DNA from: Rubripirellula sp.
Lineage (GTDB): Bacteria > Planctomycetota > Planctomycetia > Pirellulales > Pirellulaceae
Assembly: GCA_012270065.1 (NCBI GenBank)
Contig: JAAXJB010000050.1
Coordinates: forward strand, 2,316-66,315
Direction: 5' to 3'
Length of the DNA stretch: 64,000 nt
Positions within the stretch are counted from its first letter, which is position 1. Every line of letters begins with the position of its first letter. The position numbers were made by a program, and so were the translations under genes. The notes under the pieces were generated by a model. It worked only from the letters and a program-made list of their open reading frames with translations. It did no database searches and was not told the DNA's origin. Positions 1 to 64,000 of this stretch are shown here, piece after piece.

Positions 1-61
1 ACCGGACTGCGGCCGATAACTGAATGCAACTGGTTCTCGATGCATCTGGAAATCGATGCAC

Positions 62-1384
62 CTAGAACTTGATGCTCTGATCACCATCAGGATCTTCGTT
101 CGTCACGCTCTGGTAAAACCTGCCACTGGCGGTCAGATTTCCGTTTCTGTCGAAGAGAGCCGAAGAAGTGCCATTGGGGTCATCAATTCCGAAAGAGAAC
201 CAGGCATAACCGGCAATCCAATTCTGGCGTTCCATCCAGGGCACAACGTCTTTCATGAATGCGAGTACGTCCTCAGGCTTGTTGGCATTTTCGCGGGCTG
301 TTTTTGCACCCCAATCAGCGATGGCAAACTCTGTGATCAAAAGAGGACGCTCTCCGTAAGCCTGATAGACTTCGATCATGCGCTGTTTGAACGCTGTCGG
401 ACTGGGACTGCCATACCAGTGCACACCGATGTAATCCATCCGGTAACCGCGTCGATCTGCTTCCTTGACGAAGTCGCGCATCCAGGTTCCTCTCACACCC
501 TGCGTGCTGTCATCAACATCACTCAACGGATTTGCACAAGCAGGACTACAGAGTGGAATGTTCAACGCCTCCAACTGAGGCCAATATTTCAAAGCTTCCT
601 TGTAAGGCATGTTCGCCTGCTCTGGTTTATCCGGCTCATTGAATCCCAACAACCAGCGGACGTCACCTGACTTGATTTCCGGAACGACCTGCGCGTCCAG
701 ACTGGCACGCAGATTGTCTGCATTCCAGGCTCCCCAAACCATCGGCATGAAAGCAATGTCAGACGGTTGTTGATCGATGCGTTCCAGCCCCCATGAATAG
801 TTCCAATATGGCTTCAGCACTTTGGTTCTTGGAAGATTCTCTTCCCATGAACCTGCTTTATCTTTCTCACGAAGCGTAAAGCAGACCCCCTTCTTTCCCG
901 GCAATTTCAACGGCTTCTTCAGCGGATCGGCATCCAGATGAATCGCTGCCTTCACTCCAGGGGCAAGTTTTGCAATCTGGTCTCGCGCAGCAGACGCTGG
1001 CTGCCACCACCAACCCTTCTGGTCCCAACACTGCCCAAAGTTGTAGTCTGCAAGCAAGGTGTAATAGGCGGCCAGAGCGCCATCAGTATCACCCTTCTTC
1101 CTCAGAGCTTCTCCCTTGAGGAACGTGACTGTTGCCAATTCATTCAGATTCGAAAACCGTTTTGCCTCGTTTCCCGCTGGAAAGTTACTCAATCCATCAT
1201 TGGACTCCTTTGCACTGGCTCCCCAGGTACGCGCCGCACGATTGGCCAGTTGCTCAACGGCGTTCCAGTCCTTGGCAGCGAGTGCATCCCAGGCTTTGGC
1301 AGTCACTTGCCACGCTTCTTCGGCGGCAACTGGACTCATGAGAAAAGAAATCAGGATGACATGGATGTAGCACAGTCTGATCAT
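62..1384 (-). CDS. Secreted GH128-like (Asl1-type) glycoside hydrolase
   Basis: 440-residue exported protein with a signal peptide (about residues 1-21, cleavage near VAA-EE). Residues 25-140 are helical and TPR-like. The catalytic part (about 195-430) resembles the Asl1/GH128 TIM-barrel family, which cleaves beta-1,3-glucans. The likely acid/base is E250 in GFNEPD and the nucleophile E352 in LLITEFA, with the GVHWYG strand between them; this is the usual clan GH-A layout. It is the last gene on the minus strand beside the EPS locus, so it may trim or release the polymer made there, but it could equally act on external laminarin. The family call is fairly firm; the substrate is inferred. It lies 300 bp downstream of the ATP-grasp gene with a likely terminator between them, so it probably has its own promoter. 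Confidence 0.75.
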   Translation of the reverse strand: MIRLCYIHVILISFLMSPVAAEEAWQVTAKAWDALAAKDWNAVEQLANRAARTWGASAKESNDGLSNFPAGNEAKRFSNLNELATVTFLKGEALRKKGDTDGALAAYYTLLADYNFGQCWDQKGWWWQPASAARDQIAKLAPGVKAAIHLDADPLKKPLKLPGKKGVCFTLREKDKAGSWEENLPRTKVLKPYWNYSWGLERIDQQPSDIAFMPMVWGAWNADNLRASLDAQVVPEIKSGDVRWLLGFNEPDKPEQANMPYKEALKYWPQLEALNIPLCSPACANPLSDVDDSTQGVRGTWMRDFVKEADRRGYRMDYIGVHWYGSPSPTAFKQRMIEVYQAYGERPLLITEFAIADWGAKTARENANKPEDVLAFMKDVVPWMERQNWIAGYAWFSFGIDDPNGTSSALFDRNGNLTASGRFYQSVTNEDPDGDQSIKF

Positions 1385-1684
1385 GGCAAATCTGCATTGA
1401 AAGAACTTGATACTTCACCCCCTGCGATTTGATTTTGGCGACAGTCGCCAATTCATTGAAGGAAGCATCACTGGAAACGAGCTACTTCGATTATTGCGTT
1501 CGCTCTTGCCATGGTGAAATACCCCGGAGACTTTTTTGCGGAATTTTGCGGATACGTCCCCGCCCCGCATAACGTTTCTGCCGGTCAGCAACCTTGGGTC
1601 CCGGTCGCCCCCCGGGGACCAATGCACGGCGGTGATCGTGGGTTTCTCCCAGGTGACGAAAAGCCGGAGAGCTGAACGGGGAAA
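1385..1684. other. Intergenic region upstream of the GH128-like gene
   Basis: About 300 bases without a recognisable gene. The 1658-1701 end carries the inverted repeat listed as a terminator. Around 1597-1622 is a second, imperfect GC-rich inverted repeat (GGTCCC ... GGGACC with a C-rich loop) that could be a leader hairpin of the GH128 transcript. No convincing -35/-10 pair was found on the minus strand. Confidence 0.4.
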
Positions 1685-1701
1685 CTATCCCCGGCTTTTT
1701 C
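1658..1701 (-). terminator. Likely terminator at the end of the EPS minus-strand operon
   Basis: The arms GAAAAGCCGG (1658-1667) and CCGGCTTTTTC (1691-1701) are inverted repeats. On the minus strand the hairpin starts in the last codons of the ATP-grasp gene and ends in a TTTTC run. A nested GGGGA/TCCCC pair lies in the loop. The position right at the stop codon of the last gene fits an intrinsic terminator; no folding energy was calculated. Confidence 0.55.
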
Positions 1702-2899
1702 TCAGCTTGCCAACTCTCTGGAACAGACGGACAACTGCAGGAAAAGGATCATTCCACGCAAAACATGGGTAAGTGTGGCGTTTACAAACGCTCTTCATCC
1801 ACGCGTGGAAACTGATTTCGTCAGCCTGCCTCAATTCACGATAAGCTCGAAAATCACGGATCGGATCCCACATGGTCAGATCGTCCTCGAAATGCTCCGT
1901 GTCAGGTAGCGGAAGCCCCGTCTGCTGATTGTAAACAAAGCTGGCCAGGTCAATTCCTGCACGCGCAACGAGCCCATTTGCGGCGGTAAACCGTGCGTTG
2001 CATTCGATCAGTTTGAGCTGATCATCCCGACTGTCCAATTTGAATTCCGCATTTGCCAAGCCAACCAACCCCGCCTCATTGAACAGTCGCAAGGCCAGGT
2101 CCTTGACGTCGGGCACATGGTCAGTGACATGACAGGTCGCCAAACCCATGTTTTTGGGATAGCGCCTCACGATACGCTTGGTAAAGTCAAAAGCAGACGT
2201 CCCGTCCTCATGCATGTACGTGTAGTAGCTGCAAAGCTGCGTGTCAGGACCGGGTATTTTTTCCAGCAGCAAAACATCGATTTCCAGAGAATGCAAAAGT
2301 TCAACAGCATCCTGCGTTTCGTCAAAGTTGTTGGCAGTAACAAACTTGACATTCCTGGAAAACTTCTTCTGGAACTCGTGGGACAGCAGAGGCTTCACCA
2401 GCAGAGGATAAACAAGTTCATCCCGAAGTGCCGTCAGATCCGTATCTTTTTCAACACTCCAGAATTGCGGAGTTGGCACTCCTGCATCCGTGGCAAGCCG
2501 ATACGTTTGGAGCTTGTCCAGCATGGCAAACTGGGCAACTGGATTACAGGCATCCAATCGATACTTCGCAGAGAGTGCCTTGCGGTGCGTGGCAAGGCAC
2601 TCTAGTGCATCATCACTCGCCGCGAGCAAAACACTGCCCTTGAGATAATCAGACTCGTTGCCCACGAGGAATTGAAAGGCAGCCTCCATCAGCGGCACAT
2701 CTTTCGGCAGATCAATCAAAGTTGCTCCACGGCAATGTCTTGCAACCGCGCGTGGCTGGTTCAACAAATGAACTGGAATGCCACGCTTTCGAAAGCTTCT
2801 GATGATGGAAAAGAGATTGTCGTTTCCGTGCAAAAGGATCACGGATGGCTGATGAGCCGAGTATCCGGCGATTTCATCCGGCTGCTTGTCAGTCGACAT
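1685..2899 (-). CDS. ATP-grasp ligase A (carboxylate-amine ligase-like)
   Basis: 404 residues from the ATG at 2899, chosen because GGGAG lies about 8 bases upstream; a longer frame opens to 3076 but would run deep into the preceding gene. The N-terminal part has a nucleotide-fold-like segment (SVILLHGNDN). The ATP-grasp core holds YPLLVKPLLS (ATP-binding Lys), an acidic LLLEKIPG strand and the metal-binding LIECNARF segment. This is the arrangement of ligases that join a carboxylate to an amine through an acyl phosphate. It overlaps the second ATP-grasp gene by 11 bases, so translation is probably coupled. In an EPS locus the likely job is attaching an amino acid or similar group, which is inference; the substrates cannot be read from sequence. 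Confidence 0.7.
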   Translation of the reverse strand: MSTDKQPDEIAGYSAHQPSVILLHGNDNLFSIIRSFRKRGIPVHLLNQPRAVARHCRGATLIDLPKDVPLMEAAFQFLVGNESDYLKGSVLLAASDDALECLATHRKALSAKYRLDACNPVAQFAMLDKLQTYRLATDAGVPTPQFWSVEKDTDLTALRDELVYPLLVKPLLSHEFQKKFSRNVKFVTANNFDETQDAVELLHSLEIDVLLLEKIPGPDTQLCSYYTYMHEDGTSAFDFTKRIVRRYPKNMGLATCHVTDHVPDVKDLALRLFNEAGLVGLANAEFKLDSRDDQLKLIECNARFTAANGLVARAGIDLASFVYNQQTGLPLPDTEHFEDDLTMWDPIRDFRAYRELRQADEISFHAWMKSVCKRHTYPCFAWNDPFPAVVRLFQRVGKLRKSRG

Positions 2900-4010
2900 G
2901 GAACACTCCCGCAGAACGGTGTTCTTGCATGGCACTTTTTCGCTCGTCACCTGATCCCATGTTGCGATCTGCATCTTCGAGGCAGGCCTGCAAAATAGCG
3001 ACTGCCACATTTGGACCACCCTCGCGAAAATGGCAGAAGAAGCCTGGGGTTGTATTGACCTCAAGCACCACACCACCTGCAGTTTTGAGATCTTTGGTTG
3101 GATCTGGCGTCAGTACATCGACACCAGCTAGCCTGACATTGAGGCATTGAGCGGCCTTTCTGGCGATGGCGATTACCTCCGGAGCAATTTCAGGGACCAC
3201 CGGACGATTCTCAGAGGTCGAATTCTGGTTGATGACCGTTTTGACAGCCACGCACTCACCCTCAGGAATAATCGACCGCATCGTCAGCCGTTTTGACTTG
3301 AGCGTTGCAGTCATATCAGCATCGCAGTCGAGAAGCTCCTGTGCGTGTCGAAACCCCTGCTGTTTTCGGGTTTCATTTTCCTTGCGGATGAGCCGGGACA
3401 GACTTGATTGGCCATCACCAATCACCGATGGTGGATGGCGTTGAACCGCATCAATGAGAACGCCATCGAGAAATAGAAGCCGCAAATTACTACCCTCGAT
3501 GTACTCCTCAATCTGCAAATTCCTGCAATATCCAGCCGCCTTCCGACTGGCAATTCGCAGCTGTTTTTGGCTTTGAACTCGAGTCGTGATCCCACATCCC
3601 CCGCCGGTTCCCGAAAGAGGCTTTACCACGCAGCATTCATGCTCACCCAGAAAGCGATACGCCTCAGCCAAGTCAGAAAGCTGAAAGGTGGCAGCACGGG
3701 GCGTAGGGATCTGTTGTCCTGCCAGCGCATCCTGCACGTAACGCTTGTCGCCCACCGAACGCAGGGTAACCGGTCCATCCAAATCGGTGTAATTCCGCCA
3801 GACAACCGTCGCCACACGCCCCCTGGTTATTCGAAGCAGATTGTCGTGCCCCGTGTCGACCAAAGCATCCAATTCCCTGGCAGCATCTGTCCAGCATTTG
3901 AGGTAAAGCTGGTCTTTCTGCTGCGACGACCACCGCGACGCGAAACTGGCACGCTTGGCATAGTAACGGAGCTTTGCAACAGCGAGAGATGAAGTGGCAA
4001 AAGAATGCAT
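2889..4010 (-). CDS. ATP-grasp ligase B (cyanophycin-synthetase/RimK-like)
   Basis: 373 residues from the ATG at 4010. A GTG five codons earlier (4025) is possible, but GAGGG lies 8 bases before the ATG and decides the start. The ATP-grasp fold shows CVVKPLSGTGGGCGI (ATP-binding Lys and glycine loop), QIEEYIEGSNLRLL, a VIGDGQSSLSRLI segment typical of cyanophycin synthetase-type ATP-grasp domains, and the metal-binding VVLEVNTTPGF near the C-terminus. Such domains ligate amino acids or small peptides. It lacks the Mur-ligase half of true cyanophycin synthetase, so it is not that enzyme. It begins 18 bases after RraA and overlaps ligase A. Two different ATP-grasp enzymes in series suggest a two-step condensation. 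Confidence 0.72.
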   Translation of the reverse strand: MHSFATSSLAVAKLRYYAKRASFASRWSSQQKDQLYLKCWTDAARELDALVDTGHDNLLRITRGRVATVVWRNYTDLDGPVTLRSVGDKRYVQDALAGQQIPTPRAATFQLSDLAEAYRFLGEHECCVVKPLSGTGGGCGITTRVQSQKQLRIASRKAAGYCRNLQIEEYIEGSNLRLLFLDGVLIDAVQRHPPSVIGDGQSSLSRLIRKENETRKQQGFRHAQELLDCDADMTATLKSKRLTMRSIIPEGECVAVKTVINQNSTSENRPVVPEIAPEVIAIARKAAQCLNVRLAGVDVLTPDPTKDLKTAGGVVLEVNTTPGFFCHFREGGPNVAVAILQACLEDADRNMGSGDERKSAMQEHRSAGVFHVD

Positions 4011-4028
4011 TGATATTTCCCTCACCGA

Positions 4029-4751
4029 TCAATCGATGGACTCGCAATCCTGTTGGGTCAGCAGTTGGTCAACCCACTCGTTGGAAAACTCGCCGCGGCG
4101 AACTGAATCAAGATAGGATTGCTGCCGCTCTTTTTGTGTTCCGAGCCGATCGATGACATCACTGAGATGATCGCGAGGAACCACAACGATCCCGGATGCA
4201 TCCGCTTTGATGACGTCACCGGGATTCACCACAACACCTCCACAACAGACAGGAAAATTGATTTCTCCCGGACCTCGGTGAAGCGGTCCTACAGCTGTCG
4301 TGCCACGGGCGAATACTGGAAAGTCAAGCTCATCGATTCCGGGCATGTCGCGCACCAGTCCATCTACAATGAACCCCGCGATGCCGCGGTGCTTTGCCTT
4401 GGTGCAGATCAAGTCGCCAAGCACAGCATTCATCGACCTCTCACCATGGGCATCGACCACAACCACATCACCGGGCCGTGCCACATCCAACACTTTGTGA
4501 ACCATCAGATTGTCACCTGGAAATACGCGGACAGTACAAACGCTGCCACAAAGCGTGGTGGCCTGCGCATTCTGGCAGACAATGCTGCTGTCAATCGCAT
4601 AAAGCCGATTCAAGGTGTCTGAGATATCTGGCACTTCAAACGCCCGTAATTCATCCAGAAGGCCTGCTTCCACCGAGGGGTATGACAATTTGACCCGGAA
4701 CCCCGGCCCCGGATTGATCTCCGCGGATTTTGGTCGTGCAGATGCCATCAT
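4029..4751 (-). CDS. RraA-family protein (HMG/oxaloacetate aldolase-like)
   Basis: 240 residues. The RraA/4-hydroxy-4-methyl-2-oxoglutarate aldolase fold is shown by DISDTLNRLYAI near the N-terminus, LARPGDVVVVD-type turns (about 90-100), the G112-D113 pair and the R134-D135 pair in VDGLVRDMPG, which are the divalent-metal and catalytic residues of the aldolase branch. These residues are kept, so an enzyme (aldol cleavage or decarboxylation of a keto acid) is more likely than the RNase E-inhibitor role of E. coli RraA. Its start codon shares one base with the stop of the upstream dehydrogenase (TAATG), so the two are translationally coupled. The start could be either of two adjacent ATGs (4751 or 4748). 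Confidence 0.82.
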   Translation of the reverse strand: MMASARPKSAEINPGPGFRVKLSYPSVEAGLLDELRAFEVPDISDTLNRLYAIDSSIVCQNAQATTLCGSVCTVRVFPGDNLMVHKVLDVARPGDVVVVDAHGERSMNAVLGDLICTKAKHRGIAGFIVDGLVRDMPGIDELDFPVFARGTTAVGPLHRGPGEINFPVCCGGVVVNPGDVIKADASGIVVVPRDHLSDVIDRLGTQKERQQSYLDSVRRGEFSNEWVDQLLTQQDCESID

Positions 4752-5641
4752 TATTCCTTCGTCATGTCGCCAGAATCGTTTGTAAAACCGCTCAGAATCG
4801 TCGCCTTCGTGCCACTTGTCGACTGGTCAGATTGAGCCCACGCTTCCGATGCAATCTGCAATCTGGCAGCCAGAACATTGAACAGCATTTCATCCCGACC
4901 ATGATCATGTGAAAGCTGTGAAATCCCTTTCAATTCATCGACACGTCGGCGAGCATGATGGGGATAAGTGGGCAGCATGCGTTCCAGCGATTCAAAAATC
5001 GCTGGATAGAATGCTTTCTGCTCAGCAAGAAAACTGTCAAGCATGCCCAGTTTAGTCGCGAGATGCGCAACTTCCAGAAACAGAATGCAGAGAGACTTTG
5101 ATTGCCCCCCCATGAGCAGCTTCATATAACTCGCCTGTTCCGTTTCCGTGCCAAGATTTTCAACTCTCATCAAGTTGGTGTACAGTCGTCCAACTTCAGA
5201 AGCATGGTCACCGCTCGTGTAAAGCACTCCCATCGAACCCAAATGCTTCGCGTTTCCATGAACAGTAGCATTCGCAAAGCGGAACCCGGCAGCAACAACA
5301 GTATCCTGGACGGCATGCAGCGTCGGTATGTCAATCGAATTCAGATCAATGAACAAACAGTCCTGATTTGTGGCTCGTTTGAACTTCGCACACGCCTCTG
5401 CTATCTGAATCGCGGCACTTGGAGATACCACCGAAAGGATAATGCCACACCTGTCCAGCAGGTTTTCCAGACAATCCACATTGGTGATTGGCAGATTTTC
5501 CGCGCGTGCCTGCGTCGCAGAGCTTCTTCCCGCAGTGCAGGTGAGCAACGTGAGTTTCGGGTTCTGCTGCAGCAAAACAGCCAGTCCCGACCCAAGGTCT
5601 CCAAGATGCAGAATTCCAATATGATCTGATTTCGAATTCAT
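4751..5641 (-). CDS. NAD(P)-dependent dehydrogenase, 6PGDH-like with DUF1932
   Basis: 296 residues. An N-terminal Rossmann fold starts at IGILHLGDLGSGLA (G-x-G-type dinucleotide loop), followed by the beta-hydroxyacid dehydrogenase pattern; LSVVSPSAAIQIAEAC is the helix after strand 4. The C-terminal half (about 175-270), with YMKLLMGGQSKSL, matches the DUF1932 helical domain found in phosphogluconate/3-hydroxyisobutyrate-type dehydrogenases, where the conserved Lys of the MKLL segment is catalytic. It overlaps the GT4 gene by 4 bases (ATGA) and RraA by 1. DUF1932 dehydrogenases and RraA aldolases often sit together in catabolic operons; here they are inside an EPS operon, which is unusual. 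Confidence 0.8.
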   Translation of the reverse strand: MNSKSDHIGILHLGDLGSGLAVLLQQNPKLTLLTCTAGRSSATQARAENLPITNVDCLENLLDRCGIILSVVSPSAAIQIAEACAKFKRATNQDCLFIDLNSIDIPTLHAVQDTVVAAGFRFANATVHGNAKHLGSMGVLYTSGDHASEVGRLYTNLMRVENLGTETEQASYMKLLMGGQSKSLCILFLEVAHLATKLGMLDSFLAEQKAFYPAIFESLERMLPTYPHHARRRVDELKGISQLSHDHGRDEMLFNVLAARLQIASEAWAQSDQSTSGTKATILSGFTNDSGDMTKE

Positions 5642-6900
5642 TTCTTTGTGGCGTGGTGGCTCAGAATAAGAGTTGCGAGTTTTGACACATTACCTTTCAG
5701 GGAAAAATCCCGTTTGATTTTTTCCAGTCCCTGCGATTGGATTTTACGGCGAAGATCAGCACTTGATTGCAGAATCCCGATCGCTTCTGCGATCTGGGAC
5801 GCGTTCCCCGGATCGGTGAGCATCCCGGTTTCACCATCCTGAATGAGTTCCGGTATTCCAGACAGCCTGCTGGAAATGCAGGGAGTACCCGCGGCCATGG
5901 CTTCCATCAAAACGACGGGGATCCCTTCACGTCGTCCATCCTTACTCGGTGCACTCGGAGCGACAAGAATATCGGCCGCCTGCATTTCAGTGTGTACGAT
6001 ATCGCTTGTGACGCTGCCAAGAAACCTGATGTGCCTGCTCAAACCGAGGACCTCGGCTTTGGCCTCCAAGGATTCCCGATCAGGACCGTCTCCCAGAAAA
6101 GCACATTCAAATCCGATTCCCTTTGAAACGAGCAAGGCACAAGCATCAAGTAGATGGTGCTGCCCCTTCACTTCATGCAGCGTACCAACACAAATGAGCC
6201 GCACTGGTCGATCGCCAATCTGTTCACCATGCTGACTCTGCTTCGACCAAAACTGCTGGGGATCAATACCGCAATGAATGACATGGACGCTGGTCTCCAA
6301 CGCTGAACCAGACACTTCAACAATCATGTTCTTGTTGTACTGCGAGATTGCAACAACGAAGGCAGCTTCACGGGCTTTCGTTCGCAGCATGTGTTGATCA
6401 CGGTGCAGATCCGAACCATGGGCAACAAAACTGTAGGGTATGCCGGTCATACGATGGATAACACAGGCAACATAAGCCGGATGGCTGGCAAAATGAGCAT
6501 GAACATGGGCAATACCGGCCTTTTTCATTTCCATGCCAAGGTAAATCGCCTTCGGAAAAAAAGCGATAGCACCGACCAAAAATCGCCGACTGCCAAGATT
6601 TTCGTAAATCGCTTGCAGCAATGTCGACATGAACTTCAAGGGATTGAAAACAAATGATGATAGGCAGGCGACAAAAATCGGCCAGGAAATGAACGGAGTG
6701 AAGTGAGCACGCTCAACGTAGTCCCGTGCTTTGGCCTGAACCACGGCAGCATTTTCCCGCTGCAACGGATACACCTCGATCGTGTATCCCTGACGTTCCA
6801 TTTCCAGCATTTCATTGAGCACAAATGTCTCCGTGACTTTCGGAAACCGTGACATCATGTAAGCGATGCGCAACGACTTTGAATCAGAAGCTTTCATCAT
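5638..6900 (-). CDS. Glycosyltransferase family 4 (GT-B)
   Basis: 420 residues, full length for GT4. An N-terminal acceptor domain carries RIAYMMSRFPKVTETFVLNE, a pattern shared with colanic-acid-type transferases such as WcaL. The donor domain has LICVGTLHEVKGQHHLLDA and the EX7E motif around EGIPVVLMEAMAAGTP (retaining GT4 sugar-nucleotide site). It probably adds one sugar to the lipid-linked repeat unit at the inner face of the membrane. It overlaps the flippase (ATGA at 6897-6900) and the dehydrogenase. Sugar specificity cannot be read. Confidence 0.85.
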   Translation of the reverse strand: MMKASDSKSLRIAYMMSRFPKVTETFVLNEMLEMERQGYTIEVYPLQRENAAVVQAKARDYVERAHFTPFISWPIFVACLSSFVFNPLKFMSTLLQAIYENLGSRRFLVGAIAFFPKAIYLGMEMKKAGIAHVHAHFASHPAYVACVIHRMTGIPYSFVAHGSDLHRDQHMLRTKAREAAFVVAISQYNKNMIVEVSGSALETSVHVIHCGIDPQQFWSKQSQHGEQIGDRPVRLICVGTLHEVKGQHHLLDACALLVSKGIGFECAFLGDGPDRESLEAKAEVLGLSRHIRFLGSVTSDIVHTEMQAADILVAPSAPSKDGRREGIPVVLMEAMAAGTPCISSRLSGIPELIQDGETGMLTDPGNASQIAEAIGILQSSADLRRKIQSQGLEKIKRDFSLKGNVSKLATLILSHHATKK

Positions 6901-8474
6901 GTGTCATTGTCCTCCATGGAAGGCACGTCGTCTTCTTCCTTGGTCTCAACTGCAATGAATCGTGAAATGAATGGCAACCTGGCGAGCTCAGGTACAGTTC
7001 CTGGAACATCAAGTTGTTTGCCGAATAGCAGGAACATTAGTAGCGATGCGAGTGCTGAAACTGCCAAACAAGAGATGATACCTCCGTTGAGATATCGCAC
7101 CGCCATCAGTCCTGTGAAAGCCAATGTCATCGCAACCGAAAAATGAAATACCATTGAACGTGTCAAAGTACTCACCTGCATCGTCTTGATGGAACATATC
7201 TGGTGAATCCCAGCCTGAAGAAGAAACGTCAAGCAGACAGCGATCGCCCCGCCCTTGGCGCCGAACTCGTAGGCCAAAAGAGAAACGGTAGCGAGCGAGA
7301 GGATGTTGATCGTCATGTCTGCCCAGATCAGGGTTTTCAGTTGACCGGCGACCCGCATCAATCGTGTGCTCAGGCCAAAGGTTGCCTGAATGAAAAATCC
7401 ACAGGCGAGCCACATCAAAATCGTATTTGAGGACTTGTATTGTGCCCCAAAGAGGAGTTGGGGAAGTTCATCGGCACAAATTATCGAAGTTGCAAAGACA
7501 GGAAAGGTCAGTAGCAGAATCCAGGTTGCTGTCGTGTTGTACAGGGAATCAAGTGCCTGCTTCTTTTGTGTGTCCGCAAGTTTCGCTGCACGCGGCAGAA
7601 ACAATACCGAAAAGGCCATCAAAACGAATTCATTCAACCTGGCAACGGGAACGACCGCCTGGAAAGAAGCGACCTCTGCTTCGTCAAACGAAAACCCGAG
7701 AATGATTGGAATGACCGCACTTCGCAATAAGAATGCAAGATCGCCGAGAACGACAGTCCCACCAAAGCCAAGAATTTCTCGCGTTGGGATCGCCATCCTT
7801 GTTGTCATCGCCAATCGAAGTGAATCGTTCTCAGCAAGAATACGACGAAACACACCTAAACAAATCACGACCCCTGCAAGCACGGCAACAAGTTGTCCAA
7901 CCGCAAAGGCGATCAATCCTCCACCTGACAAAACCACCACCGTGGCGGCGGAGAGCTTGAAGGCAGGTGTCATCAGATATCTGCGATAAAACACAATCGA
8001 GGGTTTCGTAACAGCAGCAAAAAAGGACAAAAGAAAGGCATCCGTCGCGTTGCAGAACGCAAAGAACGAGGCCAGCAACAATAAAGTGCTGGTGGCTGGG
8101 TTGTCCTGATTGAATGTTATCCCTTGGTACCAGACAGCAAAAAAACAAATGCAGAAAAAACAGCTGACCACAGAAATCGTTGCCAGCATGACGCGGAACG
8201 CTGACCAGAATTGTGTGTACTGTTTGCGGTGCAAATAGACCGCCAGGTACCTGGACACGGCTTTGTCAGTTCCAAAGACACTGATTACAGAAATGACTCC
8301 AGAAATCGACAGACAGAAGGCATACAACCCGTAATCAGCTTTGGACAGGTAACGCACTGTGAGGATTTGCACCAGAAAATTGATGCATAGTGCAACAACA
8401 CGGCCGATCGCAAATAGGATAGAGCCCCGCAGGTGAGATCGATCAATGTTATTCACAGTGTCTTCAGGTCTCAC
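6897..8474 (-). CDS. Wzx-like polysaccharide flippase (MOP superfamily)
   Basis: 525 residues with about 12-14 hydrophobic segments from residue 20 to 505, as in MATE/Wzx-type flippases that move undecaprenyl-diphosphate-linked repeat units across the inner membrane. The first segment, FAIGRVVALCINFLVQIL, followed by VRYLSKADYGLYAF, is the typical Wzx start (membrane helix, then the (S/A)xxxYG motif). The start is not clear: GTG at 8474 has no good Shine-Dalgarno, and a second GTG at 8456 is possible. The C-terminus is a short cytoplasmic acidic tail. First gene of the sub-operon running to the ATP-grasp genes. Confidence 0.82.
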   Translation of the reverse strand: MRPEDTVNNIDRSHLRGSILFAIGRVVALCINFLVQILTVRYLSKADYGLYAFCLSISGVISVISVFGTDKAVSRYLAVYLHRKQYTQFWSAFRVMLATISVVSCFFCICFFAVWYQGITFNQDNPATSTLLLLASFFAFCNATDAFLLSFFAAVTKPSIVFYRRYLMTPAFKLSAATVVVLSGGGLIAFAVGQLVAVLAGVVICLGVFRRILAENDSLRLAMTTRMAIPTREILGFGGTVVLGDLAFLLRSAVIPIILGFSFDEAEVASFQAVVPVARLNEFVLMAFSVLFLPRAAKLADTQKKQALDSLYNTTATWILLLTFPVFATSIICADELPQLLFGAQYKSSNTILMWLACGFFIQATFGLSTRLMRVAGQLKTLIWADMTINILSLATVSLLAYEFGAKGGAIAVCLTFLLQAGIHQICSIKTMQVSTLTRSMVFHFSVAMTLAFTGLMAVRYLNGGIISCLAVSALASLLMFLLFGKQLDVPGTVPELARLPFISRFIAVETKEEDDVPSMEDNDT

Positions 8475-8941
8475 AAATCACGTGTTGCATCTTTGATTGC
8501 AAGCGGAGTTCAAGGCAGAATCACTTGCTTTGCCGTTCTGGCAAAAACGAAACAAAACCAGTTGTTCGAAGCGAATACAGAAGCTTGCACCTATGGGTCT
8601 CAAAATAGACGACATGCATGAATTCACCCCCAGCCAAAGCGTCAGTCTCAAAAACAGGAAGTGATTGAACGACAACAGCTAATCGAGAGCCGGCGAATGG
8701 CTTCAACCACGGCGAACAACGCTCTGGTCAGATCGATCTGGAAGTTTCAATACTCAACGTCACTAAAATACTAGAAGCTGCTTTACGTGTGTCCAGATTT
8801 TTCGCTATCAATCACATGAATTAGCGGCTAAACCAGACACTCAACTCACAACAATTGATCCCCCTGATTCTTCCAGCGTGGTGATTGCGATCGGACGAAG
8901 TTCCATGATGGACAATTGAAGATGTTTGTTCCTTACTCAAT
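8475..8941. other. Intergenic region between the GT2 and the flippase
   Basis: 467 bases between two minus-strand genes. Short frames exist on both strands but none has a Shine-Dalgarno, recognisable motif or normal composition. It most likely holds a promoter and leader for the flippase sub-operon; a weak minus-strand TTGAAC lies near 8505 but no good -10 follows. No clear terminator hairpin was seen after the GT2. Confidence 0.35.
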
Positions 8942-9814
8942 TCAAGCCTCATTAACATCGACACGACGGCCATCGGAGTCATAAAGATGTGGTTCATCAT
9001 GCTCACGCCCCGTATGTTCAGCTGAATCATTACGAACCATCATGCTGGCGATATTGATGCGAATTCTGCGCCAGGCATAAACAGTGAACATACGCAGCGG
9101 TTTCGCATTTTCGTACATCCGGGCATCAGTCAGGATCCGACAGGGACGAGAACCGTTGTAAACAGTTTTGTGACTGAAAGATTGAGCAAGCCGACCGATA
9201 GCGGTCTCGTCGGCCAGGTAGCCTCCGTCATACAGTTCTTTCTTGACTTTGCGATCCATCGCATAGCTCGCGCCTTGCGGTGTAGGAATTCGCAAAACAT
9301 TTCGCTTAGTCCACCGCCACAGGTAATGGACTCGAAGCCATAGCCACATCCCGACTCCAGGAGGCCAGTTGAAGTAGGCAATCTTTGTATACGCAAGCTG
9401 GGTCAAGGGATCTTTAAAAGCCTCTGCATACCAATCGAGGCACACTGTGGGGTGTGGCATACGGCAGTCCGCATCAAAAAATACCGCAGCACGGCATTTC
9501 ACAAAATCGAGTGCCGCCATTCGTGCTTTCAGGCCCGGTGGTATTCCGGCGTGTCCCGTCAACTCAGGCAACTCGAGAATCTCCACACCTGCAGCACGGT
9601 ATCTCGAAATGTGATTGACGGGAGGTGTTTCCACCGGATAGTTGTTGACGACCAAAATGATCTGAAATCGGTTCGCACCCGAGTAATCCGAAATGTCCTG
9701 AAGCAGCAACAAAACGTTATCAAGGTCACCTTGCGCATTGACAGGAATAACGATGGCCAGATCTGGCTGTTGAGAGTTGACAAGATGGCATAACGAAAAT
9801 TCTTTAGTCATCAT
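8942..9814 (-). CDS. Glycosyltransferase family 2 (GT-A)
   Basis: 290 residues. The GT-A fold starts at LAIVIPVNAQGDLDNVL. The metal-binding DxD appears as FFDADCRMPHP (about residues 116-126). ADETAIGRLAQ looks like the ED-type catalytic acidic motif that follows in GT2 enzymes. There is a short amphipathic or membrane-associated stretch around VGMWLWLRVHYLW. Likely adds a sugar to the EPS repeat unit in the cytoplasm. It lies 54 bases after the deacetylase gene, probably on the same transcript. The C-terminal about 40 residues are charged and do not look like membrane. Confidence 0.8.
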   Translation of the reverse strand: MMTKEFSLCHLVNSQQPDLAIVIPVNAQGDLDNVLLLLQDISDYSGANRFQIILVVNNYPVETPPVNHISRYRAAGVEILELPELTGHAGIPPGLKARMAALDFVKCRAAVFFDADCRMPHPTVCLDWYAEAFKDPLTQLAYTKIAYFNWPPGVGMWLWLRVHYLWRWTKRNVLRIPTPQGASYAMDRKVKKELYDGGYLADETAIGRLAQSFSHKTVYNGSRPCRILTDARMYENAKPLRMFTVYAWRRIRINIASMMVRNDSAEHTGREHDEPHLYDSDGRRVDVNEA

Positions 9815-9868
9815 CAGGTTTGGCGTTGCGTATTTTTCTTCGGGACCACGTTTCGGGAAAAGTCGTTT

Positions 9869-10897
9869 TCACCTCAAAAGCCACTGCATTGGCCGTGACG
9901 CAGGATTGAGCTGAAAGCGAATCACGTTATCTGGCGTTTCCCGCCCCACATTGATGCGGCATAACTGCATCGGATCACAGTGGGTAATCCGGTTGATGCC
10001 GCGGTTCGTCGTGAACCCCAGTTCACACCCCGCTTTTCTTGACTGTTCAACCACCTGCCTTGAATACTGACCTGATGGGTAAGCGATTGCAGGCAAACTG
10101 CACCCAGTTTTCTGTTTGAGCATTTGCATTGACAATTCAACCTCGTTGCGAACCTCACTTGGTGAAATGCGGTCCAGCAGTGGGTGGGTATGCGTGTGCG
10201 GCACCAGAGTGACATGTTGGTCTGACACTTCATTCAATTGATCCCAGCTCATTACAGCAGGAACCAAGGGCTTCGCTTTTGATTGCATGCAGATGGAATC
10301 AACAACGTCGTTGAGCTCTGTCCATGGCAACTGCTTCAGCGACTGTTTGAGTTCACGCAGCGTTTGCCCCCTGCTGATTTCATTTGAAACGTCAAAGCTC
10401 CCCAGTTTCGTCTCGAGATGGGATCCCGCATGATCGCAAAGGAGCGTTTCATACAGGCGATCCCACCAGAATCTTCGGTCAGGCTGATCGGGATAGGCAG
10501 TTGGAACAAAAAGCGAAGCAGGAAGACCACGGTCACGCAGAATGTCAAAAGCATGAAGATAGAAATCTTCGTACGCATCATCGAAAGTGATGAGAACAGC
10601 ACGCGCCGGCAAACTTGTTTCTCCGCGCATTGAGTCAAGAACAGCCTCCAGAGAAACAACGCTGAAATACTGCATTAGCCAATCGAGCTGGCGAGCAAAT
10701 TGATCGGGGGTCGCGCTGATGAGTGAGGGATCGAGGTCAATTCGTCGGTCAAGCCAGTCGATGCGGTGGTACGTGAGCACACGCAGATACTTTCTCCCTC
10801 GATCTGCAATTTCCACAGCCCGTGCAAAGTTATGAAATGCAAACGAATCTCCGACGGAACGGAGCAATCGCTTTTTAAACGGGGGCGATGGGTTCAT
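9869..10897 (-). CDS. Polysaccharide deacetylase (NodB-homology, CE4)
   Basis: 342 residues. The NodB domain begins at VLITFDDAYEDFYLHAF (motif 1, TFDD: catalytic base and metal Asp). Motif 2 is HTHTHPLL (metal-binding His residues). Later AYPSGQYSRQVVEQ corresponds to motif 3 (usually RxPYG/RYPxG). No signal peptide is visible, so it may act at the cytoplasmic side or be exported by an unrecognised route; the N-terminal FKKRLLRSVGDSFAF is basic. Deacetylation of N-acetylated sugars in the EPS is the likely role, giving free amines that an ATP-grasp ligase could acylate (inference). Confidence 0.82.
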   Translation of the reverse strand: MNPSPPFKKRLLRSVGDSFAFHNFARAVEIADRGRKYLRVLTYHRIDWLDRRIDLDPSLISATPDQFARQLDWLMQYFSVVSLEAVLDSMRGETSLPARAVLITFDDAYEDFYLHAFDILRDRGLPASLFVPTAYPDQPDRRFWWDRLYETLLCDHAGSHLETKLGSFDVSNEISRGQTLRELKQSLKQLPWTELNDVVDSICMQSKAKPLVPAVMSWDQLNEVSDQHVTLVPHTHTHPLLDRISPSEVRNEVELSMQMLKQKTGCSLPAIAYPSGQYSRQVVEQSRKAGCELGFTTNRGINRITHCDPMQLCRINVGRETPDNVIRFQLNPASRPMQWLLR

Positions 10898-10986
10898 GCG
10901 TTGGCAATTGAATCATTTGACTGGCGAACGGTAACCGTGGTAGCCCCCCAGGCTTCAACGTTGTGCAAAGAATCCGGTGTGTGAGA

Positions 10987-11892
10987 TCAACAATCCGCCG
11001 TCTGTGCATCCGAGGACACGATATGCGCCGACAAGTGCTGAGGCAGACTCCGCGAGTTGCAATCAGCTCGTTCAATCAAGCCCGACAGAGTGCATTCCTC
11101 ATCTGGGAATCCCGCCACCCCAAAGCGGATTTTCAGTCCCAACTCCTGCGATAATTGCTCGGAGAACTCCTTCATGTACTGAGCAATCCTGTCTGTAGTC
11201 GTTTCCGGGCAAAGCAGAACAAACTCACCATTCCTGAGAACAACCAGGTCGCCGGGGCCAGAGGTGTCCAAGAGTCGCTCAGCAATCCTGGACTCCAGAA
11301 AGCGTTTGGTAACCTCAAGACGCACCTTTTTTGTCAATTTTTCAATTTGCGAGTGACTCATCTCGCCAGAAAATGCAAGCGTCGCCAGCGCCAAGGGACG
11401 CTGGTGCTGTCTGGCTCTTTGAACTTCCTGATACATCCGTTTTTCACCAGTTTCCAACGACAACATGCGTTGACATCCACGGATTGCAGTCAGGTCACTG
11501 GCCGCGGACATGAAATCGTCAATTTGCCGCCCCAATTCCCAGGCCAACCAGCTCGTTAGACCGAGCATCACAATTTCCATGACAGCGAGCGGAAGAAATT
11601 CACCCCAGAACGAACAGTTGAGCCCCCACTTCAGAAAGCCGTAAACGACAAGAGTCAGCGAGAACACAGTCAACAGACCAGCGCGGTGAATTTTCCGTGT
11701 CATCACGATCGCAGCGGCGACAAGACACAGATACGGATAAACGAAAGATGCGATGTTGATAGGTTCGTGCAACCTCTCAATGTTGCAGATAAAACATAAC
11801 CAGATCAGCATGATTGCTGTTGTCAAGCGGAGCCGCAGCATACTGCTATCCATGTTTGGATAGCGACCGTCCCGCATGTTGAGAAACTTCAT
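10987..11892 (-). CDS. Membrane protein with degenerate GGDEF domain
   Basis: 301 residues from the ATG at 11892, which overlaps the stop of the sugar transferase (TGATG) with a GAGGGG ribosome site ahead of it. Four to five hydrophobic segments occupy about residues 15-120, then a cytoplasmic domain of about 175 residues shaped like a GGDEF domain: it has the GDLVVLRNGEFVLLCPE segment where active diguanylate cyclases have RxGGDEF. The signature is reduced to NGEF with a residue deleted, and no RxxD inhibitory site precedes it. It is therefore probably not a cyclase, and could be a signalling or scaffold protein. Its tight coupling to the priming transferase suggests a role in switching EPS synthesis. 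Confidence 0.65.
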   Translation of the reverse strand: MKFLNMRDGRYPNMDSSMLRLRLTTAIMLIWLCFICNIERLHEPINIASFVYPYLCLVAAAIVMTRKIHRAGLLTVFSLTLVVYGFLKWGLNCSFWGEFLPLAVMEIVMLGLTSWLAWELGRQIDDFMSAASDLTAIRGCQRMLSLETGEKRMYQEVQRARQHQRPLALATLAFSGEMSHSQIEKLTKKVRLEVTKRFLESRIAERLLDTSGPGDLVVLRNGEFVLLCPETTTDRIAQYMKEFSEQLSQELGLKIRFGVAGFPDEECTLSGLIERADCNSRSLPQHLSAHIVSSDAQTADC

Positions 11893-12554
11893 CAATACGC
11901 CCCTCTTCGATTGAGAACCGAAACGAAGGTCATCAACAGAATTTTGCAGTCAAGCATCAATGACTTGTTGCGTATGTACTCACGATCAAGTAGCACTCGA
12001 TCATCAAAGCCGACGTCACTTCTTCCACTGATCTGCCAGAGACCGGTAATACCTGGGAGAACTTCAAGCCGTTCGGTATGCCACAACTGATAGGTACTCA
12101 CATCAAACGAAGTTGGTCGCGGCCCGACAAGACTCATATCACCCTTCAGAACATTGATGATCTGGGGTAACTCATCCAGACTTGTTTTGCGTAAAAAGGA
12201 ACCAACTTTCGTGATGCGTGGATCATCGGCCATCTTGAAGTCCGGCCACGACAACTCATTCTGCTGCGTCAAACCCTGCTTGAGTTCTTCTGCATTCTCA
12301 ACCATCGTTCTCAGTTTCAACATCGGAAATCTGCGACCAAAGCGACCGGTACGATGCTGAATGAAAAAGACGGGCCCAGCAGTTTCCAGACGAATCGCAA
12401 CCATGCAGGTCACCAACACAGGCACAAACAACGGCAAAGCCAGACAGCAAAGCAGCAGATCCATCACACGTTTCGCCGCGTTGTATCCTTGATGCGAAAT
12501 CACCCGCGCTGAGTGCGGTGATTCCCAATGTATCGTCTCGATGTTGTTATCCAC
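11892..12554 (-). CDS. Priming sugar-phosphate transferase (bacterial sugar transferase)
   Basis: 220 residues, the short monotopic form (PglC/PssY/WcaJ C-terminal type) rather than the long five-helix form. One re-entrant membrane segment (about 30-55) follows a basic AAKRVMDLLL stretch. The catalytic DE pair is in RKTSLDELPQIINVLKGDMS and the phosphate/substrate segment is VGPRP. It transfers a sugar phosphate from a nucleotide sugar to undecaprenyl phosphate, starting the repeat unit. The start is GTG at 12554 with no strong ribosome site. First gene of the minus-strand EPS operon, facing the divergent chain-length gene. Confidence 0.88.
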   Translation of the reverse strand: MDNNIETIHWESPHSARVISHQGYNAAKRVMDLLLCCLALPLFVPVLVTCMVAIRLETAGPVFFIQHRTGRFGRRFPMLKLRTMVENAEELKQGLTQQNELSWPDFKMADDPRITKVGSFLRKTSLDELPQIINVLKGDMSLVGPRPTSFDVSTYQLWHTERLEVLPGITGLWQISGRSDVGFDDRVLLDREYIRNKSLMLDCKILLMTFVSVLNRRGAY

Positions 12555-13235
12555 GTGTTCGTCGCGCTATCCGGCAAGTATTTATCAGGGAGGGTCCAAA
12601 GTTGGGAGTTCAACGAGTCTTGGGGCCCAGCAGGGCAGATTGCGCTCCAAATGGAAAAAATCTGGCGAGGTTACAGAAAACGATCTCGATTTCATGCAGC
12701 ATTTGTGTTTTTGGTGAATACGAGCACTCGCCATGTCGCCCCTAGGCAACAACACAGGTCGAATAAAATCAACGACGTTTCAAATAAACCACACGGTTGC
12801 CTGGTGAAACCACAGCTGATCGACAAACGGCATCACGGACGTTGGTAGTGGTCAAAACCAACCCTCAGCGGCGTTACCCCCGTAAAGAGTTCTGGATTTC
12901 GACGTTCCGGTTATTCCGACTGGGCAAACTATAACCTTTAGGGGGGGGACTGATACCTCTAAAAGCGAATTTCCAATTGTTTTTCGCTGAGGCCGAGTGA
13001 TTTGCGCACGGCTTCTGCATCTCCCGAATGTCAGTCTGCTCCAATGGTAAGAATGCAAACGGGACGGAATGCGTCGTTTTGTCCCACCTCGGTGGACCTT
13101 GCTGCATCACCCCCAAGTGCTAGCTTCAAGCAAATTTCCTGGCGTCTTCGTTTTCAACCTTCCAAGTCACCACAGAAACCTCCAACACGCAGACGGTTGA
13201 CCGATCTATCAAGGTTCAACTCTCGAAAGGTTCAT
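12555..13235. other. Divergent intergenic region of the EPS locus, with hairpins
   Basis: 681 bases between the divergent sugar transferase and chain-length genes; no recognisable gene. Visible structure: an inverted repeat GTTGGT (12841-12846) / ACCAAC (12857-12862); a run of eight Gs near 12941-12948; GGGAC (13061-13065) / GTCCC (13081-13085) with nested GACG/CGTC; and CCACC TC GGTGG (13084-13095). The last elements would sit in the 5' leader of the plus-strand transcript. The region very probably holds both promoters, but no clear -35/-10 pairs were found. Confidence 0.45.
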
Positions 13236-14603
13236 ATGGAACTCAATCTCACTGCATTGAAACGCCATCTGCCACTCGTTTTTTTCTGCACACTTGCGGG
13301 TGTTGCTGCAAGTTACGGCTACCTGAAATACACGCCTGCATCCTATTACATGCATGCGCGGGTGCTGATTGAGCCAAGCAGCCTGAAACCGGAGGTATCC
13401 GATCTGGGACGCGTTGATCCCGAGTTTCTGCCGACACAGGCGGAGACAATACGTAGCCCAATCACAGTCGGGGCAGCTCTCAATTCGATCAGAGTGCTAC
13501 CCACCCCGGGACAGGACATCGAAACATTTGATCCTGTTCGTCATGTCCTCAGTTCCATGACCGTCACGCCGATTCTTCGCGCCAATGTCGTGACAATCGG
13601 TTACCGAAGCCCGGATCCTGAAACGGGCGAACAAGTGATCAGTGGAGTGATCGATGCCTATCGAGAGCATGTCTCCTCCATCGACACCGCTGACTCGATC
13701 ACAAACCTTGAGATTGCACAGTCAGAGGAGGAGACCCTGCGTGATGATCTGGCGAGTGCAGAACAGCTTTACGAGGAACTGTTGAATCAAAGTCCATTGA
13801 TTGCAAAGGGCCAGAACGCGATCGAGATCGCGATCACGGATTTGAATCGTTATCAGATCCGTCTGGCAGAACTTGAGAAGACGAGGGCGATGACCGAAGC
13901 AAAAATCCGCGAAATCGAGACTGGAGCAACATTCAATGTGCCAAGGTTGAGCGATTCAGAATCCGACCGGATCACTTCTCTGAAAGTGCCTGTAACGGAC
14001 AATGAACAGGTCGCCAGTCGGCTCTTGCCGATTTTTGACACCGAAGAGGCACTTGCATTGCAACAGGCGCAGGAAAACCATCGCCTCGCCAAACTTCAAT
14101 ACGAACAACTCAATGCAGTTTACGGTGAAAAGCATCCAGTTTTGATTTCAGCGGGAGAGCAATTGGCAACCTTGGAGTTCAATGTCTCCCAGCGGCTTGC
14201 TGATGCCGGCGAACGTCTGCGCAGCAACCTCAGATTGACAGTGGAGATGGAGAGTCAGGTACGGTCTGTATTTGCAGAGAAACAGCAAGAGGTCAGGGTG
14301 GCGCAGAAGTTGCTTTCACGAGAAGAAACGCTGGTTCAGGACATCGAACGACTACAGCGATTACATGCTTCTGCCGAGGAGAAACTCACGTCAATGAAAA
14401 CCCGCAAGACAGCTGTTTCAGAAGGGAAATCATCAATTGATGTACGCGTACTTGACGGCCCTCTGGTTCTTAATGACATGACCTGGCCAAATGCCAAAAA
14501 GCTGTTTCCGCTTGCGGCAGGCGTCGGATTGGCAGTTGGTCTGTCACTGGCCTTGTTGCGTGAGTGGTTGTCACAACAATCTGCCACCGTTTCGGACAGC
14601 TAG
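13236..14603 (+). CDS. Wzz/GumC-like polysaccharide chain-length protein without kinase
   Basis: 455 residues from the ATG at 13236 (CGAAAGG ribosome site 6 bases upstream; the frame is open further up but has no ribosome site). It has the PCP architecture: N-terminal membrane helix (about 10-28), the YMHARVLIEP extracytoplasmic beta region, a long coiled coil (about 160-430), then a second membrane helix (about 410-440) with a short cytoplasmic tail. The bacterial tyrosine-kinase domain that follows in GumC/Wzc-type proteins is absent here and no separate Wzd-type kinase is seen in the window. Sets EPS chain length with the Wzy polymerase; first gene of the plus-strand EPS operon. Confidence 0.82.
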   Translation: MELNLTALKRHLPLVFFCTLAGVAASYGYLKYTPASYYMHARVLIEPSSLKPEVSDLGRVDPEFLPTQAETIRSPITVGAALNSIRVLPTPGQDIETFDPVRHVLSSMTVTPILRANVVTIGYRSPDPETGEQVISGVIDAYREHVSSIDTADSITNLEIAQSEEETLRDDLASAEQLYEELLNQSPLIAKGQNAIEIAITDLNRYQIRLAELEKTRAMTEAKIREIETGATFNVPRLSDSESDRITSLKVPVTDNEQVASRLLPIFDTEEALALQQAQENHRLAKLQYEQLNAVYGEKHPVLISAGEQLATLEFNVSQRLADAGERLRSNLRLTVEMESQVRSVFAEKQQEVRVAQKLLSREETLVQDIERLQRLHASAEEKLTSMKTRKTAVSEGKSSIDVRVLDGPLVLNDMTWPNAKKLFPLAAGVGLAVGLSLALLREWLSQQSATVSDS

Positions 14604-14612
14604 GATTTCTTC

Positions 14613-15839
14613 ATGGTTGAACTAATTGCGGGGTTGATGCTGGTCGTCATCATTTACACCTATGTGTTGTTCCCCGTGATCTGCATTGCACGTGGATGGC
14701 TGTTTCCGCGACCGTGGAAACAGAACCAGATCAATCCCACCGTGTCAATTGTCATCATTTGCCATAATGAAGCGGACGTCATCGAGACAAAGCTTGATAG
14801 TATCCTCGCGCTTCACTATCCCGGGAACCTGATTCAGACCATCGTCGGATCAGATGGCTCGGATGATGGTACCCATGACGTCGTGGCTCGCTACCACGGC
14901 TTGCGAATGACGAACCTGGCTTTCGACCGACGGGGCAAGATACCCGCACTCAACGATGCGGTAAGCAAGGCAACGGGAGACATCCTTGTTTTCACCGACG
15001 CAAATAGTATTTTCCACGAAGATGCCCTCCAGAATCTGGTGCGGCATTTCAGCGACGAGCGTGTGGGTGGTGTTGCAGGCAACCAGGTGTACTGCGATCA
15101 CACTGCAAGTGGTGCTGCGGCTTCTGGTGAAAAGTCATTCTGGAATTATGACCGCGTCCTGAAAGACGCACAAAGCAAATCGGGAAACGCAATCTCCGCA
15201 ACGGGAGCAATCTATGCGATTCGCCGGCATCTCTTCCAGCAAGTGCCTCCGGGAGTCACCGACGATTTTACCGTTTCGACAAGAGTGGTTTTGCAGGGAT
15301 TCCGGTTGGTGTTCGATGGAAAAGCGATTGCCACTGAACCAGTTGCAGGAAAAGCGAAATCCGAATACCGCCGCAAGGTTCGCGTGATGACAAGGGGATT
15401 CCGCTCACTCTGGACCGTGAGAGGGCTTCTGAACCCTTTTCGATTCGGATTTTATTCTCTCCAGCTGTTTTCCCACAAACTGCTCCGGCGTCTGGTAGCT
15501 TTCCCGATCCTTGCTTTGTTGCTGATGACCCCCTGGTTATGGCAGGAAGGCGGCTGGATGACCTGCCTGGCGGTAGCTCAAACGGTTTTCTACACACTCG
15601 GTGTCTTGAGTCTGCTGTTTCGTAATTGGCATGGATTATCAAAGCTGGGCTCAATTCCACTATTCTTCAGTCTTGCGAATCTCGCAGCGATGCAGGCTGC
15701 ATTCAATTTCATGTCAGGTCGGACCATTGATCGATGGGAATCTCCGCGTGACGAGCAACCAACCGGAGACAAAGAGTTCCAAGTGCTTTCCGAACAGCCT
15801 GTTCATGCCCAAACACTTCAGGATGTGAGTGCAAAATGA
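14613..15839 (+). CDS. Membrane glycosyltransferase family 2
   Basis: 408 residues. N-terminal membrane helix (about 3-25), then a GT-A domain: VSIVIICHNEAD, GSDGSDDGT (UDP-binding DGSxD-type), VFTDANSIF (DxD-like) and VTDDFTVSTRVV (acidic ED-type site). Three to four C-terminal membrane helices lie between about 275 and 365. The SEYRRKVRVMTRG segment sits where processive synthases have QxxRW, so it is probably not a processive synthase. It adds a sugar on the inner face of the membrane. AGGA-type ribosome site 9 bases upstream; overlaps the next gene by 4 bases (ATGA). Confidence 0.82.
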   Translation: MVELIAGLMLVVIIYTYVLFPVICIARGWLFPRPWKQNQINPTVSIVIICHNEADVIETKLDSILALHYPGNLIQTIVGSDGSDDGTHDVVARYHGLRMTNLAFDRRGKIPALNDAVSKATGDILVFTDANSIFHEDALQNLVRHFSDERVGGVAGNQVYCDHTASGAAASGEKSFWNYDRVLKDAQSKSGNAISATGAIYAIRRHLFQQVPPGVTDDFTVSTRVVLQGFRLVFDGKAIATEPVAGKAKSEYRRKVRVMTRGFRSLWTVRGLLNPFRFGFYSLQLFSHKLLRRLVAFPILALLLMTPWLWQEGGWMTCLAVAQTVFYTLGVLSLLFRNWHGLSKLGSIPLFFSLANLAAMQAAFNFMSGRTIDRWESPRDEQPTGDKEFQVLSEQPVHAQTLQDVSAK

Positions 15840-17356
15840 ACAACGCATCTGGAAGCCAATCCACCGGCAAGATGCGTTCTGCCATGTGGCCACTGACTGG
15901 CCTACTGACCACATTGAGCCTGGTTTTGCTGGTTTGTACACAGACAAACCTGATTCTGGTTGCCGTGATGCTCTGTCTCCTTGCAGCAGCAGCGGGAGCG
16001 ATGTTGAAGTGGCCGGACTTGACCACGGTGATCGGACTGGGACTGATTTACAGCAATATTTCGGTGGTGTTGGTACGTTTCCACGGCGCTCCCTCGGCTC
16101 TTCCCATTGCAACACTTGGGATGCTCGCATGGCCCTTTGTCTATCGAATCTTCATAAAACAAGAAAGGCTCCTGTTGCCTCCGGCAACTCCATTTCTCTT
16201 TGCCTACATTTTCGTCCAGTTCATCAGTGCTGTGCTCAGCACAAATCCACGTCATTCATTACCGGGCGTGCTCTCATTCCTTCTCGAAGGTGTCGTCATC
16301 TATGTGCTGGTGTCCAACCTCATCCGTACACGACGGATTGCGGTTGCCTGCTTCTGGGCATTTGCATTATGCGCCATTGTGATGGGGGGAGTTCCTCTGC
16401 TGAAGCAGGCCACTGGCAATTACGCATCTGACTTTGGTGGATTCGCTCAGGCAGGAGGAGCGTTGGGAAAAACCGATGCAAATCTGCTGGGCGAAATTCC
16501 TCAACAACGTGCAACAGGAACAATAGGAGAACAGAACCGATACGGGCAGTTCATGATCATTCTCGTTCCCATCTCACTTGCCCTGGTACCCATCTCATCT
16601 GATGTAAAACACAAGGGGCTCGCCATTGCGGCAACTTTTTTTGGACTCGCTGGTTTCGCGCTCGCATTTTCGCGCGGTGCAGCGGTCGGATTAATTCTCG
16701 CTGTGGTAATCGCAATGGCGTTGAAACTGCTGCCGCGAAAACAGATCAAATGGCTCGCCTTTGGTGGTTTGATCGTTCTGCTGCTTCTTCCGCAGTACCT
16801 GAACCGCCTGGCATCATTGACAGAACTCTCAACCCTCGCCAGCCCAATGGGCGCGAGTGGCCAAACAGACGGAGCAATCAGGGGACGGCTGACTGAAATG
16901 GCCGGCGCTGTCCTGGCGTTTCGAGACCACCCGCTGCTTGGCGTTGGTCCTGACATGTTCTCCCAATACTCGCAAAGATACGGTCAAGTGATCGGGCTGA
17001 GATCACTCGGCAACGGCCGGGAAGCACATTCGTTGCCATTGGATATCCTTGCAGAAACGGGGATCACCGGTTTTCTTGTCTTTTCCGGATTGGTGATCAC
17101 AGTTCTGTCAGCTCTTTTGCGAAGCAGACGTCGCTCGATCGAATGCAAAGATAGTGTGAGTGCGGCGTTGACCGAAGGCATTGCCGTTGCCCTCATTCTT
17201 TACCTGACAACTGGCCTCTTTCTGCACATGTCGTACATCCGGTATTTCTGGTTGCTACTCGGCTTGGCAGACGGCATCAGCATGCTCGCAGGCCAGAATG
17301 ACCGTGGTGGCGACTATCTCCCTCGATTCAGGAAAAGTGAACCGCAAATCAACTAG
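15836..17356 (+). CDS. Wzy/O-antigen-ligase-family polymerase
   Basis: 506 residues with about 12 membrane segments. The long periplasmic loop about 340-400 carries the Wzy/WaaL-type pattern: RGRLTEMAGAVLAFRDHPLLGVGPDMFSQYS region with the HPLLGVGP motif and an essential Arg. It joins repeat units after flipping, as a polymerase. The frame overlaps the preceding GT by ATGA. The 3' end converges on the Wza-like gene: the two stop codons share the palindrome CTAG at 17353-17356, so the transcripts overlap end to end. Confidence 0.84.
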   Translation: MNNASGSQSTGKMRSAMWPLTGLLTTLSLVLLVCTQTNLILVAVMLCLLAAAAGAMLKWPDLTTVIGLGLIYSNISVVLVRFHGAPSALPIATLGMLAWPFVYRIFIKQERLLLPPATPFLFAYIFVQFISAVLSTNPRHSLPGVLSFLLEGVVIYVLVSNLIRTRRIAVACFWAFALCAIVMGGVPLLKQATGNYASDFGGFAQAGGALGKTDANLLGEIPQQRATGTIGEQNRYGQFMIILVPISLALVPISSDVKHKGLAIAATFFGLAGFALAFSRGAAVGLILAVVIAMALKLLPRKQIKWLAFGGLIVLLLLPQYLNRLASLTELSTLASPMGASGQTDGAIRGRLTEMAGAVLAFRDHPLLGVGPDMFSQYSQRYGQVIGLRSLGNGREAHSLPLDILAETGITGFLVFSGLVITVLSALLRSRRRSIECKDSVSAALTEGIAVALILYLTTGLFLHMSYIRYFWLLLGLADGISMLAGQNDRGGDYLPRFRKSEPQIN

Positions 17357-18576
17357 TTGATGCGTCCCGGATTGATCCACCTTTGCATGGCTTCAAAATA
17401 AGGTGCTGTAAAGACAGAAGGCACAATTCGATCAAAAGTGCGACGGCACCACCATGCTGGGTCTGGATTGAGATAGATAATATCACCCGCCTGAACCATG
17501 ATGTTCTCATCACGATTGTACCTCGCTTGAATCAGATCGACGCGAATCAACATGGGGTTTCCGTCAGGGCCCGTGCGATGAACCGTCACTGTCGTGGGAG
17601 AGTCGATGGGATCAATGTAGCCAGCCATTGCCACAGCAGTCACAACGTCAACATCGCGATCCTTGGGCAAGGTAAATCCGTTCCCCAAATCCCGATTGTC
17701 TCGACCAAGATTGAATCGCACCAGGCCGTTCGGATTGAGCAGACCCACGACAAAGAATGTTTCCTCGGCGCATTTTTTAACAACCACGACATTCCCGTTC
17801 TCCAACACAACATCGGCCGCCGGAAGTTCGACCGGAAGCGGTGAACGAAGTGGAATCCGGACGACGCTCATGTTTGGGTGCGAGACCTCTTCGGAGGCTG
17901 GCGATACTGCTTCTTTTGCGACTTCCGCTGCTGCTTGATACTGCGCGGGTAAAACATGTTCCGACGCCTGACGTCGGTGCACCGTAATCTCATCCGCCGA
18001 TTCAAGAATCAATCCACCCGCCAGTGCGATCGCATGTGCGATATCGTTCTCGTACTTCGGCAACTCATAAACACCCGGATTGGCAACCTCACCAAGAACC
18101 AGTACTCGGGTCGTCGCTGGCGCAAGCAGCATTACAGAAACCTTGGGATCATCGAGGTAGCCATCTGCATACCAGGAAATCAGCTGTAATCTCGCTTCAG
18201 AAAGGGTTTTGCCTTTTAAGGTCACGCTTCCGATGAGTGGCAGAAGTACGCGTCCCGATTCATCGAGTTCCGCCTGAACAAGGTTGGGTGAGCTTACCCC
18301 CGGCAGATTCTCGGGGACGGGCTGCCCCAAACGCAGCAATCGCGGATTCAAATCAGCGATTTCCACCTGAATCCTGTCTTTGGGTCCCAAGCGATAGGAA
18401 GCGGGCACCGGTTGGGTAAGCATCGCAAAGTTGAGGTCATTACTGAAACGCTTGGTTGGTGTCCGGAATGAATCAGGCAACGTGCTGGCCGGAATCCCGG
18501 GAGATTTCAGTGGCGCGTAGCAACCTACGACAAACACAATGCTCAGCGATACTGCACATGATGAAAATCGAAACAT
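17353..18576 (-). CDS. Wza-like polysaccharide export lipoprotein (SLBB)
   Basis: 407 residues. Lipoprotein signal at residues 1-19, with lipobox VVGC (Cys 19). The polysaccharide export domain starts at YRLGPKDRIQVEI, followed by two SLBB-like folds (VLVLGEVANPGVYELPKY and FFVVGLLNPNGLVRF), and the C-terminal part has VQAGDIIYLNPDP, common to the outer-membrane secretin-like Wza/GfcE family. It probably forms the outer-envelope exit of the EPS system. Its orientation is opposite to the polymerase operon and its promoter should lie in the 18577-19019 gap. Confidence 0.87.
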   Translation of the reverse strand: MFRFSSCAVSLSIVFVVGCYAPLKSPGIPASTLPDSFRTPTKRFSNDLNFAMLTQPVPASYRLGPKDRIQVEIADLNPRLLRLGQPVPENLPGVSSPNLVQAELDESGRVLLPLIGSVTLKGKTLSEARLQLISWYADGYLDDPKVSVMLLAPATTRVLVLGEVANPGVYELPKYENDIAHAIALAGGLILESADEITVHRRQASEHVLPAQYQAAAEVAKEAVSPASEEVSHPNMSVVRIPLRSPLPVELPAADVVLENGNVVVVKKCAEETFFVVGLLNPNGLVRFNLGRDNRDLGNGFTLPKDRDVDVVTAVAMAGYIDPIDSPTTVTVHRTGPDGNPMLIRVDLIQARYNRDENIMVQAGDIIYLNPDPAWWCRRTFDRIVPSVFTAPYFEAMQRWINPGRIN

Positions 18577-19019
18577 CGGTTACCTGCCTCGGAAACTAAC
18601 CTCTCCTTGGTAGATCGGCAGCACATCAGGCACGATTGTTCAAAACCGTAGAAATCCAAACAAACCTCCCATTTTAACATTGAGCACTCCTTTCAATGAT
18701 TCAACCACAAGCCAGACGACAATCAGGATGCAACGCCAGTACTTCGTTTTGCCTCCAAGAACGTAAACAGCCGAATAAACAATCTCCCTTTGCTTGCAAA
18801 TGCTGTCGCGTGGCAAAATCGTCGATAGGTCATCCACGTCAGGTCTGCCCCCTTACCGCACGATCCTTGATCGAGCGAAAACACGCATTCGTTTTCCACT
18901 TCCGGTCTCGCAAACACAGACGCGCCGAGAGGAACCGCCGTCAAAGCGAATTCAGGGGGCAGGTAAAAACCCCACCCAAAGCTTCCGACTTTCATAACGC
19001 GCGACTACAGTAAGAGGTC
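18577..19019. other. Divergent intergenic region between wza-like and HTTM-like genes
   Basis: 443 bases. A 65-codon minus frame (18640-18837) with one hydrophobic segment exists but has no ribosome site or known relative, so it is not called as a gene. The plus gene is preceded by AAGAGGTC close to its ATG. Promoters for both genes are expected here; none is convincing by eye. Confidence 0.35.
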
Positions 19020-20504
19020 ATGCAAGACGCGATCCATGACTCGACGGCCCCAACTGCTACTTCCAAGTCCAGGGTAGATCGTCTTTCGATCTTCACCTTC
19101 CTGTGGGCGTGTCAGGCTCTGGTTCATCAGGAGTTTTATTCCAGTTGGCTGGCTGAAGGAAACGTGCTGGGATGGATTCTCACCTTTGCGGCCATGGCGA
19201 CCATGCTCATGCCGCGTTCACTTTCTTTGTTTGTGTTGATGCTAATCGCGAGCGTCACGTACAACGTGGTGAAGTGGCCTTTCGTGGTGAATCACATTCT
19301 GGTCGAAACCCTGATTAATCTCACGATCCTCACTGCCATCATCTGGACGTTTTCAAGTTCGAAAAAAGATGGTGCGTTCCCCCTGATTCTCAAAGAGACT
19401 CTCAGAGAACAGATTTACGACCGATTTGCGCCGGTCCTGAAAGCGATGATGGTCATCATGTACTACTTTGCTTTCGTTGCGAAACTCAATGTGGACTTCT
19501 TTGACGTTGATCTCAGTTGCGTGTCCTTCATGTACGGAGATCTCGTTCGCCGCATCCCATTCATACCCACGGCTGGGTGGGCGAAGACATCTGCCATCTG
19601 GTCCACGGTCGCAATCGAAGCTGCCATTCCAATTCTGTTGACTTTTCGCCGCACCCGATACGCAGGGGTGGCCATCGGCATGCCATTCCACCTGATGCTG
19701 GGCCTGATTGGACATCGTACGTTCTCCGCCCTGGCATTTGCCTTGTACGGGTTATTCCTGATGGAACCATTGCTGCTCGTCGCCCAAAGACACCTTGCCC
19801 GGGCATCACAACGTCTGAAACGGCAAGGTGATTTTTTCTGGAAGCTGATCCGGTTTTTCACGGTCGCTGGTGTGGTGTTGCTCCTCGCGGCTGATCTATC
19901 AGGAAACTACCGCGCGGGATACGGCCCGTTCCTGATTTATCGTTTTGCATGGGCGTTCTGGATAATTTGGTCATGTGTTATCGCATGCATCTATTTCAAT
20001 GCCATGAATTTGCACTTTCACCAGAGGCATGAGTGGAAACCTCACCATGCAACAGCACGGCCTCAATGGCTTTGGACTATGTGCCTTCTCGTCTGTCTCA
20101 ATGGAAGCTCGCAGTACCTTGGTTTCAAGACAGAAACATGCTTCACCATGTACAGCAATCTCCGCACGGAAGGCGGTATCAACAACCACCTGTTCATACC
20201 GGCATTGCGTCTTGCCAAATATCAAGATGATCTTGTCGAGATCCTGAGCACCGACAATTTGGAATTCCAGCATTTCATTGACCAAAAGCAATACATCACA
20301 TTCTTTGAGTTCAAACGTAAACTTGGTACAAGTGACGACGATCTCTCTGTGACTTACCGGCATCAGGATCGCGTCAAGAATTTCAAGCGATCGCGGGGCG
20401 TTGCAAATGATCAGCAACTCGCTGCAGCACCACCGCTGATTCTACGCAAGCTTCTATTCTTCCGCCCTGTTCCCAAAAGTGATCGATGCCCCTGTCAGCA
20501 CTGA
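19020..20504 (+). CDS. HTTM-like multi-pass membrane protein
   Basis: 494 residues. About nine hydrophobic segments (roughly residues 20-330), including YYFAFVAKLNVDFF and AIEAAIPILLTFRRTRYAGV. The overall plan, and a GMPFHLMLGL helix with His followed by SALAFALYGLFL, resemble the HTTM/vitamin K-dependent gamma-carboxylase-like membrane family, whose bacterial members are of unknown role. A soluble C-terminal domain of about 140 residues starts with WLWTMCLLVCLNGSSQYLG and contains several His/Trp/Tyr residues. AAGAGGTC ribosome site just before the ATG. It lies next to the EPS genes but on its own; function unknown. Confidence 0.55.
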   Translation: MQDAIHDSTAPTATSKSRVDRLSIFTFLWACQALVHQEFYSSWLAEGNVLGWILTFAAMATMLMPRSLSLFVLMLIASVTYNVVKWPFVVNHILVETLINLTILTAIIWTFSSSKKDGAFPLILKETLREQIYDRFAPVLKAMMVIMYYFAFVAKLNVDFFDVDLSCVSFMYGDLVRRIPFIPTAGWAKTSAIWSTVAIEAAIPILLTFRRTRYAGVAIGMPFHLMLGLIGHRTFSALAFALYGLFLMEPLLLVAQRHLARASQRLKRQGDFFWKLIRFFTVAGVVLLLAADLSGNYRAGYGPFLIYRFAWAFWIIWSCVIACIYFNAMNLHFHQRHEWKPHHATARPQWLWTMCLLVCLNGSSQYLGFKTETCFTMYSNLRTEGGINNHLFIPALRLAKYQDDLVEILSTDNLEFQHFIDQKQYITFFEFKRKLGTSDDDLSVTYRHQDRVKNFKRSRGVANDQQLAAAPPLILRKLLFFRPVPKSDRCPCQH

Positions 20505-20815
20505 AAAAATGGCGGCACCCACAAGAATCCATCCAATTCCACAATTTCCGATCGTTCAGCAGTCTGTCGGACATCATGTGTATCACCGTTGCATGAGTTG
20601 CACAGGACTGCGGGTGGAAAGCTGGAAAATACATGCCACGGCCTTCGAATCACGTGGTCGAGGACAAAGCGGTCACGCCCCAACCTAAGGCAGCTTCCTT
20701 CCCCCCAACCTCAGTGTGGCAAATCGCCCAATGGATTGAATGATTGACAGGATCCGCTAAGTTCGCTGTCCTGCTTCAGACAGAAACTCGTAACTGACCA
20801 TCTTTTGAGGATCCC
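20505..20815. other. Intergenic region upstream of the small secreted protein
   Basis: 311 bases between two plus-strand genes. No gene recognised and no strong terminator for the membrane protein. A perfect TTGACA (20744-20749) lies about 65 bases before the next ATG and is listed separately as a weak promoter. Confidence 0.35.
20744..20772 (+). promoter_or_regulatory. Weak sigma70-like promoter candidate
   Basis: TTGACA at 20744-20749 is a perfect -35 box. At a 17-base spacing the -10 position reads TGTCCT, only half matching TATAAT. The same segment has a GACAG ... CTGTC inverted repeat. The predicted transcript would have a leader of roughly 35 bases. Confidence 0.25.
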
Positions 20816-21283
20816 ATGAAATTCATTCCCACCCTGATCGTTGCTCTGCTCATCTCCAATGTTGCGTTTGCACAGGAAAAGAAGCCAAACCAGAAGAAGG
20901 GCTCCGAGATCAAGAAGTTCATCAACGCTTATGTTTCGGCTTTCAACCAGGAAGACGCTGAAAAAGTGCAGGCCTGTTTTCATTTCCCTCACTCAACGCT
21001 CAACCAGGAACAGGAATTCACCGTCGTGAACGACGCAAGTGAACTGGAGCTCGAGTCCTTCTGGAACCTCATCAAAACCGACTTCAACTGGAAATCCAAC
21101 AAGGTCAAAAAGATTCAGGTATTCGCGTCAACAGAAGACACGGCGATGGTCGGCCTGACCATGGAGGGCATGAACGGGGACGGAAAGGCGTTCACCATTG
21201 CGAAGGGTTTTCTGGGCCTGTCAAAACAGGGTGGCAAATGGGGTTTCAGTCAGGTTTCGTGGTACTTCACACCGGTGGAGTGA
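20816..21283 (+). CDS. Small secreted protein, NTF2/SnoaL-like
   Basis: 155 residues with a clear Sec signal peptide (MKFIPTLIVALLISNVAFA, cleaved before QEKK). After a Lys-rich linker, residues 35-150 look like an NTF2/DUF4440-type cone fold: helix with IKKFINAYVSAFNQEDAEKV, then HFPHSTLNQEQEFTVV and strands ending GFLGLSKQGGKWGFSQVSW. Such small secreted proteins often have unknown binding roles. GAGGATCCC ribosome site. It converges on the kinase gene, leaving 33 bases between stops. Confidence 0.55.
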   Translation: MKFIPTLIVALLISNVAFAQEKKPNQKKGSEIKKFINAYVSAFNQEDAEKVQACFHFPHSTLNQEQEFTVVNDASELELESFWNLIKTDFNWKSNKVKKIQVFASTEDTAMVGLTMEGMNGDGKAFTIAKGFLGLSKQGGKWGFSQVSWYFTPVE

Positions 21284-21316
21284 ACTGCAACGGAACCAAA
21301 CACGCATGCTTTCGTA

Positions 21317-23374
21317 TCAGTCGTTCATTGCTCTGCCACAGGCATGTTCCAGCCTGACCACGAGTTCGGCAAGTGCGACTGGTGCCGGACCTTGTTTCCA
21401 CGACTGCAGGCAATCCCGAATCTGACGCATGACGGTTTCCACAGCGTCACTGTCAAGCTGGTCACTTTCCACGAAATGCAATCCACCCCAATACAGTTTT
21501 TCAAAGGCATGGCGATGCTGTTCGGCATCACTCACGCTGCTCGCAGTGGCGATTGCCTTCGATATCCGGATTGCACGTTCATAAAGGTCGGATGCAACCA
21601 ACTGTCGCTCGAGATCACGGACAAAATCGGATGCAGGCCCGCTGTCTCGCCCACGTCCCCCATTGACTGACAAATTGTCATCACAGTGGGATTCCCACGC
21701 CAGGCGGCATTGCCGAGAAAGTTCCAGAACAGCCGCATTCAGTTCGCCTGGTCGTTTTCCGTCATTTGCCCATGCAATCAGATGACGACGAATTGCTTCC
21801 TGGGCCTGCGAGATTCTGCTGTTGGTGATCAGTTGCTCGCTTGAATCAAATCTTGCGTAGGCGGCTTTCGCAGTTTCACTATCGTACGATGCAGCAATGT
21901 CGCCACCGATGGAACAAGTCCGCAAATACATTTTCAAATAGGAATGAATGCTCTGTCGCAGCAGTTGCGTTTGCGTCTGAAGTTCCTTCGTTTGATTCTC
22001 CAAAAGATTCGCCTGTGTTTCCAATTGCGAAGACTGCTGAATGGCTTTTGCCTCGGCGCGTCTGGCTCGATCCTCGTTTCGCTCGGCAAGAAGTTTCTGC
22101 TGCTTGACCTGTTCAACATTTTCCAGAGCCTTGAGATGATTTTGTTCTGCTCTTTTCGCATTCCTGTCGGAAGCGATCGCATTCTGATTGGAACGTATCG
22201 CGAAATAACAGGAAACGCATGTCCCCAGAAGCAAAACGACCACCACCGCGGTGATGAGTGTCGCGACTGTGGGATTGTGGCGACACCACCGACGCCCACG
22301 TTCAACACGGCCAATGGGTCGAGCATGAATAGGCTGGCCAAGTAAAAAACGCTCGCACTCAGCCGCGACCTCAGCGGCCGTTGAATAGCGCGCACGCGGG
22401 CTCTTTTCGAGACACTTCATGCAAATTGTTTCAAGATCAAGTTCAATGCCAGAATTCAATCGTCTCGGTGGCACCGGATCATCGTTGATGACCTGCATCA
22501 CCGTCGCAATGGATGAATCCGCCCGAAACGGTGGGCGGCCGGTCAACATGGCGTACAACAAACCACCGAGGGCATAGACATCGCTTCTGCGATCCACTTT
22601 GTCGTTATCGCCGGTCGCCTGTTCTGGCGGCATATAACTTGGTGTCCCGATAATCTGCCCTGTTGCCGTATGCTTTGAATCACTGGCAATCCGCTTCGCC
22701 AGACCGAAGTCCGAGATTCGAGGTTGATTTGCCGAGTCGATCAGAACATTGGATGGTTTCAAATCACGATGCAAAATGCCCTGCCCATGTGCCACCTCGA
22801 TCGACTCTGCAATTGACTTCAGATACCGAGCCGCACGTTCCCCGGAGAGCGAGGTATCACGGATGAGTTCATCCAGGTTCGGTCCTTCGACAAAATCCAT
22901 CGAGAAGAAATGCCGCCCGCCGGCTTCTGCCACTTCATGTATCGCAACGATACCCGGATGAGACAGTTTTGCAGCCGCCTGAGCCTCAGTATGGAAACGA
23001 TCAACGTCTTCTCTCGTTGCATTCACACCAGCCCGCATGGTTTTGATCGCGACCGTGCGATCAAGTTTGATCTGACGAGCCTTGTAGACGACGCCCATTC
23101 CGCCAGAGCCAATCTCATCGAGAAGCTCATAACCCGGGACAGAAAAACCCGGTAGTGTGCAATCCTGTTCGCCGCCACGATTCTGTTCACTGTCGAGTAC
23201 TGTCGACGTGTCGAAAACACTGTCCATGTCCCTGAGCATGGCAACCCGCCGGGCAAGTTCGTCGGCCAGTTCAGGACAATCGGCACACAATACCTCAGGT
23301 GACGGCGGATCACCGCCTTCGGCAAGTTCCTCCCAGCGAAACAGCAAGTCATCCAACTGCACTTCGATCGACAT
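21317..23374 (-). CDS. Membrane Ser/Thr protein kinase (PknB-type catalytic domain)
   Basis: 685 residues. A short acidic N-terminal part (with C30 and C33), then a complete Hanks-type kinase domain (about 80-345): GSGGMG glycine loop, K111 in VAIKTM, HRDLKPSN with D204, DFG (D222) and the GTPSYMPPEQ activation segment. One membrane helix follows at about 370-393, then a coiled-coil (about 395-470) and an unassigned C-terminal domain of about 210 residues instead of the WD40/TPR modules many planctomycete kinases carry. Cytoplasmic kinase, extracytoplasmic sensor by topology. Lies 18 bases downstream of the ECF sigma gene, a common planctomycete pairing, so it likely tunes that sigma factor. 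Confidence 0.9.
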   Translation of the reverse strand: MSIEVQLDDLLFRWEELAEGGDPPSPEVLCADCPELADELARRVAMLRDMDSVFDTSTVLDSEQNRGGEQDCTLPGFSVPGYELLDEIGSGGMGVVYKARQIKLDRTVAIKTMRAGVNATREDVDRFHTEAQAAAKLSHPGIVAIHEVAEAGGRHFFSMDFVEGPNLDELIRDTSLSGERAARYLKSIAESIEVAHGQGILHRDLKPSNVLIDSANQPRISDFGLAKRIASDSKHTATGQIIGTPSYMPPEQATGDNDKVDRRSDVYALGGLLYAMLTGRPPFRADSSIATVMQVINDDPVPPRRLNSGIELDLETICMKCLEKSPRARYSTAAEVAAECERFLLGQPIHARPIGRVERGRRWCRHNPTVATLITAVVVVLLLGTCVSCYFAIRSNQNAIASDRNAKRAEQNHLKALENVEQVKQQKLLAERNEDRARRAEAKAIQQSSQLETQANLLENQTKELQTQTQLLRQSIHSYLKMYLRTCSIGGDIAASYDSETAKAAYARFDSSEQLITNSRISQAQEAIRRHLIAWANDGKRPGELNAAVLELSRQCRLAWESHCDDNLSVNGGRGRDSGPASDFVRDLERQLVASDLYERAIRISKAIATASSVSDAEQHRHAFEKLYWGGLHFVESDQLDSDAVETVMRQIRDCLQSWKQGPAPVALAELVVRLEHACGRAMND

Positions 23375-23392
23375 TTTGCATCACTCCGATTA

Positions 23393-24010
23393 TCAAATCC
23401 GGTCGTTACAAACCTCGTGCAACTTGAGCCGCACTTTCTGCCAACGCCGCTTCAAGGTACGGAGCGGCATCTGCAAAACCTCCGCAGCCTGTGGCTGAGT
23501 CAGCCCCTGATACCACAACAACTCACACACCTCGCGTTCTTCATCAGGCAATTTTTCTATCAGCATGTGCAACTCGGTCCACGAAGCCAGACGATCCGGT
23601 GCATTTGAACGATCCGATGCCTCAAGCCCCACAGACCTGCTTTCCCGCCGAGTAACATGCGCACTTTCCAAAGTGTGTGCCTGACCGTTTGCACCGCCGT
23701 AATGCCGCGCCATGTCAAGCAATTCGCGACGAATCTGGATGGCAGCCAATGCATAGAAGTGCCGCACCGAATCCGGCTTGACGTCTTGCAGAGCTCTCAC
23801 CAGTCGCACCGCTCCATTTTGAAAAACATCGTCCGTCTGTTCCCAACGACGGACAGTGGGAAAGTCGACGAGCATCTTGCGGGCCAGTCGCTCGAGTCGC
23901 TCACAACAGTGCTGAAACAACTGCTCGCGCGAAGCTTCATCCCCTGCATTTGCCTGCACCAGCAAACGCTGCGTCACATCGGTGGTGTCGGTCGAAGATT
24001 TTTCAGCCAT
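23393..24010 (-). CDS. ECF-type sigma factor (Rhodopirellula-type)
   Basis: 205 residues. Sigma region 2 is seen at about 55-80 (WEQTDDVFQNGAVRLVRAL) and region 4 at about 150-200 (LPDEEREVCELLWYQGLTQ, followed by QAAEVLQMPLRTLKRRWQKV, a helix-turn-helix). There is no region 3 and no C-terminal extension. It forms an operon with the Ser/Thr kinase. No anti-sigma factor is visible, as usual for ECF/kinase pairs in this phylum, so phosphorylation may control it. The start CAT is at 24008-24010, facing the small secreted protein. Confidence 0.87.
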   Translation of the reverse strand: MAEKSSTDTTDVTQRLLVQANAGDEASREQLFQHCCERLERLARKMLVDFPTVRRWEQTDDVFQNGAVRLVRALQDVKPDSVRHFYALAAIQIRRELLDMARHYGGANGQAHTLESAHVTRRESRSVGLEASDRSNAPDRLASWTELHMLIEKLPDEEREVCELLWYQGLTQPQAAEVLQMPLRTLKRRWQKVRLKLHEVCNDRI

Positions 24011-24086
24011 GTATCAATCATAACATCCGGGTTTCACCGCCGACATGTTGAACGTTGCACGACACGGGGAAGTTCCGCAGATAAGA

Positions 24087-24102
24087 ATTTTTTTAAAAAA
24101 AT
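24087..24102. promoter_or_regulatory. Perfect T7/A7 palindrome between divergent genes
   Basis: ATTTTTTTAAAAAAAT is a perfect 16-base palindrome in the 180-base gap between the divergent sigma factor and small secreted protein genes. Its isolation in otherwise GC-balanced DNA suggests intrinsic curvature, an UP-type element or a regulator site. No -10/-35 pair is clear. Confidence 0.35.
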
Positions 24103-24190
24103 GGCCCGCCCTGTCTGTCTGCTCCGCATGGTTGTATAGAGGCAGCCATCTTGGCTGATTCATTGCAACCAACTTGAAAAAGGACGAATC

Positions 24191-24706
24191 ATGAACAAAT
24201 CCCTCTTCAAATTCTGCATGGCAGGCATGACGACCATCATGGCATCCTTTGCCATGGCATCCCTTACCATCGCACAAACGCCCAACGAAGAAAAAAACGG
24301 CGAAACTGTCATCCAGCCAGAAACGCTCACGGTGGAAAAACCAAAGATTGTTTACGAACTTTTCTGCAGCAATTGTCGCAGCCGTTATCACCAAGCCACT
24401 TTCAATCATATCGCCGAGGTCAATGAAGCGGCCAGAAAGGCGAGCGAGAAATGGAGAAACGTTCTTGTGAAATCAACGGACCTTGTCGAGGAGAACCGCG
24501 GTCAATACACAAGCTCGCAGACGATCAGTTATCGTGTCTTCGCAGGGCAGGAACTAAGGTGCGGCAGCATTGCCTGGACACTAAAAAGTGAACATGCGTC
24601 ACGGATGGAAGCAGCCACAGCAGCAAAAGCAATGCAGGATTCAAACGCTCTCTTGCAAGTCGTGCAACATCACTCGCAAGATGTCAAAGTAGCTGCAAAG
24701 AAATAA
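24191..24706 (+). CDS. Secreted small protein with CxxC
   Basis: 171 residues with a Sec signal peptide of about 29 residues (ends SLTIAQ). The mature part opens with KPKIVYELFCSNCRSRYHQA, a CxxC that could bind metal or form a disulfide, followed by a helix-rich body with VEENRGQYTSSQTISY and a Lys-rich C-terminus. No family recognised. AAGGAC ribosome site. It is divergent from the ECF sigma factor, so it may be a target of that regulon. Not enough to assign function. Confidence 0.6.
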   Translation: MNKSLFKFCMAGMTTIMASFAMASLTIAQTPNEEKNGETVIQPETLTVEKPKIVYELFCSNCRSRYHQATFNHIAEVNEAARKASEKWRNVLVKSTDLVEENRGQYTSSQTISYRVFAGQELRCGSIAWTLKSEHASRMEAATAAKAMQDSNALLQVVQHHSQDVKVAAKK

Positions 24707-25024
24707 GCCGCGTGATCCGCAGTGCTGCCCAAGTCAAATGTGAATGAGCAGGAGTCGATTCACATTTGCATCGATCCATCATGCTCTTCCAGTGTTCCTG
24801 AGTTTTCCAGCAACAACCGCTCAAGTCCATGCAATTGAACTCATACGGATCAAAACGCATGAACGCAAAACTCATGAGCAGTGGGTTGTGGGCTGGAGCA
24901 GGGACATGGAGAGCAATGATCGATGAGAGCCGGAAGTTTCCAGATTCAAACAACAATGCCACTTCGCATCAGAGGAAGCACCACGCAAATGATTTGCTGA
25001 TGTCGGCGATTTGGACACATCGGC
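24707..25024. other. Intergenic region between convergent genes
   Basis: 318 bases between the small secreted protein (plus) and gamma-glutamyltransferase (minus). It contains the strong inverted repeat listed separately. Short frames present show no features of a gene. Confidence 0.4.
24735..24768. repeat. 11-bp perfect inverted repeat between convergent genes
   Basis: CAAATGTGAAT (24735-24745) and ATTCACATTTG (24758-24768) are perfect complements separated by 12 bases. It lies 30 bases after the plus-strand gene stop. It lacks a T run on either side, so a classical intrinsic terminator is not certain; it may be a bidirectional transcript end or an mRNA 3' stabiliser. Confidence 0.5.
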
Positions 25025-26746
25025 TCAATACCCCAATGCGACACCGTCCTTGCGGGACTCGGTCGCACCATGCAGGGTTCCATTGCTCCAGTCAATCCGG
25101 ATCGCCTGATAACCGCCGTAGCCACCGCCGGCGACTCGTGCGATCTTGTGCCCCCGCGACAACAGACCGCGCACGACTGCATCAGAGACCCCACTTTCAA
25201 CATTGAGAGTGCCCGCACCATCCATGGGCACGCCGGTCGGTTGCTGCGATCCGACATGCCTGACTCGAGGTGCATCGCCTGCGGCCTGCACATTCATTCC
25301 AAAATCGATCATGTTGCAAAGCACCTGCACATGCCCCTGAGGCTGCATGTCGCCACCCATGACACCAAAACACAGCCAGGGCCTTTCATCTTTCGTCACC
25401 ATCGCGGGGATGATTGTATGGAACGGTCGCTTGTGAGGTTCGAGACGATTGAGATGATCCTCGGACAGGGAAAACAGGGCACCGCGATTCTGCAATGCGA
25501 AACCAAGATTGCCGGGCGTTACCTTGGAACCAAAGCCATAATAATTGCTCTGAATCAGGGAACAGCAGTTGCGATCCTGATCCACCACCGTCAGATAGAC
25601 CGTATCACCATGCTGCAGGATGGGGTCACCTGCATCGACATCCGATGCTGCCCGCCGCGTGTCAATCCTGGCACGTTGCCGGACTGCGTAGGGCTTCGAA
25701 ATCAGCTCTGATACCGGCAGGGAATTGAATTCCGGATCAGCATAAAATTTTGCCCGGTCAGCAAAAGCCAGTTTTTTCGCCTCAACAAAAAGATGAAGGT
25801 ATTCGGCGCTGCCTGCTCCCATCGATGCAAGGTCATAACCTTCGAGAACATTCAGCATTTCCAGCGCGGCGATACCCTGACCGTTGGGCGGCAATTCCCA
25901 TACGTCATATCCCCGGTAGTTTGTTGAAACGGGCTCGACCCATGTTGAACGATGGTCCGCGAAATCTTTCATGGAAAAAAATCCGTCGTGCTTGCTGCTG
26001 TAATCAACAATCCGACGCGCGATAGAACCTTGATAAAACGCTTTCCTGCCTTCTTCAGCGATCAGCTGGTAGGTTCGTGCGAGATTGGGATTACGAAAAA
26101 TCTGCCCCTCGACGGGTGGTTTGCCATCAATCAGAAACGTGTTCCGGGAATCGGGTTGGTCGGCAAACGCCTCATCAGCCTTACTCCAATAACCGGCAAT
26201 GATCTCGGTCACCGGAAATCCCTCTTTTCCATACTCAATCGATGGCTTCAAAAGCTGCTGCATCGACTGTTTGCCGAAACGTCCGTGAAGTTCGAACCAG
26301 CCATCAACACAACCGGGCACTGACCAGGAAAGTGGTCCCTCCAAAGGGATCTGATCCAAACCACGCTTCTGGAAAACCCTGCGATTGATCGCATGGGGAC
26401 TTCGACCGCTCGCGTTGAGCCCATAAAGCGTCTTGCTTTTGGCATCCCAGTAAATGGCGAACAGATCGCCACCAATTCCGCAGCTCATCGGCTCCACCAA
26501 GCCAAGCATTGCGTTGGTGGCAATGGCGGCATCCACGGCGTTTCCACCCTGCTTCAAAACGTCCAATCCAACGGAGGCTGCCAAAGGATGGCTGGTGGCC
26601 ACCATCCCATGAGTTGAAATCACAGTTGAGCGACTTTGATGTGCTTCGCCATAAGGGCGATCATAGGGCCCACCGCAGAAACCAGTCTGTGCGGATAGAA
26701 AAAGACCACTCAAAAATGCAGGAACCAGAACAAGGAGCGTACGCAT
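25025..26746 (-). CDS. ggt: Gamma-glutamyltransferase (secreted)
   Basis: 573 residues with signal peptide (about 1-24). Full-length Ntn-hydrolase family gamma-glutamyltranspeptidase. The proenzyme is cut before the nucleophile Thr, here T382 in QHGDTVYLTVVDQ, giving the large and small subunits. Other family elements: GGNAVDAAIATNAMLG and GIGGDLFAIYW near the N-terminus, and GVMGGDMQPQGHVQ in the small subunit. It hydrolyses or transfers gamma-glutamyl groups from glutathione and similar compounds outside the cytoplasm. GAGAGG ribosome site 9 bases before the ATG at 26746. It stands alone, 210 bases from the next operon. Confidence 0.93.
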   Translation of the reverse strand: MRTLLVLVPAFLSGLFLSAQTGFCGGPYDRPYGEAHQSRSTVISTHGMVATSHPLAASVGLDVLKQGGNAVDAAIATNAMLGLVEPMSCGIGGDLFAIYWDAKSKTLYGLNASGRSPHAINRRVFQKRGLDQIPLEGPLSWSVPGCVDGWFELHGRFGKQSMQQLLKPSIEYGKEGFPVTEIIAGYWSKADEAFADQPDSRNTFLIDGKPPVEGQIFRNPNLARTYQLIAEEGRKAFYQGSIARRIVDYSSKHDGFFSMKDFADHRSTWVEPVSTNYRGYDVWELPPNGQGIAALEMLNVLEGYDLASMGAGSAEYLHLFVEAKKLAFADRAKFYADPEFNSLPVSELISKPYAVRQRARIDTRRAASDVDAGDPILQHGDTVYLTVVDQDRNCCSLIQSNYYGFGSKVTPGNLGFALQNRGALFSLSEDHLNRLEPHKRPFHTIIPAMVTKDERPWLCFGVMGGDMQPQGHVQVLCNMIDFGMNVQAAGDAPRVRHVGSQQPTGVPMDGAGTLNVESGVSDAVVRGLLSRGHKIARVAGGGYGGYQAIRIDWSNGTLHGATESRKDGVALGY

Positions 26747-26956
26747 CAGAAAAGCCTCTCATCTGCATGAAATGTAAAAAGCCGAGTCTATCGGCGATAC
26801 GGTCAGTCAGGAGTATAAGGCTTTGTCCTGATGTGCTTCCAGCGTGTCATTCAGTCAGCGCCCATCTTCCCAAACAAGCTTGTCGCTTGAGTCCGTTGCA
26901 TGACCATCAAACGTCATTCAAGTGTGGAAAATCTGCCAACATTGCTGCAAGCGGTT

Positions 26957-29383
26957 TCAGCGTGTGAAATCAACCACGACCTCCGTTTGTGACATCACGC
27001 GCCAATGGTTGTCCTGAAGCGTACTGGCACGAATCACGATCGGCCATCGCCCCTGCAATCGCTCAGCATTCTGCGTATCAATCTTCAGTGACATTTTTTC
27101 AACGCCGACAGGCAGTGTAACCTCAGCTGGTTCCATTGAAAGCAGATCCTGAATCTGTTCTGGCGGAACGATTTTGATTTTCACTGGTGTTTGCAGTTTG
27201 GCAGAACGTGAAACGGTGACTGGTACTTGAAAAGCTTCACCCGCTCCGATGGTCAATTCAGGAGCTTCATGAGAGATTTTCAGCAACGCGCCCTCAAGGA
27301 TCATGGTGATGCGGGCGTCCGCGGGGGCCGTCACAAAACGGCTTCGCCCCTGTGGATCTTTCTGCTCGGCAACCCCCAGCACGACCATTCTCGTTGTCCG
27401 GTTGGTCTCAAGCCACTCTGGCATGAAGCAGGGGTAAAGAACCTCTGAATTTCCTGATGGAACGGTGATCACTGGGGCAGTGATCCCCTGCCGATGCCGG
27501 CCTTGCCGGGCGGCCATGTGGAGATGAACCGGGCCATCAAAATCTTCATCACGGTTGACCAGAAACGGAGCGGGATAGGTTGTTCCACGATGGACAGCCC
27601 GCTGTCGGTTCTTGTCGATCAACTGGACGGTGAAACGTGGTTTCATGATGGACGTGCACATGGCATCAGCAACTCGCTGACTGACTGCATCACGAGGGGC
27701 AAGATTCCCCGCCGCCGGGCTCGATGATTTTTTTACAACTTGATGGCCATTGATCGAAGCTTTTCCAACAACACGAAATCGTGCTGTGCCTGCTGCAGCG
27801 GTATCCGCACATTCAACTGTGATTTTCAGTTGATCCTTTCCGGCCGGTATCATCAGCTCAGTCTTTGTGGTCATTCCATCGGGCATCCCTTCCAGTTCGA
27901 TCGCGATCTCATCCGCGAAGCCCCCCATTCGTTCGACGGCGACAGCCAGCTGCGCTGTGCCACCAATTGGAACATTCAACTGCTGTGGGATCGTCAAGGA
28001 AAAATCCGCAGCTCGTTTCTCAAGCACCAGGCGGAAGATCGCCGCCAGATTCTTATCCTGCCCTGACAGATCACTGACGACCACATCGTAATCACCATCA
28101 GCCGGTACAACGAACTGAGCTCTGGAGTCAGAGCCACCCGGGAAGTCGTCATTCTCAACGAGCTGCTTGCCATCCGAATTGAAAATCGCAATTGCCACAT
28201 CGAGTTCCGAGCCGATCGCTTGCGATTCGGCAGAAACCGTCCAGTTTTCATCCTTTTTCGCCGCAAACCGAAACCGACGTTTTGCTTCTTCTGGCATCCA
28301 ATCTGTGATCGCACCCGGGGTGGACAGGCGACGTGGGCTTTCCGCTCGCGGCGTTTCATTCGATTCAGGCAAACCGGTGTCTTCTACCATATTACTGAGC
28401 GGTATTTCGAAACCGGGTGATTCCCCAAAATCGGTTTCCAACCTCATCGACAGTGTGGATGAACTGCTGTCAGCAGGGGCCACCACGGAACGCACAACAG
28501 ATTCCAGCCTTGCAGCGCCTGTTGCGACCCCATGACCGATGAACCGAACCTGCTGTGTTTTACCGCGTGTGAGCCGCGCTGGAACCGTGGCGACAACTCT
28601 TGGCCCGGCAGTGATTGCCAGTCGATAAACGAACGCCCGGTTGCCGCGAAAGTCAGCATCATGCAATCTCAGCGTGTATTCCATGCCCGCTTGCGCATCA
28701 AATGTAAGTGCCACATCCCGACCTTGCGTGTCGGCCACATCAGCAACCATGCGGCCACGCATATCATGGACCTGCAACACTCCATTGAAATCAGTGCCCA
28801 AACGCCGGGCGAACATTTCAACACTTACGGGACCATCGCGTTCAGCACGGATCAGGTAACGGTCAACCTCTGCGATGCGACTCAAACGCGCAGAAACACC
28901 AACGGGCAGGCTCCCAACCTCCATCGGTTCATCACGAAATCGCTTTTCCGTGATCTCGCGAATATCACTGACGAGAAAAACAGCGGTGGCGGCAGAACCG
29001 TTAGCATTCGCGACTTGCCAGCGTTTCAATCCGGTAAGGCCAGTGGAATCCACTTTGATACGAGCCGGTATCTCGCGCGGGATCGGAAAGGCAGGCGAGC
29101 TGCCTTTTTCACCAAACCAGTACGGGGGTTCTGGAATGAGAAAATCACCTGGCGGGCCTTCGATCTGCAAGCTGGTGTTATCACCATGGACAAAGAATTC
29201 CATGTCGGGGGTGAAGTCATAACCACCCAGAATGACCTGCTTCGTCTCACCAACTGCTATCGCAGGGGGAAAGACATATCCCAATTCGGGAGCCTTTTGG
29301 GCAAGTACGCTGGACATCCCCATCAACCAGAGGATGACCAGTTGCGGACACAACCTTCTCGGAGCGGGTAATCGTGGAGTCAT
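26957..29383 (-). CDS. Large secreted protein with pre-peptidase C-terminal-like domains
   Basis: 808 residues with a signal peptide (about 1-29, AQKAPE follows). It looks like repeated beta-sandwich domains: an N-terminal Ig-like domain (ELGYVFPPAIAVGETKQVIL), a PPC-type domain about 170-260 (VDRYLIRAERDGPVSVEMFA then YTLRLHDADFRGN), another about 370-465 (RRFRFAAKKDENWTVSAESQ), and C-terminal Ig-like segments. No catalytic motif. In planctomycetes this protein is often encoded beside DUF1501 and DUF1549/1553 proteins, as here. Role unknown, presumably a surface or extracellular structural partner. Last gene of the operon. Confidence 0.7.
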   Translation of the reverse strand: MTPRLPAPRRLCPQLVILWLMGMSSVLAQKAPELGYVFPPAIAVGETKQVILGGYDFTPDMEFFVHGDNTSLQIEGPPGDFLIPEPPYWFGEKGSSPAFPIPREIPARIKVDSTGLTGLKRWQVANANGSAATAVFLVSDIREITEKRFRDEPMEVGSLPVGVSARLSRIAEVDRYLIRAERDGPVSVEMFARRLGTDFNGVLQVHDMRGRMVADVADTQGRDVALTFDAQAGMEYTLRLHDADFRGNRAFVYRLAITAGPRVVATVPARLTRGKTQQVRFIGHGVATGAARLESVVRSVVAPADSSSSTLSMRLETDFGESPGFEIPLSNMVEDTGLPESNETPRAESPRRLSTPGAITDWMPEEAKRRFRFAAKKDENWTVSAESQAIGSELDVAIAIFNSDGKQLVENDDFPGGSDSRAQFVVPADGDYDVVVSDLSGQDKNLAAIFRLVLEKRAADFSLTIPQQLNVPIGGTAQLAVAVERMGGFADEIAIELEGMPDGMTTKTELMIPAGKDQLKITVECADTAAAGTARFRVVGKASINGHQVVKKSSSPAAGNLAPRDAVSQRVADAMCTSIMKPRFTVQLIDKNRQRAVHRGTTYPAPFLVNRDEDFDGPVHLHMAARQGRHRQGITAPVITVPSGNSEVLYPCFMPEWLETNRTTRMVVLGVAEQKDPQGRSRFVTAPADARITMILEGALLKISHEAPELTIGAGEAFQVPVTVSRSAKLQTPVKIKIVPPEQIQDLLSMEPAEVTLPVGVEKMSLKIDTQNAERLQGRWPIVIRASTLQDNHWRVMSQTEVVVDFTR

Positions 29384-29430
29384 GATGTTTCTGCCTCACC
29401 GGAAAGGCCTGATTCATACAACGGCTTGTT

Positions 29431-30777
29431 TCAAGCGAGCAATTCTTCGATCACTGCACCACCGTTGACGATCGGAACGGGGCGGCCCAGCGGGGTGTGG
29501 TGGGTTTTGTCTGCATCGATCCCCATGAGATGGAAGATTGTTCGAAGCAAATCCTGAATGCCGTAGGGTGTCGTGGTGGGAAAACTTGCCGTTCGATCGC
29601 TGGCACCGATAACGGCGCCCCGCTTCACACCGCCTCCGGCAAAAATAACCGTCTGACATTGTGACCAGTGATCGCGGCCGGCATCCGCATTGATTTTGGG
29701 AGTACGCCCCATCTCGCCCATCATCACAACCAGAGTTTCGTCCAGCATACCTCGATCATCCAGATCACTGATCAACGCACTGAATGCCTGATCGGTTGGT
29801 GGAACCAGTGCCTTCTCATGGCTGGTGAAGTTGTCGACGTGCGTGTCCCAGCTTCCATGATCGATACCAACAAAACGGCATCCAGCTTCGACCAGCCTTC
29901 GCCCCAGAAGTGCACATTGACCTATGGAAGTCAGGCCATAACGTTCGCGCATCCTGTCTGATTCGTCCTGAATTCGAAATGCCTTTTTCGCAGCCGGCGA
30001 AGTCACCAGTTCAAGTGCTTTTTCGTAATAACTGGACATGGTGCGGGCCCGCCCTGTCTGGCGTTCCTGAGTACCGAGTCGTTCCGCTCCCGCGAGCAAT
30101 TTTTTTCGCAACTGAAAACGGTGATCGCCGATGTCGCTGGGCAGATTGAGGTCCCGAACTTCAAAATCTGGCTGAACGGGATCAGTCTCAATCGTGAAGG
30201 GAGCATGCTGTGCGCCAAAGAATCCCGGACCGCCCGGCCCCAAAGGATTCGGCATCTCGACATAAGGTGGCACCGCACCACCTTGCCCGAGTTCATGCGA
30301 AACAATCGAACCGATTGAGGGGTAAAGCTCATTGAACGGCATTCCTTTTGCCTGACCATCACCAAAACTCGGGGGGTACCCGGTCAGGACCCAATGCCGC
30401 CCCGTTTGATGCGCGTTATCACGATGACTATGCGACCGCATGATCGTGAACTTGTCAGTAATTTTTGAGCAGTGGGGCAGGATATTACCGATTTGTGTAC
30501 CGGGGACCTTTGTCGAGATCGGTCGAAACGGCCCGCGAATCTCCAACGGAGCATTGGGCTTCAGGTCCCACATGTCGATGTGGCTCGGACCGCCCTCCAG
30601 CATGATGAAGATACAGGCCTTGGCCTTGGGAGGTGCTGCGCCGGCAGCCGACGCTTCCAATTGAAGTACCTGAGGTAACGAAATTCCCCCCAGCAACCCA
30701 GTTCCCCCGACACGCAACGCCTGACGACGTGATATTCCATCACAACATCGATGCTCATTGAAGTTCAGTTTAAACAT
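29431..30777 (-). CDS. DUF1501 protein (Tat-exported)
   Basis: 448 residues. The N-terminus has a twin-arginine signal (SRRQALRVGGTGLLGG), so it is folded and exported by Tat. The alkaline-phosphatase-like DUF1501 fold is shown by CIFIMLEGGPSHIDMWDLKP and FVGIDHGSWDTHVDNF, and by LVVMMGEMGRTPKIN near residue 355. DUF1501 proteins in this phylum almost always pair with DUF1549/DUF1553 proteins, as in this operon (21-base gap upstream). They are sulfatase/phosphatase-superfamily relatives of unproven activity. Confidence 0.9.
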   Translation of the reverse strand: MFKLNFNEHRCCDGISRRQALRVGGTGLLGGISLPQVLQLEASAAGAAPPKAKACIFIMLEGGPSHIDMWDLKPNAPLEIRGPFRPISTKVPGTQIGNILPHCSKITDKFTIMRSHSHRDNAHQTGRHWVLTGYPPSFGDGQAKGMPFNELYPSIGSIVSHELGQGGAVPPYVEMPNPLGPGGPGFFGAQHAPFTIETDPVQPDFEVRDLNLPSDIGDHRFQLRKKLLAGAERLGTQERQTGRARTMSSYYEKALELVTSPAAKKAFRIQDESDRMRERYGLTSIGQCALLGRRLVEAGCRFVGIDHGSWDTHVDNFTSHEKALVPPTDQAFSALISDLDDRGMLDETLVVMMGEMGRTPKINADAGRDHWSQCQTVIFAGGGVKRGAVIGASDRTASFPTTTPYGIQDLLRTIFHLMGIDADKTHHTPLGRPVPIVNGGAVIEELLA

Positions 30778-30798
30778 GATTCCGCCGTGTACCTTGAA

Positions 30799-33222
30799 TC
30801 AGTGGTTGTAGACAAACTCTCGTGTGTTCAGCAGCGTCCATAAAATATCTTCCGAAGCTTCGCGACGCGTCAAACCTGGTTCCTGAAATGCCTGCTGCAT
30901 CAAAGTCTGCTCTGCTTCCGTGGGCAGGCGACACAATGCTGCCAGATATATTTCTTCGATTATCTGCGTGGAAGATCTTTCCGAGGCGGCTAGACGTGCG
31001 GCCAATCCATCACGGTGACGGATTTTACGGACAGACTCCGGAGAATTCATCAAGTGCAGTGCCTGGGCAATCGATGGTTCATTGCCGCGTTCGCATTCAC
31101 ACACACTCACACGCTGAGGGCGTCCAAAAACACGAAAGAAATAAGACGGCATCCGATTGTCCCAGATCTGAACCGCACGATACCCCACGGGCCACCCATT
31201 GAACTGCTCCGGTACTCCCGTCGCTTGACAAATCGCATCCAGCAAGACCTCCGCAGGCATGGGCTTCCACGCCGCGTGGGAAAAATTCTGCGAGTCCGTT
31301 TGATTCGACTGATTCGGCACAGAATCCAATTGATACGCGTTGGAATTCAGAATCGAACGAGTGAACGCCTTGAGGTCGTACCGCTGCGCCACCAGATGAT
31401 CAGCAAGAGCCTCCAGCAGCGGTTCATTGGTCGCGGGATTCGTTGCCCGAAGATCGTCGATCGGCTCGACGAGTCCGCGTCCGAAGTAATGGGACCAAAT
31501 CCGGTTGACAATCATTCTGGCAAAGAAGGGATTTTCTGGAGATGTCATCCATTGCGAAAGCACTTCCCGTCGATCCTCCACCCCATCCAAAGCCACTTCT
31601 TTGGCCCCCAACCCGACAGGCAGTAACTCAACGCCGGTCTGTGGATGTTTCAGATTCACGCCGCCGCGTGAGTAGATTTTACGTCCCCCCGAGGCAGCTG
31701 CTTTGCGTTGAACCCCGGTAAAAAATCCGGCGAACGCGTAGTAATCAGCCTGCCCCCACCGCTCAAACGGATGATGATGACATTGAGCACACTCGATCCG
31801 AACCCCCAGAAAAATCTGACTGATCGAACGTCCCAACATCTCCGGGTCCTTGTGAACTTCATAAAACGAAGCTGGACCTTCGGCAAGCGTGTTGCCCTTC
31901 GCCGTCACGATTTCGCGTGCAAACTGGTCGTATGGCGTATTGTGATGAAATTGATCACGAAGCCATCGCGTCATCGCCACAGCGCCCTGTGGTTTCACAA
32001 TCGCCTTGTCCACACGCAGGATGTCTGCCCATTTCATTGCCCAAAAGTCGGCATACTCGGAGCGTTCCAGAAGGTGGTCAATCAATTGCTCCCGTTTGTC
32101 TGGCGACGAGTCGGCGATGAACCGCCTGACCTCATCGGGAGCCGGCAAGCAGCCAATCGTGTCAAGATGGACACGGCGCAGGAATGCAGCATCGTCGGTC
32201 AACTGACCAGGCTGAATGCCGAGTTGCTCGAGTTTGTTCCAGACTGCCTGATCGATGAAGTTATTCTCCTTTGGCCGCCGGAATGTTGCGAGGGTTTGCG
32301 GAATCGTCACGCGGCAAATACCGACATGCCCAAGGTAGCGAACAAGGATGGCAGCTTCACCCGGATTGCTGCTGACGCGAATTTTTCCATCACGATCTGC
32401 AGTTGCGATCTCCTTTGCGTTGGAGTCGAATTCGGCTTCGACTGTCACGCAACGTCGGGTTCCATCGGAGCCAACGGCAGTCACCAATAACTGCTGCTCA
32501 CTGTTGGGTGTCATCTGGATCCGTTCAGGGTAAACATCAATCGCAACGACACCCTGAGACGCTTCGTCATCCAACTGGCTGCCCTCGGCGATCCAACGTT
32601 CAATTCGACGGTACCAGGGCGAACCCACTTCAATTTTGGCTCCGCCGCCATGTGGCGTCATGCCCGTTGCCTTCTTCAGCAGCAGGCTCTGCTTCGGAGC
32701 TGCCATGGAAACACGGCGACCGCGTGCCTCCTTCACCAATGCGTTGTGATCAGCAACTGCATCAAACCCGAAAATACTCAACCTGAAGCCGTTCTGCCCC
32801 TCTGCTTTGCCATGGCAACCACCCGAACTGCACCCACTCTTCGTCAGGATTGGCAGCACTTCCCTGCGGAATGAAACGGGGGCCGGAGAACCCAGCCCGA
32901 TCACAAGCACCGGAACGCGAACCACTTCATCATCACAACGAACCACGATGGCAGCTTTCCCATCGCGTTTTGGAACGACTCGTCCATCGCCATCAACTTC
33001 AACAATCTGTGGATCAGTCGTCTCAAACTTGCAACGCCGAATCACATCCAGACCGGTCGTGTTGCCACCCTTCATGACCAACAACTGCTGAATGGCCTCG
33101 GGCCGATCCAGTCGCACCGATGCTGGGATTACCTGCAGTCGACTGTCAGCAGCCAAACTGCTTGAAGCGCATACCAATGCGACAATGAGAAAGAGATATT
33201 GGCTGACGAAAAAATTCCGCAT
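30799..33222 (-). CDS. DUF1549/DUF1553 cytochrome-type secreted protein
   Basis: 807 residues from the ATG at 33222, which has GGGAG upstream and opens with a signal peptide (MRNFFVSQYLFLIVALVCAS); a longer frame to 33312 adds a non-signal stretch. Order: Ig-like/BIG2 segment (about 30-115), a cytochrome-like module where the haem motif is CSSGGCH (C131...C136 H137, four residues between the Cys, not CxxCH), a second BIG2-like segment, DUF1549 (from about 325), CAQCHHHPFERWG, and DUF1553 (to the end). First gene of the operon with DUF1501. Probably an envelope electron-transfer or structural partner; activity unproven. Confidence 0.88.
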   Translation of the reverse strand: MRNFFVSQYLFLIVALVCASSSLAADSRLQVIPASVRLDRPEAIQQLLVMKGGNTTGLDVIRRCKFETTDPQIVEVDGDGRVVPKRDGKAAIVVRCDDEVVRVPVLVIGLGSPAPVSFRREVLPILTKSGCSSGGCHGKAEGQNGFRLSIFGFDAVADHNALVKEARGRRVSMAAPKQSLLLKKATGMTPHGGGAKIEVGSPWYRRIERWIAEGSQLDDEASQGVVAIDVYPERIQMTPNSEQQLLVTAVGSDGTRRCVTVEAEFDSNAKEIATADRDGKIRVSSNPGEAAILVRYLGHVGICRVTIPQTLATFRRPKENNFIDQAVWNKLEQLGIQPGQLTDDAAFLRRVHLDTIGCLPAPDEVRRFIADSSPDKREQLIDHLLERSEYADFWAMKWADILRVDKAIVKPQGAVAMTRWLRDQFHHNTPYDQFAREIVTAKGNTLAEGPASFYEVHKDPEMLGRSISQIFLGVRIECAQCHHHPFERWGQADYYAFAGFFTGVQRKAAASGGRKIYSRGGVNLKHPQTGVELLPVGLGAKEVALDGVEDRREVLSQWMTSPENPFFARMIVNRIWSHYFGRGLVEPIDDLRATNPATNEPLLEALADHLVAQRYDLKAFTRSILNSNAYQLDSVPNQSNQTDSQNFSHAAWKPMPAEVLLDAICQATGVPEQFNGWPVGYRAVQIWDNRMPSYFFRVFGRPQRVSVCECERGNEPSIAQALHLMNSPESVRKIRHRDGLAARLAASERSSTQIIEEIYLAALCRLPTEAEQTLMQQAFQEPGLTRREASEDILWTLLNTREFVYNH

Positions 33223-33418
33223 TCCATCACTCCCGAAGCAGGATCGCAATCCACAAGAAAATACCCCGATTTCAGGCGTACAGCAACTACATGGCAGGCC
33301 ATTCCCGGTCACCGATCACACTTCGTTCCAGAAGCGTCCCCGGATTCAAGCCGCTATCGTGCTCAAACAGCACAAACCAGTGAACACGGCCGGTCGGAAA
33401 CTGTGACCAGCCGTCAGA

Positions 33419-34378
33419 TCACACACGATTCGATCCTAAACGCCCCCGGCAGGCGTCCAGCAGCACGGCAACGACAATCACAGCTCCTGTGATGATCTGT
33501 TTATTTGCATCTGAAACACCAAGCTGCGCCAGTCCCGTCTGCAACACCGCGATGATCAAGACGCCGATGAAAGTGCTGACTACGTTGGCGCGACCTCCCA
33601 TCAGACTGGTGCCACCAATCACACAGGCCGCGATGGCAGACAGCTCAATTCCGATTGCCGCATTGGGGTCGGCTGAAGACAGTCGTGATGCCTGTGACAA
33701 GCCGGCAAATCCACACATGAGTCCGCTGATCGCAAACACCGCGATCGAATAAGGTTCCGTCCGGATACCCGACATACGCACGGCTTCTTCATTGGTTCCA
33801 ATCGCAATGCAGTATCTACCAAATACAGTTCGCGTCAGCAGAAACTGCCCCAACCCAACCACCACCAACGAGAACAGGAATGCAGGTGAAAGCAAAAGTA
33901 CCGGAATGGGTTCACCAATGGCCTCAACTGCTGATCCGATGTATCTGGTTTGAGAATCGGTCACAACCTTCGTTGCGCCTCGAGCCATTTCCAGCATGCC
34001 GAGGGTCACAATGAACGAAGGAATTCGCAAACCGATCGAGACAACACCATTGAATAGACCGCAGATGACTCCCGCCAGCAGGCACAATGGAATGGCTGAC
34101 CATAGTGACCATTCATGATCCACCATCAAGGTTCCCAGTACCGCTGATGACAGAGCAAGCACAGACCCGACAGAAAGATCAATTCCACCGACAAGCAGAA
34201 CCAGCGTCATCCCGACAGCAATGAAAGTCAGGTCCGGAATCTGATTCGCAATGGAGACAAATGTCGATTGCTGGAAAAAATTCTCGCTACGGAAACTGAA
34301 GACAGCAACCATACCAGCCAGAACCAGCAGCAGAACTCCATAATCCCAACCAAGCTTCATGACTTGCCGACGCGTCAT
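33419..34378 (-). CDS. rbsC: Ribose-type ABC transporter permease
   Basis: 319 residues, the usual size for RbsC-type permeases, with about nine hydrophobic helices. Typical family segments include GMTLVLLVGGIDLSVGSVLA and AIGTNEEAVRMSGI. It forms the inner-membrane channel that, with the twin-domain ATPase RbsA and the binding lipoprotein RbsB, imports a pentose. Starts with ATG overlapping the end of the ATPase gene by 4 bases (ATGA). Last gene of the operon; no RbsD mutarotase was seen. No clear terminator found after it. Confidence 0.9.
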   Translation of the reverse strand: MTRRQVMKLGWDYGVLLLVLAGMVAVFSFRSENFFQQSTFVSIANQIPDLTFIAVGMTLVLLVGGIDLSVGSVLALSSAVLGTLMVDHEWSLWSAIPLCLLAGVICGLFNGVVSIGLRIPSFIVTLGMLEMARGATKVVTDSQTRYIGSAVEAIGEPIPVLLLSPAFLFSLVVVGLGQFLLTRTVFGRYCIAIGTNEEAVRMSGIRTEPYSIAVFAISGLMCGFAGLSQASRLSSADPNAAIGIELSAIAACVIGGTSLMGGRANVVSTFIGVLIIAVLQTGLAQLGVSDANKQIITGAVIVVAVLLDACRGRLGSNRV

Positions 34379-35901
34379 CCTGCTCTCCCACGACGATACC
34401 CTGAAAAGGCTGCCTGCATGATGCCTTCATACGACCAGCTTTCACGCTTGAATGTTTCTACCAGTCGGCCATTCGACATGACCGCAATACGATCACAGAC
34501 ATCCAGCAACTCGTCGAGATCACTGCTGACCATGACGATTGATTTTCCGTCTGCTGCAAGAGCGTCCACAAGCTGGTAGATCCTCTGGCGAGCCGCAACA
34601 TCGATCCCACGCGTCGGCTCGTCCAAAAGAAAAATATCCGCATCATGAACGAGCCACTTGGCCAGCACAATCTTCTGCTGGTTTCCACCACTCAACGTTG
34701 CGATGCGTTGCTGCAAGGTCTCGCAGCGCACATTCAGAGCATCACACTGACTACGGGCTGCGTCAGCTTCCGCCTGTGAACGCACCATGCCAAATGAAGC
34801 GAAACGTTGCCACATCGACACGAGGGTTGTGTTGGTTTGAACTGATGCGGGGAGCAACAGACCATTTTCCTTGCGGTTTTCGGTGACCATTGCGATTCCT
34901 GCGGCAACCGCTTCGGAAGGATGCCGGAAGCACTGCAAGGCATCCCCTTCACCCAGGCAAACACCACCAGCTGTGGCGACATCGGCACCAAAAACGAGCC
35001 TCAGCAGCTCACTTCGCCCCGAACCTACCAGCCCCGCAATCCCAAGCTTCTCACCACGATGCAGTTGAAAACTCACATCTTTGACCAACCCGCCTGTTAA
35101 ACCCTCCACTCGCAGCACCTCAGAACGCTGATCGACGAAACTTGCATGTTCTGCATGCCGATGCACAGCTTGCCCGCTCATGAGCTCGATCATTCTGTCT
35201 GTTGAACAGTCTGCTGCGGCGAAGGTTCCAACACAACAACCATCTCTCAACACAGAAATGCTGTCGGCAAGCATTGCAACCTCATCGAGGCGGTGGCTGA
35301 TGTAGATGATTCCAACCCCATCGCTGCGGAGTCCGCGTAGCCTGTCGAACAAGGTTTCCGATTCGGCCGAACTGAGTGCCGCCGTTGGTTCATCCAGAAT
35401 CAGCAGCCTGCATTTTCGATTCAGAGCAGCTGCAATTTCGACCATCTGTTGTTGACCGACACCCAATGTGTCAACTTCAGCCTCCGGTGAAATGCCGCTA
35501 CGCCCAACACGATCAAGAGCTGCACGAGCCCGCTGACGCAGCACGCCACGCCGAATGACTCCAGCGGTAGCAGGCAAGTCGGCCAGAAACAGATTCTCTG
35601 CGACCGACAGGGTAGGAATCAGATTGAGTTCCTGCTGCACGATCTCGATTCCAACAGCTTCTGCATCGCGTTTACCCGTCGGTGCATAGTCCTCGCCGCA
35701 AAATGCCATTGCCCCCTTGGACATCGCGGTCAATCCTGCAACCATTCGCACGAGCGTACTTTTCCCGGCTCCATTGGCACCGAGCAATGCATGGACTTCA
35801 CCAGCACGAAACGAGAGGCTGCACGCATCAACCGCCTTCGCTGATCCGTAGCTTTTGGTAACGTCTTTCAATTCAAGCAGATTCAACGCCTCCGGATTCA
35901 C
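34375..35901 (-). CDS. rbsA: Sugar ABC transporter ATPase (two-domain)
   Basis: 508 residues, two nucleotide-binding domains as in RbsA/MglA. Domain 1: Walker A GANGAGKST, the signature region GVGQQQMVEIAAAL and Walker B LLILDEPTAAL. Domain 2: degenerate Walker A-like GLVGSGRSELL, the signature LSGGNQQKIVLAKWL and Walker B IFLLDEPTRGID. Start is GTG at 35901, overlapping RbsB by 4 bases (GTGA). Drives uptake of a monosaccharide; ribose is the likely one given ribokinase in the operon. Confidence 0.92.
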   Translation of the reverse strand: MNPEALNLLELKDVTKSYGSAKAVDACSLSFRAGEVHALLGANGAGKSTLVRMVAGLTAMSKGAMAFCGEDYAPTGKRDAEAVGIEIVQQELNLIPTLSVAENLFLADLPATAGVIRRGVLRQRARAALDRVGRSGISPEAEVDTLGVGQQQMVEIAAALNRKCRLLILDEPTAALSSAESETLFDRLRGLRSDGVGIIYISHRLDEVAMLADSISVLRDGCCVGTFAAADCSTDRMIELMSGQAVHRHAEHASFVDQRSEVLRVEGLTGGLVKDVSFQLHRGEKLGIAGLVGSGRSELLRLVFGADVATAGGVCLGEGDALQCFRHPSEAVAAGIAMVTENRKENGLLLPASVQTNTTLVSMWQRFASFGMVRSQAEADAARSQCDALNVRCETLQQRIATLSGGNQQKIVLAKWLVHDADIFLLDEPTRGIDVAARQRIYQLVDALAADGKSIVMVSSDLDELLDVCDRIAVMSNGRLVETFKRESWSYEGIMQAAFSGYRRGRAG

Positions 35902-36875
35902 TGCTGCAACGTCTCTTTCGTGATCAGGTCAACCGGCGTTTCAACGTCGCCAGAAGCAACATCTTCACCATTCAACACCTGTAGCGCGCGTTCAATTCCA
36001 AAGACGGCCAACTGGTCACCGTGCTGATCGGCGGTGGCAAGCACTTTTCCCTCCAGAATTGCCTGCTGGACGGCAGAAATGTTGTCGAAACCAACAATCT
36101 TGACTGCATCGTTCAATCCCGCGCTCTTGACCGCCGCTATCGCTCCCAGGGCCATGCTGTCGTTTGCAGCAAGAATTGCTTTGGCTTGCGGATGCTCGCT
36201 TAACATCGAGGCAGCGATCGTGTTGGCCTTGCTCATTTCCCACTCTGCAGACTGACTGTCTGCAATCCTGATGCCAGCATCATCCATGGCTGCTTGAAAC
36301 CCTTCGCGCCGCTGCTGTCCGTTGAACGAAGTCCGTATGCCTTCGAGGACCAGAACGGTGTCACCTTCATCGAGCTGGCTGGCAAGATAATCACCCACCT
36401 TCTTCGCACCCGCCTTGTTATCCGGGCCGACGAATGGAATCGAAATTCCTTCCTGTTTGAGTACTTCTGCGTCCAGTCGATTGTCGATGTTGACCACCAC
36501 CACGCCTGCGTTGACGGCTTTCCTGAGTGCTGGCACCAGCGCCTTTGAATCTGCTGGTGCAATGACAATCGCATCCACACCGCTGGCAACCATCTCGTCG
36601 ACCAGCGCGACCTGACGACTGAGATCCCGCTCGTCCTTGATTCCGTTCACAATCAGGGAGTAATCTCCTTCACGTTCTTTCTGATGCCCTTCTGCACCAG
36701 CAGCCATGGTGGAAAAAAACTCATTGGCAAGTGATTTCATGATCAATGCAACTCGCGGCTTATCACCGGAAGATTCCCCGCCAGTGCTCCCGGCACGGTC
36801 AACTGAAGAATCTGTCTGCTTACCGCAACCACAGCAAAACAGCACGCAAATCAGGAATGCAAGTCTGTTCATCAT
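35898..36875 (-). CDS. rbsB: Ribose-binding periplasmic lipoprotein
   Basis: 325 residues. The N-terminus is a lipoprotein signal with cysteines at 14, 15 and 17 (LFCCGCGKQ), so the binding protein is tethered. The rest is a type-1 periplasmic binding protein of the RbsB/LacI fold: KPRVALIMKSLANEFFS, AIVIAPADSKALVPAL and MALGAIAAVKSAGL. Substrate assignment to ribose rests on context (ribokinase, nucleoside hydrolase). Starts after AAGGAAGAAAG, 10 bases after the ribokinase stop. Confidence 0.88.
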   Translation of the reverse strand: MMNRLAFLICVLFCCGCGKQTDSSVDRAGSTGGESSGDKPRVALIMKSLANEFFSTMAAGAEGHQKEREGDYSLIVNGIKDERDLSRQVALVDEMVASGVDAIVIAPADSKALVPALRKAVNAGVVVVNIDNRLDAEVLKQEGISIPFVGPDNKAGAKKVGDYLASQLDEGDTVLVLEGIRTSFNGQQRREGFQAAMDDAGIRIADSQSAEWEMSKANTIAASMLSEHPQAKAILAANDSMALGAIAAVKSAGLNDAVKIVGFDNISAVQQAILEGKVLATADQHGDQLAVFGIERALQVLNGEDVASGDVETPVDLITKETLQQ

Positions 36876-36885
36876 CTTTCTTCCT

Positions 36886-37815
36886 TTACTTCAAATGCTT
36901 CATGTCTATTTCAGCACGCTTGGGCAGACTGGGCTGAGCCCCTGTTCGTGATGCAGCCAGAGAACCGGCAGCGTTGCCAAATCGAATTGCAGCCGGCAAT
37001 GAACCTGATTCGACCCAGTGTACAGCCACCGCTCCTGCAAAAGCATCACCTGCAGCGGTGGCATCAACCGAGTCCGTTTCGAATGGCTCAACCAGCGTCG
37101 TACTCATGCCGTCATGAAGCAGGGTACCACTGCTTCCCAGCGTGATCGCGACGGCCCTCGCCCCAAACTGGCGCAGTGTTCTGGCGGCTGTTTCTGCCTG
37201 TTTTGTTGTTTCGACCGGCAGTCCCGTCAACGCAGCGGCCTCTGTTTCGTTGGGACAAATCAGATCGACATCAAACAATTCCTCGGACCAATGATCGGGC
37301 ACCGGTGCCGTATCAAGGATCACCCGTGTCTTGCAGTTTTTGGCAATGCCAATTGCATGCAGCACGCAGTCCATGGGGATTTCCAACTGCAACAGCAAGA
37401 CGTCAGCCTCAGCGATCAACTGCGAGAATTGCTCCACGTCCTGTCTGGTCAAGCATCCATTGGCACCGGGAACAACCACGATCTGATTCTCACCATCTTC
37501 GGCAACGTTGATCAACGCCACCCCGGAAGGGCCCACAGATTCCTGTATCGCATCGACATTGACCTGGTCTTCCTGCAAACCTTGACGCAGCCGCGTCGCG
37601 AAAGCATCCTGACCGAGACGACCAATCATCGAGACTCTGGCACCGGCCCGACTGGCTGCAACAGCCTGGTTTGCGCCCTTTCCACCCGGAATCTCCGAAA
37701 ACGAATCTGCTGTCAGCGTTTGCCCAGGACGGGGAAGTGTCTTGCAGTGCGCAACGAGGTCCATGTTGATGGATCCGAGAACGACAACCGAGGGCGCATT
37801 GGATCTATCAACCAT
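36886..37815 (-). CDS. rbsK: Ribokinase-like PfkB carbohydrate kinase
   Basis: 309 residues from the ATG at 37815 (AGG six bases upstream; a GTG at 37818 is possible). PfkB-family signatures: GGKGANQAVAASRAGARVSM near the N-terminus and DATAAGDAFAGAVA (usually DTTGAGDAF) near the C-terminus, with the catalytic Asp in the latter. It phosphorylates imported or released ribose to ribose-5-phosphate. It shares one base with the nucleoside hydrolase stop (TGATG), so the two are coupled. Confident for a sugar kinase and good for ribokinase given the operon. Confidence 0.9.
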   Translation of the reverse strand: MVDRSNAPSVVVLGSINMDLVAHCKTLPRPGQTLTADSFSEIPGGKGANQAVAASRAGARVSMIGRLGQDAFATRLRQGLQEDQVNVDAIQESVGPSGVALINVAEDGENQIVVVPGANGCLTRQDVEQFSQLIAEADVLLLQLEIPMDCVLHAIGIAKNCKTRVILDTAPVPDHWSEELFDVDLICPNETEAAALTGLPVETTKQAETAARTLRQFGARAVAITLGSSGTLLHDGMSTTLVEPFETDSVDATAAGDAFAGAVAVHWVESGSLPAAIRFGNAAGSLAASRTGAQPSLPKRAEIDMKHLK

Positions 37816-38876
37816 CACTTACCTGCACGCTGCGGTGGCTGACTGGAAAGCAGGACCAAAGCTTCTGTTGCCCGTGACTTCTGACTGTCACGTAAAATCA
37901 GATGCCGGTCACGTCCGTTCTCCTGCGTTTGAAAGGTTGTCAATCCATCTTCGGCAAGACGGACTTGCCCAGCTGGCGACAAGTCAAAGTACCCCTGGTC
38001 CGGTCTCACTGCATGAAGCACGGAGGTAAGATCCCAGGTTGGACGATCATGTGGTGGCGGGTTGTAAAGTATGTAAGCTTCGGAAAGCGGGTGGTGTTCC
38101 ACGTAGTCGTAATCCCGCAGAATGCTCTCGTGCGGATAGGTCAGATTTTTACCGATTTCATAACCACTCCAGATGATTGGCGTGGGCCAGTCCGAAACGA
38201 TGCGTTTGGCTGAAGGAATGTCTTTGATAATGTTATATTCCCTGTGATCGTAAAGATTCCCTTTGTGATCACGAATCTGACGAAACGCGCCGGCCATGAT
38301 CGACAGCAAACGAACTTTCTTCTTCACAAGTTCGACCCCGCTGAGCGGACTGATTTGATCACTTCGGGATTGCAGCAGGTCGCCAAGATTGGTTGAGAAC
38401 CCAACCTGTGCGATCACAACGGACCCATCCTCGGCATTCACCAGCGTCTGACGAAGAACATCAACCGCCACCGGCGCCTGCTTTCCGGAAAGCAGATCAT
38501 GAGGAAACCTCTGTCTGCCTTGATCCTTCACAGTGGCAAGCCCGTTGAACTTCCCCTGTTCTGTGGTGACATCACTTCGACAGACACCAATCGGAATTTC
38601 ACCACGCCCATAAAATGTGTTGACCGCATCGGTGAAGGGAGCCGCCAGCTCGTTATCCTTCGTGATGGTCACCGCCAGCAATTCGCATTCACCTCTCGAC
38701 TGCAGTGCATGAATCATCCCCAGAGCGAGGACATCATCAACGTCATTGCCAATGTCTGTATCAAAAATCAAAGGCACAGGAACCATCGGATCCCGCGCGA
38801 ACAAACTTGATTCCCACGAAAAAGGAATCACAAGAAGTAGCAAAACCCGAAAAGCCGAAGCCGGAATTCCAGTCAT
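37815..38876 (-). CDS. Secreted nucleoside hydrolase (IUNH-type)
   Basis: 353 residues from the ATG at 38876, preceded by AGGAG; the frame extends to a TTG at 38912 but that lacks a ribosome site. A signal peptide occupies about 1-27 (FRVLLLLVIPFSW core). The metal site is IFDTDIGNDVDDVLAL (D39, D41, D47, D48), and the C-terminal HDRPTWDLTSVLHAV carries the catalytic His/Asp. It hydrolyses nucleosides to ribose plus base. Because it is exported, ribose appears outside the cytoplasm, fitting the downstream ribokinase and Rbs ABC transporter. Operon leader gene. Confidence 0.88.
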   Translation of the reverse strand: MTGIPASAFRVLLLLVIPFSWESSLFARDPMVPVPLIFDTDIGNDVDDVLALGMIHALQSRGECELLAVTITKDNELAAPFTDAVNTFYGRGEIPIGVCRSDVTTEQGKFNGLATVKDQGRQRFPHDLLSGKQAPVAVDVLRQTLVNAEDGSVVIAQVGFSTNLGDLLQSRSDQISPLSGVELVKKKVRLLSIMAGAFRQIRDHKGNLYDHREYNIIKDIPSAKRIVSDWPTPIIWSGYEIGKNLTYPHESILRDYDYVEHHPLSEAYILYNPPPHDRPTWDLTSVLHAVRPDQGYFDLSPAGQVRLAEDGLTTFQTQENGRDRHLILRDSQKSRATEALVLLSSQPPQRAGK

Positions 38877-39588
38877 TCGTTTGATCTCCTCTTTATCAAG
38901 TGGCTCGGCCAATGAGCCTGTGCTGTCTATACAAATGAAGGTGAATGGTCAAATACCGTGAATAAGTTGAAAACGCATCAGGATGTCGCGATCATCATTC
39001 CCACAACAACCCTGCTTTCCCACAGCAAACCTGTGCAATGAGCGGAGCAACTCCACGGGGTCATGAACACGTTGCTGAAACTCGGAGCAACAGTATATCC
39101 GATGCCCTTGATCGAGTCGTCAGGCATCAGAAAGGCACGACTGCCACGGGAACAGAGACTCCCTGGCATCAACCAGTACACAAATTTCTTAGACAACGCT
39201 GTCCGATACCCAAGCGTCAAGCTCAACGAAGCATGAAGACGTTACACTGCTGTTCACACATTGCCAGTAACGGAGTTGAATCCGTTTTCACATGTACTCC
39301 GTCGACCTAATCCCTGTTACTTCAGTCTGATACCGCCATGCTGCCTGCAGAGCAAGAGATTGTCGAACCGCTCCCAAGCCGTCAGGCGGGCGCGGTGAAT
39401 CCAGTCGCCCGCAAGCCAGGAAACAAGTCCAGAAACACGGACCGATGAAACAAAAAAGACACCTCACCATCCAGAACAACTTCAGTTCCGGGGCAACGCA
39501 GGACTGGGACAACGCAGGCAATGCTGCAATCCAATCCAAAACCGAACTGCAAGCGTCCTGAGCCAGCACCCTCTCGCCGAGCAACGCC
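38877..39588. other. Divergent intergenic region (nucleoside hydrolase / sialidase-like)
   Basis: 712 bases between divergent genes. A minus frame of 82 codons (38978-39226) lacks a ribosome site and any recognisable domain. A 6-base inverted repeat CGGAGT (39271-39276) / ACTCCG (39296-39301) is present. Promoters for both operons should lie here; none is clear by eye. Confidence 0.35.
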
Positions 39589-41028
39589 ATGACAATTCAC
39601 CAACAAAGCCACCAAATCGAAAAACAGCAGAGGACGCAAAAATGGAAACTGAAGCTGACCATGCTGATGCTTGCCTTTGCACTCCATTGCTTGACACACC
39701 CTCATGCAAGTGGTGAATGCCCCGCCACTTGCGGGCAATCGTCCTGTGCTTCCACCGATGCCAACACAACGAAGTCGCCTGATCAGACGAAAACTGATTC
39801 TGAAAAAAATTCGAAACGCCCCTCTGAATTGAATTTACTTGGCAAAAAAATGCTTGGGGCTACTGAAAAGCAAAGCAGACAGTTGTCACTCGGCGAGACC
39901 GAAGGCGTCCTCAAAATCGCGCCCGTCCACTTGCCGGTCAATCCACCAGGAGACTGCAATCACTTCGGCTGGCCGATTGCAACAGCAACGGGAAATACCA
40001 TCATTGTGATGCACCGCCGAATTCCTGGACATCGAGCCAAGGGGGCCGGGAAACCGAACCCCGCGATGTCTTATGGCGTCGTTCTTCGCAGCAACGATGG
40101 TGGTGAGACATGGTCTGAGCCATACGACTTGCGTGATTGCATGAAACCGGAAGATCGCAATCGGGGTGGAGTCGTGCCACTGTCCCATCGTGCAAAATTC
40201 GACAAGGGAAATGAATCGCCGCTCGGATACAAGGTGCATCTTCATGCAATTGGAACGTCACGCAATGGTACTGTGATCGCAATCAACAACCACGGTGTTT
40301 TCTCCAGCAAGGACGCCGGCAAAAGCTGGCAACACTTTTCCGAAGCACTGCGCGAAGACACTTTCAAACATCCCATCATCAACATCGGTCCTCGCATACT
40401 TGATGATCCTGAACGAGGCCTGCTGGTATTTGGCAACTGGTTTGGTGAAGTTGATCAGTATCATAAATATTCAGAAAAACTTGTTGTCCTGAATTCCCGT
40501 GATGGCGGTGCTTCCTGGAATTCGCAAGAGTACGGGGTCGGTTTCAAGCAGTATGAGCCGGCTGCTATCTATCACGACAATCACTATCGCATTGTCACTC
40601 GTGACCAAAACGAAGTCCGTTCACACCGCCAGTTAAGCTGGCAACCAGACCATCAACCAACGGTGATTGAAACCAACCTGCAGGATCCACGCCTGGTTGA
40701 TACGGTCGACCTGACATACAACCCGACAACGAAAAGAATCGAGATGGTTCGCAGCGAGAGGCACCACATGGAACTGTGGCTATGGAGCATCGCGCCGTCG
40801 GACTGGTCAAATGGGAAATGGCAGCGGGAATGCCGCCTTTTCAAACGCAGCGGCAAGTTCTACTCGGATGCAGACGGTTTTCATCCGGCCGGAGCAGTCA
40901 TCGACCGGGAACGCAACGTTCAGCATATATTTTTCTACAGTGGGCACCCCAATGGTCCGGCAGGAGTCTTCCGCCTGACACGGACACTGGATACATCCAG
41001 GCTTGTGGATTTTCTCAAAAGGCCCTGA
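39589..41028 (+). CDS. Sialidase-like BNR-repeat secreted protein
   Basis: 479 residues. The start is uncertain: ATG at 39589 gives a 24-residue polar lead before the hydrophobic signal (MLMLAFALHCLTHPHA), while ATG at 39661 begins at the signal; neither has a strong ribosome site. After a Lys/Ser-rich spacer, a six-bladed sialidase-type propeller runs from about 105. Asp-box repeats are clear: SNDGGETW (about 168-175), SKDAGKSW (about 240) and SRDGGASW (about 303). It could act as an exo-sialidase or bind sugars. It converges on the large PA14 gene with 66 bases between them. Confidence 0.75.
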   Translation: MTIHQQSHQIEKQQRTQKWKLKLTMLMLAFALHCLTHPHASGECPATCGQSSCASTDANTTKSPDQTKTDSEKNSKRPSELNLLGKKMLGATEKQSRQLSLGETEGVLKIAPVHLPVNPPGDCNHFGWPIATATGNTIIVMHRRIPGHRAKGAGKPNPAMSYGVVLRSNDGGETWSEPYDLRDCMKPEDRNRGGVVPLSHRAKFDKGNESPLGYKVHLHAIGTSRNGTVIAINNHGVFSSKDAGKSWQHFSEALREDTFKHPIINIGPRILDDPERGLLVFGNWFGEVDQYHKYSEKLVVLNSRDGGASWNSQEYGVGFKQYEPAAIYHDNHYRIVTRDQNEVRSHRQLSWQPDHQPTVIETNLQDPRLVDTVDLTYNPTTKRIEMVRSERHHMELWLWSIAPSDWSNGKWQRECRLFKRSGKFYSDADGFHPAGAVIDRERNVQHIFFYSGHPNGPAGVFRLTRTLDTSRLVDFLKRP

Positions 41029-41094
41029 CACGGAATCATCCACTCCTACATCCCAACGGCAAACGGCCATTGAATGAGAAGATGGTGACAGGCC

Positions 41095-44000
41095 CTACGG
41101 CGCTGCAAAGAGGATATTTCTGGGCAGAGGCTGCGGGTCGATGATTCTGCTACGCCACAGAAGTTTCAATTCGGCGCGGGCATCCGGATTGATGTACTCA
41201 ATGCGTATTCGAACCGGGCTTCCCGCACTCAAATCAACAGCAAGGTCAAAATCAGCTTTCCCAAAACCATTGGCATGACAGAGTTTTCCATCAATCCAGA
41301 TTGCAACTCGCTCTGACTTGCCAAGCAAAGTCTGAAACTGGAAACGGTCGGTCACGGGTGGGTGCAGATCGCCAGTCCAGACCACCTTGTAAAATGGCGT
41401 CACCTTATCAGTGTGAGGTTCAGCCCCAAAAGGTTGAAAGTAAGTGGGTGTCTCGATGGTCTCGAAAACAACCTTGCCATTCTGATAATACCTCGCTTTA
41501 AGCCCCTGACCTTCAGAATTCGCCAGTGGCGTGATCACCGGTGCATTCACCTTGCCGCTCTGACGCTTCCAGCCATCCCAACCGGTGATTTCGTAAAGTC
41601 GATTGTGACCCTGATAGGGACTTAACCAGAAGTGCTTTCCGGAGCGCGTCGTTACAACGGTTGCCCCCTGATTGTCATCACCGTGTATCTGGTAAAAACC
41701 ATCATCCAACCCATCGTCGACTCTTCCATCCAGCAAACCTCCGACATAAAGTCCGTCAGGTGTCCAAACCTGAGCCGACTGCTTTGTCTGATCATTCACG
41801 ATTACCGTGCGGTTTGGACCACTGACTGTTTGCATCGGATAATACAGGACACCTTTTCCTGCTTCGCTTGCGATCTTTGACTGGCGTCCCACGGAAAAGA
41901 CCGGCTTCAGATTTGCATTGAACGAGAGCAACCGGGATCCACGCATTCCGGCTTCGGGCCACCGGCCACCTTCATACTGCCCATGCTCGCGGATCATGAT
42001 GCCGGCCTGATACGCAACGGACACTGCATTTTCGGGGCCTACACTGACCCCTCTTACTGAACCATAACCCCAGGAATCGGCGATGATCTCGCCGTTCATT
42101 TCGATCTGGTTCCAATCCCATCGTGGCGCAGTCTTGTCTGGGCCTTCCCAACTGGCGACCGGCAAACGCACAAGTGCCTGGGAGGTGTTGGTCCCCGTCG
42201 CACCAAGGAAGTCACCGCCTGATGTAAAATCACCGGGGTTGTGAAAAGAGAGACCACGTTTGGCATGGGGGTAAAACCGGAACTCTTCTGGCTCGAACTG
42301 ACCATTACCATTCGAGTCGGCCCACGAATAAAGAACTGGTGCTTTTTTCAGATCCTGATAGCCATGGTGTTCGGCAGCGGCCACCCAGGGCTGGGGATAA
42401 CCGTCACGGCCAGAGCCGGCAAACTGGAAAAATGTCCGACCCTGATTGATCACGCGACCAGCGATGGCAACCGGAATGGCTCGCCTTTGCCGTTGGTCAA
42501 GTCTGAGAACTGCCGGGATGACCCGGTGGTACAAAAAGAGCTCACCGTTGCGACGCACTGCCCGAAAAGCAGAAGCATTGGGAAACAGACTGTCGCCGAT
42601 ACGACCGGTTGAGTACGTCTCTTCGATCTTCCAGTTGCCCGTTTCAAAATCAATCCGATACACATTTACCGCACCCTCCGGAGCAATGCCGAAGAAACGC
42701 GAGGGATCATCCGGATCAAACGTCCCGCCAACATAAAATGACATCCCGCCATACCACTCTTTGATGATTGAACCATCTCGATGGACATGCGCGATTCGAC
42801 GCGGCGGGTGACTCGGTTCACCGACAAAAAAACCACCCTGCAGGTCTGCGGCGATGTCGTATATCCCTGCGAATCGCGTTGGATCGTACGGACCATATTC
42901 CCGGGTTTCGCCACCATACGTTTGAACAACTTGAAGCGAAGCATCCAGTCGGCAGACCTTGTTCTGGTTGATTACCGCCCAAAGTTCCCTGCGGCCAGGG
43001 TCAAAGTCGAGCGATGTCACCGTTTCTCCAAGGTCAACAGTCTTCTTGATGCCATCTGGCCCCAGCTGATGGAGGTGCGTTCCTGATGACGCAAACACCA
43101 ATCCTTTCTCACGATTTTCAATTGCAGCGACTGCAGAAACGCCGCTCAGACTGACACTTGCATGTTCCCGGCCAGTGCTCACAGAAAGCCAACGCACCTT
43201 GTTCTGATGCGGATCCGCGGCCACGAGATTCAGGCCGCGCGCATCAATATCCACTGGTGCTTCACGATCAGCCGCAAGCTGCCATTCCGCCTCGACGCGA
43301 CCAGTCTCTTTGTCGAGCCGCCGCAACTTTCCATTTGGATGCAACATGAACACGAATCTGCCACTGGTGGCCGCCTTCGTCATTCGTCCACCTTGGTAAA
43401 ACTGTTCGCGACGCCAGGTGACTTTGGATGTGCGGTCATCAATCTTCAGCAGCATCATCAAGCCCTCGGTCATTGGGGATCCGACGTAGACCCCCGAATC
43501 ATCAACATCAACGATCCCAGCCCCCAAGTGATCCCCCACCCACGAGCGACGTGGTTGCGGATGTTCTCCACCAGGAGGGTTGATCCCGATGGTGGTGATA
43601 TACCGTGCAACAAACCCTGGTGTCGTGATCGACCTCCATTCGTATTCACCTTTGGGCACGGGACGGCCACGATTATCCAACCCGTCCCAGCGAACAGAAC
43701 GTTTGACGGCAGACGCCGACTCACCATTCCAAATTGTTCTCACAAGGTTACCGCTCACCTTGTCAAAAACACCAATGGAAGTCCTCCCCGAATCTGGAAT
43801 TGAAAGTGTGATTTCGCTCTGGTGCCCGGTCGGCGACACTGATTCTCGGCCTGGTTGCCCGCCATGATCGACCAGTTTGATACTCGGAGCCGTGGAATGG
43901 ACCGACACTTCAACATTGTCAATTCCAAAGGGTGGCATGGGCTTTCCACTACCAGCAGCAGCTCCACAAAGGACGGTGAACCTCAGGGACGATGAATTGG

Positions 44001-44595
44001 ATGGATACACAAAATCAACCGGCCACCGGTATGCCTTGGGAAAATGCCCGGTCTTGTCGATTCTGCACTCATGCGCACCACGCAGCGCCTCATTGACCGA
44101 ATCATTGCGTTGCGGCCAAGACTGCTTGAAAGCCGGGTTTGTAGAAAAACTGGTATCAAACGAAAATCGTGGACTCGCTTGACTGTCAAAGAACATCAAC
44201 CTGTGGACAGGTCCGCCAGTTGCTTGCTGCTTCCCCCGCCAATCCCCGAATGTATACAGATCAAATCGAACGCGAACCTGATCGTGGGGATTGGCTGTCA
44301 GATCAAGATTGAAGATCGGTCCCTGATTGAAAGATGCCCACGATGTATCAGCCACGAGAAAACGGCCGAACATTTCTGTTTTTCCATCAAAAATCCGTCC
44401 GGCTGCTGCACCACCTTCCCAACCCGAAAGTGCTTCGGATGCGGTTCTGGCCCCCACACTGACATGATCGAATGACTCTTCATATACAACTTCCCATTCT
44501 CCGTGAGCAGAGCCATCACCTGCCAGCCAAAACAGCAGAGAAACCACGAACGTAGCGCGGGCCTTGCCGGTAAAAGTCCAGCTACTTTTCCTCAT
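41095..44595 (-). CDS. Very large secreted protein: jelly-roll, FlgD-Ig, propeller, PA14
   Basis: 1166 residues from the ATG at 44595 (GGAG upstream), which gives a signal peptide (ATFVVSLLFWLAGDGSA). Order: N-terminal beta-sandwich (about 30-200), a FlgD-type Ig domain with VRWDGLDNRGRPVPKGEYEW (about 230-285), a long propeller-like region with repeated short beta strands (about 310-1000), and a C-terminal PA14-like carbohydrate-binding domain (ending LKLLWRS). No catalytic site recognised; likely surface binding or presentation of polysaccharide. It overlaps the upstream lyase-like gene by 14 bases. Function not assignable. Confidence 0.6.
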   Translation of the reverse strand: MRKSSWTFTGKARATFVVSLLFWLAGDGSAHGEWEVVYEESFDHVSVGARTASEALSGWEGGAAAGRIFDGKTEMFGRFLVADTSWASFNQGPIFNLDLTANPHDQVRVRFDLYTFGDWRGKQQATGGPVHRLMFFDSQASPRFSFDTSFSTNPAFKQSWPQRNDSVNEALRGAHECRIDKTGHFPKAYRWPVDFVYPSNSSSLRFTVLCGAAAGSGKPMPPFGIDNVEVSVHSTAPSIKLVDHGGQPGRESVSPTGHQSEITLSIPDSGRTSIGVFDKVSGNLVRTIWNGESASAVKRSVRWDGLDNRGRPVPKGEYEWRSITTPGFVARYITTIGINPPGGEHPQPRRSWVGDHLGAGIVDVDDSGVYVGSPMTEGLMMLLKIDDRTSKVTWRREQFYQGGRMTKAATSGRFVFMLHPNGKLRRLDKETGRVEAEWQLAADREAPVDIDARGLNLVAADPHQNKVRWLSVSTGREHASVSLSGVSAVAAIENREKGLVFASSGTHLHQLGPDGIKKTVDLGETVTSLDFDPGRRELWAVINQNKVCRLDASLQVVQTYGGETREYGPYDPTRFAGIYDIAADLQGGFFVGEPSHPPRRIAHVHRDGSIIKEWYGGMSFYVGGTFDPDDPSRFFGIAPEGAVNVYRIDFETGNWKIEETYSTGRIGDSLFPNASAFRAVRRNGELFLYHRVIPAVLRLDQRQRRAIPVAIAGRVINQGRTFFQFAGSGRDGYPQPWVAAAEHHGYQDLKKAPVLYSWADSNGNGQFEPEEFRFYPHAKRGLSFHNPGDFTSGGDFLGATGTNTSQALVRLPVASWEGPDKTAPRWDWNQIEMNGEIIADSWGYGSVRGVSVGPENAVSVAYQAGIMIREHGQYEGGRWPEAGMRGSRLLSFNANLKPVFSVGRQSKIASEAGKGVLYYPMQTVSGPNRTVIVNDQTKQSAQVWTPDGLYVGGLLDGRVDDGLDDGFYQIHGDDNQGATVVTTRSGKHFWLSPYQGHNRLYEITGWDGWKRQSGKVNAPVITPLANSEGQGLKARYYQNGKVVFETIETPTYFQPFGAEPHTDKVTPFYKVVWTGDLHPPVTDRFQFQTLLGKSERVAIWIDGKLCHANGFGKADFDLAVDLSAGSPVRIRIEYINPDARAELKLLWRSRIIDPQPLPRNILFAAP

Positions 44596-46513
44596 GCCTG
44601 AACTCCGCACCATCGGTATGCACTTCCAAAATACCCGTCCCCCACTCGGCTTGCACCAACGGGCTGTCAAACAGTTTGGCATTGGCCAAATCACGCCTTT
44701 CTCCGTTACGCCAAACGCCGAGGTCAAGTGGGTTATCATTCCAGTGAATCCCCAGATACTTGCCATCTGCGGCCTTATAACGAACGACACCCAAGTTGAG
44801 TTCACTGACGTCAACTTCGGCCGCCAGCACCGATTTCACAAACCGGTCGAAAGTGCCATGCGACTGTTGCTCACCCACCTCAATTGCCAGTCCACAGTAA
44901 TTCTTTCCATTGCCTGTGGAAGCGAGAACTTTGTGCTCAACAAACCGGTTATTCTTCGTGGCCAGCAGTTGCGATGTCAATTCACGGTCATGCTTCACAA
45001 TGCTTGTGGCCAGTGGTCGAATAGCAACCCACGTCCTGTCGCACTTGATGAAAGTAACTCCCCGCTTTTCGCTGATTTCCAGTTGCTCAGGCACGACCCA
45101 CAACCAGGGCGACTTGCCATCTTTCACCAGCCAGATCGCGATATTCTCCTGCTGGGCAACCCTGTTTTCGGCAGAAACAATTCCTGTCTTGTACATTGGT
45201 GACCCGGGGTACGCCGGATTTGCCCCCGGAGTGGCTTGAAGGGTAACGGCACCATTGTCCTGATCAAAGACAAGCATCTTGAATCCGTTGACATCACCAC
45301 CATCAACGGAGGTACCACAGGTGAGAGACCCCATCTGATAAGTGTGGGCAATGTACTGTGTTTCCAGATACTCTGGCTTACTGTCGAGCCGAAATGAGGT
45401 GGTTGCGTCGTAGGCCGGTTTTGCAGCAAAAATCTCCACCGGTTTTTTGAATTTCTTGTTTGCGAGGTTCACCGCCGCGAGAGGTGGGCGATAAGCGCTG
45501 GTGACCTGATGCACTTCGTCAGACTCCCAATGCGCCACTTTTCCCGTAGGGTGTCCGCCAAACCACATCCACAGAGAGTTTGCGGCGCTACCGCCGAATG
45601 GCTGGGCATGGTTGTAATCCCGCTTGGTCGGACCATTGAAACCACCACGCCAATACTTGATCGCTCCGGAAATCGCATAAAAATCGAGGCAAGCCTTCGC
45701 TGCAGCTTTGACCTCCGTGTCTTTTGCAAAGTCGTAAAGATTCAATAATGGAATGATGGAATGGCCATGGTAGTTCTCTGAATCCCATTCACCGATTCCA
45801 ATCCGGTAGAGCGTTCTTGCGTAGTCAAGCAGATGCCTGCCGTAGAGTTTCCGTGTTGCTTCATTCCCGGTTTCTTCCGCCATCAGATAAACACTGGTTG
45901 TCCGCATCAACCAGAGATTTTCTGTGCTTCGAACATCAACCCAACTATTTTTCGCATCAGGCCCCCATCCCTGCTTGCCTGGTTGGTGGGCATAATGGGG
46001 TCGGCGCATTGGATCTTTTTGTGTCCATCGCTTCGCTCCATCAAACATCTTTTTTCTGTAATCAGGAGCAAGCAGATCACCGAAATAAAAATACTTTCGC
46101 ATCTGATGCTTGAGTGTGAAGCATGCGAAGTAGTCGATGCCCGATGTTTCCCGATGCCACTCGTCATGTTGGTGATCTGTCGCTTGCAGATACTTCAATG
46201 CAACTTCTGCATTGCCACCCAAAGCGTGAGCCATCAGATATCCATAACTGCGTTTCTCATTTTCGAAGTAGGTATTTACACCTGCCTTTGTCTCATTTCG
46301 CTGCTTCAGAATGACACTCTCAGCCCTTCGCTGAAAATCATTTTCAAGCTGCTGAGGCCATGGGTTCACCAGGTCGGGAGGAACGGGCTTGCTGTGATAG
46401 ATCAATCGGCCAGGCTTTCCTGTGACCATTTCAGTCAGGTCAAATTGCCCCAGCAGATTCGATTGCGATTGTGCAACTGCGCAAAAGAAGACCAAGCATG
46501 TAAGATATCGCAT
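44582..46513 (-). CDS. Putative polysaccharide-lyase-like (alpha/alpha)-toroid enzyme
   Basis: 643 residues from the ATG at 46513 (AGGA, 9 bases upstream; the frame extends a further 23 codons without a ribosome site). A signal peptide covers about 1-19. The first about 330 residues look like an (alpha/alpha) toroid: YGYLMAHALGG, ENLWLMRTTSVYLMAE and GEWDSENYHGHSI, with a likely catalytic Tyr/His/Asn cluster. The second half is beta-rich, as in uronate lyases of the heparinase/alginate type. The exact family was not identified. Context (sialidase-like, sulfatase, PA14) suggests it acts on an acidic, possibly sulfated, polysaccharide. Confidence 0.5.
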   Translation of the reverse strand: MRYLTCLVFFCAVAQSQSNLLGQFDLTEMVTGKPGRLIYHSKPVPPDLVNPWPQQLENDFQRRAESVILKQRNETKAGVNTYFENEKRSYGYLMAHALGGNAEVALKYLQATDHQHDEWHRETSGIDYFACFTLKHQMRKYFYFGDLLAPDYRKKMFDGAKRWTQKDPMRRPHYAHQPGKQGWGPDAKNSWVDVRSTENLWLMRTTSVYLMAEETGNEATRKLYGRHLLDYARTLYRIGIGEWDSENYHGHSIIPLLNLYDFAKDTEVKAAAKACLDFYAISGAIKYWRGGFNGPTKRDYNHAQPFGGSAANSLWMWFGGHPTGKVAHWESDEVHQVTSAYRPPLAAVNLANKKFKKPVEIFAAKPAYDATTSFRLDSKPEYLETQYIAHTYQMGSLTCGTSVDGGDVNGFKMLVFDQDNGAVTLQATPGANPAYPGSPMYKTGIVSAENRVAQQENIAIWLVKDGKSPWLWVVPEQLEISEKRGVTFIKCDRTWVAIRPLATSIVKHDRELTSQLLATKNNRFVEHKVLASTGNGKNYCGLAIEVGEQQSHGTFDRFVKSVLAAEVDVSELNLGVVRYKAADGKYLGIHWNDNPLDLGVWRNGERRDLANAKLFDSPLVQAEWGTGILEVHTDGAEFRHEEK

Positions 46514-46829
46514 CTGTTTTTTTCCTGATGATGGCGGAACACGGGCTTTCTGATTCTGGATCACCGCTTGACTGTTGAACATTGCTTGCCCGTGCTGCTC
46601 TATCAGCTCAATGGCTGATGACCCTGACTGATGCCAGAGCGAGCCACTACATGTCGACGTTTCAGCGTTGCCAATATTTTAGCACTTGCTGCTGATGCCG
46701 TGTTTTTGATGCTGCCAGTGACGCGAAAGCGAGCGAGGGCAATCCACCTGGTTTTTCCACACCGGCATGAGGCAATGAATTAACGCAGTTTGTAGATTCA
46801 GGCACGCGGCACGTGGGCAGTTCACCAAC
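46514..46829. other. Intergenic region upstream of the lyase-like gene
   Basis: 316 bases between two minus-strand genes. No terminator or promoter pattern is clear. No gene recognised. Confidence 0.35.
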
Positions 46830-49460
46830 TTACTTCCCCATCCTTGAAATCATCTGTGAGTAAATTTTCCTGGCATGCTCGTACGCGGCACGCGCATCGT
46901 TTTGCTCACCCGGAGCGTAAGTATTCTGCTTGGATCTCCAACATTGCTCGACTCCAGCCAGGCACCATCGCGCGCTATCGATGGTGCCCCGCACCGGTTT
47001 GTTGTCAACGACGACAAAAATCGGGTTGGTGTGCGCGTGTGGAAAAACGCGTATTGCAACCCAGCAACTTTTCACAATCGGATAGTGAAACGCAAGTGTC
47101 TGTGACTCCCCGTTGGCTTGCATGTTTTTTGTGGCAACCGGAAAACCATTGACGACCAGTTCAACCTCAGCCGTCTCCTGCCCCTGAAGCAGCGCTGCCG
47201 CATCAACCTGAAACACGACTTCACCATTTCGCGACAGTTTCAATTCACTGCCATCCACCCCCACCTGTCTCCGGTGACCTGATGCCGAAGACTGCGCCGA
47301 AAAATCGAGCAGATGGGCATATCCATCACTGACGTAGCTCCGGCCATCACCAATGGAACGCACCCATTTTTCGAAGGTCAAATCTCCGTCCACCTTTGCA
47401 TAGACACGACCGATTCCGACTCGCTCTCCGCTCATGCATGGAAAGTCTGTTTCTCCACTTGCAGCCACCCTGAAACCACAGTTCAGAACGTGATACCACA
47501 TGTTGAGCTCAGTGGCACGAGGCGTGTTCATCGTGGAAATGAAATCAACAGCCGGAACGAGATTCCCATCAGCCCCTGGCACCTTGTGCGTCACATCAAC
47601 AATGAACTCGTTGGCTCCAATTCCGTCAAAGGCAGGGACATTGAAATTTGGCAAATCGTTGGGTCCGTCTTTTCCCTCGGTTCCGGGAATACGGCCAACG
47701 ATGGAAGTCAAACCGGCAGCGGAGTGTGCGGGGCCACAAACGGCTCCCTGCCGCTTTGCCCAACGAAGGGTATTCAATCCAAGCGTCGGCCAATGATCCT
47801 TCGACTCACCACCGGGATAGATCTGCTGTTTCAGATTCAGCAGGTTGAGATGCCCGGACATGTGCGAACCAAAACCGGACACCTCCACATCATATCGCAG
47901 CGTGTACGGATACCGTGACTGTTCCGCAACCTCGCCACTGAAGAAACGTTTCTGATAGTCGAAACAGGGCCCCCATGTCAGGCAGCATCCGACTTTAAGA
48001 TCTTCTCCCATGATATGGCGAATCATGTCCTGCGGCTTCACACCCTGGGTCGGATTTTCATAATGCAGGCACCCGGCAGCATGGATGTGGTGATCACCGG
48101 ACCACCATCCTAATGCCGCAGGATCAATCCACCGATTCACGCGATAAACCAGCTCGGCTGGCTCATGCCCCACTTCCAGTTCCTTTGTGACGGGAATTGT
48201 TTCGGGGCCGCGTGAACAGGTGATGGAATACTGACCTGGTGGCAACGAGATTGTTTCCTGATCACCACGATAAATGTGGCGTTGAAAGAAAAAATCTGGC
48301 GCCAGACGTTTGGACTGGGCCGGATAGATCCTGCCTTCGCTGTCGCGGATTTCAAACTTTGCAAATGCAGGAAGTCCCTCATCAACAATGCTGAATTTCA
48401 CCATGGTGGAAGGACTGCACTGAAAATCGACAGACAATGTGGACCAATTCTTGCTGCGTTGCGCCGAATACAGATCAATCCAGTCGATTCGCATTTTTCC
48501 CGGCTTGACCAACGGATCAATTCGAACCCCTGCCAATTCACCATCCACATGAAATGGGACTTCGTAGAGATTCTCCTTATTGGGCTCAAGAATAAAATTC
48601 GTTTGCCGATCTGCTGTTGCATTGGGAATCTCCTTTGTCCACCAGAACACTTGCCCAATGCCAGCCACATCGGTCTTCGCCCAGAATCGGAGCATCATTG
48701 GGCCACCACGGGATTCAACCACAGCTCCCATGAAAGGGTCTTCACCTGTAGAAGTAATCTCCAACGAACCATCACTCGGCTTGATCGAGATCTGATTCAT
48801 TTCATTCCATCCATCGGTGTCTTTGTCGAAACGCCATTCGCGTATCAGATCGCGGTCTCCATCAGGGTCACCGGTAACATTGAATTCAAGCATTGCCGTT
48901 TTTCGACCGGGGTCACGGCTATAAATCTGGATGATCCTGTACTCGAGTGCGAGTCCGCTGAGATTCGCTCGCATGGGCTGTCCATCGAAGGATGAGATCT
49001 GCATCCACCGTGACTCGACTTCTTCAAGCGGAGCATAAGGCAAAGGGCGGGCATTCGGACTCTCAACAAACAGACGTCCGGTTCTTCCGTGCCGATTGAT
49101 CACTTTGACAAGAAAAGTCCGCCATCCCTGCTCGAGTAACGCTGGTTTTGCAGATCCGAGGGAAATCACAGGAGGCCCTGATGCCTGGACGTCAACGACC
49201 GCCAAACACATGGGATCGAAAATTCCCTGAACCGTTTTTGCTACAAGCTTGGGCGAATCAAGTTGTTTTGCCTTTGACAATTGCAAGAGTGAACTCTGGC
49301 TCAATGGACTGCCAACAACATCCAACGCTTCCGAGAGCCGATGCACCTGAGCCAACAGCGGTTGTGAGGGCACTGCAATTTCGCTTTCAGCATCATCCGC
49401 AACACTGCGTGCAGCAATGCCAGTCACAATCCAAATCAGGAAAACTGAAATACGCTTCAT
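46830..49460 (-). CDS. CehA/McbA-family metallohydrolase, large form
   Basis: 876 residues from the ATG at 49460, which is preceded by a perfect AGGAG. A signal peptide (about 1-21) is followed by a helical/beta N-terminal part, a carbohydrate-binding-like beta-sandwich (about 205-330), and a CehA/McbA metallohydrolase domain. Its metal signature is GWWSGDHHIHAAGC (D456, H457, H458, H460), and later residues fit the PHP-like fold (GPAHSAAGL, ASGETDFPCM). CehA/McbA is best known from carbaryl hydrolase but has many envelope relatives of unknown substrate. Lies 10 bases after the second CehA-like gene. Confidence 0.75.
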   Translation of the reverse strand: MKRISVFLIWIVTGIAARSVADDAESEIAVPSQPLLAQVHRLSEALDVVGSPLSQSSLLQLSKAKQLDSPKLVAKTVQGIFDPMCLAVVDVQASGPPVISLGSAKPALLEQGWRTFLVKVINRHGRTGRLFVESPNARPLPYAPLEEVESRWMQISSFDGQPMRANLSGLALEYRIIQIYSRDPGRKTAMLEFNVTGDPDGDRDLIREWRFDKDTDGWNEMNQISIKPSDGSLEITSTGEDPFMGAVVESRGGPMMLRFWAKTDVAGIGQVFWWTKEIPNATADRQTNFILEPNKENLYEVPFHVDGELAGVRIDPLVKPGKMRIDWIDLYSAQRSKNWSTLSVDFQCSPSTMVKFSIVDEGLPAFAKFEIRDSEGRIYPAQSKRLAPDFFFQRHIYRGDQETISLPPGQYSITCSRGPETIPVTKELEVGHEPAELVYRVNRWIDPAALGWWSGDHHIHAAGCLHYENPTQGVKPQDMIRHIMGEDLKVGCCLTWGPCFDYQKRFFSGEVAEQSRYPYTLRYDVEVSGFGSHMSGHLNLLNLKQQIYPGGESKDHWPTLGLNTLRWAKRQGAVCGPAHSAAGLTSIVGRIPGTEGKDGPNDLPNFNVPAFDGIGANEFIVDVTHKVPGADGNLVPAVDFISTMNTPRATELNMWYHVLNCGFRVAASGETDFPCMSGERVGIGRVYAKVDGDLTFEKWVRSIGDGRSYVSDGYAHLLDFSAQSSASGHRRQVGVDGSELKLSRNGEVVFQVDAAALLQGQETAEVELVVNGFPVATKNMQANGESQTLAFHYPIVKSCWVAIRVFPHAHTNPIFVVVDNKPVRGTIDSARWCLAGVEQCWRSKQNTYAPGEQNDARAAYEHARKIYSQMISRMGK

Positions 49461-49470
49461 TGAATATCTC

Positions 49471-51555
49471 CTATTTTGAATCGTTGTCGGTTGAGGCTGG
49501 CTGAACATCGATCAATACATCTGTCGTCGCACGAAATCCCAGGTCCTGAGTTCCCTGACCGGCATCACCCACAATCCGCACTTCCCGAATTCCTGCCGCG
49601 TGCGGGGTGATTTCCACAACCTTGAACTCGGTAGTTTCCCCGGACAGGTAACGGGATGTAAACGGGTCATCGACGATTTCGATGGAACACCACTTTGCAA
49701 CACCGGGTGGATTGAGCGCAAGATCGATTGCTGACAGGTTCAAGGCTGCCGTGATGCCCGCAAGATTGTCAATTTGAACGAAAAACTGCTGTGGACGATT
49801 CTGCTCGAGACTCAGTTTCCCAAGGCGACTGGCAACCTTCACCCGTGACTCCGGGTTGATCGACACATCCAGTACAACCAATGGCTGCACTACCCGGTTG
49901 AGTGCAAGTCGGGAGCCGACCTGCTTCAAATCCGACAATACCTTTTGTGTTGTTTGATTGACGTTGAAACAATGCAGAGCGGCACGCAGGCGATTTCTCA
50001 TCTGCTGCCAATTCCCATCTCGAAGAGGCAGCAGATCAGCGTTTGCATTGCGGTGGCGATTCTGCCAGAAGCTCCGGGCCTGATAATGCCACAACAATAC
50101 AAGATCGCGTTCCACCGTGCTTTGAACGTTCTTTTTCACTCGCTCAATTCGCTCGTTGAGCCAGTCAAGGAAGAATTGGGTCGAAACTTGACTGACCTGT
50201 TCGCTACCGTCTTCCCGGGGCACGTACCAGGGGGCTGTTGATGCAAATCGAAAGGTATGCCTGACGTCTGCAATCGCCCGGACCAGAAACCAGCCCGGAC
50301 CGGGCAGGACGAATTCTGTGTTGATTGTCTGATGCTGGATCCGATCAGTGCTAATCCGTTTGATGACATTACCATTGTGAATGACTTCCAGGCTGGACAC
50401 TGGATCATTGGAATCAAGCTCAATGGTCAGAGCGATTGTTTCCCCAGCCTGAAACGGAATGTCTGCACCAGAATACTTGCCGTTCGCCCTGACTCTCAGT
50501 AGTGGTCCGTTGGTGACGAAGCACTTTCCAGCTTTCAATGCGTCAAACCAGTTATCACGGGTACACTCAGTCTGACCCAAGTGGACGTAGACACGGTTGT
50601 AGCCGACCGGATTGGGAAGAACACCAGACGCACTGCCAGCAGAAGGTGGAATCTGGATACCGGAATTCAGAATGTGGTAATAAATCTGCTGAGTCCAATG
50701 ACCATTTCCATGAATTCCGCGATACTGGTCAGGATCACGTGGTCTCCCCCACGCTTCATTCCCCAGGACTCCGTCACGATGCATGTGATTGTGTGCAATA
50801 CCAATCGAATCTGGCCTGGCAACAGCAAGCCATACTGGCACATCCCACCAGAACGGTTTCTCAATGTCGATCCAGACTTTCGCGGCCCCCGCCCGTGCTT
50901 GATTGACGAACTTCATTGGAGATGGAAATTCACGAGATCGCACACTCAAATCCAATGGTTGCTTCAGCCCAATGTATAGCAAGGCTCCTCCTTCCCGTTC
51001 ATCTTCACCGGCACCGATGCTATAGATCCTTCCATCGGCGGTTGCAAAGTCTATTTCCGGAAGCGGGGAGGCGTTGGGCGCAGGCTGGTTCCACCACCCG
51101 ATCACGGGAAGATAATCCAAATCTTCAGCCGCCATCAAGAGTTCAACATCCGCTGCTGGACGATGAACATGCAGATCACCGCTGAACCAGCCCTCACCAC
51201 GCATCGAAGCCAGCCTGTGTAGCCTCTGATGGATGGTAATCGACTTTCCCTTCTCAGCAACGAAGCTACCCTTCACCCGTTCAAATTCAGGGCCGCGTTC
51301 TACTTGAAAGGAATATTCATCCGGCTTCAACTCCATGACAAACTTGCCCGGACACACAAAATGGTCTTTCCACGAAGGCATGCCCTCGGCAAACTGAGCG
51401 GCACCCGTCGAATCCCTGACATGAATACGGCACGGCATCTCCTTTCCGTCTGCGTCACTGACAAGAAAATTCAAGTGCGCCGTTTCCTGTGCTTGGCAAA
51501 CAACACCCAGAGAGATCAACAGGATCTGCCATCCAATAGCGAACGCTGCTTTCAT
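49471..51555 (-). CDS. CehA/McbA-family metallohydrolase, short form
   Basis: 694 residues with signal peptide (about 1-22) and an excellent AGGAG ribosome site. A beta-sandwich lead (about 25-115) is followed by a CehA/McbA domain starting with EGWFSGDLHVHRP (D127, H129, H131 in the metal site), with IGIAHNHMHRDGVLG and SAGSASGVLPNPVGYNRV further on. The two CehA-like proteins are adjacent, similar in order but differ in N-terminal size, so they may work on the same substrate or as partners. It starts 9 bases after the PVC dehydrogenase. Confidence 0.75.
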   Translation of the reverse strand: MKAAFAIGWQILLISLGVVCQAQETAHLNFLVSDADGKEMPCRIHVRDSTGAAQFAEGMPSWKDHFVCPGKFVMELKPDEYSFQVERGPEFERVKGSFVAEKGKSITIHQRLHRLASMRGEGWFSGDLHVHRPAADVELLMAAEDLDYLPVIGWWNQPAPNASPLPEIDFATADGRIYSIGAGEDEREGGALLYIGLKQPLDLSVRSREFPSPMKFVNQARAGAAKVWIDIEKPFWWDVPVWLAVARPDSIGIAHNHMHRDGVLGNEAWGRPRDPDQYRGIHGNGHWTQQIYYHILNSGIQIPPSAGSASGVLPNPVGYNRVYVHLGQTECTRDNWFDALKAGKCFVTNGPLLRVRANGKYSGADIPFQAGETIALTIELDSNDPVSSLEVIHNGNVIKRISTDRIQHQTINTEFVLPGPGWFLVRAIADVRHTFRFASTAPWYVPREDGSEQVSQVSTQFFLDWLNERIERVKKNVQSTVERDLVLLWHYQARSFWQNRHRNANADLLPLRDGNWQQMRNRLRAALHCFNVNQTTQKVLSDLKQVGSRLALNRVVQPLVVLDVSINPESRVKVASRLGKLSLEQNRPQQFFVQIDNLAGITAALNLSAIDLALNPPGVAKWCSIEIVDDPFTSRYLSGETTEFKVVEITPHAAGIREVRIVGDAGQGTQDLGFRATTDVLIDVQPASTDNDSK

Positions 51556-51564
51556 GATTGTCTC

Positions 51565-54500
51565 CTACTGGCCAAATGCAGAAAGCAGGTGCGCTGCTGC
51601 AGAGTCACGATCCAACGCCTTATTTGCTGGCAGATCATGAATCAGGATGGAATACGACAGTTTGAATGGTGTCCCTTTGGCAACGTGGGTCTTTACGTAT
51701 GGTTCCCGACGTTCTTTGGGTTGTCTCGGGAACGGATTAGTCACCACGACACCATAATCACGTGCATGGAGCCATGATTGCCGAGGGTTCGCCGGATCGG
51801 GAACAACCATGATTCCTACTTCTCGACCATTGATGATTCCGAAATAGTCGTACCAACTGGCTTCCTTCCCCCAGACACCTGCCCCATTTTTCTCACCCCG
51901 CGAATTCACAATGGTACCGTTTCCACCCTTGACTCGCAGAGGCGACGCAACGCGGACTGCAAGACCTGATTCTTCCTGATCGCCAAAATAAAAGTCGCGC
52001 TGTTGGCAGCGATATTCAGCTTCAATACGGAGAAGAATCCCCTCAGGAACACGCTCAAACAGGTAGCGTGAAGTCTCGACACATATCTCCTGCTCCTCGT
52101 TCTGACTGAGGAACCGGTTCACTGCCGTAAAACCTGCTTTGTCTTTCTCTGCCTGCGGTGGCTGAACGAACTCGTCAAAAATCACCTCTGACTTCAGACG
52201 CCAGTAATCGTTACCGCTGACATCCCCGAACCCAAGCCAGATTCCCGGATGCATGATGGGGTGGATGATTCCCTTTTCAGCACGGTAACCGGGATCAAGA
52301 TCCTCGGGAAATCGCACAGGAAAATTACGCGTCACCTGGATTCCTCCAGGCGTTCTGACATTCACGAGCGCTCTGCGTTTTAGCTCCGGATGTCGTTTGA
52401 TGTAGCTGGCAATCTGCTGTTTGCCAAGATGGATGTGCAGCGCGTCCTCAAAATTCTGGTACCAGAAACCTGTACGATCACCCACTGTTTTCTGCATCAG
52501 CAACCAGGCTGTCAAATCTGCAATCTGTTGGGCATTCATCATAGTTGCGAAACCATCTGGCATTGGAGAAACCCTCGTACCGATACGCTTCTCAATGATG
52601 TCACGATCGACATGAGTGACATTTCCACCTGAGTCCACCAGTTTGATGCCTCGACCTGTTTCCTCAAGAACAGTTCCAAGCATTACACGGCCATCTTCCG
52701 TCAGTATTTTCTGCTGCGCAAACCCTTCAGTGATGACCTTACTGGGATGGATAATGGATTCAATCAACGTCGCTGGTTCCCTGACACGATTACCAATGTC
52801 AGACAGGTCCGGCCCCAGAATCTGGCCGATCCCCTGCATCTGATGGCATTTGCAGCATCCAGCACCCAAAGGGCTCAGGAACAACTCACGCCCTTTACGG
52901 GGATCTGCATCCGTCATTCTCGCGAGCACTGCTTCAACAGTTGCCGCCTCACCAACCATGTCAGTTTCCAGCAGTTCCTGTTCAAAAACGACAATGTAGT
53001 TACCACGCCCCGAATCTTTCCGGCCATTCAGATTGGGTCCGAGTGAGACGCGGCCCGCTGGAAAACGCTTTGAATAGAAATTGAAGGAAGGATCATCCGT
53101 AATCAACTTCAAACCAACATCCTGAAAACCATCTGCCTGACCGATTTCCATCCATTCCAAGGGTTCAGGATTTCGCGAATCGACACCGACCAGAACGGTA
53201 ACATCTGTATCACTCACAAACGAAATCAGCCGATCGACGAGCCTACGGTCATCTCCGTTGGCTGTTCGCAAAAAGGGAAGGCCCATGAGTTCTGGCGGAA
53301 CGGACCGGATACGATAATTCCTGTCGGTGTAATGTCGCTTGCCGATCGCCAGCCCACTCCAGTCAAACTCATAGGGCAATCCACTGTCGGACGAAAAACT
53401 GGTGATGAACGGGCGATGCCGATAGGCCTTGACCGTTCGCACCCCGTATTTCGCTTTCACCGTCGCCCCAGCTTGTGTGTAATCCTGAAATACCCCAAAG
53501 CGGATCTCCGTATCCTTTTCAATCACGATGGGTCCACTTACACGCTGGCTTGTCATCACCGGCACAGAACCATCCATCGTGTAAGTCACAATCGAACGTT
53601 CCAGAGCTGAATTCACTTGAACCGAAATTGGCCCGGCGTAATCCCCCGGGGGTGGTTCAAGGGAAATCAGTGGTTTTGCATTTCCTGTCTTCTGCAACCA
53701 CATTTCAACCAGGGTGGCGACCTGTGGATCTCTGTCGAGGCGAAACGGCAAGACCTCAGCGGCAGAGATTCTGTCTTTCAGAAACAATGCCAGTAATGCC
53801 GCCAATCGAACACGCGGGCGTGAATCTTCCGTCAGTCGCTTCAGTTCATCGACCTGTAGCAAATCTCCCATCGCGTTCCAGATGGAATAAAACACGACAC
53901 GATCCGATTCACGAGCAGACAGCGTTACCAGTTCATTGGTCAGATCAACCCTTCGCGCCTGCCACACTGCCTGCACGGTTGCATGCCGGAGACGTGCTTT
54001 TGGACTTTGCCATGCCAACAGACGGTCAATGCCCTCCGGCTGTTCCTGAGCAACGATTCGCAGTGCCTGCAAATGGACATTGACTGGACTATTGCGTTCT
54101 TGCAGGCCGTACACACGCAGAAGTGCGTTGATGGAAAGACGCCCCAGCGTCCACAGCCCCCATGTCTGCTGGGCCTTCGACAAGCGACGCTTTGACAAAT
54201 CGCTACTCAGCACTTCCTCCAGAAACCTGCGACTTTCATCCCCTCGACGAAGAAGTTCATTCTGGGCATCGACTCGCCAAGCAGGCACGCTGCTCCCGAG
54301 ATCAACCAGTAGTTCCTCAAGACTCCTCTCAACATGGGGTTGGTCACGTTCACTCCATGGAACGAGTTCAGTTTCCATATGTCGTATGCGGTAGACTCGA
54401 CCAGCATCAACCTGTTGACCATCTTTGATGGTTCCACCGTACGCGTGTCCCCAGCTAAGAATGTACAACGCTCCGTCCGGACCAACCTCGATATCCGTTG

Positions 54501-55677
54501 GTTCAAATACGCGACCAGAGCTGGCGGGCAATGAACGCCCTCCCTCTGCATGGGCAAAGACATCCGGAAAACCGCCACCCTGATGTTGCCTGAAGGCTCC
54601 GTCCCACTCCGGCTTGAACAGATAGACTTCACGACGCATCCAATCATTGACAAAAAATGCACCGCGGTATTCCGATGGGAAGTGTGTTGCATTGTAGTGA
54701 ATGACTCCAGCTCCGGAGCCTTCATAAAGGGGCATGCTGATTGGGATCGTTGGCAAGTGATCGATTCCTTTCCAATCAAAACTCCATGGGTGTCCCCATC
54801 CAAAGTGCGCTCCATGAAACGGCGCGAAAACCTTATCGCCTGTCGTTTGATCATTGTCGGTTCCAAGCCAATCGAATCCATCATCAAAACAGATATCCCA
54901 AGGATTACGGAACCCACGTGAGACGATTTCCAGATTCCGTCCCATGTCCTGTGGCAATCGTTCTGTATCTGTTGTGCTGTAAGGATCACACCTCAGGATT
55001 CCCCCCTGCTGCCCCCAGTCATCACTGGGCGTGTGATAGGCACGCCGGTAGTTTTGTTTGTCAAAGACCTGAACTTCCGTGTAATCAGGCGCGTTATCGG
55101 GCGATGTCAAACCCCACAATTCACGAAACGCTTTGGGTGCGAGCTGTGTAAGGCGGTTGTAACCTTTGGAATTTCCCTTGGACATGTAAAGCTTGCCATC
55201 GGGACCAAAATTCAACCCATGAAGCGAATGCTCAAGATTTCCCAAGCCTGTATAAACCCTGATATACACATCTGCTTCGTCATCCCCGTCTGTATCCCGA
55301 ACCACGGTCAAGTCCGGCGCATTAGCAATCCACAAATCACCACCGTTCCACGCGATTCCCTGAACACTGTTGAAACCCTCGGCGAATGTCTTGATGCCGT
55401 CCGCAACCCCATCGCCGTCGGTATCAATCAGGATATCGATCCGATCTCCCGGAGTCTCGGGAGTAGGCGCTCGCCATTGCTGACCTTGCGCAACACAAAG
55501 ACGTCCCAGACGATCAAATGCCATCACACACGGGTTACTGACCATGGGTTCCTTTGCCACCACATCCACCGCGAAACCATCAGGCACAATGGGCATATCG
55601 TCTGCGTGCGATTCCACTCCCAAATGAACACTGACAGCAATCACCAGCATCCAAACCAGTTCACAAAAACTTCGCAA
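51565..55677 (-). CDS. PVC-type dehydrogenase/cytochrome c fused to DUF6807
   Basis: 1370 residues. Signal peptide about 1-25, then: a PQQ/propeller-type dehydrogenase domain (about 30-430, EHSLHGLNFGPDGKLYMSKG); HEAT-like helices (435-660); a chitobiase-type beta domain (about 665-740, TYTMDGSVPV); another beta domain (to about 900); cytochrome c with C941-C-K-C944-H945 and ILGPDLSDIG; and a DUF6807 (PmoA-type) domain (about 1065-1370, starting WYQNFEDALHIHLGKQQ). The propeller-to-haem part is the usual PVC dehydrogenase; the DUF6807 tail is extra. Probably oxidises a sugar or other compound in the envelope. Leads the operon with the two CehA-like proteins. Confidence 0.78.
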   Translation of the reverse strand: MRSFCELVWMLVIAVSVHLGVESHADDMPIVPDGFAVDVVAKEPMVSNPCVMAFDRLGRLCVAQGQQWRAPTPETPGDRIDILIDTDGDGVADGIKTFAEGFNSVQGIAWNGGDLWIANAPDLTVVRDTDGDDEADVYIRVYTGLGNLEHSLHGLNFGPDGKLYMSKGNSKGYNRLTQLAPKAFRELWGLTSPDNAPDYTEVQVFDKQNYRRAYHTPSDDWGQQGGILRCDPYSTTDTERLPQDMGRNLEIVSRGFRNPWDICFDDGFDWLGTDNDQTTGDKVFAPFHGAHFGWGHPWSFDWKGIDHLPTIPISMPLYEGSGAGVIHYNATHFPSEYRGAFFVNDWMRREVYLFKPEWDGAFRQHQGGGFPDVFAHAEGGRSLPASSGRVFEPTDIEVGPDGALYILSWGHAYGGTIKDGQQVDAGRVYRIRHMETELVPWSERDQPHVERSLEELLVDLGSSVPAWRVDAQNELLRRGDESRRFLEEVLSSDLSKRRLSKAQQTWGLWTLGRLSINALLRVYGLQERNSPVNVHLQALRIVAQEQPEGIDRLLAWQSPKARLRHATVQAVWQARRVDLTNELVTLSARESDRVVFYSIWNAMGDLLQVDELKRLTEDSRPRVRLAALLALFLKDRISAAEVLPFRLDRDPQVATLVEMWLQKTGNAKPLISLEPPPGDYAGPISVQVNSALERSIVTYTMDGSVPVMTSQRVSGPIVIEKDTEIRFGVFQDYTQAGATVKAKYGVRTVKAYRHRPFITSFSSDSGLPYEFDWSGLAIGKRHYTDRNYRIRSVPPELMGLPFLRTANGDDRRLVDRLISFVSDTDVTVLVGVDSRNPEPLEWMEIGQADGFQDVGLKLITDDPSFNFYSKRFPAGRVSLGPNLNGRKDSGRGNYIVVFEQELLETDMVGEAATVEAVLARMTDADPRKGRELFLSPLGAGCCKCHQMQGIGQILGPDLSDIGNRVREPATLIESIIHPSKVITEGFAQQKILTEDGRVMLGTVLEETGRGIKLVDSGGNVTHVDRDIIEKRIGTRVSPMPDGFATMMNAQQIADLTAWLLMQKTVGDRTGFWYQNFEDALHIHLGKQQIASYIKRHPELKRRALVNVRTPGGIQVTRNFPVRFPEDLDPGYRAEKGIIHPIMHPGIWLGFGDVSGNDYWRLKSEVIFDEFVQPPQAEKDKAGFTAVNRFLSQNEEQEICVETSRYLFERVPEGILLRIEAEYRCQQRDFYFGDQEESGLAVRVASPLRVKGGNGTIVNSRGEKNGAGVWGKEASWYDYFGIINGREVGIMVVPDPANPRQSWLHARDYGVVVTNPFPRQPKERREPYVKTHVAKGTPFKLSYSILIHDLPANKALDRDSAAAHLLSAFGQ

Positions 55678-55971
55678 CAGTTGTCACCTCCACCAACAGG
55701 GATTACACAGACACACAATATCAAGGAAGCGCAAAAATGAAACTGACGATCAAAGGCAACCTTCCCGAACCCATGATACACGCACAATACGATGAAGGCC
55801 TGCCAACACCACGGAAACGAAAATCTGCGGCCCACACTAATCTGAACTGGCATCGCTCCTTCAGACGCACAATTTTTCCGTGATACACGATCGCTATTGA
55901 TGCAATCACAGTGCCCACGCAGTTGATTCCCAACAAACAGATCGGCCTGGGGCAAGGCACGGGAAAACCAC

Positions 55972-57489
55972 TCAGTCTTCAGGATCTGAAGAAGGCCCCC
56001 CCTGCCTTCGCGGGCTTCTTCCCGCAGGCATGCCCCGATTACCAAATCGGCGACTCCGGGTCCCCAAGCCGGGATCCCTCGCAGGGTCATAGTCCACATT
56101 CATGGTTGGCAATTTGGCATCAACGGATTTGAAATACTCCTTCAATTCCGAATGCATGTCCTTGGCAATTTCGGGACGAAAGCGGGACAAGTCAGTTGTT
56201 TCACTGATATCCAGGTCAAGATCAAACAGAATGGTTCGATCTGATTCAAATTCCCAGATCAACTTGTGCGCCCCCTTGCGAATCGCAGCCTGGGGTGCCA
56301 CGTGCTTATTATTCCGGTAGGCACCGTAATACCACACGAGAGCATCTGTGCCACGATCTACCTTTCCCACGCCACCACTTTTCAACACGGACTCGATACT
56401 GCCACCGTCGAGCAGTTCTGGCAACTTTTCCTGCGCGCCTACCCAACCTGCGATTGTGGGAAGAAAGTCGTAACCTATCACAGGAACATTGCTCTGCGTG
56501 CCGGCTTCAATGCCAGGTCCCCGAATGACCAACGGAACGCGAATCCCACCTTCCCAGACACTCGTCTTACCTTTTGCCAGTGGCGTGTTACTCGTGACGA
56601 CCCCACCACTGATCTCTCCACCGTTGTCGGAGGTGTAAATCACATAGGTATTATCAACGATCTCCGATGCATCTATCTGATCGAGAATCAGCCCAAATCC
56701 AGCATCAAGTTCCTCTGTCATTGCAGCATAAGCCCGATTCATGTGCTGCCGCCCCGCATCGGGTGAATACCCATCAATCGTCTTTGTCTTTGCGAGGACA
56801 GGAGTATGAACTGCATAGTAAGAGACTTGCAGAAAGAATGGGTTCTTCCCGGCATGAGCTCGAATGAACTCGACAGCCTGTCTGGTCACATCTCCAGTCC
56901 CTTTGGGATCCGGTTCTCCTCGCCTACCCTGAGCATTTGTCGTGGGACCGCTGTGGTCGTCATAACCATGACGCTCCGGTGACCCGCCCCCCATGTGCCA
57001 TTTACCAAAATGCGCAGTCCGGAAATCCTTGCTGTGTTCTTTCAACAATTCAGCAATTGTCAATTCGCCGTCAGGTAGATCACTGATTGGCAAATGGACA
57101 TTCAGCGGCTTGTTGACATAAAAGTTGTTGTAAAAGCCGCGTCCAAAATTATCTCCAGCCCGAGGCACGACATCAATGATGTCACTGGCTCCCAATCTCG
57201 CAGCTGTTTTCCCCGTCTGAATACTCATCCGAGTTGGTGAACAATTGGGCGCAGGAGCATAACCATTTGAAAACCGCATTCCCTGCTTTGCAAATTTCTC
57301 AAGATTCGGCGTTCGATAAAGATCACTGGTGGAACTGGTCAAGGACTGATGCATTTGCACGGACGTCCCAGTCCACCCCTGATCGTCCGTCAAAACCAGG
57401 ACAATATTGGGCAAGCCAGCAGCGGACGCCCCCGACAATCCAGAAAGGCCAACGAATAGAAAAATCAACAGCAATCCAGACGGTTTCAT
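55972..57489 (-). CDS. Secreted arylsulfatase-family sulfatase
   Basis: 505 residues from the ATG at 57489 (GGGAGAG upstream; the 17-codon extension to 57540 has no site). Signal peptide about 1-24. Sulfatase signature: NIVLVLTDDQGWTG (metal Asp pair), the formylglycine site APNCSPTRMSIQTGK with C83 (CxPxR), GKWHMGGGSP, and YTSDNGGEIS (metal site). A type I sulfatase, needing a formylglycine-generating enzyme not seen here. Removes sulfate from a carbohydrate outside the cytoplasm. Its 294-base separation from the next gene suggests either its own promoter or an operon lead. Confidence 0.93.
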   Translation of the reverse strand: MKPSGLLLIFLFVGLSGLSGASAAGLPNIVLVLTDDQGWTGTSVQMHQSLTSSTSDLYRTPNLEKFAKQGMRFSNGYAPAPNCSPTRMSIQTGKTAARLGASDIIDVVPRAGDNFGRGFYNNFYVNKPLNVHLPISDLPDGELTIAELLKEHSKDFRTAHFGKWHMGGGSPERHGYDDHSGPTTNAQGRRGEPDPKGTGDVTRQAVEFIRAHAGKNPFFLQVSYYAVHTPVLAKTKTIDGYSPDAGRQHMNRAYAAMTEELDAGFGLILDQIDASEIVDNTYVIYTSDNGGEISGGVVTSNTPLAKGKTSVWEGGIRVPLVIRGPGIEAGTQSNVPVIGYDFLPTIAGWVGAQEKLPELLDGGSIESVLKSGGVGKVDRGTDALVWYYGAYRNNKHVAPQAAIRKGAHKLIWEFESDRTILFDLDLDISETTDLSRFRPEIAKDMHSELKEYFKSVDAKLPTMNVDYDPARDPGLGTRSRRFGNRGMPAGRSPRRQGGPSSDPED

Positions 57490-58185
57490 AAAACGCTCTC
57501 CCGTTCCCGCGATTTCATAAACAAAAACCCGGCAAAACATTCTGTCGAAGGCACGACATCACGGCATCAATATAAACCTACTTATCGCCTGCGTCACATA
57601 GGCACTGGCGTGAATGATCGCAGGTAGCGCTGACCGAAAAATTCAGTTATCAGAATGCAACGGCAAATCCCACGAGATACGCTGGGAATCAAACAGACTG
57701 ATATTTTCAAACTGGAGAGCAGACGACCATCGTCGATGCTTTGCAACTACCCAGCTTGCGTTGCATTGGCCTGCCGTGCGCGCGTACACTTTCCGCTCCC
57801 GACGTTCATCCAGAATGAATCCAGACCGTCACGCACTGAACTTTCCCGGTGTTTCGCAAACAGAAATCCCACCCTCTGCCGAATCAGCTGCCCGGCCGGG
57901 AAATTTCTTTTTGCCTCACCGGTTGATGCTCCCACATTTTTTCCGGATCTCTGACAAGATCGTTACTGATGTGTTGAACGCCGCCAAGCAAGTAATAATC
58001 CCGGTCAACCCACGGGTACTGACTTGTATCACACACGTTCAACAAGGAAAATGTGACGTTGTCGGCTGAATTGTAACATCGGATGGTAACATCAGGCACA
58101 CCGGCCCTGCTGACAGTGTCGGCAAGTTTGACAGAAGTTTTTTATCGGTCCATGCACAAGCTTGGAATGAGCCAGGAGCCAACTT
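57490..58185. other. Divergent intergenic region (sulfatase / DUF1552)
   Basis: 696 bases. Several overlapping short frames were checked and rejected. A direct repeat GTAACATC occurs twice near 58073-58093. TTGACA at 58128-58133 is a possible -35 for the DUF1552 gene, but the -10 at 17 bases reads CATGCA, so it is weak. Confidence 0.35.
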
Positions 58186-58188
58186 TTG
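58174..58188 (+). promoter_or_regulatory. Shine-Dalgarno fixing a TTG start
   Basis: AGGAG at 58174-58178 lies 7 bases before a TTG at 58186. This is the only plausible start of the DUF1552 frame, which then opens directly on the twin-arginine signal. Confidence 0.6.
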
Positions 58189-59475
58189 ATCCCGTTTATA
58201 CACTCGACTCTCGACCGCCGAAAATTCCTGTGCGGAGCCAGTGGCTGCGTTGCGCTTCCAACGCTGGACATTTTCGCAGAAGACCGATCTTCAGACACTC
58301 AGACCTCGGAATCACCGGACAGGCCAAAAAACTTCGTTGCGATCGGCACTTACCTGGGTTGGCACCAGAAAGCGTTCTACCCCAGTCAAACAGGCACTGA
58401 TTACGAAATGCCTGCGACACTGAAGCCAATTTCAGAATACCGTGGTGACTTCACGGTATTTTCGGGCCTCGATCATCGTGCAGGCAACGGGCACAACAAC
58501 TGGAGCAACTTTCTGTGCGGCAGTCAGCCGGGAACGTATTCATTCGACCAACTGCTTGCCGATCACATCGGCCAACATTCCCGCTTTGCTTCATTGCAGC
58601 TAACAACCGGTTCTGGCGAAAACCGTACCGGCAAAGGAGCAATGAACTTCTCGAAAGAAAATATCTACCTGCCGATGATGCGTCGCCCCAGTGTGCTCTA
58701 TCGTCAGATGTTCATCACCAACGAAGATCGAATTCGAACCGAGTACCTTCTGAAGAGCGGAAGGAGTTCTTTGGATCACGTGGTTAAAGAAGCCAAACGT
58801 CTGAATGCCTCCCTACCTGTCAACGATCGCGAAAAACTGGATGAATATTTCCACAGCGTCCGTTCACTCGAAAGCCGCATGGCTCGACAACTGACGACAC
58901 TGGATGCACCGGTCACCGACCCGGGATACCAGTTGCCAGAGAATGACCCGATCACACCGAACCTGCAGATGGAAGCCTCGGTGATCATGTACGATTTGAT
59001 TGCGATTGCACTGGACTGTGGTTTGACCCGCGTAGCGACCTTGTTTCTCGATGGCCTCGGGCAGGTATTCACGATCGACGGCCGGGCACTGAGTTCCGGC
59101 TATCACGGACTCTCCCACCACGGCAATGATCCTGCGATGATCGCTGACTTGATTCTGCTGGACACGGCACATGTTGAATGTTTTGCACACTTCCTGCAGA
59201 CGCTCAAGCAGAAAAAAGGTGCCAACGGAAAGTCATTGCTCGATGAAACAATTGTGCTGCTCGGGACGGGCATGGGCGATGCAAGTCGCCACAGCAATCG
59301 CGACCTTCCAACACTGGTTGCTGGCGGCGGCTTCCAGCACAGGGGCCACGTAGCGACGGCGAACAGGCCAGATACACTTCTGGGTGACCTGTACATCACA
59401 ATTGCCCAAAGCCTTGGTTTGGAAATTGATGCATTCTCCAACGCCAAACGGAACATGAACGAGGTGATTTCGTGA
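58186..59475 (+). CDS. DUF1552 protein (Tat-exported)
   Basis: 429 residues with TTG start (see ribosome site entry). A twin-arginine signal is present (LDRRKFLCGASGCVALPT), so it is exported folded. The DUF1552 family is seen in KNFVAIGTYLGWHQKAFYP near the N-terminus, FTVFSGLDHR and the GMGDASRHSNRDLPTLVAGG segment near residue 365. It overlaps the DUF1592-family gene by 4 bases (GTGA), the usual planctomycete pairing. DUF1552 proteins are relatives of DUF1501, of unknown activity. Confidence 0.9.
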   Translation: MIPFIHSTLDRRKFLCGASGCVALPTLDIFAEDRSSDTQTSESPDRPKNFVAIGTYLGWHQKAFYPSQTGTDYEMPATLKPISEYRGDFTVFSGLDHRAGNGHNNWSNFLCGSQPGTYSFDQLLADHIGQHSRFASLQLTTGSGENRTGKGAMNFSKENIYLPMMRRPSVLYRQMFITNEDRIRTEYLLKSGRSSLDHVVKEAKRLNASLPVNDREKLDEYFHSVRSLESRMARQLTTLDAPVTDPGYQLPENDPITPNLQMEASVIMYDLIAIALDCGLTRVATLFLDGLGQVFTIDGRALSSGYHGLSHHGNDPAMIADLILLDTAHVECFAHFLQTLKQKKGANGKSLLDETIVLLGTGMGDASRHSNRDLPTLVAGGGFQHRGHVATANRPDTLLGDLYITIAQSLGLEIDAFSNAKRNMNEVIS

Positions 59476-62105
59476 TCTTCAAGCGAAACGCCACCCCCGT
59501 CAAAATCAGTTTGCTGTTTTTTCTGTCACTCGCTTGCACGCTGCCACATGGCGTCGCCAATGCTGACAGCAATCCTGTCCTGATTCCTGAAGGACCTCGC
59601 AAAATCCTGCGTGACTACTGCAGCGATTGCCATAGCCAAAGCAATCAGGAAGCTGACATCAACCTGGACGTTGAGGAAATCAGCTGGACAGACAGAGAAA
59701 GAACGGAGTTGTGGGAAAAAGTTCTCTTCAACAACCAACATGGCTTGATGCCTCCTCAGGATCATGACCAGCCGAGCCCGGAGGAACGGAAAGTCCTTTC
59801 GGCCTGGTTAGATTCACAATTAACCACGCATATTAAAGTTGGTGGCACGCCTCCGCGAAGACTGAATCAGGCGGAATATCTAAAAACACTCCGTGAACTG
59901 CTTTACATGCATGACTACGAACTGCCACCTGGCTTTCCTGGTGATAGTGAAGCAAATGGCTTCGACAACAGCGGTGAAGGCCTTGTCATGTCAGCATCGC
60001 ACATGGCTTCCTACGCGCAAGTTGCTTCGGAGGTGGCGGATCTTCTGTATCCACAGCCAAAGCAGAGTGTCCCCTCAAAAATACAGAAGGGCGGTGTGGA
60101 CGATCTTGTGCTCAGTTTCTCTGCCTCAGCCGTCAAGGACGGAAAACTGCGACTTGCATCCAAGGCGCGGGACATCATGAGAAGTTGCACCTGGCCCCAG
60201 CAGCACCAGGCAAAGATGTCGGGTGTTTACCGGATCACTGTCGAAGGCTCCGTCTTCAAACCACGTGATGGTGATTTGCCGATGACACTGGAAATCCGCG
60301 CCCGTCAGGTCTCAGCCTCAGAACGATCTGTGATTAGCAACTTCCGGTTCCTGAAGGATCTGGATTTCTCGTCACAATCAGGACAATCACAGACCTTCGA
60401 AGCAGAGCTTTATGAAGGCGAAACACTCTCGTTTCGCTGGAAGAATGCCGAATTCGACCACAATGACCTGAAAGCAACCGTCAAACTGATGACCGAGTGG
60501 TTCAATGAAGACAGACGGTGGCTTGCAGCGTGGCAACAGGCTGTCTTTCCCCGTGGTCTGAAAAAACGAACTCCGATCCAGACGCTGCGGGGACTGAACG
60601 GCTGGAATGTGATCAGTGAAGCGCTGAATGATCCGAACCTTGACATGAGTGAAGCGACAATGGATTCGGCTGAAACGAAAGAGCTGCTGCGCATTCTGAG
60701 CACCGTCGGTGGCGGCACACACAATCTCGGAGACGCGTTGTGTCATTACTATTTCAACAACGGTCCATCACTCCAGCTTCACGGCTACACAATTGAAGGC
60801 CCCTTTCGGTTGGTCGACAGTGACATTGACAAGAAATACAAACAGATCGCGAAGCAGATTGCCGGCACGGAGAAAGGTGAGTTGAGCAATGAAGCGTATG
60901 CACGGAACATGCTGGAACGTTTTCTGCCTCGTGCGTTCAGACGCCCTGTTGACGACACAACGACTGAAGCATTTCTGTCGATCGCCACTGAGCATTGGCG
61001 TCAGGGCCATTCATTCAACGAGGGAATGCACCTGTTGATGCGAAACATCCTGATTTCACCACAATTTCTCTACCGATCACTACGGCCGGGCAAACTGGAT
61101 GATCATGACCTGGCTGCACGACTCTCCTACTTTTTCACTCAGGGCCCACCAGATCGCCAGCTGAACGACCTCGCTCATGCGGGCAAGCTCACCGAAACGG
61201 AGGAACTGCAACGACAGGCAATGCGATTGATGCCAACAAGTCGCGACCATCCGCTTGTGCAGAACTTCACAGGCCAGTGGCTTGATACGCGAGGTCTCAG
61301 ATCCATCATGCCAGACCCGGAGTTCAAGTTTGGGGAACGCGAAATCAGTGTCGCCAAAGCAGAAGTTGAGCTGTTCTTCACCGACATGATCAAAGGCAAC
61401 AGGCCGCTGCGAGACTTCGTCGATCCTGACTTCATGTGGACGACGCCATACTTCGCAGAAAAGATCTACCAGATCAAAAACATGAAAGGCCGCCGGGACA
61501 AACTTCAACGCATCACCATTCCACGCGGCAGCCGGCATGGTGGGCTGCTGGGCATGTCGGCAATCATGATGACGACAGCCAACGGTGTTGATACACAACC
61601 CGTTCTGCGTGGTGTATGGGTCATGGAGAATATCCTCGGAATGACCACCCCGGAACCTCCCGATGATGTTCCTGCACTGACACCTGACATCCGTGGCACG
61701 ACCACGCCACGTGAAATGCTGATGGCCCACACCAACGAAACTGCCTGCGCAAGCTGTCATCAGCACATTGATCCACTGGGTTTTGTTCTGGAGAATTTCG
61801 ATCCGGTTGGACAATGGCGTGAAAGCTGGCCCGGTACTGACAGAAAAATTAACGCATCTGTAGTTCTTCCCGATGGATCACCAATCAACGATGTCATCGA
61901 CTTGAAAAAGTGGCTGGTCCGCAACGAGGTGGTCTTTTCCAAAAACCTGGCGGAAAAGTTGATGGTTTATGGAACGGGTCGCAAGCTGAACTACGCAGAA
62001 CGGAAAGAGATCGATAGCATTGTCCGACACAACCATGCAAACGATGCCGGGTTCCGTGAACTGATTCTTGCGTTGATTGCCAGCGACACCTTCCGAACAA
62101 AATGA
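59472..62105 (+). CDS. DUF1587/1592/1588/1585/1595 cytochrome-type protein
   Basis: 877 residues, GTG start overlapping DUF1552 by 4 bases. Signal peptide (about 1-31). An N-terminal cytochrome module has CSDCHSQ (C50, C53, H54). Then DUF1587 (from about 105, RRLNQAEYLKTLRELL), DUF1595, DUF1592 (about 490-640, with FLPRAFRRPVDD before it), DUF1588 including CASCHQHIDPLGFVLENFD (C759, C762, H763), and DUF1585 at the C-terminus (YGTGRKLNYAERKEID). Typical planctomycete envelope cytochrome-type protein, presumably electron transfer with DUF1552; activity unproven. A likely intrinsic terminator lies 175 bases downstream. Confidence 0.92.
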   Translation: MIFKRNATPVKISLLFFLSLACTLPHGVANADSNPVLIPEGPRKILRDYCSDCHSQSNQEADINLDVEEISWTDRERTELWEKVLFNNQHGLMPPQDHDQPSPEERKVLSAWLDSQLTTHIKVGGTPPRRLNQAEYLKTLRELLYMHDYELPPGFPGDSEANGFDNSGEGLVMSASHMASYAQVASEVADLLYPQPKQSVPSKIQKGGVDDLVLSFSASAVKDGKLRLASKARDIMRSCTWPQQHQAKMSGVYRITVEGSVFKPRDGDLPMTLEIRARQVSASERSVISNFRFLKDLDFSSQSGQSQTFEAELYEGETLSFRWKNAEFDHNDLKATVKLMTEWFNEDRRWLAAWQQAVFPRGLKKRTPIQTLRGLNGWNVISEALNDPNLDMSEATMDSAETKELLRILSTVGGGTHNLGDALCHYYFNNGPSLQLHGYTIEGPFRLVDSDIDKKYKQIAKQIAGTEKGELSNEAYARNMLERFLPRAFRRPVDDTTTEAFLSIATEHWRQGHSFNEGMHLLMRNILISPQFLYRSLRPGKLDDHDLAARLSYFFTQGPPDRQLNDLAHAGKLTETEELQRQAMRLMPTSRDHPLVQNFTGQWLDTRGLRSIMPDPEFKFGEREISVAKAEVELFFTDMIKGNRPLRDFVDPDFMWTTPYFAEKIYQIKNMKGRRDKLQRITIPRGSRHGGLLGMSAIMMTTANGVDTQPVLRGVWVMENILGMTTPEPPDDVPALTPDIRGTTTPREMLMAHTNETACASCHQHIDPLGFVLENFDPVGQWRESWPGTDRKINASVVLPDGSPINDVIDLKKWLVRNEVVFSKNLAEKLMVYGTGRKLNYAERKEIDSIVRHNHANDAGFRELILALIASDTFRTK

Positions 62106-62279
62106 TTCCCCGTGTTTGCCAACAAGGAATCTCACTGCCATGGACATCCCATTTAGCTGTCCAGTTCTTGAGACACGTCGTCTGAACCAGACAAGGAGTG
62201 ACAGAGGAAATGATCAACCATCCGTTTGCGAGAACAATGAACCGGGCCCGCGATTCAAAAAGGCGTTTGCCCAGACATG

Positions 62280-62307
62280 AAAACGGGAAAAACCTCCGTC
62301 CCGTTTT
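62280..62307 (+). terminator. Intrinsic terminator after the DUF1592 gene
   Basis: AAAACGGGA (62280-62288) and TCCCGTTTT (62299-62307) form a perfect 9-base stem with a 10-base loop ending in TTTT. Located 175 bases after the stop codon. Confidence 0.55.
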
Positions 62308-62402
62308 GAACGAAAACAGTTACAGGCAATTGCAGGCAGACAATTCAGCGTTTGCCCTGGTCGTGCGTCAGGTGCCAGAGCCGCTCTGCCAAATCAAGCC
62401 GG

Positions 62403-62424
62403 CCTGAAGTGACTCAACTTCAGG
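62403..62424. repeat. Perfect inverted repeat upstream of the DapA-like gene
   Basis: CCTGAAGT (62403-62410) and ACTTCAGG (62417-62424), spacer of 6. It is about 50 bases before the TTG start, an operator-like position. No T run, so a repressor or activator site is more likely than a terminator. Confidence 0.45.
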
Positions 62425-62476
62425 TCATGCCAAACCAATTCCAGAATACTGGCACAAAACGAGTGAAGGCGGACCA

Positions 62477-63394
62477 TTGAAAACAGACAAACGATCGCAG
62501 AGGCTGAGGGGTGTCCTACCCGTCATTCCCACGCTGTTCACCAATCAGAACACGATCGACATCGATGCACAAAAAAAAGTAGTCCGTTTTGCACTGAAGC
62601 ATGGTGCCGCTGCAGTCGTATGCCCGGCGGTTGCAAGCGAATACAATTTCCTGAGTCTTGAGGAAAGAAAAACTCTTGTTTCACTGGTTGTCAATGAAGT
62701 TGATGGTCAGGTGCCGATCATCGGTGGTGCCAGTGCAAGCACTGTGGATGAGGTCCTGTCTGCTGCCCACGACTGTCTGAGTTTTGGTATCAGACACCTG
62801 ATGATCATGGCACCCAAGAGCCTCGGCAAGGCGTCCGCGAAACACGAATCATTCTTTTCCGAGATCAGCAGACAGCTCAGTGAGGACACAGAAATCATTC
62901 TTCAAAATGCACCTGATCCAGTGGGTGCAGGACTCGGCATTGACGCACTCATTGCACTGGTGAAATCGAATCCAAAGATCACTTATGTAAAAGAAGAGAC
63001 ACTTCCCTCGGGCCCCGCCATCACCGCTTTGATTCGCAGCGGGATCGATCATCTGACAGGAGTGATTGGAGGTGGCGGATCACGATACATGATTGACGAA
63101 CTCAATCGCGGTGCCCTGGCAGCAATGCCAGCCGTCGAGATCGTCGATTTGCACGTTGCGATCTACGATGCATATTCACAAGGCAACCATGATCATGCAA
63201 GAGTGCTCTACCGCAACAGTCTTCCGCTGCTTGTCTCACAGCTCATTTACCGCATGCGGTTGACCAAATACGTTCTCGATCATCGCGGAATTGCCAACGA
63301 CGTTGTTGTCCGGGCTCCGCTGCCCGAAATGGACGAATTCACCCGACAGGATATCGACACAATGCTGACTGATCTGCAAGAGGTATTACGATGA
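62477..63394 (+). CDS. DapA-superfamily aldolase/dehydratase (sugar-acid type)
   Basis: 305 residues, TTG start with a GGCGGA-like ribosome site. A DHDPS/NAL-type TIM barrel: VIPTLFTNQNTIDIDA, the Schiff-base Lys K172 in ITYVKEETLPSG and a GVIGGGGSRYMIDEL segment. Two hallmarks of DHDPS are absent: the GTTGE motif is replaced by PAVASEYN, and the Tyr of the YNxP motif is replaced by Gln (IILQNAPDP, Q143). It is therefore not a lysine-pathway enzyme; it more likely acts on a 2-keto-3-deoxy sugar acid as an aldolase or dehydratase. Overlaps the enolase-superfamily gene (ATGA), supporting that role. Confidence 0.82.
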   Translation: MKTDKRSQRLRGVLPVIPTLFTNQNTIDIDAQKKVVRFALKHGAAAVVCPAVASEYNFLSLEERKTLVSLVVNEVDGQVPIIGGASASTVDEVLSAAHDCLSFGIRHLMIMAPKSLGKASAKHESFFSEISRQLSEDTEIILQNAPDPVGAGLGIDALIALVKSNPKITYVKEETLPSGPAITALIRSGIDHLTGVIGGGGSRYMIDELNRGALAAMPAVEIVDLHVAIYDAYSQGNHDHARVLYRNSLPLLVSQLIYRMRLTKYVLDHRGIANDVVVRAPLPEMDEFTRQDIDTMLTDLQEVLR

Positions 63395-64000
63395 CCGATC
63401 AGATCGCTGCAATTGAGATTTTCCTCGTGGATCTCAGCCAGCAACAACCCTATCTGGGGGCACTTCGCGACGGAGAAGAAATCGATCCACACGGTTATTT
63501 CGTTCGAAAACAGAATGGAACGGTATACCCCAGAAAAAACCGCTCGCTCGTCTTGCGGCTTGTCACCAGAGATGGCGTCGAAGGCTGGGGTGAAACATAC
63601 GGCATCGTGGCCCCCAGAGCCACCGCGGAGATCATCAAGGATCTCCTGACAGGTTTTGTCATCGGGTCAGACCCGTTTGACGTCCAGGTCATCCATGACC
63701 GGCTTTATGACCTGATGCGTGTCCGGGGCTACAACGGCGGATACTATCTCGATGCGTTGGCTGCAATTGACATTGCCTTGTGGGACATTGTCGGCAAGAT
63801 CACAGGCAAGCCAATCCACAAACTGCTTGGCGGCCGCCTTCACGAGCGAATTCACTGCTACGTATCCGGGTTACCCTGCGACACCCTGTCGGAACGTTGT
63901 GAGCTTGCCTGCACATGGCGAGACCGCGGTTTTGACGCTGTGAAGTTCGCATCACCTGTTGCTGATGACGGTGTCGTGACTGAGATGCGCGAACTGCGTC
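63391..64000 (+). CDS. Enolase-superfamily sugar-acid dehydratase (partial, cut by window end)
   Basis: The first 203 residues are in the window, beginning at ATG 63391; the 3' end is beyond 64000. The N-terminal capping domain of the mandelate racemase/muconate lactonizing subgroup is seen (LVLRLVTRDGVEGWGETYG), and the barrel starts with ALAAIDIALWDIVGKITGKP and LLGGRLHERI. K185 in FDAVKFASP sits where the KxK motif normally is, but the second Lys position is Ala187, so it resembles the subgroup with a single K. It overlaps the DapA-like gene by 4 bases, consistent with dehydration of an aldonic/aldaric acid to a 2-keto-3-deoxy acid. The metal ligands lie beyond the window. Confidence 0.85.
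   Translation, partial: MTDQIAAIEIFLVDLSQQQPYLGALRDGEEIDPHGYFVRKQNGTVYPRKNRSLVLRLVTRDGVEGWGETYGIVAPRATAEIIKDLLTGFVIGSDPFDVQVIHDRLYDLMRVRGYNGGYYLDALAAIDIALWDIVGKITGKPIHKLLGGRLHERIHCYVSGLPCDTLSERCELACTWRDRGFDAVKFASPVADDGVVTEMRELR

Follow-up and report, generated by a model that had tools for sequence, protein, structure and literature searches.

Two ATP-grasp ligases, an aldolase and a dehydrogenase form a conserved gene module in bacterial polysaccharide loci

Introduction

Non-sugar substituents give exopolysaccharides (EPS) their charge, metal binding and cross-linking, and the synthesis of these groups is mostly obscure outside a few pathogens. Here, we report a set of four adjacent genes in a planctomycete, Rubripirellula sp., that code for two different ATP-grasp ligases (A and B), an RraA-like aldolase (C) and a DUF1932 dehydrogenase (D). 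Their shared occurrence and conserved order support a real gene set that works as a functional unit, and their surroundings support its assignment to polysaccharide rather than catabolic loci. We propose, with a probability of roughly 55%, that the enzymes of the module synthesize a small carboxylic acid and couple it through amide bonds to a cytoplasmic polysaccharide precursor.

Results

Organization of the module and its locus

The genes were analyzed in a window of 64,000 nucleotides, the whole stretch of DNA under study (Table 1). All four open reading frames (ORFs) of the module are uninterrupted; from the coordinates, A and B overlap by 11 bases, B and C are separated by 18, and C and D overlap by 1. 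A first-pass annotation of this DNA had given the genes, coordinates, strand and spacings correctly in every case, as an ORF check established; its set of four stands and is incomplete, a fifth gene (positions 19020-20504) having been missed. A phage origin was rejected, the four proteins having 0 matches to PHROG families.

Table 1. Features of the Rubripirellula sp. window discussed in the text
Feature	Positions	Strand	Basis
A: stand-alone ATP-grasp ligase, own family	1685-2899	minus	profile matches, fold model
B: ATP-grasp ligase resembling the ATP-grasp half of cyanophycin synthetase	2889-4010	minus	profile, alignment
C: RraA/HMG-aldolase-like class II pyruvate aldolase	4029-4751	minus	profile, catalytic residues
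D: DUF1932 dehydrogenase, beta-hydroxyacid dehydrogenase type	4751-5641	minus	profile
Glycosyltransferase family 4 (GT4), overlaps gene D by 4 bases	5638-6900	minus	profile search
Wzx-type flippase	6897-8474	minus	profile search
NodB/PgaB-type polysaccharide deacetylase; TFDD and HTHTH motifs; no hydrophobic N-terminus	9869-10897	minus	
Weak GGDEF-like protein, between phosphosugar transferase and deacetylase	10987-11895	minus	match below cut-off
Initiating phosphosugar transferase (Bac_transf)	11892-12554	minus	profile search
Wzz/Wzc-like chain-length protein	13002-14603	plus	match below cut-off
Glycosyltransferase family 2	14613-15839	plus	profile search
Wzy-type O-antigen ligase/polymerase	15836-17356	plus	profile search
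Wza-type export protein	17353-18576	minus	profile search
Fifth gene: multi-spanning membrane protein, predicted vitamin K gamma-carboxylase (HTTM) fold	19020-20504	plus	model, relatives

Occurrence of the module

Of 149 family genomes, the same 9 hold the strong matches to all four proteins, with the order D-C-B-A kept in each; the module is therefore not a chance assembly. In this search, B was represented by a single protein, and A, C, D and the membrane protein by profiles. The E-value thresholds were chosen after the gaps were known: 5.3e-175 then 2.8e-70 for A, 3.3e-69 then 2.4e-30 for B, 7.8e-122 then 8.1e-38 for C, 4.2e-100 then 9.1e-62 for D, and 1.8e-187 then 1.9e-89 for the membrane protein. 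Other genomes have distant A paralogues (E 1e-54 to 1e-70) but neither B nor C, and one genome (G054) has a gene D homologue without the module.

A scan seeded with A yielded 43 loci labelled, according to their database records, as seven phyla, two of which rest on near-identical metagenome-assembled contigs, so that the true number is six or seven. The A proteins of a Chloroflexi locus (L080) and a Gemmatimonadetes locus (L081) are near-identical, and one of the two is therefore probably mis-binned. Among 48 loci in total, several of them from close relatives and hence not independent, B was present in 38, C in 40, D in 29 (leaving out two matches below 90 bits, L060 and L075) and A, B and C together in 35. 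Twenty loci have the order DCBA, and one more has it with D doubled. The coupling of the four genes, first read from the Rubripirellula sequence, thus recurs well outside it. Cultured carriers include Pseudonocardia, Afifella and Thiocapsa strains.

Ten genomes have a locus without B. A strong B lies elsewhere in four of them, five have none genome-wide (L070, L071, L080, L081, L083), and one (L065) has only a weak one, which indicates that B is not always needed. Thiocapsa marina carries D-C-A without a clear B. Counting against the reading, B was absent from the five other Rubripirellula genomes. A strong C was found elsewhere in 3 of the 7 genomes searched whose locus lacks it, and on another contig in one further genome. 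A, B and C show correlated alignment distances (Spearman 0.60-0.71), as expected from common descent alone.

The ATP-grasp ligases

Profile matches, joined for A by a structural model, place both ligases in the ATP-grasp superfamily. A is divergent: it scored 21.2 bits against CPSase_L_D2 (cut-off 19.8), matched ATPgrasp_Ter at 3.9e-05, below that profile's cut-off, and reached no NCBIfam cut-off. Its AlphaFold2 model (mean pLDDT 92.5) fits the folds of PurK, biotin carboxylase, L-amino-acid ligase and PylC in Foldseek and VIA-align comparisons. Among the matches listed, ATP-grasp enzymes had VIA Z scores of 23-27, with the L-amino-acid ligase 3vot near the top (Z 25.3) and level with PurK; D-aspartate ligase was not among the 50 rows listed. 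Residues K129, K169, E299 and N301 of A are invariant in a 46-row alignment, and K89, K130 and N319 of B in a 32-row alignment, where E317 is at least 90% conserved; we take these lysines and acidic/Asn residues to be ATP-grasp fold and metal-site residues.

B, a protein of 373 residues, matched the cyanophycin synthetase profile (8.6e-46) within positions 177-467 of 862, and therefore has neither the Mur half nor the N-terminal region of that enzyme. It had been annotated as cyanophycin-type without its Mur half, which agrees with this coverage. With 156.4 bits against a curated cut-off of 850 and partial coverage, membership in cyanophycin synthetase itself was rejected. Residues 88-340 align with the ATP-grasp half of the synthetase CphA1 (7lg5; E 9.7e-30), but CphA1 unites an N-terminal domain, the ATP-grasp and the Mur half in one protein, whereas B is an ATP-grasp only, encoded next to A, C and D.

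The aldolase and the dehydrogenase

C is RraA-like (8.5e-48; PF03737, 162.9 bits) and falls below every NCBIfam cut-off, the equivalog ones included. It aligns with an HMG/CHA aldolase of the RraA superfamily (3noj; E 4.2e-32). One study (PMC5065237) gives Arg-123, Asp-124, Asn-71, His-75, Arg-40 and Gly-101 as active-site residues of the Pseudomonas putida F1 HMG/CHA aldolase, and these correspond to R134, D135, N81, H85, R49 and G112 of C in a pairing taken by hand from the alignment. None of them varies across the 40 module homologues aligned, consistent with an RraA-like domain that has the Arg-Asp catalytic motif and the pyruvate-site residues, and in line with the intact active site first ascribed to C. 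Residue D113, at least 90% conserved in module homologues, pairs with Asp-102, presumably a metal-site residue. C differs from the HMG/CHA aldolase on the acceptor side, where residues diverge (Lys-147 of the aldolase is His-158 in C), and in setting, the former working in aromatic catabolism and C being found in polysaccharide loci. RraA aldolases favour cleavage, and the direction of the reaction of C is therefore unsure.

D matched PF09130 (DUF1932; 36.5 bits, 4.6e-09, cut-off 25) and fell just below the cut-off of PF03446 (19.7 bits against 21), which places it among beta-hydroxyacid dehydrogenase-type proteins with an NAD-binding domain plus DUF1932; K174 is at least 90% conserved in a 27-row alignment. 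The DUF1932 beta-hydroxyacid dehydrogenases 1i36 and 3qsg match it (E 7e-14 and 1.4e-11), but these entries carry no assigned substrate, whereas D is part of an ATP-grasp/aldolase module. Other loci have an Ldh_2 or Iso_dh dehydrogenase in place of D: D and Ldh_2 occur in 29 versus 6 of the 48 loci and never together, and an Iso_dh enzyme adjoins or lies near the module in four genomes.

C and D might instead be catabolic, recycling an EPS-derived acid by pyruvate-aldol cleavage and hydroxy-acid oxidation, with A and B separate. Characterized HMG/CHA aldolases are catabolic (PMC5065237), DUF1932-type and Ldh_2 enzymes can oxidise, and one genome (L097) carries D and C as a pair on a contig that lacks A. 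We regard this explanation as improbable, since 40 of the 48 loci, which were located via A alone, also have C and since B, in two other genomes (L096, L101), pairs with an oxygenase-like gene and not with catabolic genes.

Polysaccharide genes around the module

Polysaccharide genes were present in 31 of the 40 loci of at least 10 kb, versus 2 of 40 control windows drawn from two planctomycete genomes only (Fisher p 7e-12). The context profiles were seeded with proteins of the window, and the count without it is 30 of 39; outside Planctomycetota, it is 14 of 21. Such genes were not detected in nine of the 40 long loci (L046, L052, L055, L065, L070, L071, L077, L081, L083); T. marina is among the long loci without them. 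An EPS setting had been claimed in the first-pass annotation, to be abandoned if most relatives carried these genes in catabolic loci; the counts point the other way. Catabolic hitchhiking as the main reading was rejected, most long loci having polysaccharide genes and family genomes holding all of the module or none.

A rather unlikely alternative is that the module, although next to EPS genes, makes a soluble metabolite with an amide linkage, either dipeptide-like or attached to a sugar as in mycothiol or bacillithiol. A and B are similar to ATP-grasps that form peptides (3vot, PylC and YwfE among the fold matches of A; cyanophycin synthetase for B), mycothiol synthesis likewise has a deacetylase step followed by amide ligation, and some loci lack EPS genes, including a genome (G048) whose module contig has none within 20 kb. 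However, polysaccharide genes accompany most long loci in varied lineages, and a soluble metabolite would have no need for Wzx, Wzy, Wza and phosphosugar transferase genes.

The deacetylase that had been noticed beside the module also proved recurrent: NodB-type deacetylases were found in 17 of the 40 long loci versus 0 of the 40 controls, and PIG-L and YdjC deacetylases lie near the module in two others. All 14 NodB-type ORFs examined lack a hydrophobic N-terminal stretch. These N-deacetylases argue for freed amines and against an acceptor that is a uronic acid or amino acid, with the ligases joining an amino acid to a sugar acid by an amide bond. Bacterial polysaccharides are known to contain uronic acids amidated with amino acids, and a UDP-glucose dehydrogenase adjoins the module in one locus (L072), the only one in which it was identified, without a systematic search; we consider such an acceptor doubtful.

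An oxygenase-like protein joins the module in 10 of the 48 loci. It matched no Pfam family, and a PDB search with its family gave weak matches only, the best being a PqqD-type chain (E 0.29).

A vitamin K gamma-carboxylase-like membrane protein

In 8 of the 9 genomes, a homologue of the fifth gene shares a contig with the module, and in six it immediately follows A; two genomes (G031, G095) have homologues without the module. Its model (mean pLDDT 73.1) suggests the transmembrane fold of vitamin K gamma-carboxylase (GGCX), with 15 GGCX rows at VIA Z 13.6-17.9 and the next row at 5.1; TM-scores were 0.25-0.35, and the Foldseek E-value was 5.9e-03 at best. The window protein did not match Pfam HTTM (PF05090, cut-off 27.7); a relative in L033 scored above it (30.8 bits) and one in L027 below (16.7). 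A lysine in an AKxN motif (K155) is invariant in nine rows and may pair with the catalytic Lys218 of GGCX. The fifth protein differs from GGCX in having neither a sequence match in the PDB nor a known protein substrate.

Discussion

From the linkage of the genes, the polysaccharide context and the intact catalytic residues of C, we infer the following pathway for an amide-linked acid on a polysaccharide precursor. C would form (or cleave) a 4-hydroxy-2-oxo acid via a pyruvate enolate, and D, or Ldh_2 or Iso_dh in other lineages, would act at the 2-oxo/2-hydroxy position. The first-pass annotation had suggested a keto or hydroxy acid made by the dehydrogenase and RraA, and the exchange of D for Ldh_2 or Iso_dh fits this. 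In some lineages, an Fe/2-oxoglutarate-type oxygenase may modify the acid. B and A would activate carboxylates and join them to amines, with the acid perhaps linked via an amino acid. The acid would probably be attached to an amino sugar of a lipid-linked unit, deacetylated by an N-deacetylase of the locus, before the Wzx flip, and the vitamin K carboxylase-like protein may carry out a later step in some planctomycetes.

The proposed order resembles the NodB-NodA and MshB-MshC pathways, in which a deacetylase frees a sugar amine that is then acylated, but here acylation would be carried out by ATP-grasp ligases with a dedicated acid-making pair. A bolder version, which we offer as a long shot, is a widespread pathway in which two pyruvate-type units yield a hydroxy-diacid, both carboxylates of which would be amide-linked by the two different ATP-grasps, connecting amino sugars or amino acids within one glycan chain or between two; the planctomycete vitamin K carboxylase-like protein might then add a carboxyl group to give a calcium-binding (Gla-like) exopolysaccharide.

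If this gene neighbourhood was noted before, it was most probably in the amidoligase survey by Iyer and Aravind from 2009. No described system with this gene set had been known at first annotation, and none was found in the open-access literature searched; the terms sought do not occur in PMC4431377 (amidoligase gene neighborhood).

With the module present in so many phyla, one study of its enzymes could account for EPS chemistry across a wide range of environmental bacteria. Should the membrane protein act as vitamin K carboxylase does, its locus would be the first gene context to suggest a substrate for bacterial members of that family.

Organization of the module and a model for its function

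The first-pass annotation described four adjoining genes in an EPS operon, encoding two ATP-grasp ligases (A and B), an RraA-like aldolase (C) and a DUF1932 dehydrogenase (D); these genes, their positions and their strand were borne out in the window (see table). Upstream of D lie a GT4 gene and then a Wzx gene, with 4-base overlaps. The locus also includes a NodB/PgaB-type deacetylase, in which the TFDD and HTHTH motifs are kept, an initiating phosphosugar transferase and, up to position 18576, a Wzz/Wzc-like protein, a GT2, a Wzy-type protein and a Wza-type protein. The deacetylase and phosphosugar transferase genes flank that of a protein with a weak GGDEF-like end, whose relatives hold the equivalent position in four compared loci (L029, L030, L032 and L091) and which is perhaps involved in c-di-GMP-related control of the locus. 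The Glyco_hydro_cc protein encoded downstream of A was not among the genes recurring in module clusters.

The simplest model, to which we assign a probability of about 0.55, is that the module is a cytoplasmic acylation pathway. C and the dehydrogenase would provide an acid, which B and A would activate and join to an amino sugar whose amine had been freed by the deacetylase; Wzx would export the acylated product.

Coordinates of module genes, neighboring genes and related features
Feature	Location	Strand
A, ATP-grasp	window 1685-2899	minus
B, cyanophycin-synthetase-like ATP-grasp	window 2889-4010	minus
C, RraA	window 4029-4751	minus
D, DUF1932 dehydrogenase	window 4751-5641	minus
NodB/PgaB-type deacetylase	window 9869-10897	
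Protein with weak GGDEF-like end	window 10987-11895	
Initiating phosphosugar transferase	window 11892-12554	
Fifth gene, membrane protein	window 19020-20504	plus
Glyco_hydro_cc protein	window 62-1384	minus (as A)
Tandem A paralogues (genome G046)	L089:7941-10620	
Distant A paralogue (genome G048)	L091:8450-9838	
Distant A paralogue (genome G066)	L090:7722-9050	
Tandem D genes	L054:2-2088	
Oxygenase-like family member	L076:12391-13398	
Oxygenase-like family member	L079:12345-13322	
Oxygenase-like family member	L055:4240-5313	

The module as a unit in the family

We searched 149 genomes of the window's family for the B protein and for profiles of A, C and D. Stand-alone B (~370 aa) was present in nine, and strong matches to the three profiles occurred in exactly these nine genomes and in none of the remainder; E-values of the last strong and the next match were 5.3e-175 and 2.8e-70 for A, 7.8e-122 and 8.1e-38 for C, and 4.2e-100 and 9.1e-62 for D. 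All nine have the order D-C-B-A. The genus of the window is represented by five further genomes, all lacking B, and the module is therefore gained or lost as a whole. Pairwise identities of the four proteins correlate (Spearman 0.40 to 0.71, Mantel p 0.001), which shows joint inheritance, yet is expected of any co-travelling genes. One genome of the window's genus carries two A paralogues in tandem.

A fifth gene, whose product is a membrane protein some 490 aa long, directly follows A in six of the nine genomes and is on the contig of A in eight. Among the 149 genomes, no strong match was found outside the module-bearing set, and weaker ones occurred in two further genomes (1.9e-89 and 4.0e-57). 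In the predicted structure (mean pLDDT 73), the sole credible fold matches were to vitamin K gamma-carboxylase: the 15 best VIA-align rows had Z of 13.6 to 17.9 and the next 5.1, although the Foldseek E-value was modest (5.9e-03) and TM-scores were low (0.25-0.35). The window protein had no match to Pfam HTTM, whose cut-off was passed by one relative.

Distribution across phyla

B was matched at 1e-60 in 6 of 392 genomes drawn from the phylum, two of the six belonging to other families. A wider scan, with A as seed and one genome per species, yielded 43 loci labelled Planctomycetota, Acidobacteriota, Actinomycetota (mainly Pseudonocardia), Pseudomonadota (Kiloniellaceae, Afifella and Thiocapsa), Ignavibacteriota, Chloroflexota and Gemmatimonadota. 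Because the last two labels are based on near-identical contigs, six of the seven phyla are safe; the A genes of these MAGs (L080 and L081, labelled Chloroflexi and Gemmatimonadetes) are near-identical, and one of the two is probably mis-binned.

Together with the window and four further loci, the set comprised 48 loci. B was present in 38, C in 40, D in 29 (excluding two weaker matches) and A, B and C together in 35; as every scan locus contains the seed, these counts measure how A is tied to the other genes among A-bearing loci. The order was DCBA in 20 loci, and CBAD, dcBA, CBA or another arrangement in the remainder. Fifth-gene profile matches occurred in 11 loci, including that of Pseudonocardia bannensis, where the homologue adjoins D. 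In one locus a DDCBA module begins with two tandem copies of D. Thiocapsa marina (L065) shows the order D-C-A and lacks a clear B; adjacent to these genes are, as judged by eye, an ORF resembling a transposase and a gene resembling one for hydrogenase maturation, and no EPS gene was found within 10 kb.

Missing genes were found elsewhere in 4 of 10 genomes with a B-less locus and in 3 of 7 searched genomes with a C-less one. These outlying pieces are informative: B adjoins a gene of the oxygenase-like family (L096), D adjoins C (L097), C lies within a Wza-Wzc-Wzx locus (L099 and L100), and a phosphosugar transferase-C-B-oxygenase set occurs with PIG-L and YdjC deacetylases (L101).

Association with polysaccharide genes

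Eight proteins of the window (GT4, Wzx, deacetylase, phosphosugar transferase, Wzc, GT2, Wzy and Wza) served as profile seeds, and the 40 module loci of at least 10 kb were compared with 40 control windows, each of 20 kb, taken from two planctomycete genomes. At least one polysaccharide gene was detected in 31 loci (30 of 39 without the window) versus two controls (p 7e-12), and at least two families in 25 versus one. Outside Planctomycetota, 14 of 21 loci were positive. By this test, nine of the 40 had no polysaccharide gene; in one of these nine (G048) the module stands alone and the EPS locus is elsewhere in the genome. A soluble metabolite, produced beside EPS genes, is an unlikely alternative product.

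NodB-type deacetylases were found in 17 of the 40 loci and in no control. A plain hydropathy count showed no hydrophobic N-terminal stretch in any of the 14 ORFs of this type that were examined, the true N-termini of four being unsure owing to over-long starts. Distant A paralogues adjoin NodB-type deacetylases in the EPS loci of G048 and G066, with B and C missing from that place, suggesting that A-like ligases and deacetylases form a wider pairing. Amidation of a uronic acid, rather than acylation of an amino sugar, is an improbable alternative.

Predicted activities of the enzymes

The acylation model assigns the formation of an acid to C and a dehydrogenase. The active site of C, already taken to be intact in the first-pass annotation, keeps the pyruvate-binding and -activating residues of HMG/CHA aldolase; judged from these residues, the reaction of C very likely passes through a pyruvate enolate, which would make C either an aldolase or an oxaloacetate decarboxylase. 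D is a dehydrogenase of the beta-hydroxyacid type, and its closest named profile families are all weak (prephenate/arogenate dehydrogenase at 0.015 for the window protein; 2-hydroxy-3-oxopropionate reductase at 2.4e-05 for the Thiocapsa copy). An Ldh_2 enzyme accompanies the module in six D-less loci, four of one clade, giving about three independent cases; D and Ldh_2 never co-occur in the 48 loci (chance under independence 0.002). Iso_dh enzymes adjoin the module or are encoded close to it in four genomes, and one of the four carries Ldh_2 as well. Known members of these three unrelated families act on 2-hydroxy or 3-hydroxy acids, which points to a single hydroxy-acid/oxo-acid step common to them. 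That C and D serve in recycling appears improbable.

For the ligation proposed in the acylation model, A was predicted with high confidence to have a carboxylate-amine type ATP-grasp fold, and its model matched PurK (Z 27), L-amino-acid ligase (25), biotin carboxylase (25) and PylC (23), with no one enzyme singled out. B is similar to the ligase half of cyanophycin synthetase, and also to glutathione synthetase. A family of ~340 aa, found in 10 of the 48 loci (the table lists three members among others), had no Pfam match. It has an invariant HKDR stretch, a WH.R stretch farther on and a C-terminal part with weak PqqD likeness (E 0.29); by eye, it may be 2-oxoglutarate/iron oxygenase-like.

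No NCBIfam cut-off was reached by the tested members of any of the five protein groups, and no description of the module was found in the open-access literature searched. Pathways in which a sugar amine is amide-ligated after deacetylation are known from other systems, and the deacetylate-then-amidate logic proposed for the module would thus be of a known type, with this gene set a variant on it.
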